A stretch of 56,945 bases of DNA from assembly GCA_011051715.1 (NCBI GenBank), contig DRKP01000059.1, positions 1 to 56,945 of the forward strand, written 5' to 3'. Shown here piece after piece: positions 1 through 56,945 of this stretch (position 1 is its first letter; the number at the start of each line of letters is the position of its first letter). A program made the position numbers and the translations under genes. Below the pieces are notes generated by a model that ran no database searches, was not told the DNA's origin, and worked only from the letters and a program-made list of their open reading frames with translations. Source of the DNA: Sedimenticola thiotaurini. Its GTDB lineage: Bacteria; Pseudomonadota; Gammaproteobacteria; Chromatiales; Chromatiaceae.

Positions 1-617
1 GCGAGGCCGGCACTGAAATCGGTGAACTCGTTTTCGATATTGCCGCTGAACAGCCCCGCCTGCAGCGACATGCCGGCGATCTTGCCGCGGCCGTACAGGC
101 CGACCACTTCTCCCGGCATGATCTGGTTGACCAGCAGGCCCCGCTCGAACGTGTAGTTCTTTTTCGAAGATGTGCTGCGTTCCATGCCGGTGAACAGGTA
201 GTCCAGGCGGCCCAGGCTCAGGGAGAAACGGCTGGTCGGCGATGTCCACTTGATGAAACCCGTATAGAGGCCGTCATAGACCGGGTTGAATTCATCGTTG
301 ACGTGCATCTGCAGTTCCAGCAGAAAACCAGGGTGGACGAGGGCCTGGAAACCGAATATGACGCGCCGGTTCTCCCAGCCGCTGGTACCGCCTTGGTCCG
401 CATCCACCGACCAGTACTGGCCATGGTAGCGGCCCACCAGCCGGAACGTTTCGATCCCCTGGTCGTCGTCGTCCTGATAGATTTCGGTGGCCGACCACAT
501 CTCCTCGAGCAGAGGAGGCGGCTGGTCGCCGGGAGGGGACTCCGCGCTGGCCCCTGCAGCGGTGAGCAGGAGGAGAGCGGCGAGAGGCCCCGAATGGAAT
601 CGGTTGGATCGCTTCAC
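1..617 (-). CDS. Outer-membrane porin, phosphate-selective porin (OprO/OprP)-like, 3' end cut by window edge
   Basis: No complete frame is bounded here because the gene runs off the left edge, but reading the minus strand from 617 gives about 205 uninterrupted codons. The start is probably GTG at 617: an in-frame TAG lies only four codons upstream, and a purine-rich AGAGAAGA sits before it. The product begins with a signal peptide (KRSNRFH, a hydrophobic LAALLLL stretch, then ASA). A region rich in alternating aromatic and polar residues follows (FRLVGRYHGQYWS, RVIFGFQALV, RFSLSLGRLDYLF), typical of beta-barrel strands. The RGKIAGMSLQAGLFSGN segment resembles phosphate-selective porin O/P-type proteins. 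It lies 227 bases downstream of the efflux operon in the same direction and may be co-expressed with it, although porins of this type are not RND exit ducts. Family assignment is moderately sure; substrate unknown. Confidence 0.6.
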   Translation of the reverse strand, partial: MKRSNRFHSGPLAALLLLTAAGASAESPPGDQPPPLLEEMWSATEIYQDDDDQGIETFRLVGRYHGQYWSVDADQGGTSGWENRRVIFGFQALVHPGFLLELQMHVNDEFNPVYDGLYTGFIKWTSPTSRFSLSLGRLDYLFTGMERSTSSKKNYTFERGLLVNQIMPGEVVGLYGRGKIAGMSLQAGLFSGNIENEFTDFSAGL

Positions 618-844
618 TGGTCTTCTCTACGGCGTTGCCCGGGCGAGGCCGTCAGCCAACCCATCAGGAATGCCATTGTAACGGGATTCGGCGCGGTTCC
701 GTATCGCGCTGCCGGCAAGAGCCCCGGCATGGGGACCTCTATGAGCCTCGCCAGATGCCTGATCGCAGGAATCGCGGAAGCCATCGAGTGCAGGATGAAT
801 GGAATCGGCTGCGCGTCAGATGGAATTCGAAGAGGATCGCGGGG

Positions 845-3800
845 TCACGCCTTTGCGTCCTGTCGCACCTTGAAAAAGATGGCGTACAGTGTCGGGACCA
901 CCAGCAGGGTCAGGAAGGTGGCGAATCCCAGGCCGAACATGATGGTCACCGCCATGGAGACGAAGAAGGCATCCGTCATCAGCGGCAACATGCCGAGGAT
1001 GGTGGTGCCGGCGGCCATGGAGACCGGAATCAGGCGGCTGACACCGGCGTCGATGATGGCCTGGAATGCCGCCTTGCCGGAGGCCTGCTGAACATCGATC
1101 TCGTCGATCAGGACGATGGCGTTCTTGATCAGCATTCCCGACAGGCTCATCAGGCCGAGCAGCGCCATGAAGCCGAATGGCTGGTTCAGCAGCAGCAGGC
1201 CCAGGGTCACACCGACTATCGCCAACGGTACTGTCAGCCAGATGATGAGGGTCTTGCGGATGGAGTTGAACAGGGCCAGAACGATCAGCACCATGATGCC
1301 GAAGAAGATGGGCATGGTCTTGTTCAGGGCATCCTTTGCGCCCCTGGAATCCTCCGCTTCGCCACCCCAGGCCATGAAGTAGCCGGGTTGACCGGCCAGC
1401 GGCAGTATGTCGTTCTCCTGCAGGGGAATGGTGGAGTCGTCGTACTCCCGGGCAGGGACGGACCTGCCGAGATATTGCTCGGTATCCACTTTCAGCTCCT
1501 GCTCGATGGCGGGCTTGATCCGCCTGAACAGTTCGCTGGGGAGGCCCTGGCGCGGGTCCAGGTGGATCTTGAGCATGTTTTCGCGATCACGACGCCAGAT
1601 CACCGGATTCTCGAACCCCACCTTGAATTCGTCCACCACCTGGTCCACCGGGATCATCCGCTGGGCCGCAGGACTCCATACCTGGATCGCACCGAGGTTG
1701 TCCAGGTCCATGCGCTCGGACCTGGGGGAACGGGCGATGATGGGCAGCAGTTCGTCCCGCTCCCGGTAGACGCCCACCTTGCGTCCCTCCACCGCCGCCT
1801 GCAGTGCGGCCGCCAGTTCCGGCCGGTCCAGCCCGGCGCGCCTGGCCTGGGTCTCGGCCAGTTCGGGTTTCAATACCAGAACCTGGTTGCCCCACTCGTT
1901 GCGTGGGGTCTTGGAGTAGGCATCACTCTCCATGACCTCTTCCGCCCGCTTCGCCAGACCCCGGAGCGCCACCGGGTCGGGTCCCTGGAGACGCAGTTGT
2001 ATCTTGCCGCCGGTGGAGGGACCGTTCACGAACATCCGCACGTTGACACCGGCCTGCGGTACCAGCTCCTCCAGCTGGGTCTGCAGTTCCCTGCCCAGGG
2101 CCGGAATGACCGTGTAGTCCTTCACATCGGCGATCGTCCGCGCAAAGTTGGAATTGGGCAGTTCGGGTGAATAGGTGAGCAGGAAGCGGGGGGAGCCTCC
2201 GCCGATCTGCGTGGTCACGGCAGTGATCTCCGGCCGTTTGAGCAGAAACTGCTCGACCTGCTCCAGCTGCTTCCGGGTGGCCTCGATGTCGGTCCCCTCG
2301 GCGAACCAGAAGTCGACGTAGAATTGTGGGCGGGTTGAATTGGGGAAGAAGGACTGCTTCACCGAACCGAAACCGATCAATGCCGCCGCAAACAGGATCA
2401 ACGCCACGCCTGCAGTGATCCAGCGATGGCTGACGCAGCTGCGCAGCACCGATTTGTACAGTCGGTAGAAACCGCCACCATAGGGATCACCACCGTCGTC
2501 ACCACTGCCCTTGCCACCCCCGGTCTTGAGAAAGGTCTTGCACAGCAGAGGGGTGCTGGTCACTGCCGTCACCCAACTGAGCAGCAGGGAGATGAGGATC
2601 ACCAGAAACAGGCTGCGGGTGTACTCCCCGGTATTGTGCTTGGATGTACCGATGGCCGCAAAGGCGATAACCGCCACGATGGTGGCCCCCAGCAGGGGCA
2701 GGGCCGTCTGTCCCACCACCTCCTTGGCGGCACGCAGTGCATCCATGCCCCGTTCCATGCGCATCCGCATGCCATCCGTCACCACGATGGCATTGTCCAC
2801 CAGCATGCCGAGGGCGATGACCAGCGCTCCCAGTGATATCCGCTCCAGGGTGATCCCGTACATGCTCATGAAGATGAAGGTACCGGAAACGGTGATGAAC
2901 AGGATGGTGCCGATGATCAGGCCACTGCGCAGCCCCATGAAGGCGAGCAACACCACCACGACGATGGCGACCGCTTCGGCCAGGTTCACCAGAAAGCCGT
3001 TGATGGCCTTGGTCACCGCCTCGGACTGAAGCGAGATGACATTCCCCTCGATGCCGATGGGCAGTTGTTCCCGGAGTTCCCTGAAACGCTTCTTCAGCGC
3101 CTCGCCCATCACCACCACGTTGCCGCCGGAGACCGTGGAGATACCGATGCCGATAGCCGGCTGGCCGTTGTAGCGCAGGATGTTCTTTGGTGGATCCTGG
3201 TAGTCTCGGACGATATCGGCCACGTCCCGCAGGTAGACCAGCCGGTCGGAACCCTCTCCCAGGCCACGGATCAGCAGATCGCCGAACTCCTTCTCGGAGG
3301 TGAATTCGCCAGTTGGACTCAGGGGGATGCGCTCACCGCCGATAGTCAGGTTTCCCGCCGGTGCCACCACGTTTTTTGCCGACAGCGCGCTGTAGATCTG
3401 CTGCGGGGAGATGCCCAGCTGCGCCATCTTGTCCCGGCGCATCTCCACGTAGATGGCCTCGGGCTGCTGGCCATAGAGAATGATCCGTTTCACGTCCTGG
3501 ACCTTGAGCAGCTCACGCTGCAGGAACTTTGCCACCTCGTAGAGTTCCTTGTAGCTGTAGCCGTCACTGGTCAGGGCCAGGTATACACCATAGGTATCTC
3601 CGAAGTCGTCATTGACCAGGGAAGGGCCGGCCCCGGGCGGCAGCTTGCTCTGGTTGTCGTTGACCTTGCGCCGCAACTCATCCCAGATCTGCGGCAGCTG
3701 GCTGGCGTCGGTGGTGCGTTTGATGTAGACGTGGACGACGGAGAGCTCGCGCGAGGAACGGGACTCCACATAGTCGAGCGGTCCAAGTTCCTGCACCGCC

Positions 3801-4006
3801 TTCTCGATCACGTTGCTGACCTCTTCCGCCACTTCCGCCGCCGATGCGCCGGGGTAGGGGGTGTAGATCATCGCCTCCTTGATGGTGAACTCCGGGTCCT
3901 CCAGCCGCGGCAGCCCCTGGAAGGCAAAGATGCCGGCGACGGCGACCACCACCGTCATCACCCAGGTGATGACGCTGTGCCTGATGCTCCACTCCGCGAT
4001 GTTCAT
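845..4006 (-). CDS. RND-family efflux transporter (AcrB/MexB superfamily, TriC-like)
   Basis: Inner-membrane proton-driven efflux pump of 1053 residues, the normal RND length. I place the start at ATG 4006, not at the end of the longer open frame (to 4192), because residues from there match the RND N-terminus (short amphipathic helix NIAEWSIRH, then TM1, then GLPRLEDPEF) and because the ATG overlaps the upstream stop as TGATG. TM4 carries LVDNAIVVTDG near residue 402. This matches the family's D-D proton-relay motif with only the first Asp kept in place; the second is replaced by Asn. The NxxRxDG-like porter segments and a second TM block at the C-terminus are present. It is encoded after two adaptor genes, as in the Pseudomonas TriABC system (two MFPs, one pump). 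No outer-membrane factor of the TolC/OpmH type is present. Substrate cannot be told from sequence. Confidence 0.9.
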   Translation of the reverse strand: MNIAEWSIRHSVITWVMTVVVAVAGIFAFQGLPRLEDPEFTIKEAMIYTPYPGASAAEVAEEVSNVIEKAVQELGPLDYVESRSSRELSVVHVYIKRTTDASQLPQIWDELRRKVNDNQSKLPPGAGPSLVNDDFGDTYGVYLALTSDGYSYKELYEVAKFLQRELLKVQDVKRIILYGQQPEAIYVEMRRDKMAQLGISPQQIYSALSAKNVVAPAGNLTIGGERIPLSPTGEFTSEKEFGDLLIRGLGEGSDRLVYLRDVADIVRDYQDPPKNILRYNGQPAIGIGISTVSGGNVVVMGEALKKRFRELREQLPIGIEGNVISLQSEAVTKAINGFLVNLAEAVAIVVVVLLAFMGLRSGLIIGTILFITVSGTFIFMSMYGITLERISLGALVIALGMLVDNAIVVTDGMRMRMERGMDALRAAKEVVGQTALPLLGATIVAVIAFAAIGTSKHNTGEYTRSLFLVILISLLLSWVTAVTSTPLLCKTFLKTGGGKGSGDDGGDPYGGGFYRLYKSVLRSCVSHRWITAGVALILFAAALIGFGSVKQSFFPNSTRPQFYVDFWFAEGTDIEATRKQLEQVEQFLLKRPEITAVTTQIGGGSPRFLLTYSPELPNSNFARTIADVKDYTVIPALGRELQTQLEELVPQAGVNVRMFVNGPSTGGKIQLRLQGPDPVALRGLAKRAEEVMESDAYSKTPRNEWGNQVLVLKPELAETQARRAGLDRPELAAALQAAVEGRKVGVYRERDELLPIIARSPRSERMDLDNLGAIQVWSPAAQRMIPVDQVVDEFKVGFENPVIWRRDRENMLKIHLDPRQGLPSELFRRIKPAIEQELKVDTEQYLGRSVPAREYDDSTIPLQENDILPLAGQPGYFMAWGGEAEDSRGAKDALNKTMPIFFGIMVLIVLALFNSIRKTLIIWLTVPLAIVGVTLGLLLLNQPFGFMALLGLMSLSGMLIKNAIVLIDEIDVQQASGKAAFQAIIDAGVSRLIPVSMAAGTTILGMLPLMTDAFFVSMAVTIMFGLGFATFLTLLVVPTLYAIFFKVRQDAKA

Positions 4007-5133
4007 CAGAAGCGGATCTCCTGCACCGGTTTGACCACCATGCCCTGCTTCAGGGAATGCACCCCGGCGACCGCAATCAGTTCGCCCGGTTCGACGCCAC
4101 TGCTGACCAGCACTTTGCCGTCCTTGGAACCGGAGATCTCCACCTTCCGCCGGGAAACGGCATGGGTATCCGGATCGATCACCCACAGCCACCGCCCGCC
4201 ATCATCCTCCAGCAGGGCGCTGGCAGGGATAGTGAACTGCGGCCGGCCACCCGCCGTTCCGGGGGTGAAGAGGACCTTCGCCGTCATCCCCGGCAGGATA
4301 TTGGCGTCACCCTTCTCCGGCAGGGCGAGGATCACCCGGTAGGTGAGCGTCTTGGGATCGGCCCTGGTCGCGTATTCCTTGATCGACACCGGAAGCTCCA
4401 GCCCCGGCAGGGCGCTGAAGGTGGCCACCATCTTCATCTCCCGGTCCGGCTGCTCCCCGATCACCACGTCCTCCGGCAGGTCCACCACCACCTCAAGCTG
4501 TCTCGTATCCTGCAGGCTCAGAACGGGCTGCTTGGCGGTCACCTCGGTGTAGTTCTCCACGAAACGCCGGGCGACCACGCCTTCGAAAGGGGCGCGGAGA
4601 TAGGTGTCCTCCAGCCGCTTCCTGGCCCGTTCCAGGCTGGCCTCGGTCACTTCCTTCTTCGCCACCGTCCTGTCATAGTCTGCCCGGGATACGAAGCCCT
4701 TTTTCACCAGTTCCCCGAAACGTCGGTAGTCGGCCAGGGCATCGTCGTATTCGGCCTTGGCCGAGTTCACCGCCATCTGGTAGTTCGTGGGATCGATCCG
4801 GGCAAGCAGCGCCCCCTTGGCCACCCGCTCACCCTCCCTGGCGGGAAGTTCGATGATCCGGCCGGGCACGTTGAACGCGAGGTCCACCCGCTTGGCCGCC
4901 CGAACCGTGCCGGGAAAGCTGCGCTCCACCCCGACGGTGCGGGGCAGCAACAGGGATTTGACCGGACGCACGACCGGTTTGGCCGGTTCCTCCTGCCCGG
5001 CGGGTCCGCTGCAACCCGCCACCAGGATGGAGAGGCCCAGGAGCAGCGCCCGCTGGAGAACTCTCCGAGCGCTTCCGGCACCGCCCCGGCGGTGGGCGGA
5101 AGCAGACGGGGACCGATCCATATCAGGACTCAT
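4006..5133 (-). CDS. RND periplasmic adaptor (membrane fusion) lipoprotein, second of two
   Basis: A 375-residue adaptor that would link the RND pump to an outer-membrane duct. The N-terminus has a hydrophobic segment ending in the lipobox LVAGC, so it is probably lipid-anchored after signal peptidase II cleavage. Around residues 65-100 there is the biotinyl-lipoyl half-motif NVPGRIIELPAREGERVAKG, followed by a helical hairpin with coiled-coil character (SAKAEYDDALADYRRF...SLERARKRLEDTYLRAP) and the beta-barrel domain containing FEGVVARRFVENYTEV. An AAGGGA ribosome-binding site precedes ATG 5133, which makes the gene overlap the upstream adaptor by 11 bases. An internal ATG at 5121 is the alternative. 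Translationally coupled to the pump gene. Paralogous to the neighbouring adaptor (both contain FNVPGRI, EVxAKQPVxxLQ/LE and PGMTAxV). Confidence 0.9.
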   Translation of the reverse strand: MSPDMDRSPSASAHRRGGAGSARRVLQRALLLGLSILVAGCSGPAGQEEPAKPVVRPVKSLLLPRTVGVERSFPGTVRAAKRVDLAFNVPGRIIELPAREGERVAKGALLARIDPTNYQMAVNSAKAEYDDALADYRRFGELVKKGFVSRADYDRTVAKKEVTEASLERARKRLEDTYLRAPFEGVVARRFVENYTEVTAKQPVLSLQDTRQLEVVVDLPEDVVIGEQPDREMKMVATFSALPGLELPVSIKEYATRADPKTLTYRVILALPEKGDANILPGMTAKVLFTPGTAGGRPQFTIPASALLEDDGGRWLWVIDPDTHAVSRRKVEISGSKDGKVLVSSGVEPGELIAVAGVHSLKQGMVVKPVQEIRF

Positions 5134-6211
5134 CGGCCGATCCCTTCTGCAGGGGCTGGATCGCCATCCCTTCCCGCAACCGGTTTACCGCCTGAACGAC
5201 CAGGGTATCGCCCTGTTTCAGGCCCTCCATGATCTCGATTTCATCGGTACCGGTCAGCCGGCCGAGCCGTACCTTGCGTTTGTGCACGCGCCGTTCGCCA
5301 TCGACCACCCAGACCAGCGGGTCGGGGGTGACCTCGGCAAACACCGCCGACACGGGCACGATGAAGGGTGCCCGCCCTTCGCCCGGCACATGGTCGCTGC
5401 GAACCACCACGGTGGCGGTCATGCCGGGGAACAGGTTGAGTCCGTCCGGTCGCTTCATCACGGTGACGTAGCGGTAGGCACCGGTCTTGGGATCGGCCTG
5501 GGTCGCATACTCCTTCACGGTGAGGGGAAACTCCCGTCCCGGAAAGGCATCGAAGCGCGCCATCAGCTGCACCGGGCCTCCCTCCTTCTTTCGGGCAACG
5601 TACAGCTCCGGCACATCGACGACGATCTCCAGCTCATCCACCTGTTCCAGGGTCACCACAGGCTGCTTGGCCTTCACCTCGGTGAAGTTCTCCACGATAC
5701 GTTTGGCGATCAATCCGGAGAAGGGCGCGGTCAGGCGGGTATCCTCCGTCAGTTTTCGGGCCGTGGCCACTCGCGCAGAAGCCACTTCACGAGAGGCCTT
5801 CAGCTGGTCGTATTCCGCCTGGGAGATGTCGCCGCTCTTGAGCAGCTTTACTGCACGCTTGTAGTTGGCCTCGGCCTTGTTGAATTCCGCCAGCGCAGCC
5901 TTCAGCCTGCTTTGGTAGGTCGTGTCGTCCAACCGGGCCAGCAGCGCGCCCTTCTCGACCGGCGCCCCTTCCACCGCCGACAGCTCCACGATCCTCCCCG
6001 GTACGTTGAACGACAGGTCGACACGCCTGGCGGCCCTGACCTGGCCGGAGAAACTTCGCTGTGAACCGGTTGCCGGTGCCTTCAGGACCAGGACCTCCAC
6101 CCGCTTTGTAGCCGTCGGGGGAGGTGGCGGAGCCTCGCTGCCACAGCCCGACAGTGCCAGCAACAGGATGCCAACTACAGCATGACGGATACCATCTCGG
6201 ATGCAGGTCAT
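5123..6211 (-). CDS. RND periplasmic adaptor (membrane fusion) lipoprotein, first of two
   Basis: First gene of the efflux operon, 362 residues. The start at ATG 6211 is chosen because it gives a proper lipoprotein signal (hydrophobic VVGILLLALSGC, Cys being the lipidated residue). The open frame continues upstream only through low-complexity arginine/proline sequence. It has the same domain order as its neighbour: lipoyl half-motif FNVPGRIVELSAVEGAPVEK, helical hairpin (SRLKAALAEFNKAEANYKRA), second lipoyl half with APFSGLIAKRIVENFTEV, beta-barrel, and C-terminal membrane-proximal domain. A GGAGGG lies 13 bases before the ATG, rather far. Two different adaptors in one RND operon is the arrangement known for TriA/TriB, where both are needed. 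A promoter lies at 6272-6300. Confidence 0.9.
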   Translation of the reverse strand: MTCIRDGIRHAVVGILLLALSGCGSEAPPPPPTATKRVEVLVLKAPATGSQRSFSGQVRAARRVDLSFNVPGRIVELSAVEGAPVEKGALLARLDDTTYQSRLKAALAEFNKAEANYKRAVKLLKSGDISQAEYDQLKASREVASARVATARKLTEDTRLTAPFSGLIAKRIVENFTEVKAKQPVVTLEQVDELEIVVDVPELYVARKKEGGPVQLMARFDAFPGREFPLTVKEYATQADPKTGAYRYVTVMKRPDGLNLFPGMTATVVVRSDHVPGEGRAPFIVPVSAVFAEVTPDPLVWVVDGERRVHKRKVRLGRLTGTDEIEIMEGLKQGDTLVVQAVNRLREGMAIQPLQKGSADES

Positions 6212-6554
6212 GGTGAATCGGGATCCCTCCCAGCGGGGTGTCTGAGTGTGGAGGCTGCTCGAAGATGCCTGATTGTACTCGGGGGTCTGTGACGCTGCAA
6301 ACCGGGGGAGTGAGGGTCGGATGCGGGGCGGGGCGACACGGATTACGGCCGACCCGTGCCGCCACAGATGCCCCCGCTGTTGGTCGATGCGCGCTTCGGT
6401 CCCCGTCTGCAACGGCCCTCCGGAACGCGTCGGCGGGTAATTTTCAGCGCCTGTTCCGGTAAGATGGGTGCCCCGGTCGATCACCGGGACCCTGGCTCTG
6501 CCACCAGGTTCCCGCCGGCCCGGGCAGAATCCGGAGAATCGCACCCACCCTGTC
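6212..6554. other. Divergent intergenic region between efflux operon and ClC channel gene
   Basis: 343 bases between two divergent starts. Apart from the minus-strand promoter at 6272-6300, I see no convincing second promoter, operator palindrome or small gene. Frames open across it are extensions of the flanking genes in poor amino-acid composition. No TetR- or MarR-type regulator gene adjoins the efflux operon in the window. Confidence 0.5.
6272..6300 (-). promoter_or_regulatory. Candidate sigma70 promoter of the efflux operon
   Basis: Read on the minus strand: TTGCAG (6300-6295), 17-base spacer, TACAAT (6277-6272). Two well-matched hexamers at optimal spacing, about 60 bases ahead of the first adaptor start. 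Seen in sequence; activity inferred. Confidence 0.6.
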
Positions 6555-8318
6555 ATGAAGCGGCTGCAACAACCCCTGCACTGGTTTTCCGAGCGCCTCG
6601 AGGCGACCAGGCTGCACCTGGCACGTCCGGATGCCCTGTTGCAACTGGCGGTATTGGCCCTGCTCACCGGCCTGCTGGCGGGCGCCATCATCGTGCTGTT
6701 CCGGTTCTCGGTGGAGCATGTCCAGGAATGGCTCCTGCCCGGTACCGGGCCGGACAACTTCGAGGGCCTCTCCTATACCGGACGGCTGCTGTTTCCCGTC
6801 ACCGGTGCCCTGCTGCTGGCGCTCATGTTCCGCTGGTTCGCCAGGGGGCTCTATGTGCTCGGAGTGGCGCGGGTGCTGGAGCGCATGGCCTATCACCAGG
6901 GGCGGCTCACCTTTCATGGCTTCCTGCTGCAGTTCTTCGGCGTCGCCATCGCCCTGGTGAGCGGCCATTCGGTGGGCAGGGAGGGGGCGCACATCTTTCT
7001 CGGTGCCTGTACCGGCAGCCTGCTGGGTCAGAAACTGGAACTGCCCAACAACGCCATCCGCACCCTGGTGGGATGCGGCACCGCCGCCGGCATCGCGGCG
7101 TCCTTCAACACCCCCCTGGCCGGTGTCGTCTTCTCCCTGGAGGTGGTGATGATGGACTACCAGCTGGCCAGCTTCATTCCGGTGATCATCGCGGCGGTCA
7201 GCGCCACGGTGGTCTCCAACGCAGTGCTCGGCGATGCCGCCGTCTTTTCCGTTCCCCCCCTGCACCTGGGCAGCCTGGCGGAGATGCCGCTGGTGTTCCT
7301 GCTGGGCCTGATCAGCGGCGGCGTGGCGGCCGCGTTCATCCAGATGGTCCAGACCATTGCCAGCCGTACCCGCAACTGGCCCATCGAACTGCAGATGGGG
7401 GTGGCCGGCGTGGCCGTGGCGCTGCTCGGGGTCGGCCTGCCGCAGGTGATGGGGATCGGCTACGACACCATCAACCTCACCCTGCTGGGCGCCTATACCT
7501 CCGGTATCCTGCTCCTCATGGCCGTGGTGAAACTGCTGGCCACCTCGGTCTGTTCGGCGCTCAATGTGCCCGGTGGCATGATCGGCCCCGCCTTCTTCAT
7601 CGGCGCCACCCTGGGCGGTGGGTTTGGCCATCTTCTCGATCAGTGGTTTCCGGCGCTGCACATCCAGCCCGGCGTCTATGCCATGCTCGGCATGAGCGCA
7701 CTGATGGCCGGCAGCCTGCAGGCGCCCCTGGCGGCGCTCACCGCCCTGCTCGAGCTGACCGACAACCCGGGTATCATCATGCCCGGCATGCTGGTGGTGG
7801 TGGTGGCGGGGATCACCGCCAGTGAACTGTTCCGCAAGGAGTCGCTGTTCATCACCATGCTCAAGGCCAAGGGCCTGGACTACAGCCAGAGCCCGGTGAT
7901 GATGGCGCTGCGGCGCATCGGCGTGGCCAGTGTCATGGATCGCAGCTTCGTCCAGTCACCGCGGCAGATCGACCGCGACCAGGCACGCCGGCTGCTGGAG
8001 GGAAAACCCCGCTGGATATTGATCACCGAGGAGCGGGAGCCCCGGGCGATCCTCGCCGCGGTCGATCTCGCCGCCTGGCTGGAGGAGCAGGACGACATCG
8101 CCGAAGAGGAGGACGAAGCCGCTATCGACCTGATGAAGATACCCGGCCACCGGCTGCAGCTGGCCCCGGCCCACCTGCACGAGACCCTGCAGGAGGCATT
8201 GGAGACGCTGCAGAAAGGGGAGGGGGAGGCCCTCTACGTTCGGCGCATGACCGCTCCCGGGTTCTGGCGTATCTATGGCATTCTGCTGCGGGAACAGATC
8301 GAATCGGCCTACCGGTGA
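6555..8318 (+). CDS. ClC-family chloride channel / H+/Cl- antiporter with C-terminal CBS-like region
   Basis: A 587-residue membrane protein. The start ATG 6555 (KRLQQPLHWF) is chosen over the longer open frame because the upstream residues are compositionally poor. ClC signatures are visible: SGHSVGREGAHIFLG near residues 136-150 contains the gating glutamate (E143) in GREGA, where GREGP is more usual. GCGTAAGIAASFNTPLAGVV with a following FSLE (E196) is the helix I-J segment. VPGGMIGPAFFIGATLGGG is the family's GxFxP-type filter helix in variant form. After the last membrane helix, about 150 residues resemble a degenerate CBS pair (ARRLLEGKPRWILITEE..., then a DDIAEEEDEAA acidic linker). 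It probably mediates Cl- movement coupled to protons. Single-gene unit followed by tadA. Confidence 0.9.
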   Translation: MKRLQQPLHWFSERLEATRLHLARPDALLQLAVLALLTGLLAGAIIVLFRFSVEHVQEWLLPGTGPDNFEGLSYTGRLLFPVTGALLLALMFRWFARGLYVLGVARVLERMAYHQGRLTFHGFLLQFFGVAIALVSGHSVGREGAHIFLGACTGSLLGQKLELPNNAIRTLVGCGTAAGIAASFNTPLAGVVFSLEVVMMDYQLASFIPVIIAAVSATVVSNAVLGDAAVFSVPPLHLGSLAEMPLVFLLGLISGGVAAAFIQMVQTIASRTRNWPIELQMGVAGVAVALLGVGLPQVMGIGYDTINLTLLGAYTSGILLLMAVVKLLATSVCSALNVPGGMIGPAFFIGATLGGGFGHLLDQWFPALHIQPGVYAMLGMSALMAGSLQAPLAALTALLELTDNPGIIMPGMLVVVVAGITASELFRKESLFITMLKAKGLDYSQSPVMMALRRIGVASVMDRSFVQSPRQIDRDQARRLLEGKPRWILITEEREPRAILAAVDLAAWLEEQDDIAEEEDEAAIDLMKIPGHRLQLAPAHLHETLQEALETLQKGEGEALYVRRMTAPGFWRIYGILLREQIESAYR

Positions 8319-10301
<1,983 letters not shown>

Positions 10302-10454
10302 CGATACGGATGTCACCCTGGCGGATGCGGAGCCGGGCCTCGACCCTTCCCGGAACCGTCACCATCCCCAACAGTGGAACTGGCAATTGAAGTGATGCAG
10401 AATACCACCCTTCGCGGTGGACCGCAGGTCTGTCGCGGACTCGCACCAGAACAC

Positions 10455-10545
10455 GGAGAGGTGCCGGAGCTGGCCGAACGGGCTTGACTCGAAATCAAGT
10501 GATCCCTCACGGGATCCGTGGGTTCGAATCCCACCCTCTCCGCCA
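10455..10545 (+). tRNA. tRNA-Ser(CGA), CCA encoded
   Basis: Class II tRNA. The acceptor GGAGAGG pairs with CCTCTCC, the discriminator is G and CCA is encoded at 10543-10545. The anticodon stem TTGA/TCAA holds loop CTCGAAA, so the anticodon is CGA and decodes UCG. The long variable arm folds from GATCC/GGATC, and the T-arm GTGGGTTCGAATCCCAC is perfect. Confidence 0.97.
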
Positions 10546-10550
10546 TTGAA

Positions 10551-10576
10551 CAAAAGGCCCCGGCAGGGGCCTTTTG
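10551..10576 (+). terminator. Intrinsic terminator after tRNA-Ser
   Basis: Perfect 11-bp stem CAAAAGGCCCC / GGGGCCTTTTG with loop GGCA, six bases after the tRNA CCA. The A/T ends make it able to work in both directions. Confidence 0.85.
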
Positions 10577-10708
10577 CACTTCAGGAACGGGGGTGGGGTT
10601 CGAACCCAGGGTTTCAAAACAGCGGGTTCGACCGCGGAGCAGGGGCGACCGGCGGGATACCGAAAGCGGTGGTCACCGCGATGCGGCGGCTGATACCGGG
10701 AGCTGAAC
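10577..10708. other. Spacer with a tRNA T-arm-like palindrome
   Basis: Between the terminator and the lipid-kinase remnant. It contains the 12-base palindrome GGGTTCGAACCC (10596-10607), whose core TTCGAA is the tRNA T-loop motif, and 14 bases further on a second GCGGGTTCGACCGC (10622-10635). No full cloverleaf can be drawn, so these could be remnants of a tRNA 3' end or chance GC-rich palindromes. Confidence 0.35.
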
Positions 10709-11263
10709 ATGGCGAACACATCCAGAGTCATCCTGAACGGCAAGGGTGCCGCCAACGACGCGGTTCGGGCCGCCGTCGGCGCTCTTCGCAAACGCGGCCA
10801 CTCGATCGGTGTCCGGGTGACCTGGGAGGGGGGTGACGCCGCCCGGCTGGCGCGGGAGGCGCTCCGGGAAGGTGTCGACCGGCTGGTCGGGCCGGAGGGT
10901 ACGGAGGAGGGCGCGGTGATCGTCCTGGCCGTGGGCAACGGCTGCCAGGCGGGCGGGAGGGTGCCGATCACCCCGGCCGCGGAACTGGACGACGGCCTGC
11001 TGGACCTGATCCTGGTGCGCGATTTCCCCGCTGCCGAATTCGGCCGGGTGCTGGCGGAGTTGCAGGATCTCCGGAACCCGGACAACCGCTTCGTCTACTA
11101 TCTGCAGCTGGCCGCCTTCCGGCTCGAGGGCGACCGGGAACTGCCGATCAATCTCGATGGTGAGCCGTACCACTGGAAAGAGATCGACTTCCAGTGCCTG
11201 CCCGGGGCACTGCGGGCCGTCCTGCCCCGAGCATGCCCGCTGGTGTCGACGGCGCAGTCCTGA
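10709..11263 (+). CDS. YegS-like lipid kinase remnant lacking the middle of the catalytic domain
   Basis: A 184-residue frame starting at ATG 10709 with GGAGC upstream. Residues 6-60 (VILNGKGAANDAVRAAVGAL, RVTWEGGDAARLAREA) match the N-terminus of YegS-type diacylglycerol/phosphatidylglycerol kinases. Residues from about 70 on (VIVLAVGNGCQAGGRVPITP, LDDGLLDLIL, NLDGEPYHWKEIDFQCLPGALR) match the C-terminal half. Complete YegS is about 300 residues. The segment of about 110 residues that should lie between DRLV and GPEGTEEGA, including the nucleotide-binding GGGDGT motif, is absent while the reading frame is kept. It is therefore probably a catalytically dead pseudogene-like product. An assembly gap closed in frame is the other explanation. 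Orientation and spacing suggest a former single-gene unit. Confidence 0.75.
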   Translation: MANTSRVILNGKGAANDAVRAAVGALRKRGHSIGVRVTWEGGDAARLAREALREGVDRLVGPEGTEEGAVIVLAVGNGCQAGGRVPITPAAELDDGLLDLILVRDFPAAEFGRVLAELQDLRNPDNRFVYYLQLAAFRLEGDRELPINLDGEPYHWKEIDFQCLPGALRAVLPRACPLVSTAQS

Positions 11264-11303
11264 CGGGGGCATTCCCCCCTGCCCGGCACGTTCGTTCCAT
11301 TAC

Positions 11304-12239
11304 TCATCGTCCCGGTTTGCCGTTCTGTCGATGTCGGCCCTGTTTCCCACGCAACAGGAATGCCATCCCCACTCCCGCCCCGAGCAGAAACAGCCACAGG
11401 ACCGGCGGCTCGGGGATGGGCGTCTCCCCCCGCACATGGGTGGCCGCATCGGCGACGAAACCGAGACGCTGGTTACCCTGATATGTCCCGTTGAGCCTGA
11501 TGGTCCCGGAGATGTCCCTGGACCACGAGCCGGGGACATCCAGGCTCTCACTCACTACTTCACTCTTGGTGAGTATCGGCGGCAAGTCCGGCTCCCGGGT
11601 GTCATCGGATTCGTCAACCAGCTTCGGCACCCACCACAGCGGGTCGTCCTCGGGCACCTCCCAATCCGCTGCCAGGGGAATCATGTAGAAATCGAACTCG
11701 CTGAAGCCAAAGGCGTAGTCGTTTTTCTCTGTGGTCGACATATCGAGATGGATCGAGTAATCCAACGATACGGAGATCGTGTAGAAGCCGTCGTCCTCCA
11801 GGGGAGGGAGTGTCACGATACCCGACCGCACCACGCGTCCGCCCGCAATACCGGCGACGTTCCTGCCCGATACGGTGACATGTCCCTCCGTTCTGAGGAG
11901 ATCCGGCGTGCCGCTGCCCCTGCCCCTGACCGCCTGTGCCGGGATCGGGGCATCCACCGACACCGAACCCCAGCTGTCGGTCAGGGCAGGATTGTCGACA
12001 CCGGGTGGTGGCGCGGTCTGTGGATCACCGGCCGGGTTCGACCAGTACTTCGCCGAGGCCCAGGCGCCGGTATGGTATTCACTCCAGGGGTATTCAGACG
12101 AGTAGCGGACAGTGAAGGTATCCCACTTCAATTCGGTCCAGCCATTGACGGTGACGGTTCCCGCGTGGGTCGCTGACACAGCGGAGACGAAAACGGCGCC
12201 GGCCAGGCCGATCCGTGAACAGAGTGCTCGAAATGCCAT
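11304..12239 (-). CDS. PEP-CTERM sorting-domain protein, exported
   Basis: Exported surface or matrix protein of 311 residues. ATG 12239 is chosen because GGGGAA lies six bases upstream and the product then begins with a proper signal peptide (MAFRALCSRIGLAGAVFVSA, ending THA). The body (residues 27-275) is rich in Ser, Thr, Asp and Trp with predicted beta character and no family I recognise. The C-terminus has the tripartite PEP-CTERM signal: IPEPP, a hydrophobic helix (VLWLFLLGAGVGMAFLL) and a basic tail RGKQGRHRQNGKPGR. Such proteins are normally processed by exosortase (EpsH/XrtA) in bacteria with exopolysaccharide loci. No exosortase or polysaccharide genes lie in this window. Function of the body unknown. 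Confidence 0.8.
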   Translation of the reverse strand: MAFRALCSRIGLAGAVFVSAVSATHAGTVTVNGWTELKWDTFTVRYSSEYPWSEYHTGAWASAKYWSNPAGDPQTAPPPGVDNPALTDSWGSVSVDAPIPAQAVRGRGSGTPDLLRTEGHVTVSGRNVAGIAGGRVVRSGIVTLPPLEDDGFYTISVSLDYSIHLDMSTTEKNDYAFGFSEFDFYMIPLAADWEVPEDDPLWWVPKLVDESDDTREPDLPPILTKSEVVSESLDVPGSWSRDISGTIRLNGTYQGNQRLGFVADAATHVRGETPIPEPPVLWLFLLGAGVGMAFLLRGKQGRHRQNGKPGR

Positions 12240-12538
12240 CACGATTCCCCGGATTGCAGCGTTCGCAGCGGGCAGGGTCGAATCGATCCACCGGAGTGAA
12301 CGGTTCGGGAACGAATCTTCCATCTCCCCTCTTAAACTCATGTATAGCATGGTTGCCGGAGGAATTCATGGACGTTCCCCGGGCCTCCGGGAGGAGGTTT
12401 CGGGGTATCGGCCATCCTGAGTCCGGGAAGGTCGACTCCCTCCTTTGCCGTTGCGACAGCGGTAGAAGGGGAAATATCCGGTTGTCGGACTGGTGAGTTA
12501 ATATTGACCGAGCCTATCCGACAGGACACAAGACGACC
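12240..12538. other. Divergent intergenic region
   Basis: 299 bases between the PEP-CTERM gene and the AspT-family transporter. A locally AT-rich stretch (GAGTTAATATTGACC, about 12494-12508) probably contains the transporter promoter, but I cannot assign a pair of hexamers with correct spacing. No small gene or strong hairpin seen. Confidence 0.4.
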
Positions 12539-14206
12539 ATGAACGAAACCCTCGATTCCCTGCTGACCCTGCTCCACCAGCAGCCGGTGCTGACCCTGTT
12601 CCTGGTCATCGGCGGCGGTTACCTGATCGGGGATATCCGCCTGGGCAGCTTTTCCTTCGGGCCGGTGGCCGGGGTCCTGTTCATCGCCCTGTTTTTCGGC
12701 CGCTTCGGCTTCGAGATCTCTCCCGGCGCCCAGGCGGTGGGATTCGCCCTGTTCATCTTCTCCGTCGGCTACCAGGCGGGCCCCCGTTTCTTCGACGTGC
12801 TCCGGACCGACGGCCTGAGGTATTTCCTGCTCGCCCTGGTGATCGCGGGGAGCGGCTTCCTGGTCGCCGTCGTCGCGGCCTGGCTGCTGGGGCTGGAACC
12901 CGGCATGTCGGCGGGCCTGCTCGCCGGTGGCCTGACCAGCTCGCCGACCCTGGCGGCGGCGCAGGAGGCGATCCGGTCGGGCCAGGTGCTGCCGCCGGAG
13001 GGGATCGATGCCGACGGGATGATCGGCAACGTCGCCACCGGCTACGCCATCACCTATATCTTCGGGCTGGCGGGATTGATCACCATCATCAAGCTGCTGC
13101 CCCAGCTCCTCGGCATCGATCTGAAAAAGGAGGCGAAGGCGCTGGAGCAGGCGGACGCGGCGGCAGCCCCCTCGCCCGGGGACTTCGCCCTGCGCGTCTA
13201 CCGCATCACCAACCCGGAGGCGATCGGGGTCACCTTCGCCGAACTGGAGCGGCGCTACTGGGACCGGCGGTCGGTGGTCCGGGTGCGACGGGATGGCCAG
13301 CTGATCGAGCCGGCCGCCGACGACCGGGTCCGGGAGGGGGACGAACTGATCCTGCTGGCGCCGATCCGCTTTTTCACCGAGACCATCTCCCGCCTGGGCG
13401 AGGAGCTGGCGCCGGAGCAGGGGCTCTCGTCGTCGATCCAGACCGCCCAGATCGTGGTGATCAATCCCGAGGTGATCGGGCAGACCCTGCAGGAGCTCGA
13501 TATCGCCAACCGCTACGGGGTGCTGGTCACCGGCATCCGGCGCATGCGCATCCCGGTACCGCTCGATGTCGCCGTGCGCCTGGCCAGGGGGGACATCGTG
13601 ACTGTGGTCGGTCCCGCCGAGACCATCGATCTGCTCGGCGACCTGCTGGGACACGTGGAACGGGACGTGGCCGAGACCGATATGGTCACCTTCGCCTTCG
13701 GCATCGCGGTCGGGGTCCTCATCGGCCTGGTCAGCATCCCGGTGGGACAGCTCTCCATCGGCCTCGGCTCCGCCGGCGGGCTGCTCGCCTCGGGACTGAT
13801 CATCGGCTACCTGCGCAGCGTCTACCCGGTCTTCGGCCGCATGCCGGAGGGCGCCCGCTGGATCCTGATGGAGTTCGGCCTGCTGCTGTTCATGGCCGGC
13901 GTCGGCCTGCGCGCCGGTACCGACATCCTCGAGACGCTGGCCCGGACCGGGCCGGTGCTGATTCTGGCCGGCATCGCGGTGACGGTGATCCCGGTATTGA
14001 CCGGCTACCTGTTCGGGCGGCGGGTGTTGAAGATCCCGCCGGTACTGCTGCTGGGCGGGATCACCGGCTCCATGACCAGCGGCGCCTCGCTCAGCGTGGT
14101 CACCTCCGCCGCCGCCAGCCCGGTGCCGTCGCTCGGCTATACCGGCGCCTACGCCTTCGCCAACGTGATGCTGACCATCGCCGGCAGCGTCATCCTGTTC
14201 TTCTGA
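12539..14206 (+). CDS. AspT/YidE/YbjL-family transporter with central TrkA-C domains
   Basis: A 555-residue inner-membrane protein of the aspartate:alanine exchanger family. It is built as two membrane blocks (residues about 15-190 and 380-555) separated by a soluble region of about 180 residues. The first block has GxFALFIFSVGYQAGPRFF and the LLAGGLTSSPTLAAAQEA re-entrant segment. The second repeats the pattern (LLLFMAGVGLRAG, GGITGSMTSGASLSVV), as expected from the family's inverted repeat. The central part holds two TrkA-C/RCK-C-like domains (EGDELILLAPIRFF; ARGDIVTVVGPAETI), which probably sense ligand or nucleotide. Substrate is not predictable: family members exchange Asp/Ala, or are of unknown function as in YidE and YbjL. 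Single-gene unit. Confidence 0.85.
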   Translation: MNETLDSLLTLLHQQPVLTLFLVIGGGYLIGDIRLGSFSFGPVAGVLFIALFFGRFGFEISPGAQAVGFALFIFSVGYQAGPRFFDVLRTDGLRYFLLALVIAGSGFLVAVVAAWLLGLEPGMSAGLLAGGLTSSPTLAAAQEAIRSGQVLPPEGIDADGMIGNVATGYAITYIFGLAGLITIIKLLPQLLGIDLKKEAKALEQADAAAAPSPGDFALRVYRITNPEAIGVTFAELERRYWDRRSVVRVRRDGQLIEPAADDRVREGDELILLAPIRFFTETISRLGEELAPEQGLSSSIQTAQIVVINPEVIGQTLQELDIANRYGVLVTGIRRMRIPVPLDVAVRLARGDIVTVVGPAETIDLLGDLLGHVERDVAETDMVTFAFGIAVGVLIGLVSIPVGQLSIGLGSAGGLLASGLIIGYLRSVYPVFGRMPEGARWILMEFGLLLFMAGVGLRAGTDILETLARTGPVLILAGIAVTVIPVLTGYLFGRRVLKIPPVLLLGGITGSMTSGASLSVVTSAAASPVPSLGYTGAYAFANVMLTIAGSVILFF

Positions 14207-14548
14207 ACCCTCGGGGCCACCGCGGCCACCTCACGCCTCGTCGCCACCGCCCCACCGGCGCCGGTCGATGACATCGCCGGTCACCGGCGCGGTGAAGGGG
14301 AGGGCCACCGGCCCCGGAATGAGGCAGGGGGATCCGCCCGGATAATCTTTGCAGCCGACTACCCCTGAAATCCGGCGATGCGCCGGCTGCGCAGAGGCAG
14401 TGGCGGATCGCCGGGTCACCGGGATCACGGGGATTCTACTCCAGGGGAGGAAGCGTTGTTCGAATCTCTGTGTACTCTGTGTCTCTGTGGTTCACTAAGC
14501 CGTCGACAGGCTGAATGAACCACAGCGACAAGGAGATCGTCCGGCCGC
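14207..14548. other. Convergent intergenic region with a CTCTGTG-type repeat
   Basis: 342 bases between two convergent genes. The left 230 bases hold nothing I can name. The right part contains the repeat and inverted repeat at 14466-14530. Short frames here have no coding character. Confidence 0.5.
14466..14530. repeat. Tandem CTCTGTGT units plus 15-bp inverted repeat
   Basis: Three direct 9-base units (TCTCTGTGT, ACTCTGTGT, CTCTGTGG) lead into an inverted repeat TGTCTCTGTGGTTCA (14480-14494) / TGAACCACAGCGACA (14516-14530) with one mismatch and a 21-base loop. Similar CTCTGTG-rich strings are dispersed in many proteobacterial genomes. It may serve as a shared terminator hairpin between the convergent genes, although no T-run follows. 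Confidence 0.6.
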
Positions 14549-16501
14549 CTACGGGGCCGGACCGAGCCCGGGCAGGGCGCCGAGCATGCCGTCGCCGGTG
14601 ATGGTGCGCAGCTCGTCCAGCAGCCGCTGCGGATCCTCCTGGTAGCGACGGGAGAAGTGGAACGGGATCAGCTGGGAGACGCCGGCGGCGACCGCGATCG
14701 CGCCGGTCGCGCCGGTGGTGAGGTGGCCGTTCTTCCGGGCATGTCCGGCGTCGGCCTCGCTGAACGGCGCCTCGCAGAACAGGGTGTGGGCGTTGTGCGC
14801 CAGTGCCTGCAGCCGCCGCCGGTTGTCGGCGCTGTCGATCAGGTCGGTGGCGTAGACCAGTTTCCGGCCCGGCGTCACCATGGTCAGCTCGTCACCCAGT
14901 TCGCCCACCCGTCGCTGGCTGCCGTCGGGGAGTTCCAGCAGCCTGTCCCGTTCCCCCGCCAGCAGGAGCTGCTTGAGCCGGGTGAGCCAGGGACCGGGCT
15001 CGAGGTGGCGGGCCCGCAGCCGGTCCCGGCGCACGTGGATGGTCGCCGCCAGCTCCAGGGCGAACGCCAGCACCGGGGTGTGATGATCCAGCTCCACCGC
15101 ACGTACCCGGAAACCCGGCTCCTTGAGCAGGACCCCGTCCGTCACCGCCACCCGACCCAGTTCCCGGCGGCCCGGGATTCCGGCCTGGAGTCCCGTCCAC
15201 ACCAGCCCGTCGCCGTGGAGTTCGGCCACCTCGAACGCCGGACCGCTGTCACCGATGCGGTCCCACAGGAAGCTGTCGATGAAGTGGGCGACATGACCGG
15301 CGAGTCCGGGCGGACCGTAGAGCCGGCAGGGCGGGAAGCGGCCCAGTCGTGACCGCAGCAGCCACTGGAAGCCACCCAGGTGATCCATGTGGGCATGGCT
15401 GATGAAGACGTCGCTGACCTGGTGGGCCAGCCGGGCCGAGAGCCGGCCGCTGGCACCCAGGTCGAACAGCAGGCTGCGGCCCAGATGGCGCAGGCGCAGG
15501 TGCAGCAGGGGGTCGCCGAACAGGCCGTTGACCAGCTCGAAGTCGACCGCCCCGACCCGGCCGTCGACCGGTGCCTCCGCTGCCGGTGGTGCCGCCACCG
15601 CCGGGATGCCGCGGCGGTGGTCGGGCAGGGGGGCGAAGGGCGGCGCCGTCTGCAGCAGGCCGTGGCTGCCGCGGGCCGCGTCCCGCACCAGCAGGGTGTC
15701 CGCCGTGATCCGCCCGACCGGTGCCGTCAGGGTCAACACCCCCTCCTCCAGGTGCCGCACCTCGGCCAGGGTCAGGCAGCGGCCGTCCCGCAGCAGGGCG
15801 ACCTGACGGCCGCGCCAGGCGGGCGCCACGTCCACCGGTGGCGGGGTGCCAATCAGCCGGAGGCGGTCCAGCGGCAGTCGCAGGCGCTGGCCCGCCCCGA
15901 GGTAGCGGTCCCAGCGTCCGGTCCGCTCCCGCGCGCGCAGGGGACGGCCCGGACGGCGGGCGCCGGCGGCGGCTGGCAGCAGGAACACCGGGCAGGGCAG
16001 GGCAGCGAGCTCGTCGGCCAGGGGCGGCGGACCGCGGTCGATGGCGATCACGGCCTCGACAGCGGCCGCCCGGACCAGCCCCTGCAGCAGCTCCCTGCCG
16101 GCCACGCCGCGCACCACGCCCGGACTGTCGAGCAGCACCACCCCCTCGCCGGGCTCCGGCGCGAGGCCGGCCACCTCCAGCACCAGCGGCAGGCGGAAGC
16201 GGCCGGCGTCGAGGGTGCACAGGGGGGACTGCTGCAGCACCTCCCACTCCGTCCCGCTCCAGCGGGCGAGGGAGACGGTGCCGGGAATACCGAAGGCGGG
16301 GTTGCCGGGATCGGCGCCGATACAGTGACAGGGCAGGTCGCGTCCGGCCAGCTCCCGGGCCAGTGTCGCCGTCAGGGTGGACTTGCCGCTGCCCGGCGGG
16401 CCGAACAGCAGGATCCGTCGTCCGGACCGCAGCACGAGGTCGAGGATTCCCCCGGCGTCTGCCGGAAGCCGGCTCCAGCGCGGCGGGGCGGCCGTCACCA
16501 C
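14549..16501 (-). CDS. Fusion of Clp1/Grc3-type polynucleotide 5'-kinase and RNase Z-type metallo-beta-lactamase nuclease
   Basis: A 650-residue protein with two catalytic halves. Residues about 25-160 carry Walker A GPPGSGKST (34-42), GADPGNPAFGIPGTVSL (62-78) and VVLLDSPGVVRG (121-132), the pattern of the Clp1_P/Grc3/NOL9 RNA 5'-OH kinase domain. Residues 160-310 are an Arg/Pro-rich linker region. Residues about 318-650 are an RNase Z-like MBL nuclease: HAHMDH (369-374), the segment LEPGPWLTRLKQLL as in RNase Z substrate loops, VTPGRKLVYATDLIDS (Asp553), HLTTGATGA (His593) and PFHFSRRYQ (His615). All metal ligands appear intact. The start is GTG 16501 or GTG 16498, inside the upstream stop (GTGGTGA), giving translational coupling to the DUF2058 gene. 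The likely role is RNA end processing or healing; the true substrate is unknown. Confidence 0.8.
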   Translation of the reverse strand: MVTAAPPRWSRLPADAGGILDLVLRSGRRILLFGPPGSGKSTLTATLARELAGRDLPCHCIGADPGNPAFGIPGTVSLARWSGTEWEVLQQSPLCTLDAGRFRLPLVLEVAGLAPEPGEGVVLLDSPGVVRGVAGRELLQGLVRAAAVEAVIAIDRGPPPLADELAALPCPVFLLPAAAGARRPGRPLRARERTGRWDRYLGAGQRLRLPLDRLRLIGTPPPVDVAPAWRGRQVALLRDGRCLTLAEVRHLEEGVLTLTAPVGRITADTLLVRDAARGSHGLLQTAPPFAPLPDHRRGIPAVAAPPAAEAPVDGRVGAVDFELVNGLFGDPLLHLRLRHLGRSLLFDLGASGRLSARLAHQVSDVFISHAHMDHLGGFQWLLRSRLGRFPPCRLYGPPGLAGHVAHFIDSFLWDRIGDSGPAFEVAELHGDGLVWTGLQAGIPGRRELGRVAVTDGVLLKEPGFRVRAVELDHHTPVLAFALELAATIHVRRDRLRARHLEPGPWLTRLKQLLLAGERDRLLELPDGSQRRVGELGDELTMVTPGRKLVYATDLIDSADNRRRLQALAHNAHTLFCEAPFSEADAGHARKNGHLTTGATGAIAVAAGVSQLIPFHFSRRYQEDPQRLLDELRTITGDGMLGALPGLGPAP

Positions 16502-17034
16502 ATCAGATCGTCGGGTACCTTGAACTCGGCGTAGGGGTCATCGCCGTCCGGCTCCGACTCCGGTTCGTGGTGGCGGATCACCCGCTCCGGGTCACGGGCG
16601 GCGATCTTCTCCGCCACCGCCATGGCCACCGGTTCGTAGTGGTCGTCGAGCCGGACGATGGCCAGCCGGCCGTCGGCCAGCTGCCGCCGGACGGCGTCGC
16701 TCACGTGGATCTGCTTCACCCGCTTTCCATCGACAAAGGCGTAGGCGATCCCGCCGCGCCAGTCGTCGAGCCGGTTGCTCTCCACCAGCTGCCGGATCTG
16801 GGTCGCCAGGGCCTTGCGGGCGGCGGCCTCCTGCCGCTGCCGGTTCAACTCCCGGTCGCGTTCGATCTGCCGGGCCCGTTGCCGCTCCGCCTCGAGCCGG
16901 ACCCGGTCGGGCTCCGTCGCCTGACCCTTGCGCGCCCGCCGCTGCTTGCGGCGCTGCTCCTGCTGCACCTTGCGGCTCTTGCCGCTGTCGACCAGGCCGG
17001 CCTTCAACAGCTGTTCCTGAAGTGAGTTGCCCAT
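16495..17034 (-). CDS. DUF2058 (YaiL-like) protein
   Basis: A 179-residue soluble protein matching the DUF2058 family: N-terminal MGNSLQEQLLKAGLVDSGKS, a long Arg/Lys/Gln/Glu-rich coiled-coil segment (residues about 20-85), and a compact C-terminal part with YAFVDGKRVKQIHVSDAVRR and HYEPVAMAVAEKIAARDP. The basic coiled coil suggests nucleic-acid or ribosome contact, but the family has no established biochemistry that I know of. It starts at ATG 17034; the longer open frame upstream has shadow-like composition. The stop overlaps the start of the kinase-RNase Z fusion gene, so the two probably form an operon, which hints at an RNA-related role for both. Confidence 0.85.
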   Translation of the reverse strand: MGNSLQEQLLKAGLVDSGKSRKVQQEQRRKQRRARKGQATEPDRVRLEAERQRARQIERDRELNRQRQEAAARKALATQIRQLVESNRLDDWRGGIAYAFVDGKRVKQIHVSDAVRRQLADGRLAIVRLDDHYEPVAMAVAEKIAARDPERVIRHHEPESEPDGDDPYAEFKVPDDLMW

Positions 17035-17294
17035 GCTGGCTCCGCTGCCGGAAGAATGGGCCAAGGGTACGCAAGCCGTCGCCGAAAGCAACCCCGCCGT
17101 GGGGGATTGATGCATATCAGGAAAACCGGAACCAGCGACGGGGGCCGCGCCTGCGGACGCCGGAGCGGTGCTAGTATCAATGGGGTGCGCGGCCGCGGGT
17201 GGAGTGGCCGGGCGGTTATCGGTCACATATCGGCAGTCGCATGCCGCCCCGCTGCAGCGGCGGGTGCCTGGGGGAACGGGAGCGGTCCGGCGGG

Positions 17295-18761
17295 ATGGAG
17301 ACACTGACCACATTCTACGCATCGCTCGACCTGGCTTCGGTCAACTGGGAGCTGGTGCTGCGTATTGCGCTGCAGATCCTGCTGCTGGCGTCGTCCGCCG
17401 TCTTCTCCGGCTCCGAGACCGCCCTGTTCTCGCTCAGCCGCATCGATCTGCAGAAGTTGCGCCATTCCCGCAGCAAGGAGTCCGAGAGCATCCATGCCAT
17501 GCTCGACGAGCCGCGCCGGCTGATCATCTCCATCCTCTGCGGCAACGAACTGGTCAACATCGCCTCGGCGGCCAACATGGCCGGCATCCTGCTGATGTTC
17601 TTCAGCGAGGACGAGGTGGGCTGGGTCAACGTGCTCATCATGGTGCCGCTGCTGCTGCTGTTCGGCGAGGTGACGCCGAAGACGGTGGCGGTCAGTTTCC
17701 CGATCAAGTTCTCCACCCGCGTCACCGCCCGCTTCCTGCCGCGCTGGATCGCCCTGATCACGCCCCTGCGCGAGGCGGTGCGGCTGGTGTCCGACCGCAT
17801 CACCACCCTGATCGTGGGCGAGCAGGTGGACCGGGAGAACATCCTGCAGCCGGACGAACTGCGCACCCTGCTGGAGGAGGGCGAGGAGAGCGGCATCATC
17901 GACGCCACCGAACGGGTGCTGATCGACAACGTGCTGGAGGCGGCGGAGACCGACATCTCCCGCATCATGACGCCGGGTCCGCGCATCTGTTTCCTGGACG
18001 GCGACATGCCGGTGCCGGAGCTGATCGACACCTTTCGCAGGTACCGCCATCCGCGCATCCCGGTCTACCGCGGCCACTGGGACAACGTGATCGGTTTCCT
18101 GCACTCGGAGGACGTGCTCAAGCTGGTGCGCAGCGGCGGCGACCTGGAGCAGGTGAGCCTGGAGAGCATCCTCAAGCCGGCCCACTTCGTACCGCCGACC
18201 AAGAAGGTGGACGAGATGTTCGACTACTTCCAGCGCCACAACACCCGCGTCGCCATCATCCTGGGCGAGTATGGCGAGGTGCTCGGGATCGTCACCATGA
18301 AGGATGTGCTCACCTTCATCTTCGGCGAGATCTCCGGAAAGATGGCGGGCCAGGAGTACTACAAGGAGGACGACGAGAACAGCTATATCGTCCCCGGCGA
18401 CATGCGCCTGACCGATTTCTACAACCTCACCAATTTCGACATCGAGGACAACGTGATGAGCACCATCGGCGGCGTCGCCTTCCGCCTGTTCGACAAGCTG
18501 CCGAAGGCGGGCGACACGGTGGTCCACGAGGGCTACGAGTTCACCGCCATCGAGGTGAAGGGGCTGCGCATCAGCAAGGTGCGGGTACGCCGGCTGGCGG
18601 CCAACCAGGCCCCGGTGGAGGAGGAAGGGGAGAGCGGGGAGACGGCGGGCTGCAGCGCCTGTGCGGCGGAAGAGGACGCAGAACCGGCGGCGCCACCGGA
18701 ACAGGCGGAGGCGCGGGAACCGGCCGACGCGGAGCCCCGGGAACGGCGGAGGGAGGCGTGA
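17295..18761 (+). CDS. DUF21-CBS-CorC_HlyC membrane protein (CNNM/CorC family), pair A first gene
   Basis: A 488-residue member of the CNNM/CorC/HlyC-related family, linked to Mg2+ and Co2+ export or homeostasis. Four membrane segments in DUF21 (residues about 15-190) include FSGSETALFSLSRIDLQKLR and FGEVTPKTVAVSFP. A CBS pair follows (about 205-335; IMTPGPRICFL, YRHPRIPVYRGHWDNVIGFLH, GEYGEVLGIVTMKDVL), then the CorC_HlyC domain (about 370-440; NVMSTIGGVAFRLFDKLPKAGD). An acidic, alanine-rich tail with GCSACAAEED ends the protein and is absent from the other three paralogues here. ATG 17295 is chosen from the DUF21 start. Three bases before the second gene of the pair. Confidence 0.9.
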   Translation: METLTTFYASLDLASVNWELVLRIALQILLLASSAVFSGSETALFSLSRIDLQKLRHSRSKESESIHAMLDEPRRLIISILCGNELVNIASAANMAGILLMFFSEDEVGWVNVLIMVPLLLLFGEVTPKTVAVSFPIKFSTRVTARFLPRWIALITPLREAVRLVSDRITTLIVGEQVDRENILQPDELRTLLEEGEESGIIDATERVLIDNVLEAAETDISRIMTPGPRICFLDGDMPVPELIDTFRRYRHPRIPVYRGHWDNVIGFLHSEDVLKLVRSGGDLEQVSLESILKPAHFVPPTKKVDEMFDYFQRHNTRVAIILGEYGEVLGIVTMKDVLTFIFGEISGKMAGQEYYKEDDENSYIVPGDMRLTDFYNLTNFDIEDNVMSTIGGVAFRLFDKLPKAGDTVVHEGYEFTAIEVKGLRISKVRVRRLAANQAPVEEEGESGETAGCSACAAEEDAEPAAPPEQAEAREPADAEPRERRREA

Positions 18762-18763
18762 GC

Positions 18764-20023
18764 ATGGACTGGGTGGTGGAGCTGTTCGTCATTCTCTTCT
18801 TCCTGCTGCTGAAGGGGTTCTTCTCCGGTTCGGAGATCGCCATGGTCAACTCCGACAAGCTGAAGCTGCGCCACCAGGCCAAGCTCGGCAACCGCGGTGC
18901 CGCCCTGGTGCTGAAACTGTTCCGCTCGCCGGACGTGATCCTCGGCACCACCCTGGTCGGCACCAACATCGCCACCGTCACCGTCTCCACCCTGGGGGCG
19001 CTGCTGTTCATCGAACAGTTCGGCGACGTCGGCGACCTGCTGTCGGTGATCGTGATGACGCCGGTGCTGCTGATCCTCGGCGAGGTGGTGCCGAAGAGCG
19101 TGTTCCAGCAGAAGGCGGACGACATCGTCAGCAGGCTGATCTACGCCCTGCGCTTCTTCTCCTACCTGTTCTACCCGGTGATCTTCGTGTTCAGCCGGGT
19201 CGCACGGCTGGTCACCCGCATCGTCGGTGGCGGCACGGTGCCGCAGAACATGTTCATCACCCGGGAGGAGCTGCGGGTGCTGCTGGACCTGTCCGAGTCC
19301 ACCTCCGATCCGACCCGCATCGACAAGAAGCGCATCCGCCGCATCATCCGTTTCGCCGACACCACCGTCGGTGAGGCGATGATTCCGCTGGCCGACGTGG
19401 TTGGCTTCAACGAGACCCGCAACATGAAGGAGGCGGTGCGCATCGTGATGAAGCACGGCTACAACCGGCTGCCGGTGTACCGCGGCAACATCACCAACGT
19501 GAAGGGTATCCTCACCCTCAGCACCTGGGACCTGATGGATCCGCAGCTGGAGGAGCGCTCGTTCAGCGACTACGTCAGCCCGGCCCTCTACCTGTCGCCG
19601 AAACAGACCATCGACCGCGCCCTGCCGCAGCTGCAGGCGCGCGAGGACCACATGGCCATCGTGGTGGACGAGTTCGGCTCCGCCATCGGCATCCTGACCA
19701 TGGAGGACGTGTTCGAGGAGGTGGTGGGCGAGATCGACGTCGGCTACGACTTCGACGAATACCATCCCAAGCGCCGCGTCTACATCGAGCACGAGAGCGA
19801 CAGCTCCCACCTGATGAGCGGCCGGACGCCGATCTCCGAGGTCAACGACATCCTGCATGTCCAGTTCCCGGTCACCGAGGCCCACACCATCGGCGGCCTG
19901 ATCATCAGCCGCCTGCGCCGGCTGCCGAAGGAGGGGGACGCGATCGAGGAGGAGGGCTACCGCATGGAGGTGCTGGAGGCAGATGCCCGCTCGGTGGTGA
20001 AGGTGCGGGTGGAGCGGCTGTAG
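18764..20023 (+). CDS. DUF21-CBS-CorC_HlyC membrane protein, pair A second gene
   Basis: A 419-residue paralogue of the preceding gene but of a second subtype: [20 protein letters not shown] in the first helix region, then [16 protein letters not shown] and [19 protein letters not shown] repeats contain [29 protein letters not shown] and [20 protein letters not shown]. The C-terminal domain ends in [22 protein letters not shown] 18764 has GGAGG seven bases upstream; the GTG at 18758 overlapping the previous stop is too close to that site. The frame stays open through the upstream gene, but this is a GC-rich shadow, not a fusion. The two subtypes may form a heteromer, since the same order recurs at 30088-31374 and 28853-30088. 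Confidence 0.9.
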
Positions 20024-20033
20024 GGGCGGTCCG

Positions 20034-21236
20034 TCAGGTGAAGGAGAGCAGGGCGGCGGCCAGCCGCCGCGGATCGTAGACGGCGGTGTTGCCGCGGTCG
20101 ATCAGTTCGGTATCGATCACCTGCACGCCCTCCGCCCGCAGCCGTTTCAGTGCCGTCGACCCGGCGTAGTCGCCACGGCCACGATCCAGCAGCACGAAGT
20201 TGAGCAGCCGCCCGGTCGGACAGTCCTGCCCGGCGTCCCGGCGCAGCTGCGCCAGCAGCCGTCCGGCGGCCTGCTCCAGGTCCAGCCCCAGCTGCTCCGG
20301 ATCCGTCCCGAGATTGGGCACCCAGACCTTGGGGTTCAGGTTTGCCGCCACCGCCCGGCCCACGCCCCGGGGCAGCAGGTTGGCGAGCAGGCTGGAATGG
20401 AAGCTGCCGGGAGGGAAGCAGATCAGGTCCGCCCGTTCGATCAGTTTCCGGTTCTTCTTGCGGATGGTGGATTGTGCCGGCACATAGCGGTCCAGCCGCG
20501 CCGACAGGTAGAGACGCTCGATCGGCGAGGTGAGGGCGGCCACCTCCTTGCCGGTGAGGCGGTGCTGGCCGATCACCCGGCTGCCGTCGGCCAGATCCGC
20601 CGCCAGGTGCAGGTCGTCGTTGACCGTGGCCCGCACCGTGCCGAGCACGTTCACCAGCTTGGAGAAGAGGAAGATGATCGGATCCAGGTGCTGGTGGTTG
20701 TTCAGATAGCCGCCGGCCAGGATCAGGTTGCCGATGCTGGCGCCGCGCAGGTCGAAACCGGCCGGCATCGCCTCGCTGAAATAGCCCAGCTGGTTGCGGA
20801 TCAGGCGCCGCATCGGGTTGGAGATGGCCTTGATCATGGGATCCCGGCCCCGGGTCATCAGCCGCAGCCGGCGCGCCAGCCCGTCCCGGTCCCCGTCGGC
20901 GGGGAAGCGGTAGGTGAACAGGCGGTAGACGTCGGGCTGCCCGGTCACCGACTCGTCGGCCAGTGCCATCAGCCGGCTGCGCAGATCACCGATGGAGGGC
21001 ATGTCGAAGGCCTGGCGCAGTTTGGCCGAGCTGCCACCGGAATCGAACGGGGTGACGAAGTGGGTCGAGTTGTGGGTGTACTCCTTGAGCGCGCGGCTCA
21101 GCCGGTTGATGGCCGAGCCGCCGCTGAAGAACAGGATGGAAGGGCCCAGTTCCGGCGACTTGCGGTAGCGGCTGATGCGCAGCGGATCGGGCATGCTGAG
21201 GCGGCGGCTGATGCGGAGGCTGGGTGCGGAGGCCAT
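20034..21236 (-). CDS. CofD/YvcK-like protein of the GAK-type cluster
   Basis: A 400-residue protein of the superfamily containing CofD (2-phospho-L-lactate transferase) and YvcK (binds UDP-sugar). SILFFSGGSAINRLSRALKEY matches the glycine-rich nucleotide/substrate loop, and FVTPFDSGGSSAKLRQAF and MPSIGDLRSRLMAL correspond to the DDGGSSGRLR and GDIRN segments of that family. Further blocks are ASIGNLILAGGYL and ICFPPGSFHSSLLANLLPRG. This longer form fits what I recall of the CofD-related protein of the GAK system. The start is uncertain: ATG 21236 is preferred, ATG 21194 is possible, and no clear ribosome-binding site is seen. Divergent from the phosphotransfer operon beginning at 21398. The exact reaction is unknown. 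Confidence 0.8.
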   Translation of the reverse strand: MASAPSLRISRRLSMPDPLRISRYRKSPELGPSILFFSGGSAINRLSRALKEYTHNSTHFVTPFDSGGSSAKLRQAFDMPSIGDLRSRLMALADESVTGQPDVYRLFTYRFPADGDRDGLARRLRLMTRGRDPMIKAISNPMRRLIRNQLGYFSEAMPAGFDLRGASIGNLILAGGYLNNHQHLDPIIFLFSKLVNVLGTVRATVNDDLHLAADLADGSRVIGQHRLTGKEVAALTSPIERLYLSARLDRYVPAQSTIRKKNRKLIERADLICFPPGSFHSSLLANLLPRGVGRAVAANLNPKVWVPNLGTDPEQLGLDLEQAAGRLLAQLRRDAGQDCPTGRLLNFVLLDRGRGDYAGSTALKRLRAEGVQVIDTELIDRGNTAVYDPRRLAAALLSFT

Positions 21237-21397
21237 GATCGGGGCGGATGGTGGCGGGTGAAGGTTCCAGTGTAGCAAACCGCCTTCCCCCTGGCAGGCG
21301 TGCCGCCCACTTTTCCACTGTGACTGCCCGGGGTCACGGAAGCGGTCGTTTTTTTATCTTATGCTGGTATCGAAAGAGAGAGGAAAGGGAACCGCGC

Positions 21398-21868
21398 ATG
21401 CGCGAATACGAGTCGTCGATCCGCAATTCGGTACGGGCCATCATCGTCGAAGGGCCGGACGTGCTGTTGCTGCGCAAGCAGGACGACGACGGCAGCGAAC
21501 GCTACTCCCTTCCCGGTGGCGCCCAGGATCCGGGGGAGACCCTGGAGCAGGCGCTGCAGCGTGAATGCCTGGAGGAGATCGACTGCCGGGTCCGGGTACA
21601 GCGGCTGGCGGCGGTGGGCGACTGGTTCAAGCGCCGCAGCCGGCCACCGCACCAGTGGCGGCACCAGGTCGAGTTCCTGTTCCACTGCAGCGTTCCGGCC
21701 GACTACCGGCCCGCGAACGGTCCCCATCCGGACCGGCACCAGGTGGAGGTGGTATGGCGCCCGCGCGCGAATCTGGAGGGGTTGCGGCTGTTGCCGCGCC
21801 GCTACGTCCGCTTGCTGCAGGATGACGGCGCCGATCCCGGCGCATTCTATCTGGGGTGCATCGACTGA
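21398..21868 (+). CDS. Nudix hydrolase, first gene of the phosphotransfer operon
   Basis: A 156-residue Nudix enzyme expected to cleave a nucleoside diphosphate linked to another moiety. The Nudix box is present at about residues 42-65 (GGAQDPGETLEQALQR followed by ECLEEID), with Asp in place of the usual last Gly. It starts at ATG 21398, preceded by AAGGGA at eight bases. Upstream is an AT-rich TTTTTTTATCTTATG stretch that could contribute to a promoter. Two bases separate its stop from the PhoU-APH gene, so they are one operon. Substrate unknown; the context points to an NDP-linked metabolite. Confidence 0.85.
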   Translation: MREYESSIRNSVRAIIVEGPDVLLLRKQDDDGSERYSLPGGAQDPGETLEQALQRECLEEIDCRVRVQRLAAVGDWFKRRSRPPHQWRHQVEFLFHCSVPADYRPANGPHPDRHQVEVVWRPRANLEGLRLLPRRYVRLLQDDGADPGAFYLGCID

Positions 21869-21870
21869 GC

Positions 21871-23508
21871 ATGCGTACACCGAAGGGCATTCGGGACAAC
21901 CTCAGCTTTCTGACCGCCGAGGCGGCGGGCCAGGTGACCGGCCTGCGCGCTTTCCTGCGCCATGGCGGCCGCGCTGCGGCCAAGCGCATGCTGGAGCGCA
22001 GCGGCTACTCCCGCAACCTGAAGCTGCGCATCCAGGAGGGCTGCCTGAAGACGGTGATGGCCGCCGGCGGGGGCGAGGTGGATCTGCTGTCGCTGCGCGC
22101 CATGGAGACGGTGGCGGCGGACCTGGAGCGGATCACCCGGTACTGCCGTGACTGCGTCCAGCAGGTGCAGGGCCTGCCCGGTCGCCGCCTGCCCGGTCGC
22201 AAGCGTGTGCGCCGCATGCTGCGGCGGGTGCTGCGGGGAATCGGCCTGATCGACGCGGCGGTGGCGGGAAACGACATCCGGCTGGCGCTGCGCATCGGCC
22301 GCGTCCAGCACCGGCTGCAGCGGGAATGCGGCCGTCTGCGGCGCCGGCACATGCGGCGGCTGCGGCGCGGACGCGGGGTCGAGGGTGCGGTCGCGGGCCT
22401 GTTCCTGGCCCACTACCTGGAGCAGATGGGTGGGGCCCTGCTGAGCATCAGCGAATCGGTCATCTCCGCCAATCTGGGCCAGCCGGTGAGCATCGACCGC
22501 TATCGTTCCATGAAGGCGTCGATCCGCCGGCTGCAGGGGCCCGGGGACGGCAAGCAGGCGGATCTCTCCTTCGAGCCGATCGCCGAGACCCGCTCCGGCA
22601 GCGCCATCGCCGGCATCGGCGCCGCCGGCAGCGGCTACGTGGCGATCTACAAGGACGGGGTGAAACGCAAGCTGAAGGAGGAGCGCCAGGGGGTGGAGAA
22701 CTGGCACCAGATCTTCCCCGGACTGGCGCCGCGCATTCTCGACTACCGCAAGAACGGTCGCTCCGCCTCGCTGCTGATCGAGCACCTGGCCGGCCTGACC
22801 TTCGAACAGATTCTGCTGCATGAGTCGGAGGCGCTGCTGCAGCAGGCGCTCGCCGCACTGCGGCGGACCCTGCGCTCGATCTGGCGCGAGACCCGCGTCC
22901 GGCGTCCGGTGGCGGCCGGCTACATGGAGCAGCTGACCAGCCGGCTGGCCCAGGTCTACGCCATCCATCCCGAGTTCCAGCTCGGTGGCAGCCGCATCGG
23001 CCGGCTCAGACTGCCCTCCCTGCAGGGTCTGATCGATCGGGCACAGACACTGGAGCAGGGACTGCCGGCACCCTTCTCGGTCTATATCCACGGCGACTTC
23101 AACCTGGACAACATCATCTTCGATCCCGGCACCGGCCGCATCAACTTCATCGACCTGCACCGCTCGCGCTACATGGACTATGTCCAGGACGTCTCCGTCT
23201 TCATGGTCTCGGTCTACCGGCTGCAGATCCTGGATCTCGCCCGGCGGCGCCGCATCCTCCGCCTGAGCCGTGCCTTCCACCGCTTCGCCCGCAAGACGGC
23301 CCGGCGTCGCGGCGACGACACCTTCGAGATCCGGCTGGCCCTGGGGCTGGCCCGGTCCTTCATCACCTCCACCCGCTTCATCCTGGACAAGAGCCTGGCC
23401 CGCGCCATGTTTCTGCGCGGCCGCTACCTGATCGAGCAGGTGGTGGATACCGATCCGGCGAAGGCGGCCGGTTTCCGCCTGCCGGTCAAGGAGCTGTTCA
23501 TTGCCTGA
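21871..23508 (+). CDS. PhoU-like domain fused to an APH-type phosphotransferase
   Basis: A 545-residue protein. Residues 1-210 are all-helical and basic, with two PhoU-like blocks (LLSLRAMETVAADLERITRY; FLAHYLEQMGGALLSISESV). Residues about 230-540 form an aminoglycoside-phosphotransferase/protein-kinase-like fold: YVAIYKDGVKRKLKEERQG around the ATP-binding Lys, then catalytic loop HGDFNLDN (407-414) and INFIDLHRSRYMDYVQD (metal-binding Asp428 region). Antibiotic resistance is unlikely; similar APH-fold enzymes phosphorylate small metabolites. Tightly packed with the genes before (2 bases) and after (8-base overlap). Substrate unknown. Confidence 0.8.
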   Translation: MRTPKGIRDNLSFLTAEAAGQVTGLRAFLRHGGRAAAKRMLERSGYSRNLKLRIQEGCLKTVMAAGGGEVDLLSLRAMETVAADLERITRYCRDCVQQVQGLPGRRLPGRKRVRRMLRRVLRGIGLIDAAVAGNDIRLALRIGRVQHRLQRECGRLRRRHMRRLRRGRGVEGAVAGLFLAHYLEQMGGALLSISESVISANLGQPVSIDRYRSMKASIRRLQGPGDGKQADLSFEPIAETRSGSAIAGIGAAGSGYVAIYKDGVKRKLKEERQGVENWHQIFPGLAPRILDYRKNGRSASLLIEHLAGLTFEQILLHESEALLQQALAALRRTLRSIWRETRVRRPVAAGYMEQLTSRLAQVYAIHPEFQLGGSRIGRLRLPSLQGLIDRAQTLEQGLPAPFSVYIHGDFNLDNIIFDPGTGRINFIDLHRSRYMDYVQDVSVFMVSVYRLQILDLARRRRILRLSRAFHRFARKTARRRGDDTFEIRLALGLARSFITSTRFILDKSLARAMFLRGRYLIEQVVDTDPAKAAGFRLPVKELFIA

Positions 23509-24397
23509 CAGAGACGACGTGCGCATCGGCGTGGTGGGGATCCCCGGCAAGTGGTCCACCGAGACCCTGGCCGACGCGGTAGAGGCCCGCACCGGCTACC
23601 GCCGGGTGATCGACATGGCGGAGGTCACCCTGGACCTGCAGGGGCGGCGCCTGCTGCAGCGGGACCTGGACCTGTGCACCCTGGACGGTCTGCTGGTGAA
23701 GAAGATCAGTGCCAGTTACAGCCCCGCCACCCTCGACCGGCTGGAGCTGCTGCGGGTGGCGGAGGCGGCCGGGGTGCGGGTGTTCAGCCCGGCGGAACGG
23801 ATGCTGCGCCTGATCGACCGGCTCGCCTGCACCGTCACCCTGCGCAACGCCGGCATCCCGATGCCGGAGACCCGGGTCACCGAGGATCCGGAGGCGGCGC
23901 TGGCGGCGGTACGGGCCTTCGGCAGCGCCGTGTTCAAGCCGCTCTACTCGACCAAGGCCCGGGGCATGTGCGTGATCGGAACCGATGAGGGTGAGACGGC
24001 GGCGCGCGACGCGATCCGGCGCTTCCAGGCCGACAACCCGGTGATGTACATCCAGCGGCGCATCGAGCTGCCTGGACGGGACATGGGGATGGTGTTCCTC
24101 GGTGGCGACTACCTGGGCAGCTATGCCCGGGTCTCCCAGGGGGATGCCTGGAACACAACCATCCACAGCGGTGGCCGCTACGCCGCCTGTGATCCGTCGC
24201 CGGAGCTGGTGGAGCTGGCACGCCGCGCCCAGGCCCCGTTCGGGATGGACTTCACCACCGTCGACGTGGCCGAATCGGAGCAGGGAGCGGTGGTGTTCGA
24301 GGTCTCCGCCTTCGGCGGCTTCCGCGGCGCGCTGGAGGGGGCGGGGGTGGATGCGGCCGCCCGCTACGTGGACTATGCGCTGGAGCGGCTGGGCTGA
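23501..24397 (+). CDS. RimK-like ATP-grasp enzyme of the GAK-type cluster
   Basis: A 298-residue ATP-grasp ligase-type enzyme. The start is TTG 23501, decided by AAGGAG seven bases upstream; it overlaps the previous gene's end by eight bases. The N-terminal third (IGVVGIPGKWSTETLADAV; LLVKKISASYSPATLDRLELL) is the pre-ATP-grasp region. The lid and nucleotide site include IDRLACTVTLRNAGIPMPET, VFKPLYSTKARGMCVIG and VMYIQRRIELPGRDMGMVFL. The C-terminal metal-site region is VVFEVSAFGGFRGALEGAGV, where RimK proteins have an E-N-A/P-G pattern. Family members join a carboxylate to an amine via acyl phosphate. The acceptor here is unknown, but no dedicated peptide substrate is evident unless it is the amphi-Trp protein at 28571. 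Confidence 0.85.
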   Translation: MPDRDDVRIGVVGIPGKWSTETLADAVEARTGYRRVIDMAEVTLDLQGRRLLQRDLDLCTLDGLLVKKISASYSPATLDRLELLRVAEAAGVRVFSPAERMLRLIDRLACTVTLRNAGIPMPETRVTEDPEAALAAVRAFGSAVFKPLYSTKARGMCVIGTDEGETAARDAIRRFQADNPVMYIQRRIELPGRDMGMVFLGGDYLGSYARVSQGDAWNTTIHSGGRYAACDPSPELVELARRAQAPFGMDFTTVDVAESEQGAVVFEVSAFGGFRGALEGAGVDAAARYVDYALERLG

Positions 24398-24401
24398 CCG
24401 C

Positions 24402-24411
24402 GGGGGGGGGG
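24402..24411 (+). repeat. G10 homopolymer ahead of the HprK-related kinase
   Basis: Ten consecutive G between the ATP-grasp stop (24397) and the kinase ATG (24419). The kinase's ribosome-binding site GAAGGA begins directly at its end. Such tracts slip during replication. Confidence 0.9.
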
Positions 24412-24418
24412 AAGGATC

Positions 24419-25504
24419 ATGGGAATGGACCTGGCGACCGCCGCCGACCTGCTGCGGGGTGACGAGCCGCTGCAGCGGCAGGCGCTCCACCTGCACCTGG
24501 AGGGCGCTGTCGTCCGGGTGCGCTCCAACTCGGCGCCGTTGCTGCAGCGCCTGGAGCACTACTTCGGCCACGTCACCGGACCACCGGCGGAGACGATGAT
24601 CGAGGTGATCGCCATCGACCGGGATCCGCCGGACCCCGGGGTGGCGTTTCGCGACTGGGCGCGGGAGCCGGGCAAGCAGGGGCGCAAGGACGCCTGGTAC
24701 GACCTGCCCGGAGGGCGGCTGATCCGCAAGGTGCGTACCGGCATGCTGTTCCTGCAGAGCGAGTCGGTGCGTATCGCCGCCGGTCCCTGCCTGGAGTACG
24801 ACAACCAGGTGATCAATTTCATCAACGCCCAGTACATGAACCTGCTGCAGCAGCGGGGCTGCATCATCTGCCACGCCTCCGGGCTGGTGCACGACGGCCG
24901 CTGCCTGGGGATCGCCGGCTTCTCCGGTGGCGGCAAGTCGACCCTGATGCTGCATCTGCTGGCCCATGACGGCATCGCCTTCCTCACCAACGACCGCCTG
25001 TTCATCTGCGACGACCACGGCTCCCCCCGCGCCCTGGGCATCCCCAAGCTGCCGCGGGTCAACCCCGGCACCATCGTCCACGATCCGATCCTGCAGTCGA
25101 TGATCCCGGAACCGGAACGGCAGCGCCTGCTGCGGCTTCCGGAACAGCAGCTGTGGGAACTGGAACAGAAGTACGACGTCATGATCGATGAACTCTACGG
25201 GCCGGGAAAGATCGTCCCGAGCGCCCCGCTGGCGTCGTTCCTGGTGCTCAACTGGCAACGCGGCAGCGCCGGGCCGCTGCGGGTGGAGAGGGTGGAGCTG
25301 GCGCAGCGGCGCGACCTGCTGCGGGCGATCATGAAGTCGCCGGGACCCTTCTATCAGTATGCCGACGGCCATTTCCAGCGCGACGACCAGGGCTTCGACG
25401 AGGCCGCCTACCTGGCGGCCCTGGAGGGGGTGACCGTCCACGAGGCACGCGGTGGCGTCGATTTCGATGCCCTCACCCGCCACTGCCTGGAACGGATACT
25501 TTGA
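24419..25504 (+). CDS. HprK-related kinase (HprK_rel_B type)
   Basis: A 361-residue kinase with a P-loop resembling that of HPr kinase/phosphorylase: GIAGFSGGGKSTLMLHLLA (Walker A at 167-175), followed by FLTNDRLFICDDHG, corresponding to the HprK DD(N) segment. The N-terminal 150 residues contain a family-specific domain with RDWAREPGKQGRKDAWYDLP and INFINAQYMNLLQQRGCIICHASG. True HPr kinase motifs for HPr recognition are not evident. It may phosphorylate a small molecule or a partner protein such as the amphi-Trp protein; that is conjecture. ATG 24419 has GAAGGA upstream and is preceded by a G10 run that could alter expression. Confidence 0.85.
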   Translation: MGMDLATAADLLRGDEPLQRQALHLHLEGAVVRVRSNSAPLLQRLEHYFGHVTGPPAETMIEVIAIDRDPPDPGVAFRDWAREPGKQGRKDAWYDLPGGRLIRKVRTGMLFLQSESVRIAAGPCLEYDNQVINFINAQYMNLLQQRGCIICHASGLVHDGRCLGIAGFSGGGKSTLMLHLLAHDGIAFLTNDRLFICDDHGSPRALGIPKLPRVNPGTIVHDPILQSMIPEPERQRLLRLPEQQLWELEQKYDVMIDELYGPGKIVPSAPLASFLVLNWQRGSAGPLRVERVELAQRRDLLRAIMKSPGPFYQYADGHFQRDDQGFDEAAYLAALEGVTVHEARGGVDFDALTRHCLERIL

Positions 25505-25535
25505 CCCCGGCACCGCACCGGACGGGAGGAGAACC

Positions 25536-26498
25536 ATGGACCACGAACTGCTGATCCTGCGCCACGGCAAGTCCGACTGGAGCCGGCGGGTGGACGACTT
25601 CCACCGCCCGCTCAAGGACCGCGGCAAGCGGGCGGCCCAGCGCATGGGGACCTGGCTGCTGGAACAGGGGCTGGTGCCGGACCGGATCGTCACTTCGCCG
25701 GCGGAGCGGGCCCTCACCACGGCGGAGAAGTGCGCCAAGAGCATGGGCCTGGCGGCGGCCGGGATTCGGCAGGAGCCGCGAATCTACGAGGCCGGCCTGG
25801 AGCAGCTGCTGGCGGTGGTGCGGGGGCTGTCCGGGGACGACCGCCGGGTGATGCTGGTGGGACACAACCCCGGCCTGGAGGAGCTGCTGCGTCATCTCGC
25901 GGCAGGGCTTCCGCCGCTGCCGGAGGACGGCAAGCTGCTGCCCACGGCGACCCTGGCGCGGCTCTCCCTGGATGGCCCCTGGTCGGCCGTGGGGGAGGGC
26001 GGGGCGCGGCTGCTGGAGCTGGTGCGGCCGGCGCAGCTGCCGAAGGGGTTTCCCTGGCCGGGACCGGGTGGGTCCGAGCGCCGGCCCCGGCCCGCCTACT
26101 ACTATCACCAGTCCTCGGTGATCCCCTGGCGCCGCCGCGATGGCCGGCTGGAGGTCCTGATCACCGGTTCCAGCCAGCGCAAGCACTGGGTGGTGCCGAA
26201 GGGCATCCAGGAGCCCGGCCTGTCGCCCCAGGCCTCGGCCGCCAAGGAGGCGCGGGAGGAGGCTGGGGTCGAGGGGGTGGTCGGCGAACGCCCGCTCGGG
26301 CACTACGACTACCACAAGTGGGGCGCCACCTGCAGCGTGCAGGTCTATCCCATGGAGGTGACCCGGGAACTGCCGGAGGAGGAGTGGGAGGAGCACCACC
26401 GGGGCCGCCGCTGGGTGACACCGGAGGAGGCGGCACGCCAGCTCCGGGAGAAGGCGCTGGCACCCATCATCCTGGGTCTGGCGGAGGCGCTGGACTGA
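25536..26498 (+). CDS. SixA-type histidine phosphatase fused to a Nudix-fold domain
   Basis: A 320-residue two-domain enzyme, start ATG 25536 with a GGAGGA site. Residues 1-155 are a SixA-like histidine phosphatase: LLILRHGKSDW (phospho-accepting His), DRIVTSPAERALTTAE and VMLVGHNPGLEELL (second His). Residues about 180-318 are a Nudix domain of the type that ends in KWGATCSVQVYPMEV: VIPWRRRDGRLEVLIT, then WVVPKGIQEPGLSPQASAAK followed by EAREEAGV. The Nudix box keeps the REx2EE core in the form EAREE, but Leu stands where the first Glu is usual. Possible roles are dephosphorylating a protein-histidine or a polyphosphorylated metabolite, with the Nudix half acting on a diphosphate bond. Two bases before the next phosphatase gene. 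Confidence 0.85.
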   Translation: MDHELLILRHGKSDWSRRVDDFHRPLKDRGKRAAQRMGTWLLEQGLVPDRIVTSPAERALTTAEKCAKSMGLAAAGIRQEPRIYEAGLEQLLAVVRGLSGDDRRVMLVGHNPGLEELLRHLAAGLPPLPEDGKLLPTATLARLSLDGPWSAVGEGGARLLELVRPAQLPKGFPWPGPGGSERRPRPAYYYHQSSVIPWRRRDGRLEVLITGSSQRKHWVVPKGIQEPGLSPQASAAKEAREEAGVEGVVGERPLGHYDYHKWGATCSVQVYPMEVTRELPEEEWEEHHRGRRWVTPEEAARQLREKALAPIILGLAEALD

Positions 26499-26499
26499 C

Positions 26500-27204
26500 A
26501 TGGCCCGGCTCGCCATCGCCCTGATTCGCCACGGCGACTACGAACAGTTGCCGGACACCCCCAGCGCGCACCAGCCGTTTCCCCTCACCGCGGCGGGGGA
26601 GGCCCAGGCGCGGCAGGCGGCCACCCGGCTGCGGGAGACGGTGGAGCGTCACGGCTGGCGCCTGGTGACGCCGCTGCACAGCTCACAGATGCTGCGCGCC
26701 TGGCAGACCGCCGACATCCTGGCCCGGGAGCTGGCCGACCTGTTCGACGAGCATCCCACCATCGACTGTTTCGACGAGCTGGCGGAGCGGGGCCTGGGGG
26801 CGGCCGCCAATCTCACCCTGGCGCAGATCGAGCAGGTGCTGGCGGCGGACCCCCGCTACGACGCTCCACCGCCGGGCTGGAAGGCGGACAGCTACTACCG
26901 GCTGCCGCTGCAGGGTGCCGAGTCGCTGCTGCAGGCGGGGGCGCGGGTGGCCGGGCACCTGCAGCGGGTGCAGGCGGTGCTGGCGCGGACGCTGACACAG
27001 GACAGCCTGTTTCTGTGCGTCGGGCACGGCGCCGCCTTCCGCCATGCCGCTGCCCATCTCGGCGTGCTGCGGTTCGACGACCTCCCCCGTCTCAGCATGT
27101 ACCACGCCCGGCCGGTGCTGCTGGAGGTGGACCGGGCGGGGCGCTGGCAGCACCTGGAAGGGGCGTGGAAGATGCGCGCCACCGGCGGGACCGGGCTGGA
27201 CTGA
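26500..27204 (+). CDS. Histidine phosphatase superfamily protein
   Basis: A 234-residue phosphoglycerate-mutase-like phosphatase: LIRHGDYEQ near the N-terminus gives the catalytic His, LHSSQMLRAWQTADILA supplies the phosphate-binding Arg, and FLCVGHGAAFRHAAAHLGV gives the second His. The acid/base position is probably in the ELAERGLGAAANL segment. It starts at ATG 26500, one base after the previous stop, and its own stop overlaps the next ATG (TGATG). Substrate unknown; its place among kinases and phosphatases suggests reversal of a phosphorylation made by a neighbour. Confidence 0.85.
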   Translation: MARLAIALIRHGDYEQLPDTPSAHQPFPLTAAGEAQARQAATRLRETVERHGWRLVTPLHSSQMLRAWQTADILARELADLFDEHPTIDCFDELAERGLGAAANLTLAQIEQVLAADPRYDAPPPGWKADSYYRLPLQGAESLLQAGARVAGHLQRVQAVLARTLTQDSLFLCVGHGAAFRHAAAHLGVLRFDDLPRLSMYHARPVLLEVDRAGRWQHLEGAWKMRATGGTGLD

Positions 27205-28574
27205 TGGCCGACTGTCCCCTGCCCCGCTACCGGGGGAGCCGCTGGCTCCGGGCACGGCTGCCGGAGGGCTGCGAGCTGTGGCTGCCGGGCAGCCCGCACA
27301 GGGTGCAGCGGGACTTCACCCGTCATCCCAGGCTGGGGCGGGAGCTGAGGGCCATCCTCGACCCGGACGGGTGGCGCTGGCCGAAACGCCGGGTGCTGTT
27401 CTTCACCGATCTGCATGCCGACGCCGATGCCTTCGCCGATTCCCTGGTGGCGTCGGGCGGGGTCCGCAAGACCGGTCCGGACAGCCGCGACCTGGTGCTG
27501 ACCGGGGCCGGGCGCAAGGCCCTGTTCCTGATTGGCGGCGACTGCTTCGACAAGGGACCGAGCAGCCTGCAGCTGCTGCGTACCATCCGCCGGCTGCAGA
27601 AGCGCGGGGCGCGGGTGCAGATCCTGGCCGGCAACCACGACGTGCGGCTGATGCTCGGCATCCGTTCCCTGTTCCTGCCGCCGGATCCGCGCAACGACCA
27701 TTTCTTCGTGCGCATGGGCCCGAAGGTGATGCCGCTGCTGCGGGAGATCGACCAGCACTACCTGCGCCAGCCGGGCGCGCTCGCCGGGCTCCCCCCGGAA
27801 CAGGTCTGCCGCCGGCTGATCTACCCCCCGGAGGGATGGTTCCGGGAGTTTCCCCGCTTCGCCCGCTGGGTGATGCCGGACGATGCCATAGAACGGGAGA
27901 TGAAGAGGCTGCGGACCAAGATGGAGCGCTTCGACGACGACTGTCGCCGGGCCGGCCTCAGCCTGCGCCGGGTCTATGGCGCGGCGTTGTGGTGGCAGCG
28001 CCAGTTCCTGCAGCCGAAGGGGAAGTATTCCTGGTTCTTCCGCGATCTGCGCCTGGCCAGCCGCAAGGGTTCGTTTCTGTTCATCCATGGCGGTCTGGAC
28101 GACCGCATCGCCCGGCTGATCCGGCGCCATGGGGTGAAGCGTCTGAACCGGACCTTCCGCGAGCAGTTGTACGACGAGCCGTTCGAGTTCTACTACGGTG
28201 CCCTCGCCAACACCGTGCGGACCAAGTACCGGGCGGTGGACATGCCGTTGACCCGGCACGGGGCCGGCATGTTGCGGGAGCGGGGCATCCGGGCGGTGGT
28301 GCACGGCCACAACCGCCGCCGCCAGGGGCAGCGCCTGGCCCTGCACAAGGGGCTGCTCCACTTCGAGTGCGATGCCACGGTGGACCGCAACACGCGCCGT
28401 CGCGAGGGGTTGTCCGGCACCGGCGCCGCGGTCACCGTGTTCGATCCGGCGGGGTGGGCGCTCGGGATCAGTTCCGACTGGCCCCGGGCGAGGCTGTTCC
28501 GGCCCGCCGCCATGCTGGATGCGATCGGCCGGCCGGCGCCGCGGCCGCGGGACAGGAGAGAGATATCATCATGA
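27204..28574 (+). CDS. Metallophosphoesterase (calcineurin-like), GAK-cluster member
   Basis: A 456-residue phosphoesterase with all core metal-binding motifs: FFTDLHADADAF (Asp69, His71), GGDCFDKGPSS (Asp113), LAGNHDVRLM (Asn144, His145), FIHGGLDD and AVVHGHNRRRQG. The N-terminal 55 residues and a long basic insert (residues about 190-290) are extra to a minimal phosphatase. The GGDCFDKG and GNHD motifs resemble the PPP-type/bis(5'-nucleosyl)-tetraphosphatase group, so protein or dinucleoside polyphosphate substrates are possible. ATG 27204 overlaps the upstream stop; its own stop overlaps the amphi-Trp gene as ATGA. A second metallophosphoesterase lies at 31381-32832 but shares only the core. 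Confidence 0.85.
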   Translation: MADCPLPRYRGSRWLRARLPEGCELWLPGSPHRVQRDFTRHPRLGRELRAILDPDGWRWPKRRVLFFTDLHADADAFADSLVASGGVRKTGPDSRDLVLTGAGRKALFLIGGDCFDKGPSSLQLLRTIRRLQKRGARVQILAGNHDVRLMLGIRSLFLPPDPRNDHFFVRMGPKVMPLLREIDQHYLRQPGALAGLPPEQVCRRLIYPPEGWFREFPRFARWVMPDDAIEREMKRLRTKMERFDDDCRRAGLSLRRVYGAALWWQRQFLQPKGKYSWFFRDLRLASRKGSFLFIHGGLDDRIARLIRRHGVKRLNRTFREQLYDEPFEFYYGALANTVRTKYRAVDMPLTRHGAGMLRERGIRAVVHGHNRRRQGQRLALHKGLLHFECDATVDRNTRRREGLSGTGAAVTVFDPAGWALGISSDWPRARLFRPAAMLDAIGRPAPRPRDRREISS

Positions 28575-28846
28575 AACAGGGCAAGAAGAGCTTTCGTCAC
28601 GAGTCCCTGCAGGACCGGCGCAGCGTGCGCGCCATCCTCGAGGCGCTGGTGGAGGGAATCGACAAGGGCAGGATCCGCTTCAGCGATGACGACGACGAGA
28701 TCCTGATGGAACCGGCCGGCCTGCTGCACCTGAAGCTGCGGGCGACCCAGGAAGAGGAGCGCCATCGCCTCACCCTGCGCATCAGCTGGCAGGTGGAGGG
28801 GGAGGGGGACAAGGGCCGGAGGCGGCTGCGGGTGACGGCCGACTGA
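28571..28846 (+). CDS. Amphi-Trp domain protein
   Basis: A 91-residue protein at the end of the operon, overlapping the phosphoesterase stop by four bases (ATGA). It shows the features I recall for the amphi-Trp domain: basic N-terminus KQGKKSFRHES, a helix QDRRSVRAILEALVEGIDKG, then two amphipathic strands (LLHLKLRATQEEE; RLTLRISWQV) with a conserved Trp. It is small, soluble and acidic/basic patterned, with no catalytic motif. In GAK-type loci this protein travels with the ATP-grasp and HprK-related genes, so it is a good candidate for the target or carrier of the modification. That role is inference. Confidence 0.8.
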   Translation: MKQGKKSFRHESLQDRRSVRAILEALVEGIDKGRIRFSDDDDEILMEPAGLLHLKLRATQEEERHRLTLRISWQVEGEGDKGRRRLRVTAD

Positions 28847-28852
28847 GCATCC

Positions 28853-30088
28853 CTACCAGCGGACCCGCACCTCCTGCACCGCCTGGGCCGTGCTGCGGTG
28901 GACCCGCAGGCTGATGCCGTTCTCCCGGATCTCGCTACCCTCGGGGGGGACCCGGTGCAGCTTGGCCAGCAGCAGTCCGGAGAGGGTGGCATAGTCGCCC
29001 CGTGGCAGCTCGATGCCCAGCTTTTCGCACAGTTCGTCCAGTTCGATGCGGGCGCTGACCAGGAAGTCGCGCTCTCCCAGTCGCCGGATCCACTGCTCCT
29101 CCCGGGCATCCCGGTCATACTCGTCCTCCAGCTCCTCCACCACCTCCTCCATGATGTCCTCCATGGTGACGATGCCCTCGGCGCCGCCGAACTCGTCCAC
29201 CACTACCGCCACCACGGTCCCGGCCTTGCGCAGCTCCAGCATCAGGTCCTTGATCCCCTTGGAGGCGGGGACGTAGTAGGCGGGTCGGACGAACCCGGTG
29301 ATCGGCCGCTCCGGATCCACGTCCAGCAGGTCCAGGGTGTGGAGGATGCCGACGATGCGGTCGACGCGCTCGTCGTACACCGGCAGCCGGACGTGGGACT
29401 CCCGCGCCGAGATCTCCCGCGCCTCGCCACAGCTGATCCCCTTCTCCACTGCCACCACCTCGATCAGCGGCCGCATCACCTCCTGCACCCGGGTCTCGGA
29501 GAAGTCGAACATGCGCCGGATCATGCTCTGCTCCACCGGCTGGATGTCGCCGCGGCTTACCGCCGGCATCTGCAGCATGGTGACGATCTCCTCGCGCAGG
29601 GTGAAGGGGTTGCGCTGCCCGCCCCCGGCCAGCCTGGCCAGCAGGCGGGTGATCAGGCTGAACACCAGCAGGATGGGGTAGAACAGGTAGGAGAAGAAGC
29701 GCAGGGCGAAGATCACCACCGGGGTCAGGCTGTCGGCACGCTGCTGGAACACGCTCTTCGGTACGATCTCGCCGAAGATCCAGATCAGCGGCGCCGCCAG
29801 CAGGATCGCCAGCCAGCTGCCGTAGTCGCCGAACAGGTGGATCATCAGTGCCGTCACCATGGTGGTGTTGGTGACCACCGAGATGTTGGTGCCGACCAGG
29901 GTGGTGGAGAGCAGCCACTCCGGCCTCTCCAGCATCTTCAGCGCCAGGCGGGCCCCCTTGGAGCCCTTCGCCGCCTTGTGCCGCAGCTTGATCTGGTCGG
30001 CGCTGACCACGCCGATCTCGGATCCGGAGAAGAAGCCCTCCAGCAGCAGGCAGAGGGCGATGATCAGCAGGGTGCCGAAGACGTCCAT
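28853..30088 (-). CDS. DUF21-CBS-CorC_HlyC membrane protein, pair B second gene
   Basis: A 411-residue CNNM/CorC-family protein. It belongs to the same subtype as the gene at 18764-20023: [36 protein letters not shown] and [16 protein letters not shown] correspond block by block. The CBS pair contains VMRPLIEVVAV, HVRLPVYDERVDRIVGILH and DEFGGAEGIVTMEDIMEEVV. The CorC_HlyC domain contains GDYATLSGLLLAKLHRVPPE. ATG 30088 overlaps the upstream stop (TGATG). It is convergent with the phosphotransfer operon: only six bases separate its stop from the amphi-Trp stop. Confidence 0.9.
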   Translation of the reverse strand: MDVFGTLLIIALCLLLEGFFSGSEIGVVSADQIKLRHKAAKGSKGARLALKMLERPEWLLSTTLVGTNISVVTNTTMVTALMIHLFGDYGSWLAILLAAPLIWIFGEIVPKSVFQQRADSLTPVVIFALRFFSYLFYPILLVFSLITRLLARLAGGGQRNPFTLREEIVTMLQMPAVSRGDIQPVEQSMIRRMFDFSETRVQEVMRPLIEVVAVEKGISCGEAREISARESHVRLPVYDERVDRIVGILHTLDLLDVDPERPITGFVRPAYYVPASKGIKDLMLELRKAGTVVAVVVDEFGGAEGIVTMEDIMEEVVEELEDEYDRDAREEQWIRRLGERDFLVSARIELDELCEKLGIELPRGDYATLSGLLLAKLHRVPPEGSEIRENGISLRVHRSTAQAVQEVRVRW

Positions 30089-31374
30089 CAGGTGGACCTC
30101 CCCTCCTGCTGCGGCAGCCGGCGTATGCCGATCCGGGCAATGCGGTTGCGTGCCACCTGCCGGGCACTGAACTCGAACCCGCCGGCGCGGACGCACTCTC
30201 CCTCCGCCGGCAGCTCGCCGAAGGCGTGCAGGACGAATCCGCCCAGGGTCTCGATGTCGATGTTGCAGGCGAGATGGGCGTCGAACTCCTGCCGGAAGCG
30301 CTCCAGCGGGATGGCACCGTCCACCAGCCAGCTGCCGTCGTCCTGCTGCTCAATGGGAAACTGCTCCACCTCGTCCGAGGGACTGGGGATATCGCCGAAG
30401 ATGCACTCCAGCAGATCCTCCATGGTCACCAGACCGGTGACGCCGCCGTATTCGTCCACCGTGAGGGCGAAGGAGCGCCGGCTGTGGCGGAAGTTGTCGA
30501 ACAGCTCCACCGCCGGCTTGGTCTCCGGTACGAAGTAGGGCTTGCGCAGCAGCCCCAGGAACAGCTCCCGGTCCTGGTCCAGCAGCTCCAGGTCCACCGC
30601 GATCAGGTCGCGGGCATGGAGGATGCCGAGGATGTCGTCCCGGTGTTCACCGTAGACCGGGTAGCGCGACTGGCGGGTGCGGCGCAGGATCTCCAGCATG
30701 CGGCCGACCGGGATGTCGAAGGGGATGAAGTCGATGTCGGCCCGCGGGGTCTGGATCTCCTCCAGGGTCTTGTTGCCGAAGTCGAAGATCTGGTCGATGA
30801 ACTGGGCCTCCATCTGGTCCAGCGCCCCTTCGCCGACCGCCTCGTGGGCCAGGGTGCGCACCATGTCCTCGGTGATGATGTTGCCGCGGGAACGCTCGCG
30901 GCCGACGATCAGGGTGGTGAACCAGTCGGAGACGGTCCGCACCAGCCAGCGGATCGGCGCGATGGCGCGGGCGAACAGGTCGATGGGGCCGCTCTCCGCG
31001 GTGGCGAAGGCGACGTTGTTGCGGATCGCCAGGGTCTTGGGGGTGATCTCGCCGAACACCAGCAGGATCGGCACCATCACCAGCAGGTTGACCAGCTTGT
31101 TGTCGGCTCCCAGCAGCTCGATGATCATCGCCGCCGACAGTACCGAGGCGGCCACGTTGACGAACTCGTTGCCGATCAGGATGGTGACGATCAGGCGCCG
31201 GGGCTCCGCCAGCATGCGTTCGATCAGGCCGATGCGCGGGTTGCCGTCCTGGCGCATCTGCTGCAGCTGGACGCTGTTGAGCGAGAACAGGGAGGTCTCG
31301 GAACTGGAGAAGAAGCCGGACAGCAGCAGCAGCAGGACGAACAGGGCCAGTTCCAGCCAGAACGCCAGGTCCAC
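30088..31374 (-). CDS. DUF21-CBS-CorC_HlyC membrane protein, pair B first gene
   Basis: A 428-residue CNNM/CorC-family protein of the first subtype, like 17295-18761 (SGFFSSSETSLFSLNSVQLQ; FGEITPKTLAIRN). The start is GTG 31374, seven bases after the upstream metallophosphoesterase stop; no strong ribosome-binding site is seen, so expression probably depends on coupling. The CBS domains include QTPRADIDFIPFD, RQSRYPVYGEHRDDILGILH and DEYGGVTGLVTMEDLLECIF. The C-terminal domain includes NIDIETLGGFVLHAFGELPA. Predicted to act with the next gene in divalent cation export or sensing at the inner membrane. Confidence 0.9.
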   Translation of the reverse strand: MDLAFWLELALFVLLLLLSGFFSSSETSLFSLNSVQLQQMRQDGNPRIGLIERMLAEPRRLIVTILIGNEFVNVAASVLSAAMIIELLGADNKLVNLLVMVPILLVFGEITPKTLAIRNNVAFATAESGPIDLFARAIAPIRWLVRTVSDWFTTLIVGRERSRGNIITEDMVRTLAHEAVGEGALDQMEAQFIDQIFDFGNKTLEEIQTPRADIDFIPFDIPVGRMLEILRRTRQSRYPVYGEHRDDILGILHARDLIAVDLELLDQDRELFLGLLRKPYFVPETKPAVELFDNFRHSRRSFALTVDEYGGVTGLVTMEDLLECIFGDIPSPSDEVEQFPIEQQDDGSWLVDGAIPLERFRQEFDAHLACNIDIETLGGFVLHAFGELPAEGECVRAGGFEFSARQVARNRIARIGIRRLPQQEGRST

Positions 31375-31380
31375 GGGTAT

Positions 31381-32832
31381 TCAGTCCGTCAGTGCGTCGA
31401 TCAGGGCGCCGACCGGTTCGGCCGGATAGAGCAGGGGGTACATGCGGTCACCGATCTGGGCCATCACCCCGACCCAGTGGCGGTCGCTGGCATAGACGAT
31501 GTAGTGGTCGTCGATGTCGCCGACCCGTTCCCACAGGGTATCGTCGTTGCTCATCGGCGTGTGCCCCACGATCAGGGGGGTGTGGGACGGCAGCCCCAGC
31601 GCCTTGCGGAAGCGCTTGATGTCGCCCTTGGTATAGCCGGTGGGGCGTCCGGGGCGCATCATGCGGTTGCTGGTCAGCTCCTTCACCAGCTTCGGGTTGT
31701 CGCGGATGTTGACGATCTGTTCCCGTGTCACCGTCGTTACCGGCGGCGCCGCGTGACAGGCGATGAAGCTGTCGGAGCAGGCGACGTAGGGCAGCAGGCC
31801 ATAGAAGCGCTCCATCTCGTTGCGGTAGGCCTTGCCGCGCTCCTTGATCAGGGTCTTCTCCCACAGCAGCCCCTGCGGGATGCCCCCCTTGGCGATGTCG
31901 GGAGAGAAGGAGTCGTGGTTGCCGCGCAGGTAGAACAGCTGGCGCGGGAAGCGGCACTTGAGGCGGAAGATCAGGTCCATGATCAGCAGCGAGTTCTCCA
32001 TCTCGTCGTACTGTCCCTCCTCCTCGTTGTGGACCGCATCACCGAGGATCACGAAACAGGCCCGTTCCTCCTCCAGCGCTTCCAGAAAGGCGTTCTGGGT
32101 GAGGATGGTGAGCAGGTTGTCCGGCTTGGCGTGCAGGTCTCCGAGGATGAAGGTCTGCTTCTTGCGCGGGATGGTCACCAGCCCGCCGGGGCGACCCTTG
32201 CGGTCCGGCGGCCGGTGTGCCTCCTTCTCCATGATGGTGTTGACCTGCCGGATCAGAGCGAGGGCCTCCTTCTCCCCCAGCCGGCGCAGCGGACCGCCGT
32301 AGATGCGCCGCAGCCGCTGCACCTTCTTGCGGCGCCAGTGCACGATCCGGTTCACCTTCTTGTCCTTCAGCAGCGGGGCGATACAGGAGCGGGGATTGGA
32401 GACGTGGCTCTTGAACACCAGCTCGCCGTCGTCGTTGCTGATACTGAGCTTGCGTGCCGGCAGATCCTTCGGCAGGTTGAGGAACAGCCGCTGCTGGGGG
32501 TCGGCGCTGCCGAGGGTGATACGGTCGCCGTCCTGCAGCCGGTAGAAGCCGCTGATGCGGGTGTAATAGACCTCGGGGTCGAACAGGATGTAGTCGCGCC
32601 TCCTGCCGCTCTTTTCGCTGGCCAGGCGGCGCTCGGGATAGAGGTGCAGGGCCTTGCCGTCGGGGTGCAGATTGAGCTGGAACGGGTAGTCGCGCAGCGG
32701 CACCCGCACCTTCTTGTCGGGCAGGCGGTAGGCGGCCTTGAGGTCCACCTCCTCGCACTGGGTCAGGCCGGAGAAGCTGTTCTTCAGCATCTTCAGAAGG
32801 GTCTTCTTCGCCTTGCTGCTGGATTTGGCCAT
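31381..32832 (-). CDS. Metallophosphoesterase with FHA-like N-terminal region
   Basis: A 483-residue protein. The C-terminal half has the phosphoesterase motifs FILGDLHAKPDN (231-234 core), VILGDAVHNEEEG, LRGNHDSFSPD (304-307 core), IACHAAPP and LIVGHTPMSNDD. The first 30 residues are Lys/Ser-rich. Residues about 50-146 look like a beta-sandwich with LQDGDRITLGSADPQQRLFL and ARKLSISNDDGELVFKSHV. This is weakly reminiscent of a forkhead-associated domain (phosphothreonine recognition), but the SxxH signature is not clear. Its ATG directly follows the stop of the P-loop ATPase gene. The pair could be a kinase and phosphatase acting on the same protein or nucleic-acid end; I cannot say which. 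Confidence 0.8.
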   Translation of the reverse strand: MAKSSSKAKKTLLKMLKNSFSGLTQCEEVDLKAAYRLPDKKVRVPLRDYPFQLNLHPDGKALHLYPERRLASEKSGRRRDYILFDPEVYYTRISGFYRLQDGDRITLGSADPQQRLFLNLPKDLPARKLSISNDDGELVFKSHVSNPRSCIAPLLKDKKVNRIVHWRRKKVQRLRRIYGGPLRRLGEKEALALIRQVNTIMEKEAHRPPDRKGRPGGLVTIPRKKQTFILGDLHAKPDNLLTILTQNAFLEALEEERACFVILGDAVHNEEEGQYDEMENSLLIMDLIFRLKCRFPRQLFYLRGNHDSFSPDIAKGGIPQGLLWEKTLIKERGKAYRNEMERFYGLLPYVACSDSFIACHAAPPVTTVTREQIVNIRDNPKLVKELTSNRMMRPGRPTGYTKGDIKRFRKALGLPSHTPLIVGHTPMSNDDTLWERVGDIDDHYIVYASDRHWVGVMAQIGDRMYPLLYPAEPVGALIDALTD

Positions 32833-33465
32833 TCAGGTCTCCGAATCGACGATGCAGAGGGGAGCGGCATCGGTCCCTTCGCGAATATATACCTTCATCC
32901 CCTGCCGGTGCAGCCAGTCCGCGGCCATGCGGTAGATGGTGACCTGGTTCTGCACCTGCTCCGGGCTGATGTTCTCGTCCACCGGGTGGGTGTGGCGGCG
33001 GCTGCGCTCCAGCCGCTGGCGGTACAGCACCCCGGGCGGCGGGATCAGGAACTCGAAGGCGTAGCGGGCGCGCCAGTTGACCGACCAGAAGAAGCGTTTC
33101 TCCGGTGGGATGCGGATGCGGCTCAGGTCCAGTTCGGGCGGGGTGAGGGATCTGGTCCACTCCTCGTCGAACACCGCCAGGGCATCCTTGTAGCCCTTGC
33201 AGGGAAAGCCGAGATGGATCTCCCGCGGGCGCAGGGCCAGGGCCTGGGCGGTCCACCACTTGTTCAGGGAGAGATCGACATAGCCCTCCTCCGACCAGCC
33301 GTTGATGCGGCGGATCAGGGTGCTCTTGCCGGCCCCCGGCGGGCCGGTGATGAGCAGCTGGCGAAAGCTGACATCGGCGGGAAACAGCACGCCCTTGATG
33401 GTCTGCAGCTCCGGGCAGGGTTCGGCCTGCAGTTGGAAGGGTCCGGCATCACCGTCGTCGTTCAT
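32833..33465 (-). CDS. Small P-loop ATPase/kinase partner of the metallophosphoesterase
   Basis: A 210-residue protein with Walker A GPPGAGKSTLIRRING (about residues 41-49 core) preceded by SFRQLLITG, and a basic C-terminal half with LERSRRHTHPVDENISPEQV and a helical end. The ASKHA and AAA second-region motifs are not evident, so a small kinase of the zeta-toxin/polynucleotide-kinase/ATP-binding type is as likely as an AAA ATPase. Immediately upstream of the phosphoesterase with no gap. No ribosome-binding site precedes ATG 33465. Its transcript may come from the PiT operon across a strong hairpin at 33489-33523. Confidence 0.7.
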   Translation of the reverse strand: MNDDGDAGPFQLQAEPCPELQTIKGVLFPADVSFRQLLITGPPGAGKSTLIRRINGWSEEGYVDLSLNKWWTAQALALRPREIHLGFPCKGYKDALAVFDEEWTRSLTPPELDLSRIRIPPEKRFFWSVNWRARYAFEFLIPPPGVLYRQRLERSRRHTHPVDENISPEQVQNQVTIYRMAADWLHRQGMKVYIREGTDAAPLCIVDSET

Positions 33466-33488
33466 GGGGGGATGATAACACCGCTACC

Positions 33489-33523
33489 GCCCGGCTTCCC
33501 CCGCCGCTGCGGGGGAGCCGGGC
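33489..33523 (-). terminator. Strong GC hairpin after the PiT gene (terminator or attenuator)
   Basis: GCCCGGCT and CCCCCGC arms pair with GCGGGGG and AGCCGGGC: a 15-bp stem with one bulged base and loop CGCT. No T-run follows, so it may only attenuate transcription into the ATPase and phosphoesterase genes or stabilise the upstream mRNA. Confidence 0.55.
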
Positions 33524-33535
33524 ACTGGCCGCCGA

Positions 33536-34801
33536 TCAGCTGAAGATGCCCTTGAACAGGAAGAAGAAGAGGGCGGCCAGGATGGCGCCGGCCGGCAGGG
33601 TGACGATCCAGGAGACCACGATGTTGCCGATCACCCGCAGATCCAGGGCACCGACGCCGCGGGCCAGGCCCACGCCCATGACGCAGCCGACCGCGATCTG
33701 GGTGGTGGAGACCGGCAGCCCGGTCTTGGAGGCGAGCACCACGGTGGTGGCGGCCGCCAGGGTGGCGCAGTAACCGCGGGTCGGGGTCAGCTCGGTGATC
33801 TTGGTGCCGATGGTCTGCATCACCTTGTAGCCCATGGTGGCGAGACCGACGACGATGCCGAAGCCGCCCAGGGCCAGGATCCACAACGGCATCCCCGCCT
33901 TCTGGCCCACCTCGCCGCCGCTCTGGATCACCGCGACCACGGCGGCCAGGGGACCGATGCCGTTGGCCACGTCGTTGGAGCCGTGGGCGAAGGCCATGGC
34001 GGCGGCGGTGAAGATCATCAGCGGGGTGAACACCTTCTCCACGCTGGCGTAGTGGTACTCCCGGTCCGCCTCCTGGTCCACCTTGACCCGGTCGATCATG
34101 AGCTTGCCGATGGCGGCGACGACGATTCCGATGACGGTCGCCCAGATGAAGCTCTCGGTGGTGCTCAGCTCCAGCTTGAGGTGCTTGAGACCCTTGAACA
34201 GGGTCACCAGGGAGACGATCCAGCCGACCAGGAAGACGTACAGGGGGCCCCACTTGCGGGCGTTCAGGAACGGATGCTCGGTGTTGATGATGAACTTGCG
34301 GATGCTCATCATCAGCAGCAGGGCGATGGTGCCGCCGACCAGCGGGGAGACGATCCAGCTGGCGACGATGGAGCCGATCTTGCCCCAGTGCACCGAACCC
34401 ACGCCCAGTCCCGCCACTGCGAAGCCGACGATGGCGCCGACGATGGAGTGGGTGGTGGAGACCGGCCAGCCGCGCGCGGAGGCGACCATCAGCCAGATCG
34501 CCGCCGCCAGCAGGGCCGCCAGCATGCCGTAGACCAGCAGCTCCGGCGAGCCGGCGATGGCGTCGGCGTCGATGATCCCCTTGCGGATGGTCTTGGTGAC
34601 CGAGCCGCCGGCGATGAAGGCGCCGGCGAACTCGAAGATCGCCGCCACGACGATGGCCTGTTTGACGGTGATGGCGCCGGATCCCACCGAGGTACCCATG
34701 GCATTGGCCACGTCGTTGGCGCCGATGCCCCAGGTCATGTAGAGGCCGAAGACGATGGCCATGGCCATGAATACGAAACCCCATTCAGTGATGATGTCCA
34801 T
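33536..34801 (-). CDS. PiT-family low-affinity inorganic phosphate transporter
   Basis: A 421-residue membrane protein that imports phosphate, usually as a metal-phosphate complex driven by protons or sodium. The two inverted PiT signatures are present: GANDVANAMGTSVGSGAIT (residues 27-45) and FAHGSNDVANGIGPLAAVVA. Both GWPVSTTHSIVGAIVGF and GLPVSTTQIAVGCVMGVG repeats are intact. ATG 34801 has AAGGAA six bases upstream. It lies 112 bases after the DUF47 gene in the same direction, the usual PiT/DUF47 operon, in which the PhoU-like protein is thought to regulate transport. Metal-phosphate transport would fit the neighbouring CorC-type proteins. Confidence 0.95.
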   Translation of the reverse strand: MDIITEWGFVFMAMAIVFGLYMTWGIGANDVANAMGTSVGSGAITVKQAIVVAAIFEFAGAFIAGGSVTKTIRKGIIDADAIAGSPELLVYGMLAALLAAAIWLMVASARGWPVSTTHSIVGAIVGFAVAGLGVGSVHWGKIGSIVASWIVSPLVGGTIALLLMMSIRKFIINTEHPFLNARKWGPLYVFLVGWIVSLVTLFKGLKHLKLELSTTESFIWATVIGIVVAAIGKLMIDRVKVDQEADREYHYASVEKVFTPLMIFTAAAMAFAHGSNDVANGIGPLAAVVAVIQSGGEVGQKAGMPLWILALGGFGIVVGLATMGYKVMQTIGTKITELTPTRGYCATLAAATTVVLASKTGLPVSTTQIAVGCVMGVGLARGVGALDLRVIGNIVVSWIVTLPAGAILAALFFFLFKGIFS

Positions 34802-34913
34802 GTTGGATTCCTTGATTCGTTTCTTGATCTGTATCTGTCCGTTGCCGGGGGCGGCCCTCTGCCGGCCCGGTCAAACCGTTGTGAAATTCAGGCGTGCCGC
34901 TATGGCCGCCGGG

Positions 34914-35594
34914 TCAGCGCGCGATCAGCAGGCGCATTCGGTCCCCCACCTTCTCCGCGTAGTCGGCGAGATCGCCGATCCACTGGATCATCTGGTACCA
35001 GAAGATCACCGACACCGGCTTCATCTCGTCCTCCTGGGAGAACAGGGTGCGGGCCAGGTTCATGCCCATCTCGTCGGTCTCGTCCTCGATCTCGCTCAGG
35101 CGCGCGACCATCTCGTCCACCTTGGACGCCTCGCGGCCGCGGAAGCCGCTCTCGATCAGCTCGTCCAGTTCCTCGATGATGGTGGCGGCCTGGTCGCAGG
35201 TGTCGACGCAGCGCTGGACCAGGGCCAGCAGCGGCTCCTCCATCACCTTGGGAACCGACATGTCCCGCTCCACCATCAGACCGGCGATGTCCTGGGCGGT
35301 GTCGGCGATGTAGTCCTGCATGTCGAGCAGTTCCAGCAGGTCGCGCCGGTCGACCGGCATGAACAGGCTCTTGGGCAGGTGGGCGCGCAACTCGTTCTCC
35401 AGTTCGTCCGCCTCCTGTTCCTTGGCGAAGATCAGCTCCTTCTGCCGGTTCAGCGCCTCCTGGTCACCGGCCACCAGGGCCTGGAACAGGGCCGGGACCT
35501 CGGCCACGCATTCGCCGACGATACGCATGTGCGCCTGCAGTGGCTTGAACGGCGAACGCCCCAGCAGGGACGCAATCGGATTGGTGGTTCGCAT
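34914..35594 (-). CDS. DUF47 PhoU-like phosphate transport regulator
   Basis: A 226-residue all-helical protein of the DUF47/PhoU-related family (TIGR00153 type as I recall it). It has PLQAHMRIVGECVAEVPALF near the N-terminus, FAKEQEADELENELRAHL, and the metal-cluster-like DRRDLLELLDMQDYIADTAQD and EIEDETDEMGMNLARTLF helices. ATG 35594 is preceded by GGAGG at six bases; longer open frame upstream is non-coding in character. First gene of the operon with the PiT transporter. Probably binds or gates the transporter at the cytoplasmic face. Confidence 0.9.
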   Translation of the reverse strand: MRTTNPIASLLGRSPFKPLQAHMRIVGECVAEVPALFQALVAGDQEALNRQKELIFAKEQEADELENELRAHLPKSLFMPVDRRDLLELLDMQDYIADTAQDIAGLMVERDMSVPKVMEEPLLALVQRCVDTCDQAATIIEELDELIESGFRGREASKVDEMVARLSEIEDETDEMGMNLARTLFSQEDEMKPVSVIFWYQMIQWIGDLADYAEKVGDRMRLLIAR

Positions 35595-35744
35595 CGATTT
35601 CCTCCACGAGTGGAATGACTGAATCTCTGTAAAGTCGGGTCTTCCCTGCCGGGGGCGTCCGGGTTCGGTGGCCGGTGGCAAAGCACCGCTCTTCTCCCGA
35701 CCGGAAGACCCACGTCACGGGCATCGGCGTCACCCTTTCCCGGG

Positions 35745-35762
35745 GTGACGCAAGAATGACAG
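35745..35762 (-). promoter_or_regulatory. Weak candidate Pho box ahead of DUF47-PiT
   Basis: On the minus strand the first 7-mer is CTGTCAT, then TCTT, then GCGTCAC. The first half matches the PhoB consensus fully and the second at five of seven positions. No -10 hexamer follows at the expected 10-11 bases, and the second half is also part of an inverted repeat, so confidence is low. Confidence 0.3.
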
Positions 35763-35880
35763 ACTCCCCTTTTTTCTTTCGCTCCGTAGAGCGGAAAGCA
35801 CTTCATAATTACTATCTTCAATTTGCCTCGATGCTACCTTGATCCCGGTCACCTAAACTCTGGAATCACTCAAAAAAACG

Positions 35881-35908
35881 TTGCGCCAGACGAAACTCTT
35901 GCTACAGT
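35881..35908 (+). promoter_or_regulatory. Candidate promoter of the Na/Pi cotransporter operon
   Basis: TTGCGC (35881-35886), 16-base spacer, TACAGT (35903-35908). It would give a leader of about 130 bases before ATG 36048. Confidence 0.45.
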
Positions 35909-36047
35909 TTGCGGGCCGAGCCGGCGGGGGGACGCAGGCAGCCGAAAAACCACCCCGGTGCCGGCTGTGAGCCTGCGCGGAGAGCCAGGCGAATGCCGGA
36001 ACGGACCGGCGGAAACCCTTGATCAAACCTGACAGGATCGATCTCCT

Positions 36048-37862
36048 ATGCTGAGGAAAATATTTCTCCCCACCATTCTCGCGGTACTCACCTACGGTTT
36101 CTGGATCAGTCCGAACTTCAAGGAGATCTCCGCCGGCGTGGCCATCTTCCTGTTCGGCATGCTGTCGCTGGAGGAGGGGTTCAAGGCGTTCACCGGTGGC
36201 CTGCTGGAGCGGCTGTTGCGCAGGACCACCGACAAGCTGTGGAAGAGCCTGAGTTTCGGTATCGTCACCACCACGCTGATGCAGTCGAGCTCGCTGGTGT
36301 CGGTGATCACCATCTCCTTCCTCAGCGCCGGGCTGATCACCCTGGCGGCGGGCATCGGCATCATCTTCGGCGCCAACCTGGGCACCACCACCGGTGCCTG
36401 GCTGATCGCCGGCTTCGGCATGAAGGTGAAGATCTCGGCCTACGCCATGCCGATGCTGGTATTCGGCATCATCCTGGTGTTCCAGAAGTCGCGCAGCCTG
36501 AAGGGGATAGGCTACATCCTGGCCGGTCTCGGCTTCCTGTTCCTCGGCATCCACTACATGAAGGACGGCTTCGAGGCCTTCCGCGACACCATCGACCTCA
36601 CCGAGTACGCGGTGAGCGGCTACAAGGGAATATTGATCTTCACCCTGCTCGGTGTCGCCGCCACCGTGATCATGCAGTCGAGCCACGCCACCCTGGTGAT
36701 CATCATCACCGCCCTGGCGGCCCAGCAGATCACCTACGAGAACGGCCTGGCCCTCGCCATCGGAGCCAATATCGGCACCACCATCACCGCCATCCTGGGA
36801 TCTCTCAGCTCCAATATCCAGGGCAAGCGGCTGGCCGGTGCGCACCTCATCTTCAACGTGGTCACGGCGGTGATCGCCATCGCCTTCATCCACCAGATCA
36901 AGGACGGGGTTGACATCATTGCCAGCGGGATCGGCATCGCCGCCGACGACTGGACCCTGAAGCTGGCGGTGTTCCACACCGTCTTCAACACCATCGGCAT
37001 CCTGGTGATGATGCCGGCGATCCACCAGCTGGTGAACTTTCTGGAACGGGTGATGCCGGAGCGGGCGGTCTCGGTGGCCGCGCCCAAGTATCTCAGCGAG
37101 TCCGCCATCGAGCTGCCCGACACGGCGATCGAGGCGGTGCGCAAGGAGACCCTGCACCTGTTCGACAACGCCTTCGAGATCATCGCCCACGGGCTCAGCC
37201 TGCACCGCCACGACATCCTCTCGGACCGTGACCTGGAGGAGGTGGTGCGGGAAAACAGCCGGGTCATGCCGATCGACATCGACGAGCTCTACAACCGCAA
37301 CGTGAAGGGACTGTACAGCGACATCGTCGACTTCATCAGCCGTGCCCAGACCCGGATGACGCCGGAGCAGGCGGACGAGCTGTTCCGGCTGCGGGCGGCG
37401 GGCCGGGATATCGTCGAGGCGATCAAGGACACCAAGCACATGCACAAGAACCTGGTGCAGTACCTGGCCTCCGACAACCCCTACATCCGCGACGAATACA
37501 ACAAGATCCGGCTGCAGCTGGCGTCGGTGCTGCGGCGGCTGACCGAGGCCCGCAACAATCCCGACGATCCCACCGCCGTGCTCGAGCTGGACAGCCTGAA
37601 GCTGGAGATGGAGGAGAACGACTCCACCGCCAACGGTGTGCTGGAATCCCTGATCCGCGACGGCAGGATCACCCCGCAGATGGCCACCTCGTTGATGAAC
37701 GACTACACCTATGCCTATGATGTCACCCGCAACCTGGTGCAGATGGGTGAGGTGCTGTTCGCCACCGGTGATCTGGAGCAGAGAGAGGCGGAACGCAGCA
37801 TCACCCTGGATTCGGACGAGGTGGACGAGGTGATGGCGGGCGAAAGAGGCGAGGAACGATGA
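36048..37862 (+). CDS. Na/Pi-cotransporter (NptA/YjbB-type) with C-terminal PhoU-like domain
   Basis: A 604-residue membrane protein. Residues about 10-340 form two Na_Pi_cotrans repeats, each with a QSS motif: TTTLMQSSSLVSVITISF and TVIMQSSHATLVIIITAL, plus GANLGTTTGAWLIAG and GANIGTTITAILGSL. Residues about 355-600 are helical and PhoU-like (AIEAVRKETLHLFDNAFEII; ADELFRLRAAGRDIVEAIKD; LNDYTYAYDVTRNLVQMGEV-type helices). The E. coli relative YjbB exports phosphate when intracellular levels are high, so efflux is as plausible as uptake. Start ATG 36048 has AGGA upstream. Its stop overlaps the small basic gene that follows. Confidence 0.9.
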   Translation: MLRKIFLPTILAVLTYGFWISPNFKEISAGVAIFLFGMLSLEEGFKAFTGGLLERLLRRTTDKLWKSLSFGIVTTTLMQSSSLVSVITISFLSAGLITLAAGIGIIFGANLGTTTGAWLIAGFGMKVKISAYAMPMLVFGIILVFQKSRSLKGIGYILAGLGFLFLGIHYMKDGFEAFRDTIDLTEYAVSGYKGILIFTLLGVAATVIMQSSHATLVIIITALAAQQITYENGLALAIGANIGTTITAILGSLSSNIQGKRLAGAHLIFNVVTAVIAIAFIHQIKDGVDIIASGIGIAADDWTLKLAVFHTVFNTIGILVMMPAIHQLVNFLERVMPERAVSVAAPKYLSESAIELPDTAIEAVRKETLHLFDNAFEIIAHGLSLHRHDILSDRDLEEVVRENSRVMPIDIDELYNRNVKGLYSDIVDFISRAQTRMTPEQADELFRLRAAGRDIVEAIKDTKHMHKNLVQYLASDNPYIRDEYNKIRLQLASVLRRLTEARNNPDDPTAVLELDSLKLEMEENDSTANGVLESLIRDGRITPQMATSLMNDYTYAYDVTRNLVQMGEVLFATGDLEQREAERSITLDSDEVDEVMAGERGEER

Positions 37863-38107
37863 AGACCCCGAAACTGATCAAGAAGGTCCGGAAATATCTC
37901 GAGGCCGGCAGCCGCAAGCAGCGCAAAGAGGCCAAGTGCATCAGGGAGCTGCTGAAGAAGCTGAAGAAGAAGGAGCGGGCCCTGCAGGCCAGGCTGGAGA
38001 AGGAGAAGGACCCGAAGAAGCGGCGCCAGATCCGCAAGAATCTCGATATCATCTACGCCCAGCGCAAGAAGGGTGTGGCCATCCTCAAGGAGCTGAAGAA
38101 GAAGTAG
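37859..38107 (+). CDS. Small basic coiled-coil protein downstream of the Na/Pi cotransporter
   Basis: An 82-residue protein, about one third Lys and Arg, predicted to be a single long helix or hairpin (KKVRKYLEAGSRKQRKEAKC, ELLKKLKKKERALQARLEKE, then KRRQIRKNLDIIYAQRKK). Its ATG overlaps the transporter stop as ATGA, showing translational coupling. I know of no named family. The charge suggests binding to nucleic acid, phosphate polymer or the acidic C-terminal tail of the transporter. A GC hairpin CCGGGG/CCCCGG follows at 38112-38127. Confidence 0.7.
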   Translation: MKTPKLIKKVRKYLEAGSRKQRKEAKCIRELLKKLKKKERALQARLEKEKDPKKRRQIRKNLDIIYAQRKKGVAILKELKKK

Positions 38108-38172
38108 CCGGCCGGGGGTATCCCCGGTCCAGCCGTCTCCTGCACCCCGGTACTGGGGCGGGTGAACGGGCG

Positions 38173-38200
38173 TTGCAATCGGCGGGCCAACCGCTATACT
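38173..38200 (+). promoter_or_regulatory. Sigma70-type promoter of the DEAD-box helicase gene
   Basis: TTGCAA (38173-38178), 16-base spacer, TATACT (38195-38200). Transcription would start near 38207, at the foot of a leader hairpin. Confidence 0.65.
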
Positions 38201-38207
38201 GCACCGC

Positions 38208-38227
38208 CCGGCCGCGTTCGCGGCCGG
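38208..38227 (+). promoter_or_regulatory. Leader hairpin in the helicase mRNA
   Basis: Perfect 8-bp stem CCGGCCGC / GCGGCCGG with loop GTTC at the predicted 5' end of the transcript. It could stabilise the message or make a cold-sensitive leader. Confidence 0.5.
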
Positions 38228-38255
38228 TTCTGTCACCCGCACCAGGAAACCTCCC

Positions 38256-39986
38256 ATGTCCGATGCCGTTCCCGCCGCCTCGCGTTTCCGCGAGCTGGGC
38301 CTGCCTGCGCCGTTGCTGGCCGTTCTCGACCAGGTCGGCTATGAAACCCCGACGCCGATCCAGGCCCAGGCCATTCCGCCCCTGCTGGAGGGGGCCGATC
38401 TGCTCGGCCACGCCCCCACCGGTACCGGCAAGACCGCCGCCTTCGCGCTGCCGCTGCTGACGCGGCTCGTGCCGGGGCGGGCCGGGGTCCAGGTGCTGGT
38501 GCTGACGCCCACGCGCGAGCTGGCGATCCAGGTGGCCGAGGCGTTTCGCCACTATGCCGCCCGGATGACGGAATTCCGGGTGCTGCCGGTCTACGGCGGC
38601 CAGGACTTCGGCGGCCAGATCCGGCAGCTCAAACGCGGCGTGCAGGTGGTGGTCGGGACCCCCGGCCGGATCATGGACCACATGCGGCGCGGGACCCTCG
38701 ACCTGTCGGGACTGGCGACACTGGTGCTGGACGAGGCCGACGAGATGCTGCGCATGGGTTTCATCGACGACGTCGAGTGGATCCTGGAACAGACCCCGCC
38801 CCGGCGCCAGGTGGCCCTGTTCTCCGCCACCATGCCGAAGGCGGTCCAGCGCGTCGCCGCGCGCCACCTGCGCGACCCACGTGAGATCGCCATACGTGCC
38901 CGCACCGCCACCGCCGACACCATCCGCCAGCGCTGGTGGCTGGTGAGCGGGCTGCACAAGCTGGATGCCCTGACCCGGATCCTGGAGGTGGAGCCGTTCG
39001 ACGCCATGATCCTGTTCGTGCGCACCCGGGTGGCGACGGTGGAGCTGGCCGAGCGCCTCGAGGCGCGGGGCTACTCTGCAGCGGCGCTGAACGGCGACAT
39101 GCCGCAGAAACAGCGCGAGCAGACGGTGGGGCGGCTGAAGAAGGGGGCTCTGGACATCCTGGTGGCCACCGACGTGGCCGCCCGCGGGCTGGACGTGGAG
39201 CGCATCAGCCACGTGATCAACTACGACATCCCCTACGACACCGAGGCCTACATCCACCGCATCGGCCGCACCGGCCGGGCCGGCCGCAAGGGCGAGGCGA
39301 TCCTGTTCGTGGCGCCGCGGGAGCGACGCATGCTGAAGGCGATCGAACATGCCACCCGCCAGCCCATCGAGCCCCTGACCCTGCCGACCACGGAGATGGT
39401 CAACGACCGGCGCGTGGCCGCATTCGGTCAGCGGATCAGCGATACCCTGGCGGCGGGTGGGCTGGAGCCGATGCGGGACCTGGTCGAGCGTTATCAACAG
39501 GAGCACGACGTCCCGGCCATCGAGATCGCGGCGGCCCTGGCACGCATGGCCAGCGGCGATCAGCCGCTGCTGCTGCCGCCGCAGAAGGATCCGGTTGAGC
39601 CGCAGGCGGGCGCCGGCCGCAAGGAGCGCAGGCGGGGCGCCCGCCGGGACGGGAAGGGCTCCCGTCCCCGCGACTCCGGACCGCCGCCGGGGGGAATGGA
39701 GCGCTACCGGATCGAGGTGGGACGGCGGCACCAGGTGAAGCCGGGCAACATCGTCGGTGCCATCGCCAACGAGGCCGGCCTGGACGCCCGCTACATCGGC
39801 CACATCGACATCCGTGAGGACCACAGCCTGGTGGACCTGCCGGAGGGGATGCCGGGAGAGGTGTTCCGGGACCTGACCCGTGCGCGGGTCTGCGGCCAGC
39901 GACTGGCCCTCTCACGCCAGAGCACGCATGCGGCCACCGGCAGGCCAGGGAAGAAGGGGGAAACCAACGGCAAAACAGGCTTCTGA
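38256..39986 (+). CDS. deaD: DEAD-box ATP-dependent RNA helicase (DeaD/CsdA-like)
   Basis: A 576-residue RNA helicase acting in ribosome assembly and mRNA decay, often cold-induced. Motifs in order: Q-motif GYETPTPIQAQAIP, Walker A PTGTGKTAAFALP, PTRELAIQV, GTPGRIMDHM, VLDEADEM, FSATMP, then in the second RecA domain ILFVRTRVATVELAERL, ATDVAARGLDVE and HRIGRTGRAGRKGEA. After residue about 440 comes an Arg/Gly/Pro-rich linker, then a DbpA-type RNA-binding domain (RYRIEVGRRHQVKPGNIVGA; HIDIREDHSLVDLPEGMP). The order and the dimerisation/RBD arrangement fit DeaD more than RhlB or SrmB. Start ATG 38256 with AGGAAA upstream. Confidence 0.9.
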   Translation: MSDAVPAASRFRELGLPAPLLAVLDQVGYETPTPIQAQAIPPLLEGADLLGHAPTGTGKTAAFALPLLTRLVPGRAGVQVLVLTPTRELAIQVAEAFRHYAARMTEFRVLPVYGGQDFGGQIRQLKRGVQVVVGTPGRIMDHMRRGTLDLSGLATLVLDEADEMLRMGFIDDVEWILEQTPPRRQVALFSATMPKAVQRVAARHLRDPREIAIRARTATADTIRQRWWLVSGLHKLDALTRILEVEPFDAMILFVRTRVATVELAERLEARGYSAAALNGDMPQKQREQTVGRLKKGALDILVATDVAARGLDVERISHVINYDIPYDTEAYIHRIGRTGRAGRKGEAILFVAPRERRMLKAIEHATRQPIEPLTLPTTEMVNDRRVAAFGQRISDTLAAGGLEPMRDLVERYQQEHDVPAIEIAAALARMASGDQPLLLPPQKDPVEPQAGAGRKERRRGARRDGKGSRPRDSGPPPGGMERYRIEVGRRHQVKPGNIVGAIANEAGLDARYIGHIDIREDHSLVDLPEGMPGEVFRDLTRARVCGQRLALSRQSTHAATGRPGKKGETNGKTGF

Positions 39987-40012
39987 CGACAGGAGTTCGA
40001 TTCGGCCTGAGC

Positions 40013-40034
40013 GCTGTAGGAAACCTCCTACAGC
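40013..40034. repeat. GCTGTAGGA inverted repeat
   Basis: Perfect 9-bp stem GCTGTAGGA / TCCTACAGC with loop AACC, 26 bases after deaD. No T-run follows, so it is a weak terminator at best. The arm shares GCTGTAG with the apex of the large hairpin at 56831-56928, suggesting a dispersed repeat family. Confidence 0.6.
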
Positions 40035-40103
40035 ACAATAAACCCAATCTCCGCAGGGATTGTATTAGTCTCGTCCCCAGACAGATTTGGCGACGGCTCG
40101 GAA

Positions 40104-40295
40104 ATGGATTCGATCAGGCACATGGACGACAGCAGGGAACGCCACTACCGGCAGGAGATCTCCCGCCGTTCGCCACCGAAGGATCACCACGACGAATTCA
40201 TGATCCGGGTCTACCAGGGCCTGCTCAGCAGTCTCATCGAGCTGCGCCGTTTCGAGGGCGCGGTGGACCCGCGGCTGGGGGAGGCCGCCGAGTAA
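40104..40295 (+). CDS. Small hypothetical protein
   Basis: A 63-codon frame from ATG 40104, highly charged (RHMDDSRERHYRQEISRRSP near the start), with a short amphipathic helix RVYQGLLSSLIELRRFEG. The start region has only a weak GGCTCGGA site; ATG 40122 is an alternative. A good intrinsic terminator follows at 40368-40391 in the same direction, which supports transcription here. No family recognised; it could be a non-coding transcript. Confidence 0.4.
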   Translation: MDSIRHMDDSRERHYRQEISRRSPPKDHHDEFMIRVYQGLLSSLIELRRFEGAVDPRLGEAAE

Positions 40296-40367
40296 CAGGC
40301 GACCAGCGACCCCGCTCACCCCGGTCCGGGGGGAACACCGGAATCATCGACCTCCTGTAGCGATTGC

Positions 40368-40391
40368 CCCCGCCGCCGTGCGGGGTTTTTT
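40368..40391 (+). terminator. Intrinsic terminator before the tRNA-Leu gene
   Basis: CCCCGC / GCGGGG 6-bp stem with a 6-base loop, followed by six T (40386-40391). It ends plus-strand transcription coming from the small gene at 40104. Confidence 0.8.
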
Positions 40392-40417
40392 CTGCCTGCC
40401 AGGGGGGGGAACGGGGA

Positions 40418-40504
40418 TGGTACCGGAGGCCGGACTCGAACCGGCAAGGCCGCGAAGCCGGTGGATTTTGAATCCACTGCGTTTACCAATTTCGCCACTC
40501 CGGC
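40418..40504 (-). tRNA. tRNA-Leu(CAA), CCA encoded
   Basis: Class II tRNA on the minus strand. The acceptor GCCGGAG pairs with CTCCGGT (terminal G-U), the discriminator is A and CCA is encoded. Anticodon stem GTGGA/TCCAC encloses loop TTCAAAA, giving anticodon CAA (reads UUG). The variable arm CCGGC-TTCGCG-GCC region and T-arm CCGGTTCGAGTCCGG are well formed. Confidence 0.97.
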
Positions 40505-40580
40505 GCGAAGGCGGCATTATAGCGGTTCCGACCGGGCGTACAAAGGCATTCGCAGTCCGGTGTGCTACCATCCCGCCCCC

Positions 40581-41606
40581 ATGCGCCGATCCGACTTCCA
40601 TTACCATCTGCCCCGGGAGCTGATCGCCCAGGTGCCGTTGCCCAGGCGCGGTGACAGCCGTCTGCTGTGCCTGGACGGGGGCAGCGGCACGCTGCAGGAC
40701 CGCCACTTCTCCGATCTGCCGGCACTGCTCCGACCGGGCGACCTGCTGGTGTTCAACGACACCCGGGTGATACCGGCCCGTCTCCATGGCCGCAAGGAGA
40801 CCGGCGGGCGGGTGGAACTGCTGCTGGAGCGGTTGCTGGGGAGCCATTGCGGGCTGGCCCACATCCGTGCCAGCAAGTCGCCGAAACCGGGGACACGGAT
40901 CGAGCTGGAAGGGGGCGGCCGGCTGGAGGTCGACGGTCGCGACGGTGAACTGTTCCGGATCCGCTCGCCGGAGCAGCCGCTGATGGCGCTGCTGGAGCGC
41001 TCCGGCCACGTGCCGCTGCCTCCCTATATTGAACGACCCGACGACGGCCGTGACCTGGAGCGATACCAGACCGTCTATGCCGAGCGTCCGGGCGCCGTGG
41101 CGGCGCCCACCGCCGGGCTGCATTTCGACAGGCAGATGCTGGAGCGGCTGCGCCAGCAGGGCGTGGCCAGTGCCCGCGTCACCCTGCACGTGGGGGCCGG
41201 GACCTTCCAGCCGGTGCGGGTGGAGCGGCTGGAGGAACACCGCATGCACGCGGAGTACGTGGAGGTGGGAGCGGAGACCTGTGACCGGGTGGCCGCCACC
41301 CGCGCCGCCGGTGGCCGGGTGGTGGCGGTCGGCACCACCAGCGTGCGCAGCCTGGAGGCCGCCTCCGCCTCCGGTGTGCCGCGGCCGTTCCAGGGCGACA
41401 CCCGGCTGTTCATCACCCCGGGATACCGCTTTCGCAGCGTCGATGCCCTGATCACCAATTTCCATCTGCCGGAGTCGACCCTGCTGATGCTGGTGGCGGC
41501 GTTTGCCGGTTATGAACAGGTGATGGCGGCCTATCGGCATGCGGTGGCCGAAGGTTACCGCTTCTTCAGTTACGGGGACGCCATGTTCCTGACCAGGCGC
41601 CCGTGA
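40581..41606 (+). CDS. queA: S-adenosylmethionine:tRNA ribosyltransferase-isomerase
   Basis: Transfers and isomerises the ribosyl group of SAM onto 7-aminomethyl-7-deazaguanine in tRNA to form epoxyqueuosine. 341 residues, the usual QueA length. The start at ATG 40581 ([20 protein letters not shown]) matches the family's typical N-terminus; the upstream extension of the frame covers the tRNA gene and is not coding. Signatures: [63 protein letters not shown] and [20 protein letters not shown]. It pairs functionally with tgt 153 bases downstream, but a minus-strand RNA candidate lies between them. Confidence 0.97.
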
Positions 41607-41612
41607 GGAGGC

Positions 41613-41644
41613 AAAAAAAAGCGCGACAGGGGGACTGTCGCGCT
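41613..41644 (-). terminator. Intrinsic terminator of the small RNA
   Basis: 10-bp perfect stem (41620-41629 with 41635-41644), 5-base loop, and eight T on the minus strand (41620-41613; the first T also closes the stem). On the plus strand the A-run precedes the stem, so it would not end queA transcription efficiently. Confidence 0.85.
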
Positions 41645-41697
41645 GAAAATCCACCAAAGGAGGATGGAGGAGTATGTGCCGATTGCTCAGCACATGG
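41613..41697 (-). ncRNA. Candidate small RNA with an anti-Shine-Dalgarno loop
   Basis: On the minus strand between queA and tgt, about 85 nt from a predicted start near 41697. Three consecutive hairpins can be drawn. The first is ATGTGC/GCACAT (41695-41674). The second is TCCATC/GGTGGA (41668-41650) with a 7-nt loop CTCCTTT that mirrors the ribosomal anti-SD. The third is the terminator stem AGCGCGACAG/CTGTCGCGCT followed by T8. A CTCCTCC stretch precedes the second stem. The compact architecture with exposed C-rich loops is that of trans-acting sRNAs that mask ribosome-binding sites. No known family is assigned by me. The plus-strand sense also contains a 14-codon frame, which is less convincing. 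Confidence 0.6.
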
Positions 41698-41701
41698 GTA
41701 G

Positions 41702-42860
<1,159 letters not shown>

Positions 42861-42992
42861 GGGGTGAGGGGGGCTGCTGTTCCGCCGATTTCGGATGCCC
42901 AGCAACTGTGTCATAATGCGCCGCTTGAGTGCGCGCCGCGCCGGCGGCTGCGGCGATCCGACCCAACGACCGAATTGTCAGGTGAACGAACC

Positions 42993-43331
42993 ATGAGTTT
43001 CTTTATTTCCGATGCGATGGCCCAGGCGGCCTCTGGTGGTGGCGCTGCGGGGCAGCCGGGACTGGAGGGGCTGATTCTGCCCATCGGCCTGATCGTGCTG
43101 CTCTACTTCCTGATGATCCGGCCGCAGATGAAGCGCCAGAAGGAGCACAAGAAGCTGGTGGAGGCCCTGGCCAAGGGGGACGAGGTGCAGACCGAGGGCG
43201 GCATGATGGGGAAGATCGTCGACATCGGTGACAACTTCGTCAAGCTGGAGGTCGCCGAGGGCACCGTCATCACCCTGCGCCGCCAGTCCATCGTTGCGGT
43301 GATGCCCAAGGGTACCCTGAAAGAGCTGTGA
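42993..43331 (+). CDS. yajC: Sec translocon accessory protein YajC
   Basis: A 112-residue single-span inner-membrane protein that associates with SecDF. The hydrophobic segment LILPIGLIVLLYFLMIR is followed by RPQMKRQKEHKKLVEAL and the conserved GDEVQTEGGMMGKIVDI core. ATG 42993 is chosen because the residues then match YajC N-termini (FISDAMAQ). It is 132 bases after tgt; a CATAAT near 42911 might give an internal promoter. Confidence 0.96.
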   Translation: MSFFISDAMAQAASGGGAAGQPGLEGLILPIGLIVLLYFLMIRPQMKRQKEHKKLVEALAKGDEVQTEGGMMGKIVDIGDNFVKLEVAEGTVITLRRQSIVAVMPKGTLKEL

Positions 43332-43415
43332 TCCCCGCGGCGGTCCGCCCCGCGTGGCCGCGTACCGGTCCAGGTACCCGGCCGGGTTCCCGCTGAGTCC
43401 ACGAACAAGAACACA

Positions 43416-45269
<1,854 letters not shown>

Positions 45270-45300
45270 ACCACCCACAGGTTACGAGACAGACCCGATC

Positions 45301-46245
45301 ATGCTGAGCATCAAGCGCAAAACCGACTTCGACTTCATGGGCAAGCGCCGGCTGGCCATGATCCTCTCCATTACTGCCGTGGTGGTCGCCATCCTGTCGG
45401 TGATCGTCCGCGGCCTCAACCTGGGTATCGACTTCACCGGCGGCACCCTGGTGGAGGTGGGTTACGAGAAGCCGGTGGAACTGGAGAAGGTGCGCGAGGC
45501 CCTCGGCAGCGCCGGCTTCGGTGACGCCACGGTGCAGCACTTTGGTACCCCCAGGGACGTGCTGGTGCGGCTGGCACCGCAGGAGGGAAAGGACAGCGCC
45601 CAGCTCAGCAACCGCGCCTTCGATGCCATGAGCCGGGTGGAGGCGGGCCGTGCCGAACTGCGCCGGGTGGAGTTCGTCGGTCCCCAGGTGGGCGACGAGC
45701 TGACCGAGGATGGCGGCCTGGCCATGCTCTATGCCCTGATCGGCATCCTGATCTACGTCTCCCTGCGCTTCGAATACCGCTTTGCCCTCGGCTCGGTGAT
45801 CGCCCTGATCCACGACGTGCTGATCACCGTCGGCATCTTCTCCCTGTTCCAGATCCCGTTCGACCTGCCGGTGCTGGCGGCGATCCTGGCAGTGATCGGC
45901 TACTCGCTGAACGACACCATCGTGGTGTTCGACCGCATCCGCGAGAACTTCCGCAAGATGCGTAAGGGGACGCCGGTGCAGATCATCAACGCCTCCCTCA
46001 ACCAGACCCTGTCCCGCACCCTGGTCACCTCTCTCACCACCCTGCTGGTGCTGCTGGCCCTGTTCCTGTTCGGTGGCGAGATCATCCACGGCTTCGCCCT
46101 GGCGCTGATCATCGGCGTGGTGGTCGGTACCTACTCCTCCATCTATGTCGCCAGCAGCGCGGTGCTGATGCTGGGTATCAGCAAGGCGGACCTGATGCCG
46201 GTGAAGAAGGAGGGGGCGGAGATGGGGGACGGCAGCCAGCCCTGA
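45301..46245 (+). CDS. secF: Protein translocase subunit SecF
   Basis: A 314-residue partner of SecD with six membrane helices. GLNLGIDFTGGTLVEVGYEK, FVGPQVGDELTEDGGLAMLY, GYSLNDTIVVFDRIRENFRK and NQTLSRTLVTSLTTLLVLLA are the conserved family blocks (Asp in SLNDT is the functional residue). It ends six bases before a convergent small gene. Confidence 0.97.
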   Translation: MLSIKRKTDFDFMGKRRLAMILSITAVVVAILSVIVRGLNLGIDFTGGTLVEVGYEKPVELEKVREALGSAGFGDATVQHFGTPRDVLVRLAPQEGKDSAQLSNRAFDAMSRVEAGRAELRRVEFVGPQVGDELTEDGGLAMLYALIGILIYVSLRFEYRFALGSVIALIHDVLITVGIFSLFQIPFDLPVLAAILAVIGYSLNDTIVVFDRIRENFRKMRKGTPVQIINASLNQTLSRTLVTSLTTLLVLLALFLFGGEIIHGFALALIIGVVVGTYSSIYVASSAVLMLGISKADLMPVKKEGAEMGDGSQP

Positions 46246-46251
46246 AGCGGG

Positions 46252-46506
46252 TCAGCAGGCGGCCCTGCGCAGGGGCGGGAACGGAAGGATGTCGGCGGCG
46301 GGCGCGTCGCTCTCCGGCCCGCTGCCGTCGGCCGCGTCCCGGCCCGCCTGCCGTTGCGTTCCGCCGATCTGGATGATCTGGAACTCCAGGCCGTTGGCGT
46401 AGGCGGACTCGAGTGAGAACTCCAGCATGCCGTCGAGGACGTCGCGCATCACCATCTCCAGCGCACGATCGCTGACTCGGGTCGGGGTCTCGTTTCTGTC
46501 CGTCAT
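46252..46506 (-). CDS. Small hypothetical protein
   Basis: An 84-residue acidic protein, start ATG 46506 with GAGGTGA upstream. The N-terminal half is a plausible amphipathic helix followed by ANGLEFQIIQIGGTQRQAGR. The C-terminal half is low-complexity (Ala, Asp, Pro, Gly) and ends in FPPLRRAAC. The good ribosome-binding site and separate orientation argue for a real gene. No family recognised. Confidence 0.55.
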   Translation of the reverse strand: MTDRNETPTRVSDRALEMVMRDVLDGMLEFSLESAYANGLEFQIIQIGGTQRQAGRDAADGSGPESDAPAADILPFPPLRRAAC

Positions 46507-46682
46507 GGAGTGCTCACCTCACTGGTTTCCGGTCGCCTCACGGCACGCTGCATTCAGACGGATTAGCGGTTCCCCGGGGGATTTCTTGAGCAGAAGCCAA
46601 ATCCCGGGATTGCTTTGAATATTTAATCCAACCCATTGAAAATCAGCCGGTTATCCAGGGCGGGAAGGCGTTGTCCGCAGGT

Positions 46683-46700
46683 GGGCGGGAGCCCCCGCCC
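46683..46700. terminator. Hairpin downstream of suhB
   Basis: Perfect GGGCGGG / CCCGCCC stem with a 4-base loop, about 60 bases beyond the suhB stop. No T-run; it may mark the 3' end of suhB mRNA. The remainder of 46507-46756 has an AATCCCGGGATT palindrome (46603-46614) and no gene. Confidence 0.4.
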
Positions 46701-46756
46701 GAGACCTGGTTCAACAAAACGGGAAGGGGCCCCTGCCGGCGACCGCTGGCGCCGGC

Positions 46757-47554
46757 TCAGGCGCGCAGCCGGTCGTCCAGGTGGGGGGCGATCTGGCGCA
46801 ACAGGGCGGCGTGGACCCTGATGCCGCCGGCCACCACGTTGCCGGTCTCGAACTGGCGGTCGCCACCGCCGATGTCGCTGACCACACCGCCTGCCTCCTG
46901 CACCAGCAGGGCACCGGCGGCGAAGTCCCATTCCGCCAGTCCCAGTTCCCAGAAGCCATCCAGCCGTCCCGCCGCCACGTAGGCGAAATCGAGCGCTGCG
47001 GATCCGGGGCGGCGGATGCCGGCCGTATCCTTGATCAGGGCCCGGAACATGCCCAGGTAGGCGTCCAGGTGGGAGTGGTCGCGATAGGGAAAACCGGTCC
47101 CGAGCAGGGCCCCTTCCAGCCCCTTGCGGCTGGTGACGCGGATGCGGCGGTCGTTGAGCAGCGCCCCCCGGCCGCGGCTGGCGGTGAACATCTCCTCCCG
47201 CATCGGATCGTAGACCAGGCCGTGCTCCAGCACCCCCCGGTGTTTCAGGGCGATGGAGATGGAGTAGTGGGGGAAGCCGTGCAGGTAGTTGGTGGTGCCG
47301 TCGAGGGGGTCGATGATCCACTGGAACTCGCTGCCCCGGTGGCTGCCGCTCTCTTCCGCCAGGATGGCGTGGTCCGGATAGGTCTTGCGCAGGGTCTCGA
47401 TGATCGCCTGCTCGGCGGCCCGGTCCACCTCCGACACGAAGTCGTTCATCCCCTTGCTGGAGACCTTCAGCGAGTCGACGTGCTCGAAGTAGCGCAGCAG
47501 GATGTTGCCCGCCTGGCGGGCGGCGCGGATGGCGATGTTTACAGTCGGATGCAT
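46757..47554 (-). CDS. suhB: Inositol-1-monophosphatase family protein SuhB
   Basis: A 265-residue Mg2+-dependent phosphatase that in E. coli also joins the rRNA antitermination complex. Metal-site motifs: VSEVDRAAEQAIIETL, ILAEESGSHRG, WIIDPLDGTTNYLHGFP and GLAEWDFAAGALLVQEAGG. ATG 47554 gives the usual HPTVNIAIRAAR N-terminus. Divergent from trmJ, the suhB/trmJ arrangement common in gammaproteobacteria. Confidence 0.95.
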   Translation of the reverse strand: MHPTVNIAIRAARQAGNILLRYFEHVDSLKVSSKGMNDFVSEVDRAAEQAIIETLRKTYPDHAILAEESGSHRGSEFQWIIDPLDGTTNYLHGFPHYSISIALKHRGVLEHGLVYDPMREEMFTASRGRGALLNDRRIRVTSRKGLEGALLGTGFPYRDHSHLDAYLGMFRALIKDTAGIRRPGSAALDFAYVAAGRLDGFWELGLAEWDFAAGALLVQEAGGVVSDIGGGDRQFETGNVVAGGIRVHAALLRQIAPHLDDRLRA

Positions 47555-47735
47555 GGCAATACGGCCCGTGGCTGGATGGCGGGAGAGGGCGGCAGTGTAA
47601 ACGCATCCCCCGGGTTTGGAAAGGCGGGCGACCGCCCGCGGGAGTGCCGTCCCGGTGCCCGGGATCCGCTCCCCGGAGGCAGCCGTTCCCGTCCCCCCGC
47701 TACGGCCGTGCGCCCGCTCCCCGCCGTGTGGCCAC

Positions 47736-47765
47736 TTGCCCGTGGCCGGTGCGCCGGCGCATAAT
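47736..47765 (+). promoter_or_regulatory. Candidate promoter of trmJ
   Basis: TTGCCC (47736-47741), 18-base spacer, CATAAT (47760-47765), 37 bases before ATG 47803. Confidence 0.45.
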
Positions 47766-47802
47766 CCGCGCCTTCCCAGGCCGCGGTCAGGATACGCCCC
47801 CC

Positions 47803-48528
47803 ATGCTGCACAATGTTCGCATCGTCCTCATCGGGACCACCCACCCGGGCAACATCGGCGCCAGTGCGCGGGCGATGAAGAACATGGGGCTGCAGCAACT
47901 GTGGCTGGTGCGGCCCAAGCTGTTCCCCCACGCCGAGGCGACCGCGCGGGCGTCGGGGGCCGACGATCTCCTGGCCGCGGCACGGGTGTGCGACGATCTG
48001 GACCAGGCCCTGGCCGGCTGCCGGCTGGTGGTGGGGGCCAGCGCCCGCCTGCGCAGCCTGCGATGGCCCCAGCTGGATCCGCGTCAGTGCGGACACCGGC
48101 TGATCCCGGAGGCGGCACAGGGCGAGGTGGCGCTGCTGTTCGGCCGCGAGAGTTCCGGGCTCTCCAATGCCGAGCTGGACCGCTGCCACTACCTGGTCCA
48201 CATCCCGGCCAATCCGGACTACTCCTCCCTCAATCTGGCCCAGGCGGTGCAGGTGCTCTGCTACGAGCTGCGCATGGCGTCGCTGGAGCAGGCAGGGCCC
48301 GCAGCCGGCGGGGAACCACGCGAGGTGGCCGACGCAGCGGCCATGGAGGGGCTGTTCGGGCACCTGCAGCAGACCATGGAGCAGCTCGGATTCGCCAACC
48401 CGGAGCAGTCCACCACCCTGCAGCGGCGCCTGCGCCGCCTGTTCCTGCGGGCCCGCCCGGACCAGGACGAGGTCAACATCCTGCGCGGGCTGCTCAGCGC
48501 GGCCGGGAAGCGGGGAGGCGGGGCGTAG
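47803..48528 (+). CDS. trmJ: tRNA (cytidine/uridine-2'-O-)-methyltransferase TrmJ
   Basis: A 241-residue SPOUT methyltransferase that modifies position 32 of tRNAs. NVRIVLIGTTHPGNIGASAR begins the protein, and the SAM-knot segments LLFGRESSGLSNAELDRCHY and IPANPDYSSLNLAQAVQVLC are intact. The C-terminal extension (residues about 165-241; helical, ENxxLQRRLRRLFLRARPDQ type) is the dimerisation/tRNA-binding domain. ATG 47803 is chosen by the family N-terminus; the frame is open upstream without family match. Followed by cysE. Confidence 0.95.
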   Translation: MLHNVRIVLIGTTHPGNIGASARAMKNMGLQQLWLVRPKLFPHAEATARASGADDLLAAARVCDDLDQALAGCRLVVGASARLRSLRWPQLDPRQCGHRLIPEAAQGEVALLFGRESSGLSNAELDRCHYLVHIPANPDYSSLNLAQAVQVLCYELRMASLEQAGPAAGGEPREVADAAAMEGLFGHLQQTMEQLGFANPEQSTTLQRRLRRLFLRARPDQDEVNILRGLLSAAGKRGGGA

Positions 48529-48699
48529 CCGCAAACCGGGTCCGCCGCCCCGGCCGACCGCTGCCGAACCGGCGGGAAGGGGGCGCCCGCAACCCTCCAC
48601 CGCGCGGTCTCTGGCGGTCCCGGTTAATAATCGAGTAGAATACTGTGTCTTTTGGCCCGCGCCCGACCCAGGGCGTCCGAACAGAGGTGTCGGCGTTCC

Positions 48700-49536
48700 A
48701 TGTTCTCGCGTCTCAGAGAGGATGTCAGCTGCGTGTTCGACCGCGATCCGGCGGCGCGCAACGCCTTCGAGGTCATCACCACCTATCCCGGGCTGCACGC
48801 CATCCTGCTCCACCGGCTGGCCCACTGGCTGTGGAACTCCGGCCTGCGCTGGCTGGCCCGCTTCGTCTCCATGCTGGCACGCTGGCTCACCGGTATCGAG
48901 ATCCACCCGGGGGCGGTGATCGGGCGCCGCTTCTTCATCGACCACGGCATGGGCGTGGTGATCGGCGAGACGGCGGTGATTGGTGACGACTGCACCCTCT
49001 ATCACGGCGTCACCCTGGGTGGCACCAGCTGGCAGAAGGGCAAGCGCCACCCGACGCTGGCGGACGACGTGGTGGTGGGGGCCGGTGCCAAGGTACTGGG
49101 CCCGATCGAGATCGGCCGGGGTGCGCGCATCGGCTCCAATGCGGTGGTGGTGAAATCGGTACCGGAGAACACCACCGTGGTTGGCGTGCCCGGCCGGCTG
49201 ATCGAGAAGGCCACCGTGCGGGACGACCGGCACCGGGTGAAGATCGCCCGCAAGATGGGCTTCGATGCCTATGGCGCCACCGCCGACGCCCCGGACCCGG
49301 TGGCCCACGCCATCAACTGCATGCTGGATCACATGCACGTGCTGGACCAGCGCATGCAGAGCATGTGCGAGACCCTGCGCAGGGTGGCCCGGGAGCACCC
49401 GCAGATCGAACTGCCGGAGATGGAGAGCTGCGAGATCGCCTCCACCGCCGACGAACTGCTGCGCATCCACCCCGACGAGGACGAGGGGGCGGAGACGGAA
49501 CCGGGGGCGGGGAAGGATGTCGACAGTAATACTTGA
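48700..49536 (+). CDS. cysE: Serine O-acetyltransferase
   Basis: Makes O-acetylserine, the precursor of cysteine. 278 residues, with a left-handed beta-helix ([40 protein letters not shown], then [12 protein letters not shown] and [19 protein letters not shown]). Catalytic His and Asp are in [11 protein letters not shown]. It ends with an acidic tail after a helical segment ([19 protein letters not shown]). Start ATG 48700 with GAGGTG upstream. Its position directly before iscR supplies cysteine for IscS. The iscR operator begins inside its last codons. Confidence 0.95.
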
Positions 49537-49553
49537 ATAAAATACTCAGGTAT
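49529..49553 (+). promoter_or_regulatory. Type 1 IscR binding site with iscR promoter
   Basis: The 25-base dyad reads ATACTTGAAT-AAAAT-ACTCAGGTAT, matching the type 1 IscR consensus at nearly all defined positions. A -35-like TTGAAT (49533-49538) lies within it and TATACA (49554-49559) follows. This is the arrangement in which 2Fe-2S IscR represses its own operon. Confidence 0.8.
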
Positions 49554-49594
49554 TATACATTGGCCGGCATCGATAGAGTCGTGGAGCAGCAGAC

Positions 49595-50071
49595 GTGAGA
49601 CTGACAACCAAGGGTCGTTACGCGGTGACCGCCATGCTGGATCTGGCGTTCCATGCCGGTGAAGGCCCCATCACCCTGGCCGAGATCGCCCGCCGGCAGG
49701 GGATCTCCCTCTCCTACCTGGAGCAGCTCTTCTCCCGCCTGCGCAAGCAGTCGCTGGTGAAAAGCGTGCGCGGTCCCGGCGGTGGTTACGTGCTGGCCCG
49801 GGGAGTGGAGGAGATCCACGTGGCGGAGGTGATCTCGGCGGTGGACGAGCGGGTGGATACCACCCGCTGCGGCGGCGCCCACAACTGCCAGGACAACGAG
49901 CGCTGCCTCACCCACGATCTGTGGCACGACCTGAGCGACCGTATCTACGACTACCTCAACCAGATCAGCCTGCACGACCTGATGACCCAGCGCGGCGCCC
50001 GGCAGGTGGCCCGGAGGCAGGATGGCCAACAGGGCATGAGCGTACAGGTATCTACGGCAAAAACCGCCTGA
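49595..50071 (+). CDS. iscR: Iron-sulfur cluster assembly regulator IscR
   Basis: A 158-residue Rrf2-family repressor. The N-terminal helix-turn-helix is [20 protein letters not shown] with [15 protein letters not shown]. The 2Fe-2S ligands are Cys92, Cys98, Cys104 and His107 in [18 protein letters not shown], with the same spacing and numbering as E. coli. The start is GTG 49595, supported by GGAG at eight bases. It controls its own operon through the site at 49529-49553. Confidence 0.97.
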
Positions 50072-50126
50072 CGATCAATAGATAACAGAGTATAAACAGA
50101 ATTTACATGAGCTTCTGGAGCGATCG

Positions 50127-51341
50127 ATGAAGTTACCAATCTACATGGATTACTCGGCCACCACGCCGGTCGATCCGCGGGTCGCGGAGAAGATGTGCGG
50201 CTACCTGACGCCGGATGGCATCTTCGGCAATCCCGCCTCCCGTTCCCACAGCTTTGGCTGGGAGGCCGACAAGGCGGTGGAGAAGGCGCGGGGCCAGGTA
50301 GCGGAACTGATCAACGCCGACCCCAAGGAGATCGTCTGGACCTCCGGCGCGACCGAATCGGACAACCTGGCGATCAAGGGCGCAGCCCACTTCCTGCGCC
50401 GGAAGGGCCGGCACATCGTCACTTCCAAGACCGAGCACAAGGCGGTGCTGGACACCTGCCGCCAGCTCGAGCGCGAGGGCTTCGAGGTCACCTACCTGGA
50501 TCCGGAGCCCAACGGACTGATCGACCTGGAGAAACTGGAGGCGGCCCTGCGGGACGACACCATCCTGGTCTCCATCATGCACGTGAACAACGAGATCGGC
50601 GTGATCCAGGACATCGGCGCCATCGGCGAGCTGACCCGGGCACGCAAGATCCTGTTCCACGTCGACGCCGCCCAGAGCGCCGGCAAGGTGCCGCTGGACA
50701 TGCAGGCCCAGAAGATCGACCTGATGTCCCTGTCGGCACACAAGATCTACGGTCCCAAGGGCATGGGCGCCCTCTATGTGCGGCGCAAGCCACGGGTCCG
50801 GATCGAGGCCCAGATGCACGGCGGCGGACACGAGCGCGGCATGCGTTCCGGCACCCTGGCGACCCACCAGATCGTCGGCATGGGCGAGGCCTTCCGCATC
50901 GCCGGCGAGGAGATGGGGCAGGAGAACGAGCGCATCCTGGGCCTGCGCAACCGCCTGTGGGAGGGCCTGCGGGAGATGGAGGAGGTCTACCTCAACGGCG
51001 ACCTGGAGCAGCGGGTGGCCGGCAACCTCAATGTCAGCTTCGCCTACGTCGAGGGCGAGTCCCTGATCATGGCACTGAAGGACATCGCCGTCTCCTCCGG
51101 CTCCGCCTGTACCTCCGCCAGCCTCGAGCCCAGCTACGTGCTGCGCGCCATCGGCCGCGAGGACGAGCTGGCCCACAGCTCGATCCGCTTCACCATCGGT
51201 CGCTTCACCACCGAAGAGGAGATCGACTACGTGATCGCGCTGGTGCGCGAGCAGGTGACCCGGCTGCGCGAGCTGTCCCCGCTGTGGGACATGTTCAAGG
51301 AGGGCATCGACCTGAAGAGCGTGCAGTGGTCGGCCCATTGA
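50127..51341 (+). CDS. iscS: Cysteine desulfurase IscS
   Basis: A PLP enzyme that transfers sulfur from cysteine to IscU and other acceptors. 404 residues, essentially the E. coli length. PLP Lys206 is in [12 protein letters not shown], the mobile Cys328 loop is [19 protein letters not shown], and the substrate/PLP pocket includes [12 protein letters not shown] and [11 protein letters not shown]. 55 bases after iscR; 83 bases before iscU. Confidence 0.98.
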
Positions 51342-51424
51342 CGGGGCCGGCAGAGGCGATCCCCAGAAATCACGAATGAGCACCACCTGCCGACGGCAGG
51401 TGCAGAGAATCCGGAGAAGAGATC

Positions 51425-51814
51425 ATGGCATACAGCGACAAGGTACTGGACCACTACGAGAACCCCCGCAACGTCGGTACCCTGGATACCAATGCAGATG
51501 ACGTGGGGACCGGCATGGTCGGTGCGCCGGCCTGCGGCGACGTGATGCGGCTGCAGATCAAGGTCAACGAGGAGGGCGTGATCGAGGACGCCAAGTTCAA
51601 GACCTACGGCTGCGGCTCGGCCATTGCCTCCAGCAGCCTGCTCACCGAGTGGGTGAAGGGCAAGACCCTGGACGAGGCGCAGCAGATCAAGAACACCGAT
51701 ATCGCCGAGGAGCTGGCCCTGCCACCGGTGAAGGTGCACTGTTCGGTGCTGGCCGAGGACGCCATCAAGGCGGCGGTGGAGGATTACGCTGCCAAGCAGA
51801 ACAAGCAGAACTGA
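51425..51814 (+). CDS. iscU: Fe-S cluster scaffold IscU
   Basis: A 129-residue scaffold. Ligand residues are Cys37 (GAPACGDVM), Cys63 ([11 protein letters not shown]) and Cys106 (VHCSVLAED), with Asp39. The LPPVK motif (99-103) recognised by HscA is intact. Confidence 0.98.
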
Positions 51815-51852
51815 GTCAAACAAGTCCCCCACGGGGACAGGAGCAGCAGACC

Positions 51853-52176
51853 ATGGGCATCACCCTGACCGAAGCGGCGGCAGAGCATATCCGCAAGTTT
51901 CTCGACAACCGGGGGGCCGGCATCGGCATCCGCCTGGGTGTCCGTACCTCGGGTTGCTCCGGCATGGCCTATGTGCTGGAGTTCGCCGACGAGGCGGAGC
52001 AGGATGATCAGGTGTTCGAGGATCATGGCGTCAAGGTGCTGGTCGACCCGAAGAGTCTGCTCTACCTGGACGGCACCGAGCTGGACTACACCAGGGAGGG
52101 GTTGAACGAGGGCTTCAAGTTCAACAACCCCAATGTCAAGGACGCCTGCGGTTGCGGTGAGAGCTTCACCGTCTGA
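51853..52176 (+). CDS. iscA: Iron-sulfur cluster assembly protein IscA
   Basis: A 107-residue A-type carrier. Conserved Cys35 (TSGCSGMAY) and the C-terminal pair Cys99 and Cys101 (DACGCGESF). ATG 51853 is preceded by CAGGAGCAGCAGACC; the frame open further upstream overlaps iscU and is not coding. Confidence 0.97.
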
Positions 52177-52293
52177 GTGCCGGTACCGGGTCCGGAGGCG
52201 CTGAGCCCCCGGAACCGCTGCGGCGGAAACCCGTGCAGGTCGGCCGTCAGGCCGGCCTGTCTACGTTATGGAACACAGCGAATCGAAGTCGAC

Positions 52294-52842
52294 ATGCTGG
52301 ATTTCTCAAAAAACTATTTCGAGCTGTTCGGCCTTCCCGTCGGCTATATCATCGATGTGGACAAGCTGGCGGAACGCTTCCGCGAACTGCAGCGGGTGGT
52401 GCACCCGGACCGTTACGCCAATGCACCCGATCACGAGCGGCGCCTGTCGATGCAGGGGGCGACCCGTATCAACGAGGCCTACCAGACGCTCAAGGACCCG
52501 ATCCGGCGCGCCCACTACCTGCTCTCCCTGCATGGCATCGACAGCGACGTGGAGAAGGAGACCACCCGCGACACCGACTTCCTGATGGAGCAGCTGGAGC
52601 TGCGCGAACAGCTGGAGGCGGCACGGCACCAGCCCGACCCCTACGCCGCCATCAACGCCCTGGTGAGTGACATCAACCAGCGTATCACCAGCCTGGTGGG
52701 GCAGATGGCGCTGCAGTTCGAGAGTGCCACGCCGGAGCAGCTCGAGGATGCCAGGGAGATCCTGCGGAAGATGCAGTTTTTACAGAAATTTCGCCATGAC
52801 GCCGACGCGTTGGAGGCGGAACTTGATGAATCACTTCAATAA
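52294..52842 (+). CDS. hscB: Co-chaperone HscB
   Basis: A 182-residue J-domain protein that delivers IscU to Hsc[20 protein letters not shown] starts the J-domain and VVHPDRYA holds the HPD motif, followed by [20 protein letters not shown]. The C-terminal helical bundle (residues about 85-180) binds IscU. ATG 52294 is chosen from family alignment; a hairpin CAGGTCGGCC/GGCCGGCCTG (52239-52262) precedes it. 17 bases before hscA. Confidence 0.96.
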
Positions 52843-52859
52843 TAGGAACGGCGCCTGAC

Positions 52860-54731
<1,872 letters not shown>

Positions 54732-54875
54732 CCGCGACCGACAGGCACCGATCCCCGCGGCAGTGCCGCCCCGGCGCGGGCGAATCGGCCCGCCGCTGCG
54801 CCGTCACTGCAATGGAGCCCGGCCGGGACGATGGAAACAGGCGCCAACGAGGATACAACCAGCAGGACCACAGCC

Positions 54876-55214
54876 ATGCCACAGATAATATTCCTACCCC
54901 ATGAAGAGATCTGCCCCGAGGGGGCCGTGATCGAGGCCGAGCCGGGCACCACCATCTGCGATGCGGCCCTGGCCAACGGCATCGAGATCGAGCACGCCTG
55001 CGAGAAGTCCTGCGCCTGCACCACCTGCCACGTGATCGTGCGCGAGGGCTACGACTCCCTGCCCGAGGCGGACGAGACCGAGGAGGACATGCTGGACAAG
55101 GCCTGGGGGCTGGAGCCGGAGTCGCGCCTCAGCTGCCAGGCGCAGGTGGCGGACGAGGACCTGGTGGTGGAGATCCCCAAGTACACCATCAACATGGTGT
55201 CCGAGAGCCACTGA
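54876..55214 (+). CDS. fdx: ISC-type 2Fe-2S ferredoxin
   Basis: A 112-residue adrenodoxin-like ferredoxin that donates electrons during cluster assembly. Cluster ligands Cys42, Cys48 and Cys51 are in HACEKSCACTTCHV, with Cys87 in SRLSCQAQ. ATG 54876 is set by the family's PQIIFLPHEE start. It is followed by a GGGG/CCCC-type hairpin in the gap before iscX. Confidence 0.97.
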   Translation: MPQIIFLPHEEICPEGAVIEAEPGTTICDAALANGIEIEHACEKSCACTTCHVIVREGYDSLPEADETEEDMLDKAWGLEPESRLSCQAQVADEDLVVEIPKYTINMVSESH

Positions 55215-55371
55215 GCCGGGGATTCCCCCGGGGGCGTGGCCCCCTTTCCGGCTGGCACCGGGGTGCAGTCGAAGGGGGTGCCGCGAACGGACGCGGATCG
55301 TCGGGGGAATCCGCCGCCTGACCGATCGGCGGCCGGCCCGCTCTGACGGAATGCGGTTCCTGAATAGTTTT

Positions 55372-55386
55372 CCATGAAATACATGG
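55372..55386 (+). promoter_or_regulatory. CCATG-AAATA-CATGG dyad upstream of iscX
   Basis: A perfect 5-bp dyad in an AT-rich patch 21 bases before the iscX ATG, inside an otherwise GC-rich 193-base gap. It could be an operator or a small hairpin; it does not fit the IscR type 1 pattern. Confidence 0.3.
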
Positions 55387-55407
55387 TATTACCAGAGGAT
55401 TGTCAGA

Positions 55408-55608
55408 ATGAGTCTCAAGTGGACCGACAGCCTGGACATCGCCATCGAGCTGGACGAGGCCCATCCAGACGTGGACCCGCTGCGGGTCAACTTCGTGGAG
55501 CTGCGGGAGTGGGTGCTGGCGTTGCCTGACTTCGACGACGACCCGAACCACTCCGGCGAGCGCATCCTGGAGGCGATCCAGCAGGCCTGGATCGAGGAGC
55601 GGGAGTAA
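55408..55608 (+). CDS. iscX: Fe-S cluster assembly protein IscX
   Basis: A 66-residue acidic protein that binds IscS and iron and moderates cluster assembly. Motifs KWTDSLDIAIELDEAHPDVD, VNFVELREWVLALPDF and HSGERILEAIQQAWIEE are typical. AGAGGA precedes ATG 55408. Last gene of the ISC operon, but its 193-base gap and own AT-rich upstream patch allow separate expression. Confidence 0.96.
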   Translation: MSLKWTDSLDIAIELDEAHPDVDPLRVNFVELREWVLALPDFDDDPNHSGERILEAIQQAWIEERE

Positions 55609-55660
55609 CACCGGGGCGTGGTGGCACCGGCCCGGTTCCCCCGCTCCGGCCCGGCCCTGC

Positions 55661-56233
55661 TCAGGAACGGAAGTCCTTCAGGAACTCCCGCGCGAACCGC
55701 TTCAGCTCCTTCGCCCCCAGGCTGCTGGTGACGAAGGTGAAGCTGCCGGCATCGTGGTTCACGAACAGGGTGATCTCGTCCCCTTCCTCCACCAGGGTGC
55801 CGGTGTTCCTGCCGACCCGCACCTTGCGCCCGGCGAAGCCCATCGCCATCTGCATCACGGCTGCACCACCGCCGCTGGAGAGGGTGACCTGGATACTGCT
55901 GTCCCCCCTGGTATAGGTCCGCTCGATCTGGGAGAAGCCCATGGCGCCACCCTGGCTGAGTTCACCACCGGTGAATCCCATCACCTCGTCACGGAACGAG
56001 GTCGCCGCCAGGTTGCGCTTGATCTGCTCCATCTCGTCCTTGCACAGGGAGACCAGGTCGATGGCACCTTTCAGGTCCCCGTCCTGGTAGAGCTGGACCG
56101 CCTCCTGACAGTTTTCCAGTGGATTCACGTCCAGCTGCTTCTCCAGGGCATCGAACTCCCCGGCCTGGAGGGTACCGCAACCGAGGAGCAGTGCCAGGGC
56201 ATGCCCCAGTCTCTTCGTTCCGTGTTTTTTCAT
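55661..56233 (-). CDS. Exported hypothetical protein
   Basis: A 190-residue protein with an N-terminal signal (KKHGTKRLGHALALLLGC, then GTLQA). Cleavage by signal peptidase I after LQA, or lipidation at Cys19, are both possible. The mature part has an amphipathic helical half (ENCQEAVQLYQDGDLKGAID, DLVSLCKDEMEQIKRNLA) with two Cys, then a beta-rich half (SSIQVTLSSGGGAAVMQMAM; NTGTLVEEGDEITLFVNHD). No family recognised. ATG 56233 lacks a strong ribosome-binding site but is followed by a proper signal. Convergent with iscX. Confidence 0.7.
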   Translation of the reverse strand: MKKHGTKRLGHALALLLGCGTLQAGEFDALEKQLDVNPLENCQEAVQLYQDGDLKGAIDLVSLCKDEMEQIKRNLAATSFRDEVMGFTGGELSQGGAMGFSQIERTYTRGDSSIQVTLSSGGGAAVMQMAMGFAGRKVRVGRNTGTLVEEGDEITLFVNHDAGSFTFVTSSLGAKELKRFAREFLKDFRS

Positions 56234-56398
56234 GGCTACCTCCCGGGCTGTGTGCCCCGTTTGCCAGCGTGACTCCAGGCACCGATCCCGTGTCCCGATT
56301 TAACCATTACCGACAGACCGCTGCCAGTTCCGGCCGCCGAAGGCGGTCCTGTGGTCGCCACCCGGGAACCCCCGCATCCTGATCGTGGTGGATGGCCT

Positions 56399-56785
56399 TC
56401 AGAGCACGCTCCAGGGGAGGGGATGGCGGGTGAGCGCCACCGCGACGATGTAGAACACGGTGCACAGGGCGAGCACCCCGAACAGGGTACGCTGGCGGCG
56501 GGAGCGGCCATACTTGAGCGCCAGGCTGCCGAGCACGATGTAGAGCAGCAGCAGGCCCAGCTTGGTGCCGAGCCAGGGGGTGGTGAAGGGTGACTGCCCG
56601 CTCAGCAGCACCATCAGGATGCCGGCGGTGAGCAGCAGGATGTCGTTCCACATGGAGAGACTGCGCACCCAGCGCCGCTGCAGCCGCCGGGGCGAGTGCA
56701 GCATCCAGTGCAGGCGGATCACGAAGAAGCTGATGGTGAACACCACGGTGGCCACGTGCAGCTGCTTGATCCAGTAGTAGCTCAT
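56399..56785 (-). CDS. SirB2-family integral membrane protein
   Basis: A 128-residue protein with four predicted membrane helices. YYWIKQLHVATVVFTISFFV, a conserved Arg (VIRLHWML), LLTAGILMVLLSGQSPFTTP and WLGTKLGLLLLYIVLGSLAL match the SirB2/YchQ type. The family is named from an invasion-gene regulator in Salmonella, but its molecular function is not established. ATG 56785 is the likely start; a TATATT on the minus strand near 56820 may be part of its promoter. Confidence 0.85.
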   Translation of the reverse strand: MSYYWIKQLHVATVVFTISFFVIRLHWMLHSPRRLQRRWVRSLSMWNDILLLTAGILMVLLSGQSPFTTPWLGTKLGLLLLYIVLGSLALKYGRSRRQRTLFGVLALCTVFYIVAVALTRHPLPWSVL

Positions 56786-56830
56786 GGGGCGGGGATGGTA
56801 TTAACCCGGCAACCTAATATATCGTGTTCA

Positions 56831-56928
56831 GCCGTGCTGTGCGCGTTCGCGGCAAGGCGTCGAAACGCCGCTGTAGCACTTCTACAGCCAGTTTCGACAA
56901 CGCAGTCCGCGGGCGCGCACAGCACGGC
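56831..56928. repeat. Large nested inverted repeat
   Basis: Outer arms GCCGTGCTGTGCGCG (56831-56845) and CGCGCACAGCACGGC (56914-56928) are a perfect 15-bp match. Inside them come CGCGG/CCGCG, GTCGAAAC/GTTTCGAC and an apex GCTGTAG/CTACAGC with a 5-base loop, all co-linear. The whole 98 nt can form one long hairpin with small internal loops. The sequence continues to the window edge without a gene. It looks like a dispersed REP/BIME-like element. Confidence 0.75.
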
Positions 56929-56945
56929 CTGTCATTTGATTTCAA

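Follow-up and report, generated by a model that had tools for sequence, protein, structure and literature searches.

Organization of the GAK locus

The window, a 56,945-nucleotide stretch of Sedimenticola thiotaurini DNA (contig DRKP01000059.1), contains nine intact open reading frames between positions 20034 and 28846, and domain profile searches of the window identify the domains named in the original prediction, so the nine-gene cluster stands as it was described. Eight of the genes are rightward-transcribed as a tight operon, and the ninth, coding for a CofD-like protein, is divergent from them. The features are listed here with their status as core or accessory, which is discussed below.

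20034..21278, minus strand: CofD/YvcK-like protein, accessory (TIGR04357, 540.3 bits)
21195..21397, no strand: divergent intergenic region between the CofD-like and Nudix genes, probable promoter region (sequence reading)
21398..21868, plus strand: Nudix hydrolase, accessory (PF00293, 58 bits)
21871..23508, plus strand: PhoU-APH fusion kinase, core (PhoU and APH Pfam domains)
23501..24397, plus strand: GAK ATP-grasp enzyme, RimK/MptN/LysX-like, core (TIGR04356, 448.6 bits)
24419..25504, plus strand: HprK-related kinase B, a PEPCK/HprK-fold P-loop kinase by its predicted structure, core (TIGR04355, 371.4 bits)
25536..26498, plus strand: SixA-Nudix fusion, accessory (His_Phos_1 and NUDIX; SixA, 56 bits)
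26500..27204, plus strand: histidine phosphatase branch 1, CobC-like, core (PF00300, 68.5 bits)
27204..28574, plus strand: calcineurin-like metallophosphoesterase, ApaH-like, core (PF00149)
28571..28846, plus strand: amphi-Trp protein, core, candidate acceptor or scaffold (TIGR04354, 70.2 bits)

Of the seven junctions in the operon, three are overlaps (8, 4, and 1 bases) and four are gaps (1, 2, 21, and 31 bases); the original prediction gave the common direction and the 31-base gap correctly but, in describing all other junctions as 2-base gaps or overlaps, missed the 21-base gap that precedes the kinase gene. The TTG listed as the start of the CofD-like gene probably lies too far upstream, an ATG near 21194 being the likelier start, and a sequence scan of the intergenic region (21195..21397) finds no sigma-70 consensus.

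The GAK system is a computational definition comprising NCBIfam models TIGR04354 to TIGR04357. The CofD-like, ATP-grasp, HprK-related kinase B, and amphi-Trp proteins, encoded in this one locus, all score above the corresponding cut-offs (340, 300, 200, and 31 bits for TIGR04357, TIGR04356, TIGR04355, and TIGR04354, respectively), which confirms the proposed GAK identity. The copy in the window is a complete GAK system. The XXXCH protein (TIGR04358) has no matches in 12 GAK genomes, and the control likewise matched nowhere. A search of one literature library found no paper naming the GAK system, amphi-Trp, or HprK-related kinase, and a wider search returned only the string XXXCH, in papers whose titles point to cytochromes and iron as their subject.

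A six-gene core with optional members

Eighty of the 498 relatives found were kept for comparison, and about 90 loci share the gene order. Among the 45 GAK loci with sufficient flanking sequence for gene-content counts, the PhoU-APH, ATP-grasp, kinase, histidine phosphatase, and metallophosphatase genes are each present in all 45 and the amphi-Trp gene in 44, whereas SixA-Nudix is present in 30, Nudix in 28, and a CofD-like gene within the cluster in 24. PhoU-APH is found in exactly the 12 of 299 Pseudomonadota genomes that carry the GAK ATP-grasp, and the metallophosphoesterase occurs in the same 299 genomes solely with GAK loci, two additional genomes having GAK loci cut by contig ends. Because the order recurs in about 90 loci and PhoU-APH and ATP-grasp coincide completely across the 299 genomes, the arrangement is far beyond chance. 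A chance or housekeeping adjacency, with ordinary phosphatases and Nudix enzymes merely lying beside a GAK locus, has in its favor only that the extra enzymes are annotated generically and is already refuted by the co-occurrence data, being contradicted by the invariant order, the exact phylogenetic co-occurrence, and the minimal set borne on a plasmid.

The true GAK unit is six genes, coding for PhoU-APH, ATP-grasp, kinase, histidine phosphatase, metallophosphatase, and amphi-Trp, and these six are present by themselves on a Tritonibacter plasmid. SixA-Nudix, Nudix, and CofD-like proteins are optional parts, of which CofD is the least constant, and its occurrence in the cluster in only 24 of the 45 loci rules it out as a core enzyme. 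The suggestion that the extra enzymes belong with the core thus holds for PhoU-APH, histidine phosphatase, and metallophosphoesterase, whose constancy by phylogenetic profiling equals that of the ATP-grasp and kinase. The NCBI definition lacks these three core members and includes the accessory CofD; given the co-occurrence counts and the plasmid-borne core, it omits half of the GAK core. In the plasmid records, the same three genes carry generic annotation.

Conserved features of the GAK proteins

An AF2 model of the kinase (pLDDT, 93.9) is predicted to have the PEPCK/HprK P-loop kinase fold, with Foldseek matches to both PEPCK and HprK (E values of 1e-7 to 1e-4). Its full-length resemblance to PEP carboxykinase is greater than that to HPr kinase, with structure comparison of the model giving a Z score of 17.1 over 302 residues to PEPCK and 13.9 over 131 residues to HprK, and profile E values of 2.7e-5 and 1.6e-3, respectively. 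The HprK-related label is correct in that the TIGR04355 cut-off is passed, but it understates this PEPCK-like architecture; a Pfam search finds no match to PF07475 (Hpr_kinase_C), and several GAK genomes, including that of the window, have genuine HprK genes at other sites. The kinase shares with the PEPCK/HprK fold the P-loop and metal-ligand-type His and Asp positions, and H152, K173, D192, and R213 are invariant in 88 sequences; many Arg and Lys residues (R82, K90, R100, and K104) are also invariant. Identity is only about 13%, however, and the PEPCK Lys-Lys pair is Ile-Asn in the GAK kinase by profile alignment.

The ATP-grasp enzyme shares its sequence family and fold with the RimK, MptN, and LysX ligases; its PDB relatives are RimK/LysX, and its closest relatives overall are MptN and RimK/LysX. 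RimK-type ATP-grasp ligases have an EVN metal motif, whereas 92 of 93 GAK sequences have EVS (91) or EIS (one). The GAK enzyme could be a ligase, and the altered motif could change its chemistry; both points weigh against the reading favored below. The PhoU-APH protein matches PhoU structures by profile and has an HGDFNxDN motif in 90 of 90 sequences. The metallophosphoesterase has ApaH as its nearest PDB profile matches, and its DxH, GGDxxDKGP, and GNHD motifs are present in 75 of 75. These data establish the composition, synteny, co-occurrence, and conserved catalytic motifs of the six-gene module. For the accessory CofD-like protein, described originally as CofD/YvcK-like, the five PDB matches include named UPF0052 (YvcK family) proteins and no CofD, which supports the YvcK kinship, removes that with phospholactate transferases, and argues against a role as a 2-phospho-L-lactate transferase.

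Amphi-Trp has an N-terminal FxHxSxxD motif (F8, H10, S12, and D15) that is kept in 62 to 68 of 68 GAK copies and is absent from those non-GAK amphi-Trp relatives that were read. A similarity to HPr was considered, but the fold search gives no significant match (best Foldseek E value, 1.4; best Z score, 2.2). Foldseek and structure comparison find no fold relative of amphi-Trp, by which a new fold is not proven.

Links to phosphate and polyphosphate

PhoB boxes are CTGTCAT-type direct repeats (PMC4415409). Of 71 GAK loci, 7, belonging to several lineages, have strict boxes of this type upstream of the operon, compared with a mean of 0.04 after shuffling. Gilvimarinus and Zhongshania are among the carriers of strict boxes, and the boxes of Marinobacter xestospongiae and Thalassospira are weaker. 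The direct repeats have a period of 11, other periods yielding 0 to 1 matches, and control windows contain one match in 800 kb. One locus (L035) has a Pho box at the head of a CHAD-ParA-GAK operon, and in two others (L064 and L078) the boxes precede pstS adjoining GAK. Most of the 71 loci are without a strict box, however, and the operon in the window has no recognizable one, the best score in 21195..21397 being 9 of 14, which is at background level. None are found at the stand-alone CofD genes (L123 to L125) or in two plasmid loci.

Three genes downstream of the cluster in the window code for phosphate transport functions.

33536..34801, minus strand: PiT-type phosphate permease (NCBIfam PiT/CysP-type permease matches, below cut-off)
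34914..35681, minus strand: DUF47/TIGR00153 PhoU-like partner of PiT (PF01865, 190 bits; TIGR00153, 156 bits)
36048..37862, plus strand: Na/Pi cotransporter (PF02690, 161 bits; NF037997, 169 bits)

Phosphate or polyphosphate genes are near 19 of 77 GAK loci compared with 3 of 40 longer control windows (P of about 2e-5 per base), several of the cases stemming from related lineages. The surroundings include pst operons, Na/Pi and PiT transporters, and polyphosphate-binding CHAD proteins; pstS, pstA, pstB, and phoU adjoin GAK in Ketobacter, pstSCAB adjoins it in the planctomycete Stieleria, and CHAD-ParA is near nine GAK loci. CHAD domains bind polyphosphate (PMC6537752). Many loci, including both plasmid copies read, have no phosphate gene nearby.

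Other candidate partners fared less well. CHAD is present in 148 of 299 genomes and in 6 of 12 GAK genomes, which is inconsistent with a genome-wide partnership, and PPK1 is absent from the genome of the window. That genome has three PPK2 genes. CNNM is enriched near GAK but among related sulfur-oxidizing gammaproteobacteria, ABC genes are also frequent in controls, and GGDEF genes are not clearly different.

A tie between GAK and phosphate is well supported at the sequence level by the PhoB boxes in several lineages and by the phosphate-uptake and polyphosphate-binding neighbors. This wiring is the strongest functional clue and was overlooked in the original prediction. Both the Pho boxes upstream of GAK and the phosphate/polyphosphate neighborhood are new here.

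Proposed role of GAK

The reading we favor, with a probability of roughly 0.6, is that GAK is a phosphate-status-controlled write/erase phosphotransfer module built on the six-gene core. The three ATP-using enzymes would place phosphoryl groups, or ligated groups activated by phosphate, on a shared target; removal of these groups would fall to the phosphatases and Nudix enzymes, and the PhoU domain would couple the cycle to phosphate status. Phosphate scarcity may thereby cause a phosphorylated compound or amphi-Trp to be built or broken down, possibly at polyphosphate granules.

A tentative alternative is a metabolite pathway in which the cluster would synthesize and salvage its own dedicated phosphorylated compound, either cofactor-like or for storage, and would be expressed when phosphate is low in order to scavenge or spare it; the parts assigned to the pathway are an MptN-like ATP-grasp ligation, the two kinases, and house-cleaning Nudix enzymes and phosphatases. 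The proximity of the ATP-grasp to MptN and RimK/LysX ligases is consistent with this, the Nudix and ApaH-like parts suit phosphoanhydride cleavage, and the invariant Arg and Lys residues of the kinase are expected with an anionic substrate. Against it, the CofD-like protein that would provide the phospho-acyl step is an optional part and resembles YvcK, and the flanks have no constant uptake or precursor gene.

Similarly doubtful is a protein-modification circuit in which the PEPCK/HprK-fold kinase, PhoU-APH, and ATP-grasp modify amphi-Trp, the phosphatases strip the mark, and modified amphi-Trp is the regulatory output; examples of such marks are phosphorylation of Ser12 or His10, or ligation of an amino acid. 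Fitting precedents are HprK, whose substrate is a small protein, and the RimK-type ligases, which modify a protein, and amphi-Trp is a near-constant member of the loci. The make-activate-attach-remove logic of the original prediction, which would act perhaps on amphi-Trp, is conjectural, and the near-invariant, GAK-specific FxHxSxxD motif of amphi-Trp is the sole support found for it. However, the kinase is nearer over its full length to PEPCK, a small-molecule enzyme, the amphi-Trp model has no HPr-like match, and one small acceptor has no obvious need for up to four phosphatases.

It is improbable, though conceivable by analogy, that GAK is a bacterial phosphate-starvation signaling or storage circuit acting on a highly phosphorylated (pyrophosphorylated) molecule, as a counterpart of eukaryotic inositol-pyrophosphate signaling. 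The ATP-grasp and two kinases would make such a molecule, the histidine, metallo-, and Nudix phosphatases would unmake it, and PhoU and amphi-Trp would read it. Eukaryotic phosphate signaling of this type involves PPIP5K, Nudix pyrophosphatases, and polyP (PMC11836120, PMC12678693), and an ATP-grasp kinase, a histidine phosphatase, Nudix enzymes, and phosphate homeostasis are common to both. The parallel is functional only, and the ATP-grasp subfamily and the phosphatase branch differ.

For the favored phosphotransfer module, a six-gene core with options linked to phosphate starvation and polyphosphate replaces a generic list of kinases and phosphatases with one testable pathway, and the phosphate link is the first concrete, testable role for GAK. 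Annotated copies of GAK occur in many marine and sulfur-oxidizing bacteria. If the favored reading is correct, an undescribed chemistry of phosphate response exists in some marine bacteria and is at times plasmid-borne.

The window cluster and its flanks

The window is a single contig of 56.9 kb, and the genome it comes from measures 3.39 Mb and belongs to the Pseudomonadota. Nine intact genes at 20034-28846 form a tightly packed cluster, listed here with some of its neighbors.

14549-16501, minus strand: CLP1-type P-loop kinase domain fused to an RNase Z-like metallo-beta-lactamase domain
17237-20023: pair of CNNM/CorB-type transporter genes
20034-28846: GAK cluster, with a CofD-like gene (minus strand) divergent from an eight-gene operon (plus strand) coding for Nudix, PhoU-APH, ATP-grasp, HprK-related kinase B, SixA-Nudix, histidine phosphatase, metallophosphoesterase, and amphi-Trp proteins
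28853-31374: second pair of CNNM/CorB-type genes, making four in all, either side of the cluster
31381-33465, minus strand: paired genes adjoining a PiT gene, coding for another metallophosphoesterase of 483 aa and for a small protein of 210 aa that resembles P-loop ATPases/kinases

The CofD-like, ATP-grasp, kinase, and amphi-Trp proteins pass the NCBIfam GAK models by wide margins, and the five other genes have Pfam support; judged by these models, the cluster is a true GAK member, as originally predicted. The seven operon junctions have overlaps of 8, 4, and 1 bases and gaps of 1, 2, 21, and 31 bases; the 21-base gap had been overlooked. CNNM genes also lie beside GAK in related sulfur-oxidising gammaproteobacteria. 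Neither protein of the 31381-33465 pair has an NCBIfam match, and neither was found again near other GAK loci.

A conserved six-gene core

In a profile search, the GAK ATP-grasp is above cut-off in 12 of 299 Pseudomonadota genomes, and an alignment of these proteins was used to fetch 80 further named loci (80 kept of 498 relatives) from Gammaproteobacteria, Alphaproteobacteria, Mariprofundaceae, and one planctomycete. Gene maps show the same order almost everywhere. Five genes, those for PhoU-APH, ATP-grasp, kinase, histidine phosphatase, and metallophosphoesterase, occur at every one of the 45 loci whose flanks are long enough, and amphi-Trp occurs at 44; SixA-Nudix (30/45), Nudix (28/45), and CofD-like (24/45) genes are not constant. 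Of the additional enzymes in the original prediction, three are as constant as the ATP-grasp and the kinase and the two Nudix-containing proteins are optional, and of the four GAK components it named, only the CofD-like protein proves optional. Phylogenetic profiling, which it had proposed as a check, agrees: across the same 299 genomes, PhoU-APH matches occur in exactly the 12 ATP-grasp genomes, and metallophosphoesterase matches in these and in two whose GAK loci are cut by contig ends (14 genomes). All but one of the 12 also have amphi-Trp, as do one genome with a truncated GAK and seven that lack GAK; the CofD-like protein is above cut-off in only six, once without GAK and twice distant from the cluster. 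A GAK-type CofD-like gene (556 bits) is present at comparison locus L123 (G006:C1:3097001-3116000), in a genome without the GAK ATP-grasp.

The six core families have correlated pairwise distances between their proteins (Spearman 0.48-0.75), as expected for joint inheritance. A Tritonibacter plasmid carries the six core genes alone, and a Qingshengfaniella plasmid carries them with CofD and Nudix genes; these plasmid clusters (L187 and L188) are on Rhodobacterales plasmids predicted to be non-mobilizable. GAK is a conserved six-gene module, partly plasmid-borne, with intact kinase and phosphatase motifs.

Core proteins and a possible write/erase cycle

No convincing PDB relative of the kinase was found by sequence. 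In structural comparison its model (pLDDT 93.9) matches ATP-dependent PEPCK from end to end (Z 17.1, 302 residues, rmsd 4.1) and HprK over the C-terminal half (Z 13.9, 131 residues); Foldseek likewise gave matches to both, at E 1e-7 to 1e-4. Profile-profile comparison is concordant (PEPCK, E 2.7e-5; HprK, E 1.6e-3). Kinase His152 aligns with a PEPCK histidine that binds metal. None of the 88 copies varies in the P-loop, at Asp192 or Arg213, or at several Arg/Lys positions. The ATP-grasp groups with RimK, LysX, and MptN, but its metal site reads EVS (or EIS) in 92 of 93 copies where that family has EVN. PhoU-APH keeps HGDFNxDN in 90/90 copies, and the metallophosphoesterase, nearest to ApaH, keeps DxH, GGDxxDKGP, and GNHD in 75/75. 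The nearest structures to the CofD-like protein are YvcK/UPF0052; YvcK in Bacillus is a regulator that binds UDP-GlcNAc (PMC7525490).

The amphi-Trp model (pLDDT 86) has one helix followed by four strands and gave no convincing match in a PDB comparison. Its segment F8-x-H10-x-S12-x-x-D15 is near-invariant among GAK copies, and this N-terminal FxHxSxxD motif is missing in the non-GAK relatives read (from L179 and L181-L186).

We infer that these proteins could write and erase a modification on a common target, with PhoU in control. That target would be either a small, anionic molecule, as favored by the PEPCK-like kinase and by the Nudix and ApaH-like parts, or amphi-Trp, as favored by its constant presence and GAK-specific motif. 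The parallel of such a cycle with inositol-pyrophosphate signalling would be one of analogy, not homology.

Association with phosphate genes

Linkage of GAK to phosphate starvation, uptake, and storage is well supported. In a clustering of the flanking genes with no families selected in advance, the commonest included Na/Pi cotransporter, CHAD, ParA-like ATPase, and PstS-like families. CHAD (9), PstS (7), and Na/Pi (11) genes near GAK compare with 0, 0, and 1-2 in a larger amount of control sequence (forty 20-kb windows from GAK genomes), and any such gene is present at 19/77 loci versus 3/40 control windows (p ~2e-5 per base, taking loci as independent though some are related). The evidence comes from Gammaproteobacteria, Mariprofundaceae, Alphaproteobacteria, and one planctomycete. 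Ketobacter has a pstS-pstA-pstB-phoU stretch beside GAK, and in Stieleria GAK is followed by pstSCAB. Downstream of the window cluster, at a distance of 4.7-9 kb, are genes for PiT, DUF47, and Na/Pi proteins.

The classical Pho box repeat CTGTCAT-N4-CTGTCAT was scored over 300 bases upstream of 71 operons with twelve spacers compared. Scores of ≥11 are most numerous with N4, at 10 loci versus 3-5 for other spacers, and permuted half-sites gave 0-2 loci. A strict form, TGTMAY-N5-TGTMAY, picked after this first scan, is upstream of 7/71 loci at period 11 and 0-1 at other periods; dinucleotide shuffles of the upstream regions gave a mean of 0.04 loci versus the 7 observed (maximum 2 in 200 shuffles). 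There are 16 strict sites over all loci, spanning about six genus-level lineages, and 11 head a GAK operon, a CHAD-ParA-GAK operon, or pstS beside GAK; controls have 1 in the 800 kb searched. No Pho box was found in the scanned region upstream of the window's own operon.

Compared with the NCBI definition, this analysis newly adds three core families and the Pho/polyphosphate wiring, recognizes the kinase as PEPCK-like, and demotes CofD; the literature searched, with most subscription journals and all preprints outside its reach, contained no mention of the GAK system. CHAD domains bind polyphosphate (PMC6537752), and the CHAD-ParA pair may position polyphosphate granules. The pair is inside or heads the GAK cluster at some loci (L035, L037), and is seen beside GAK at L035:1043-3324 and at L037, L046, L049, L051, L054, L061, L067, and L104.
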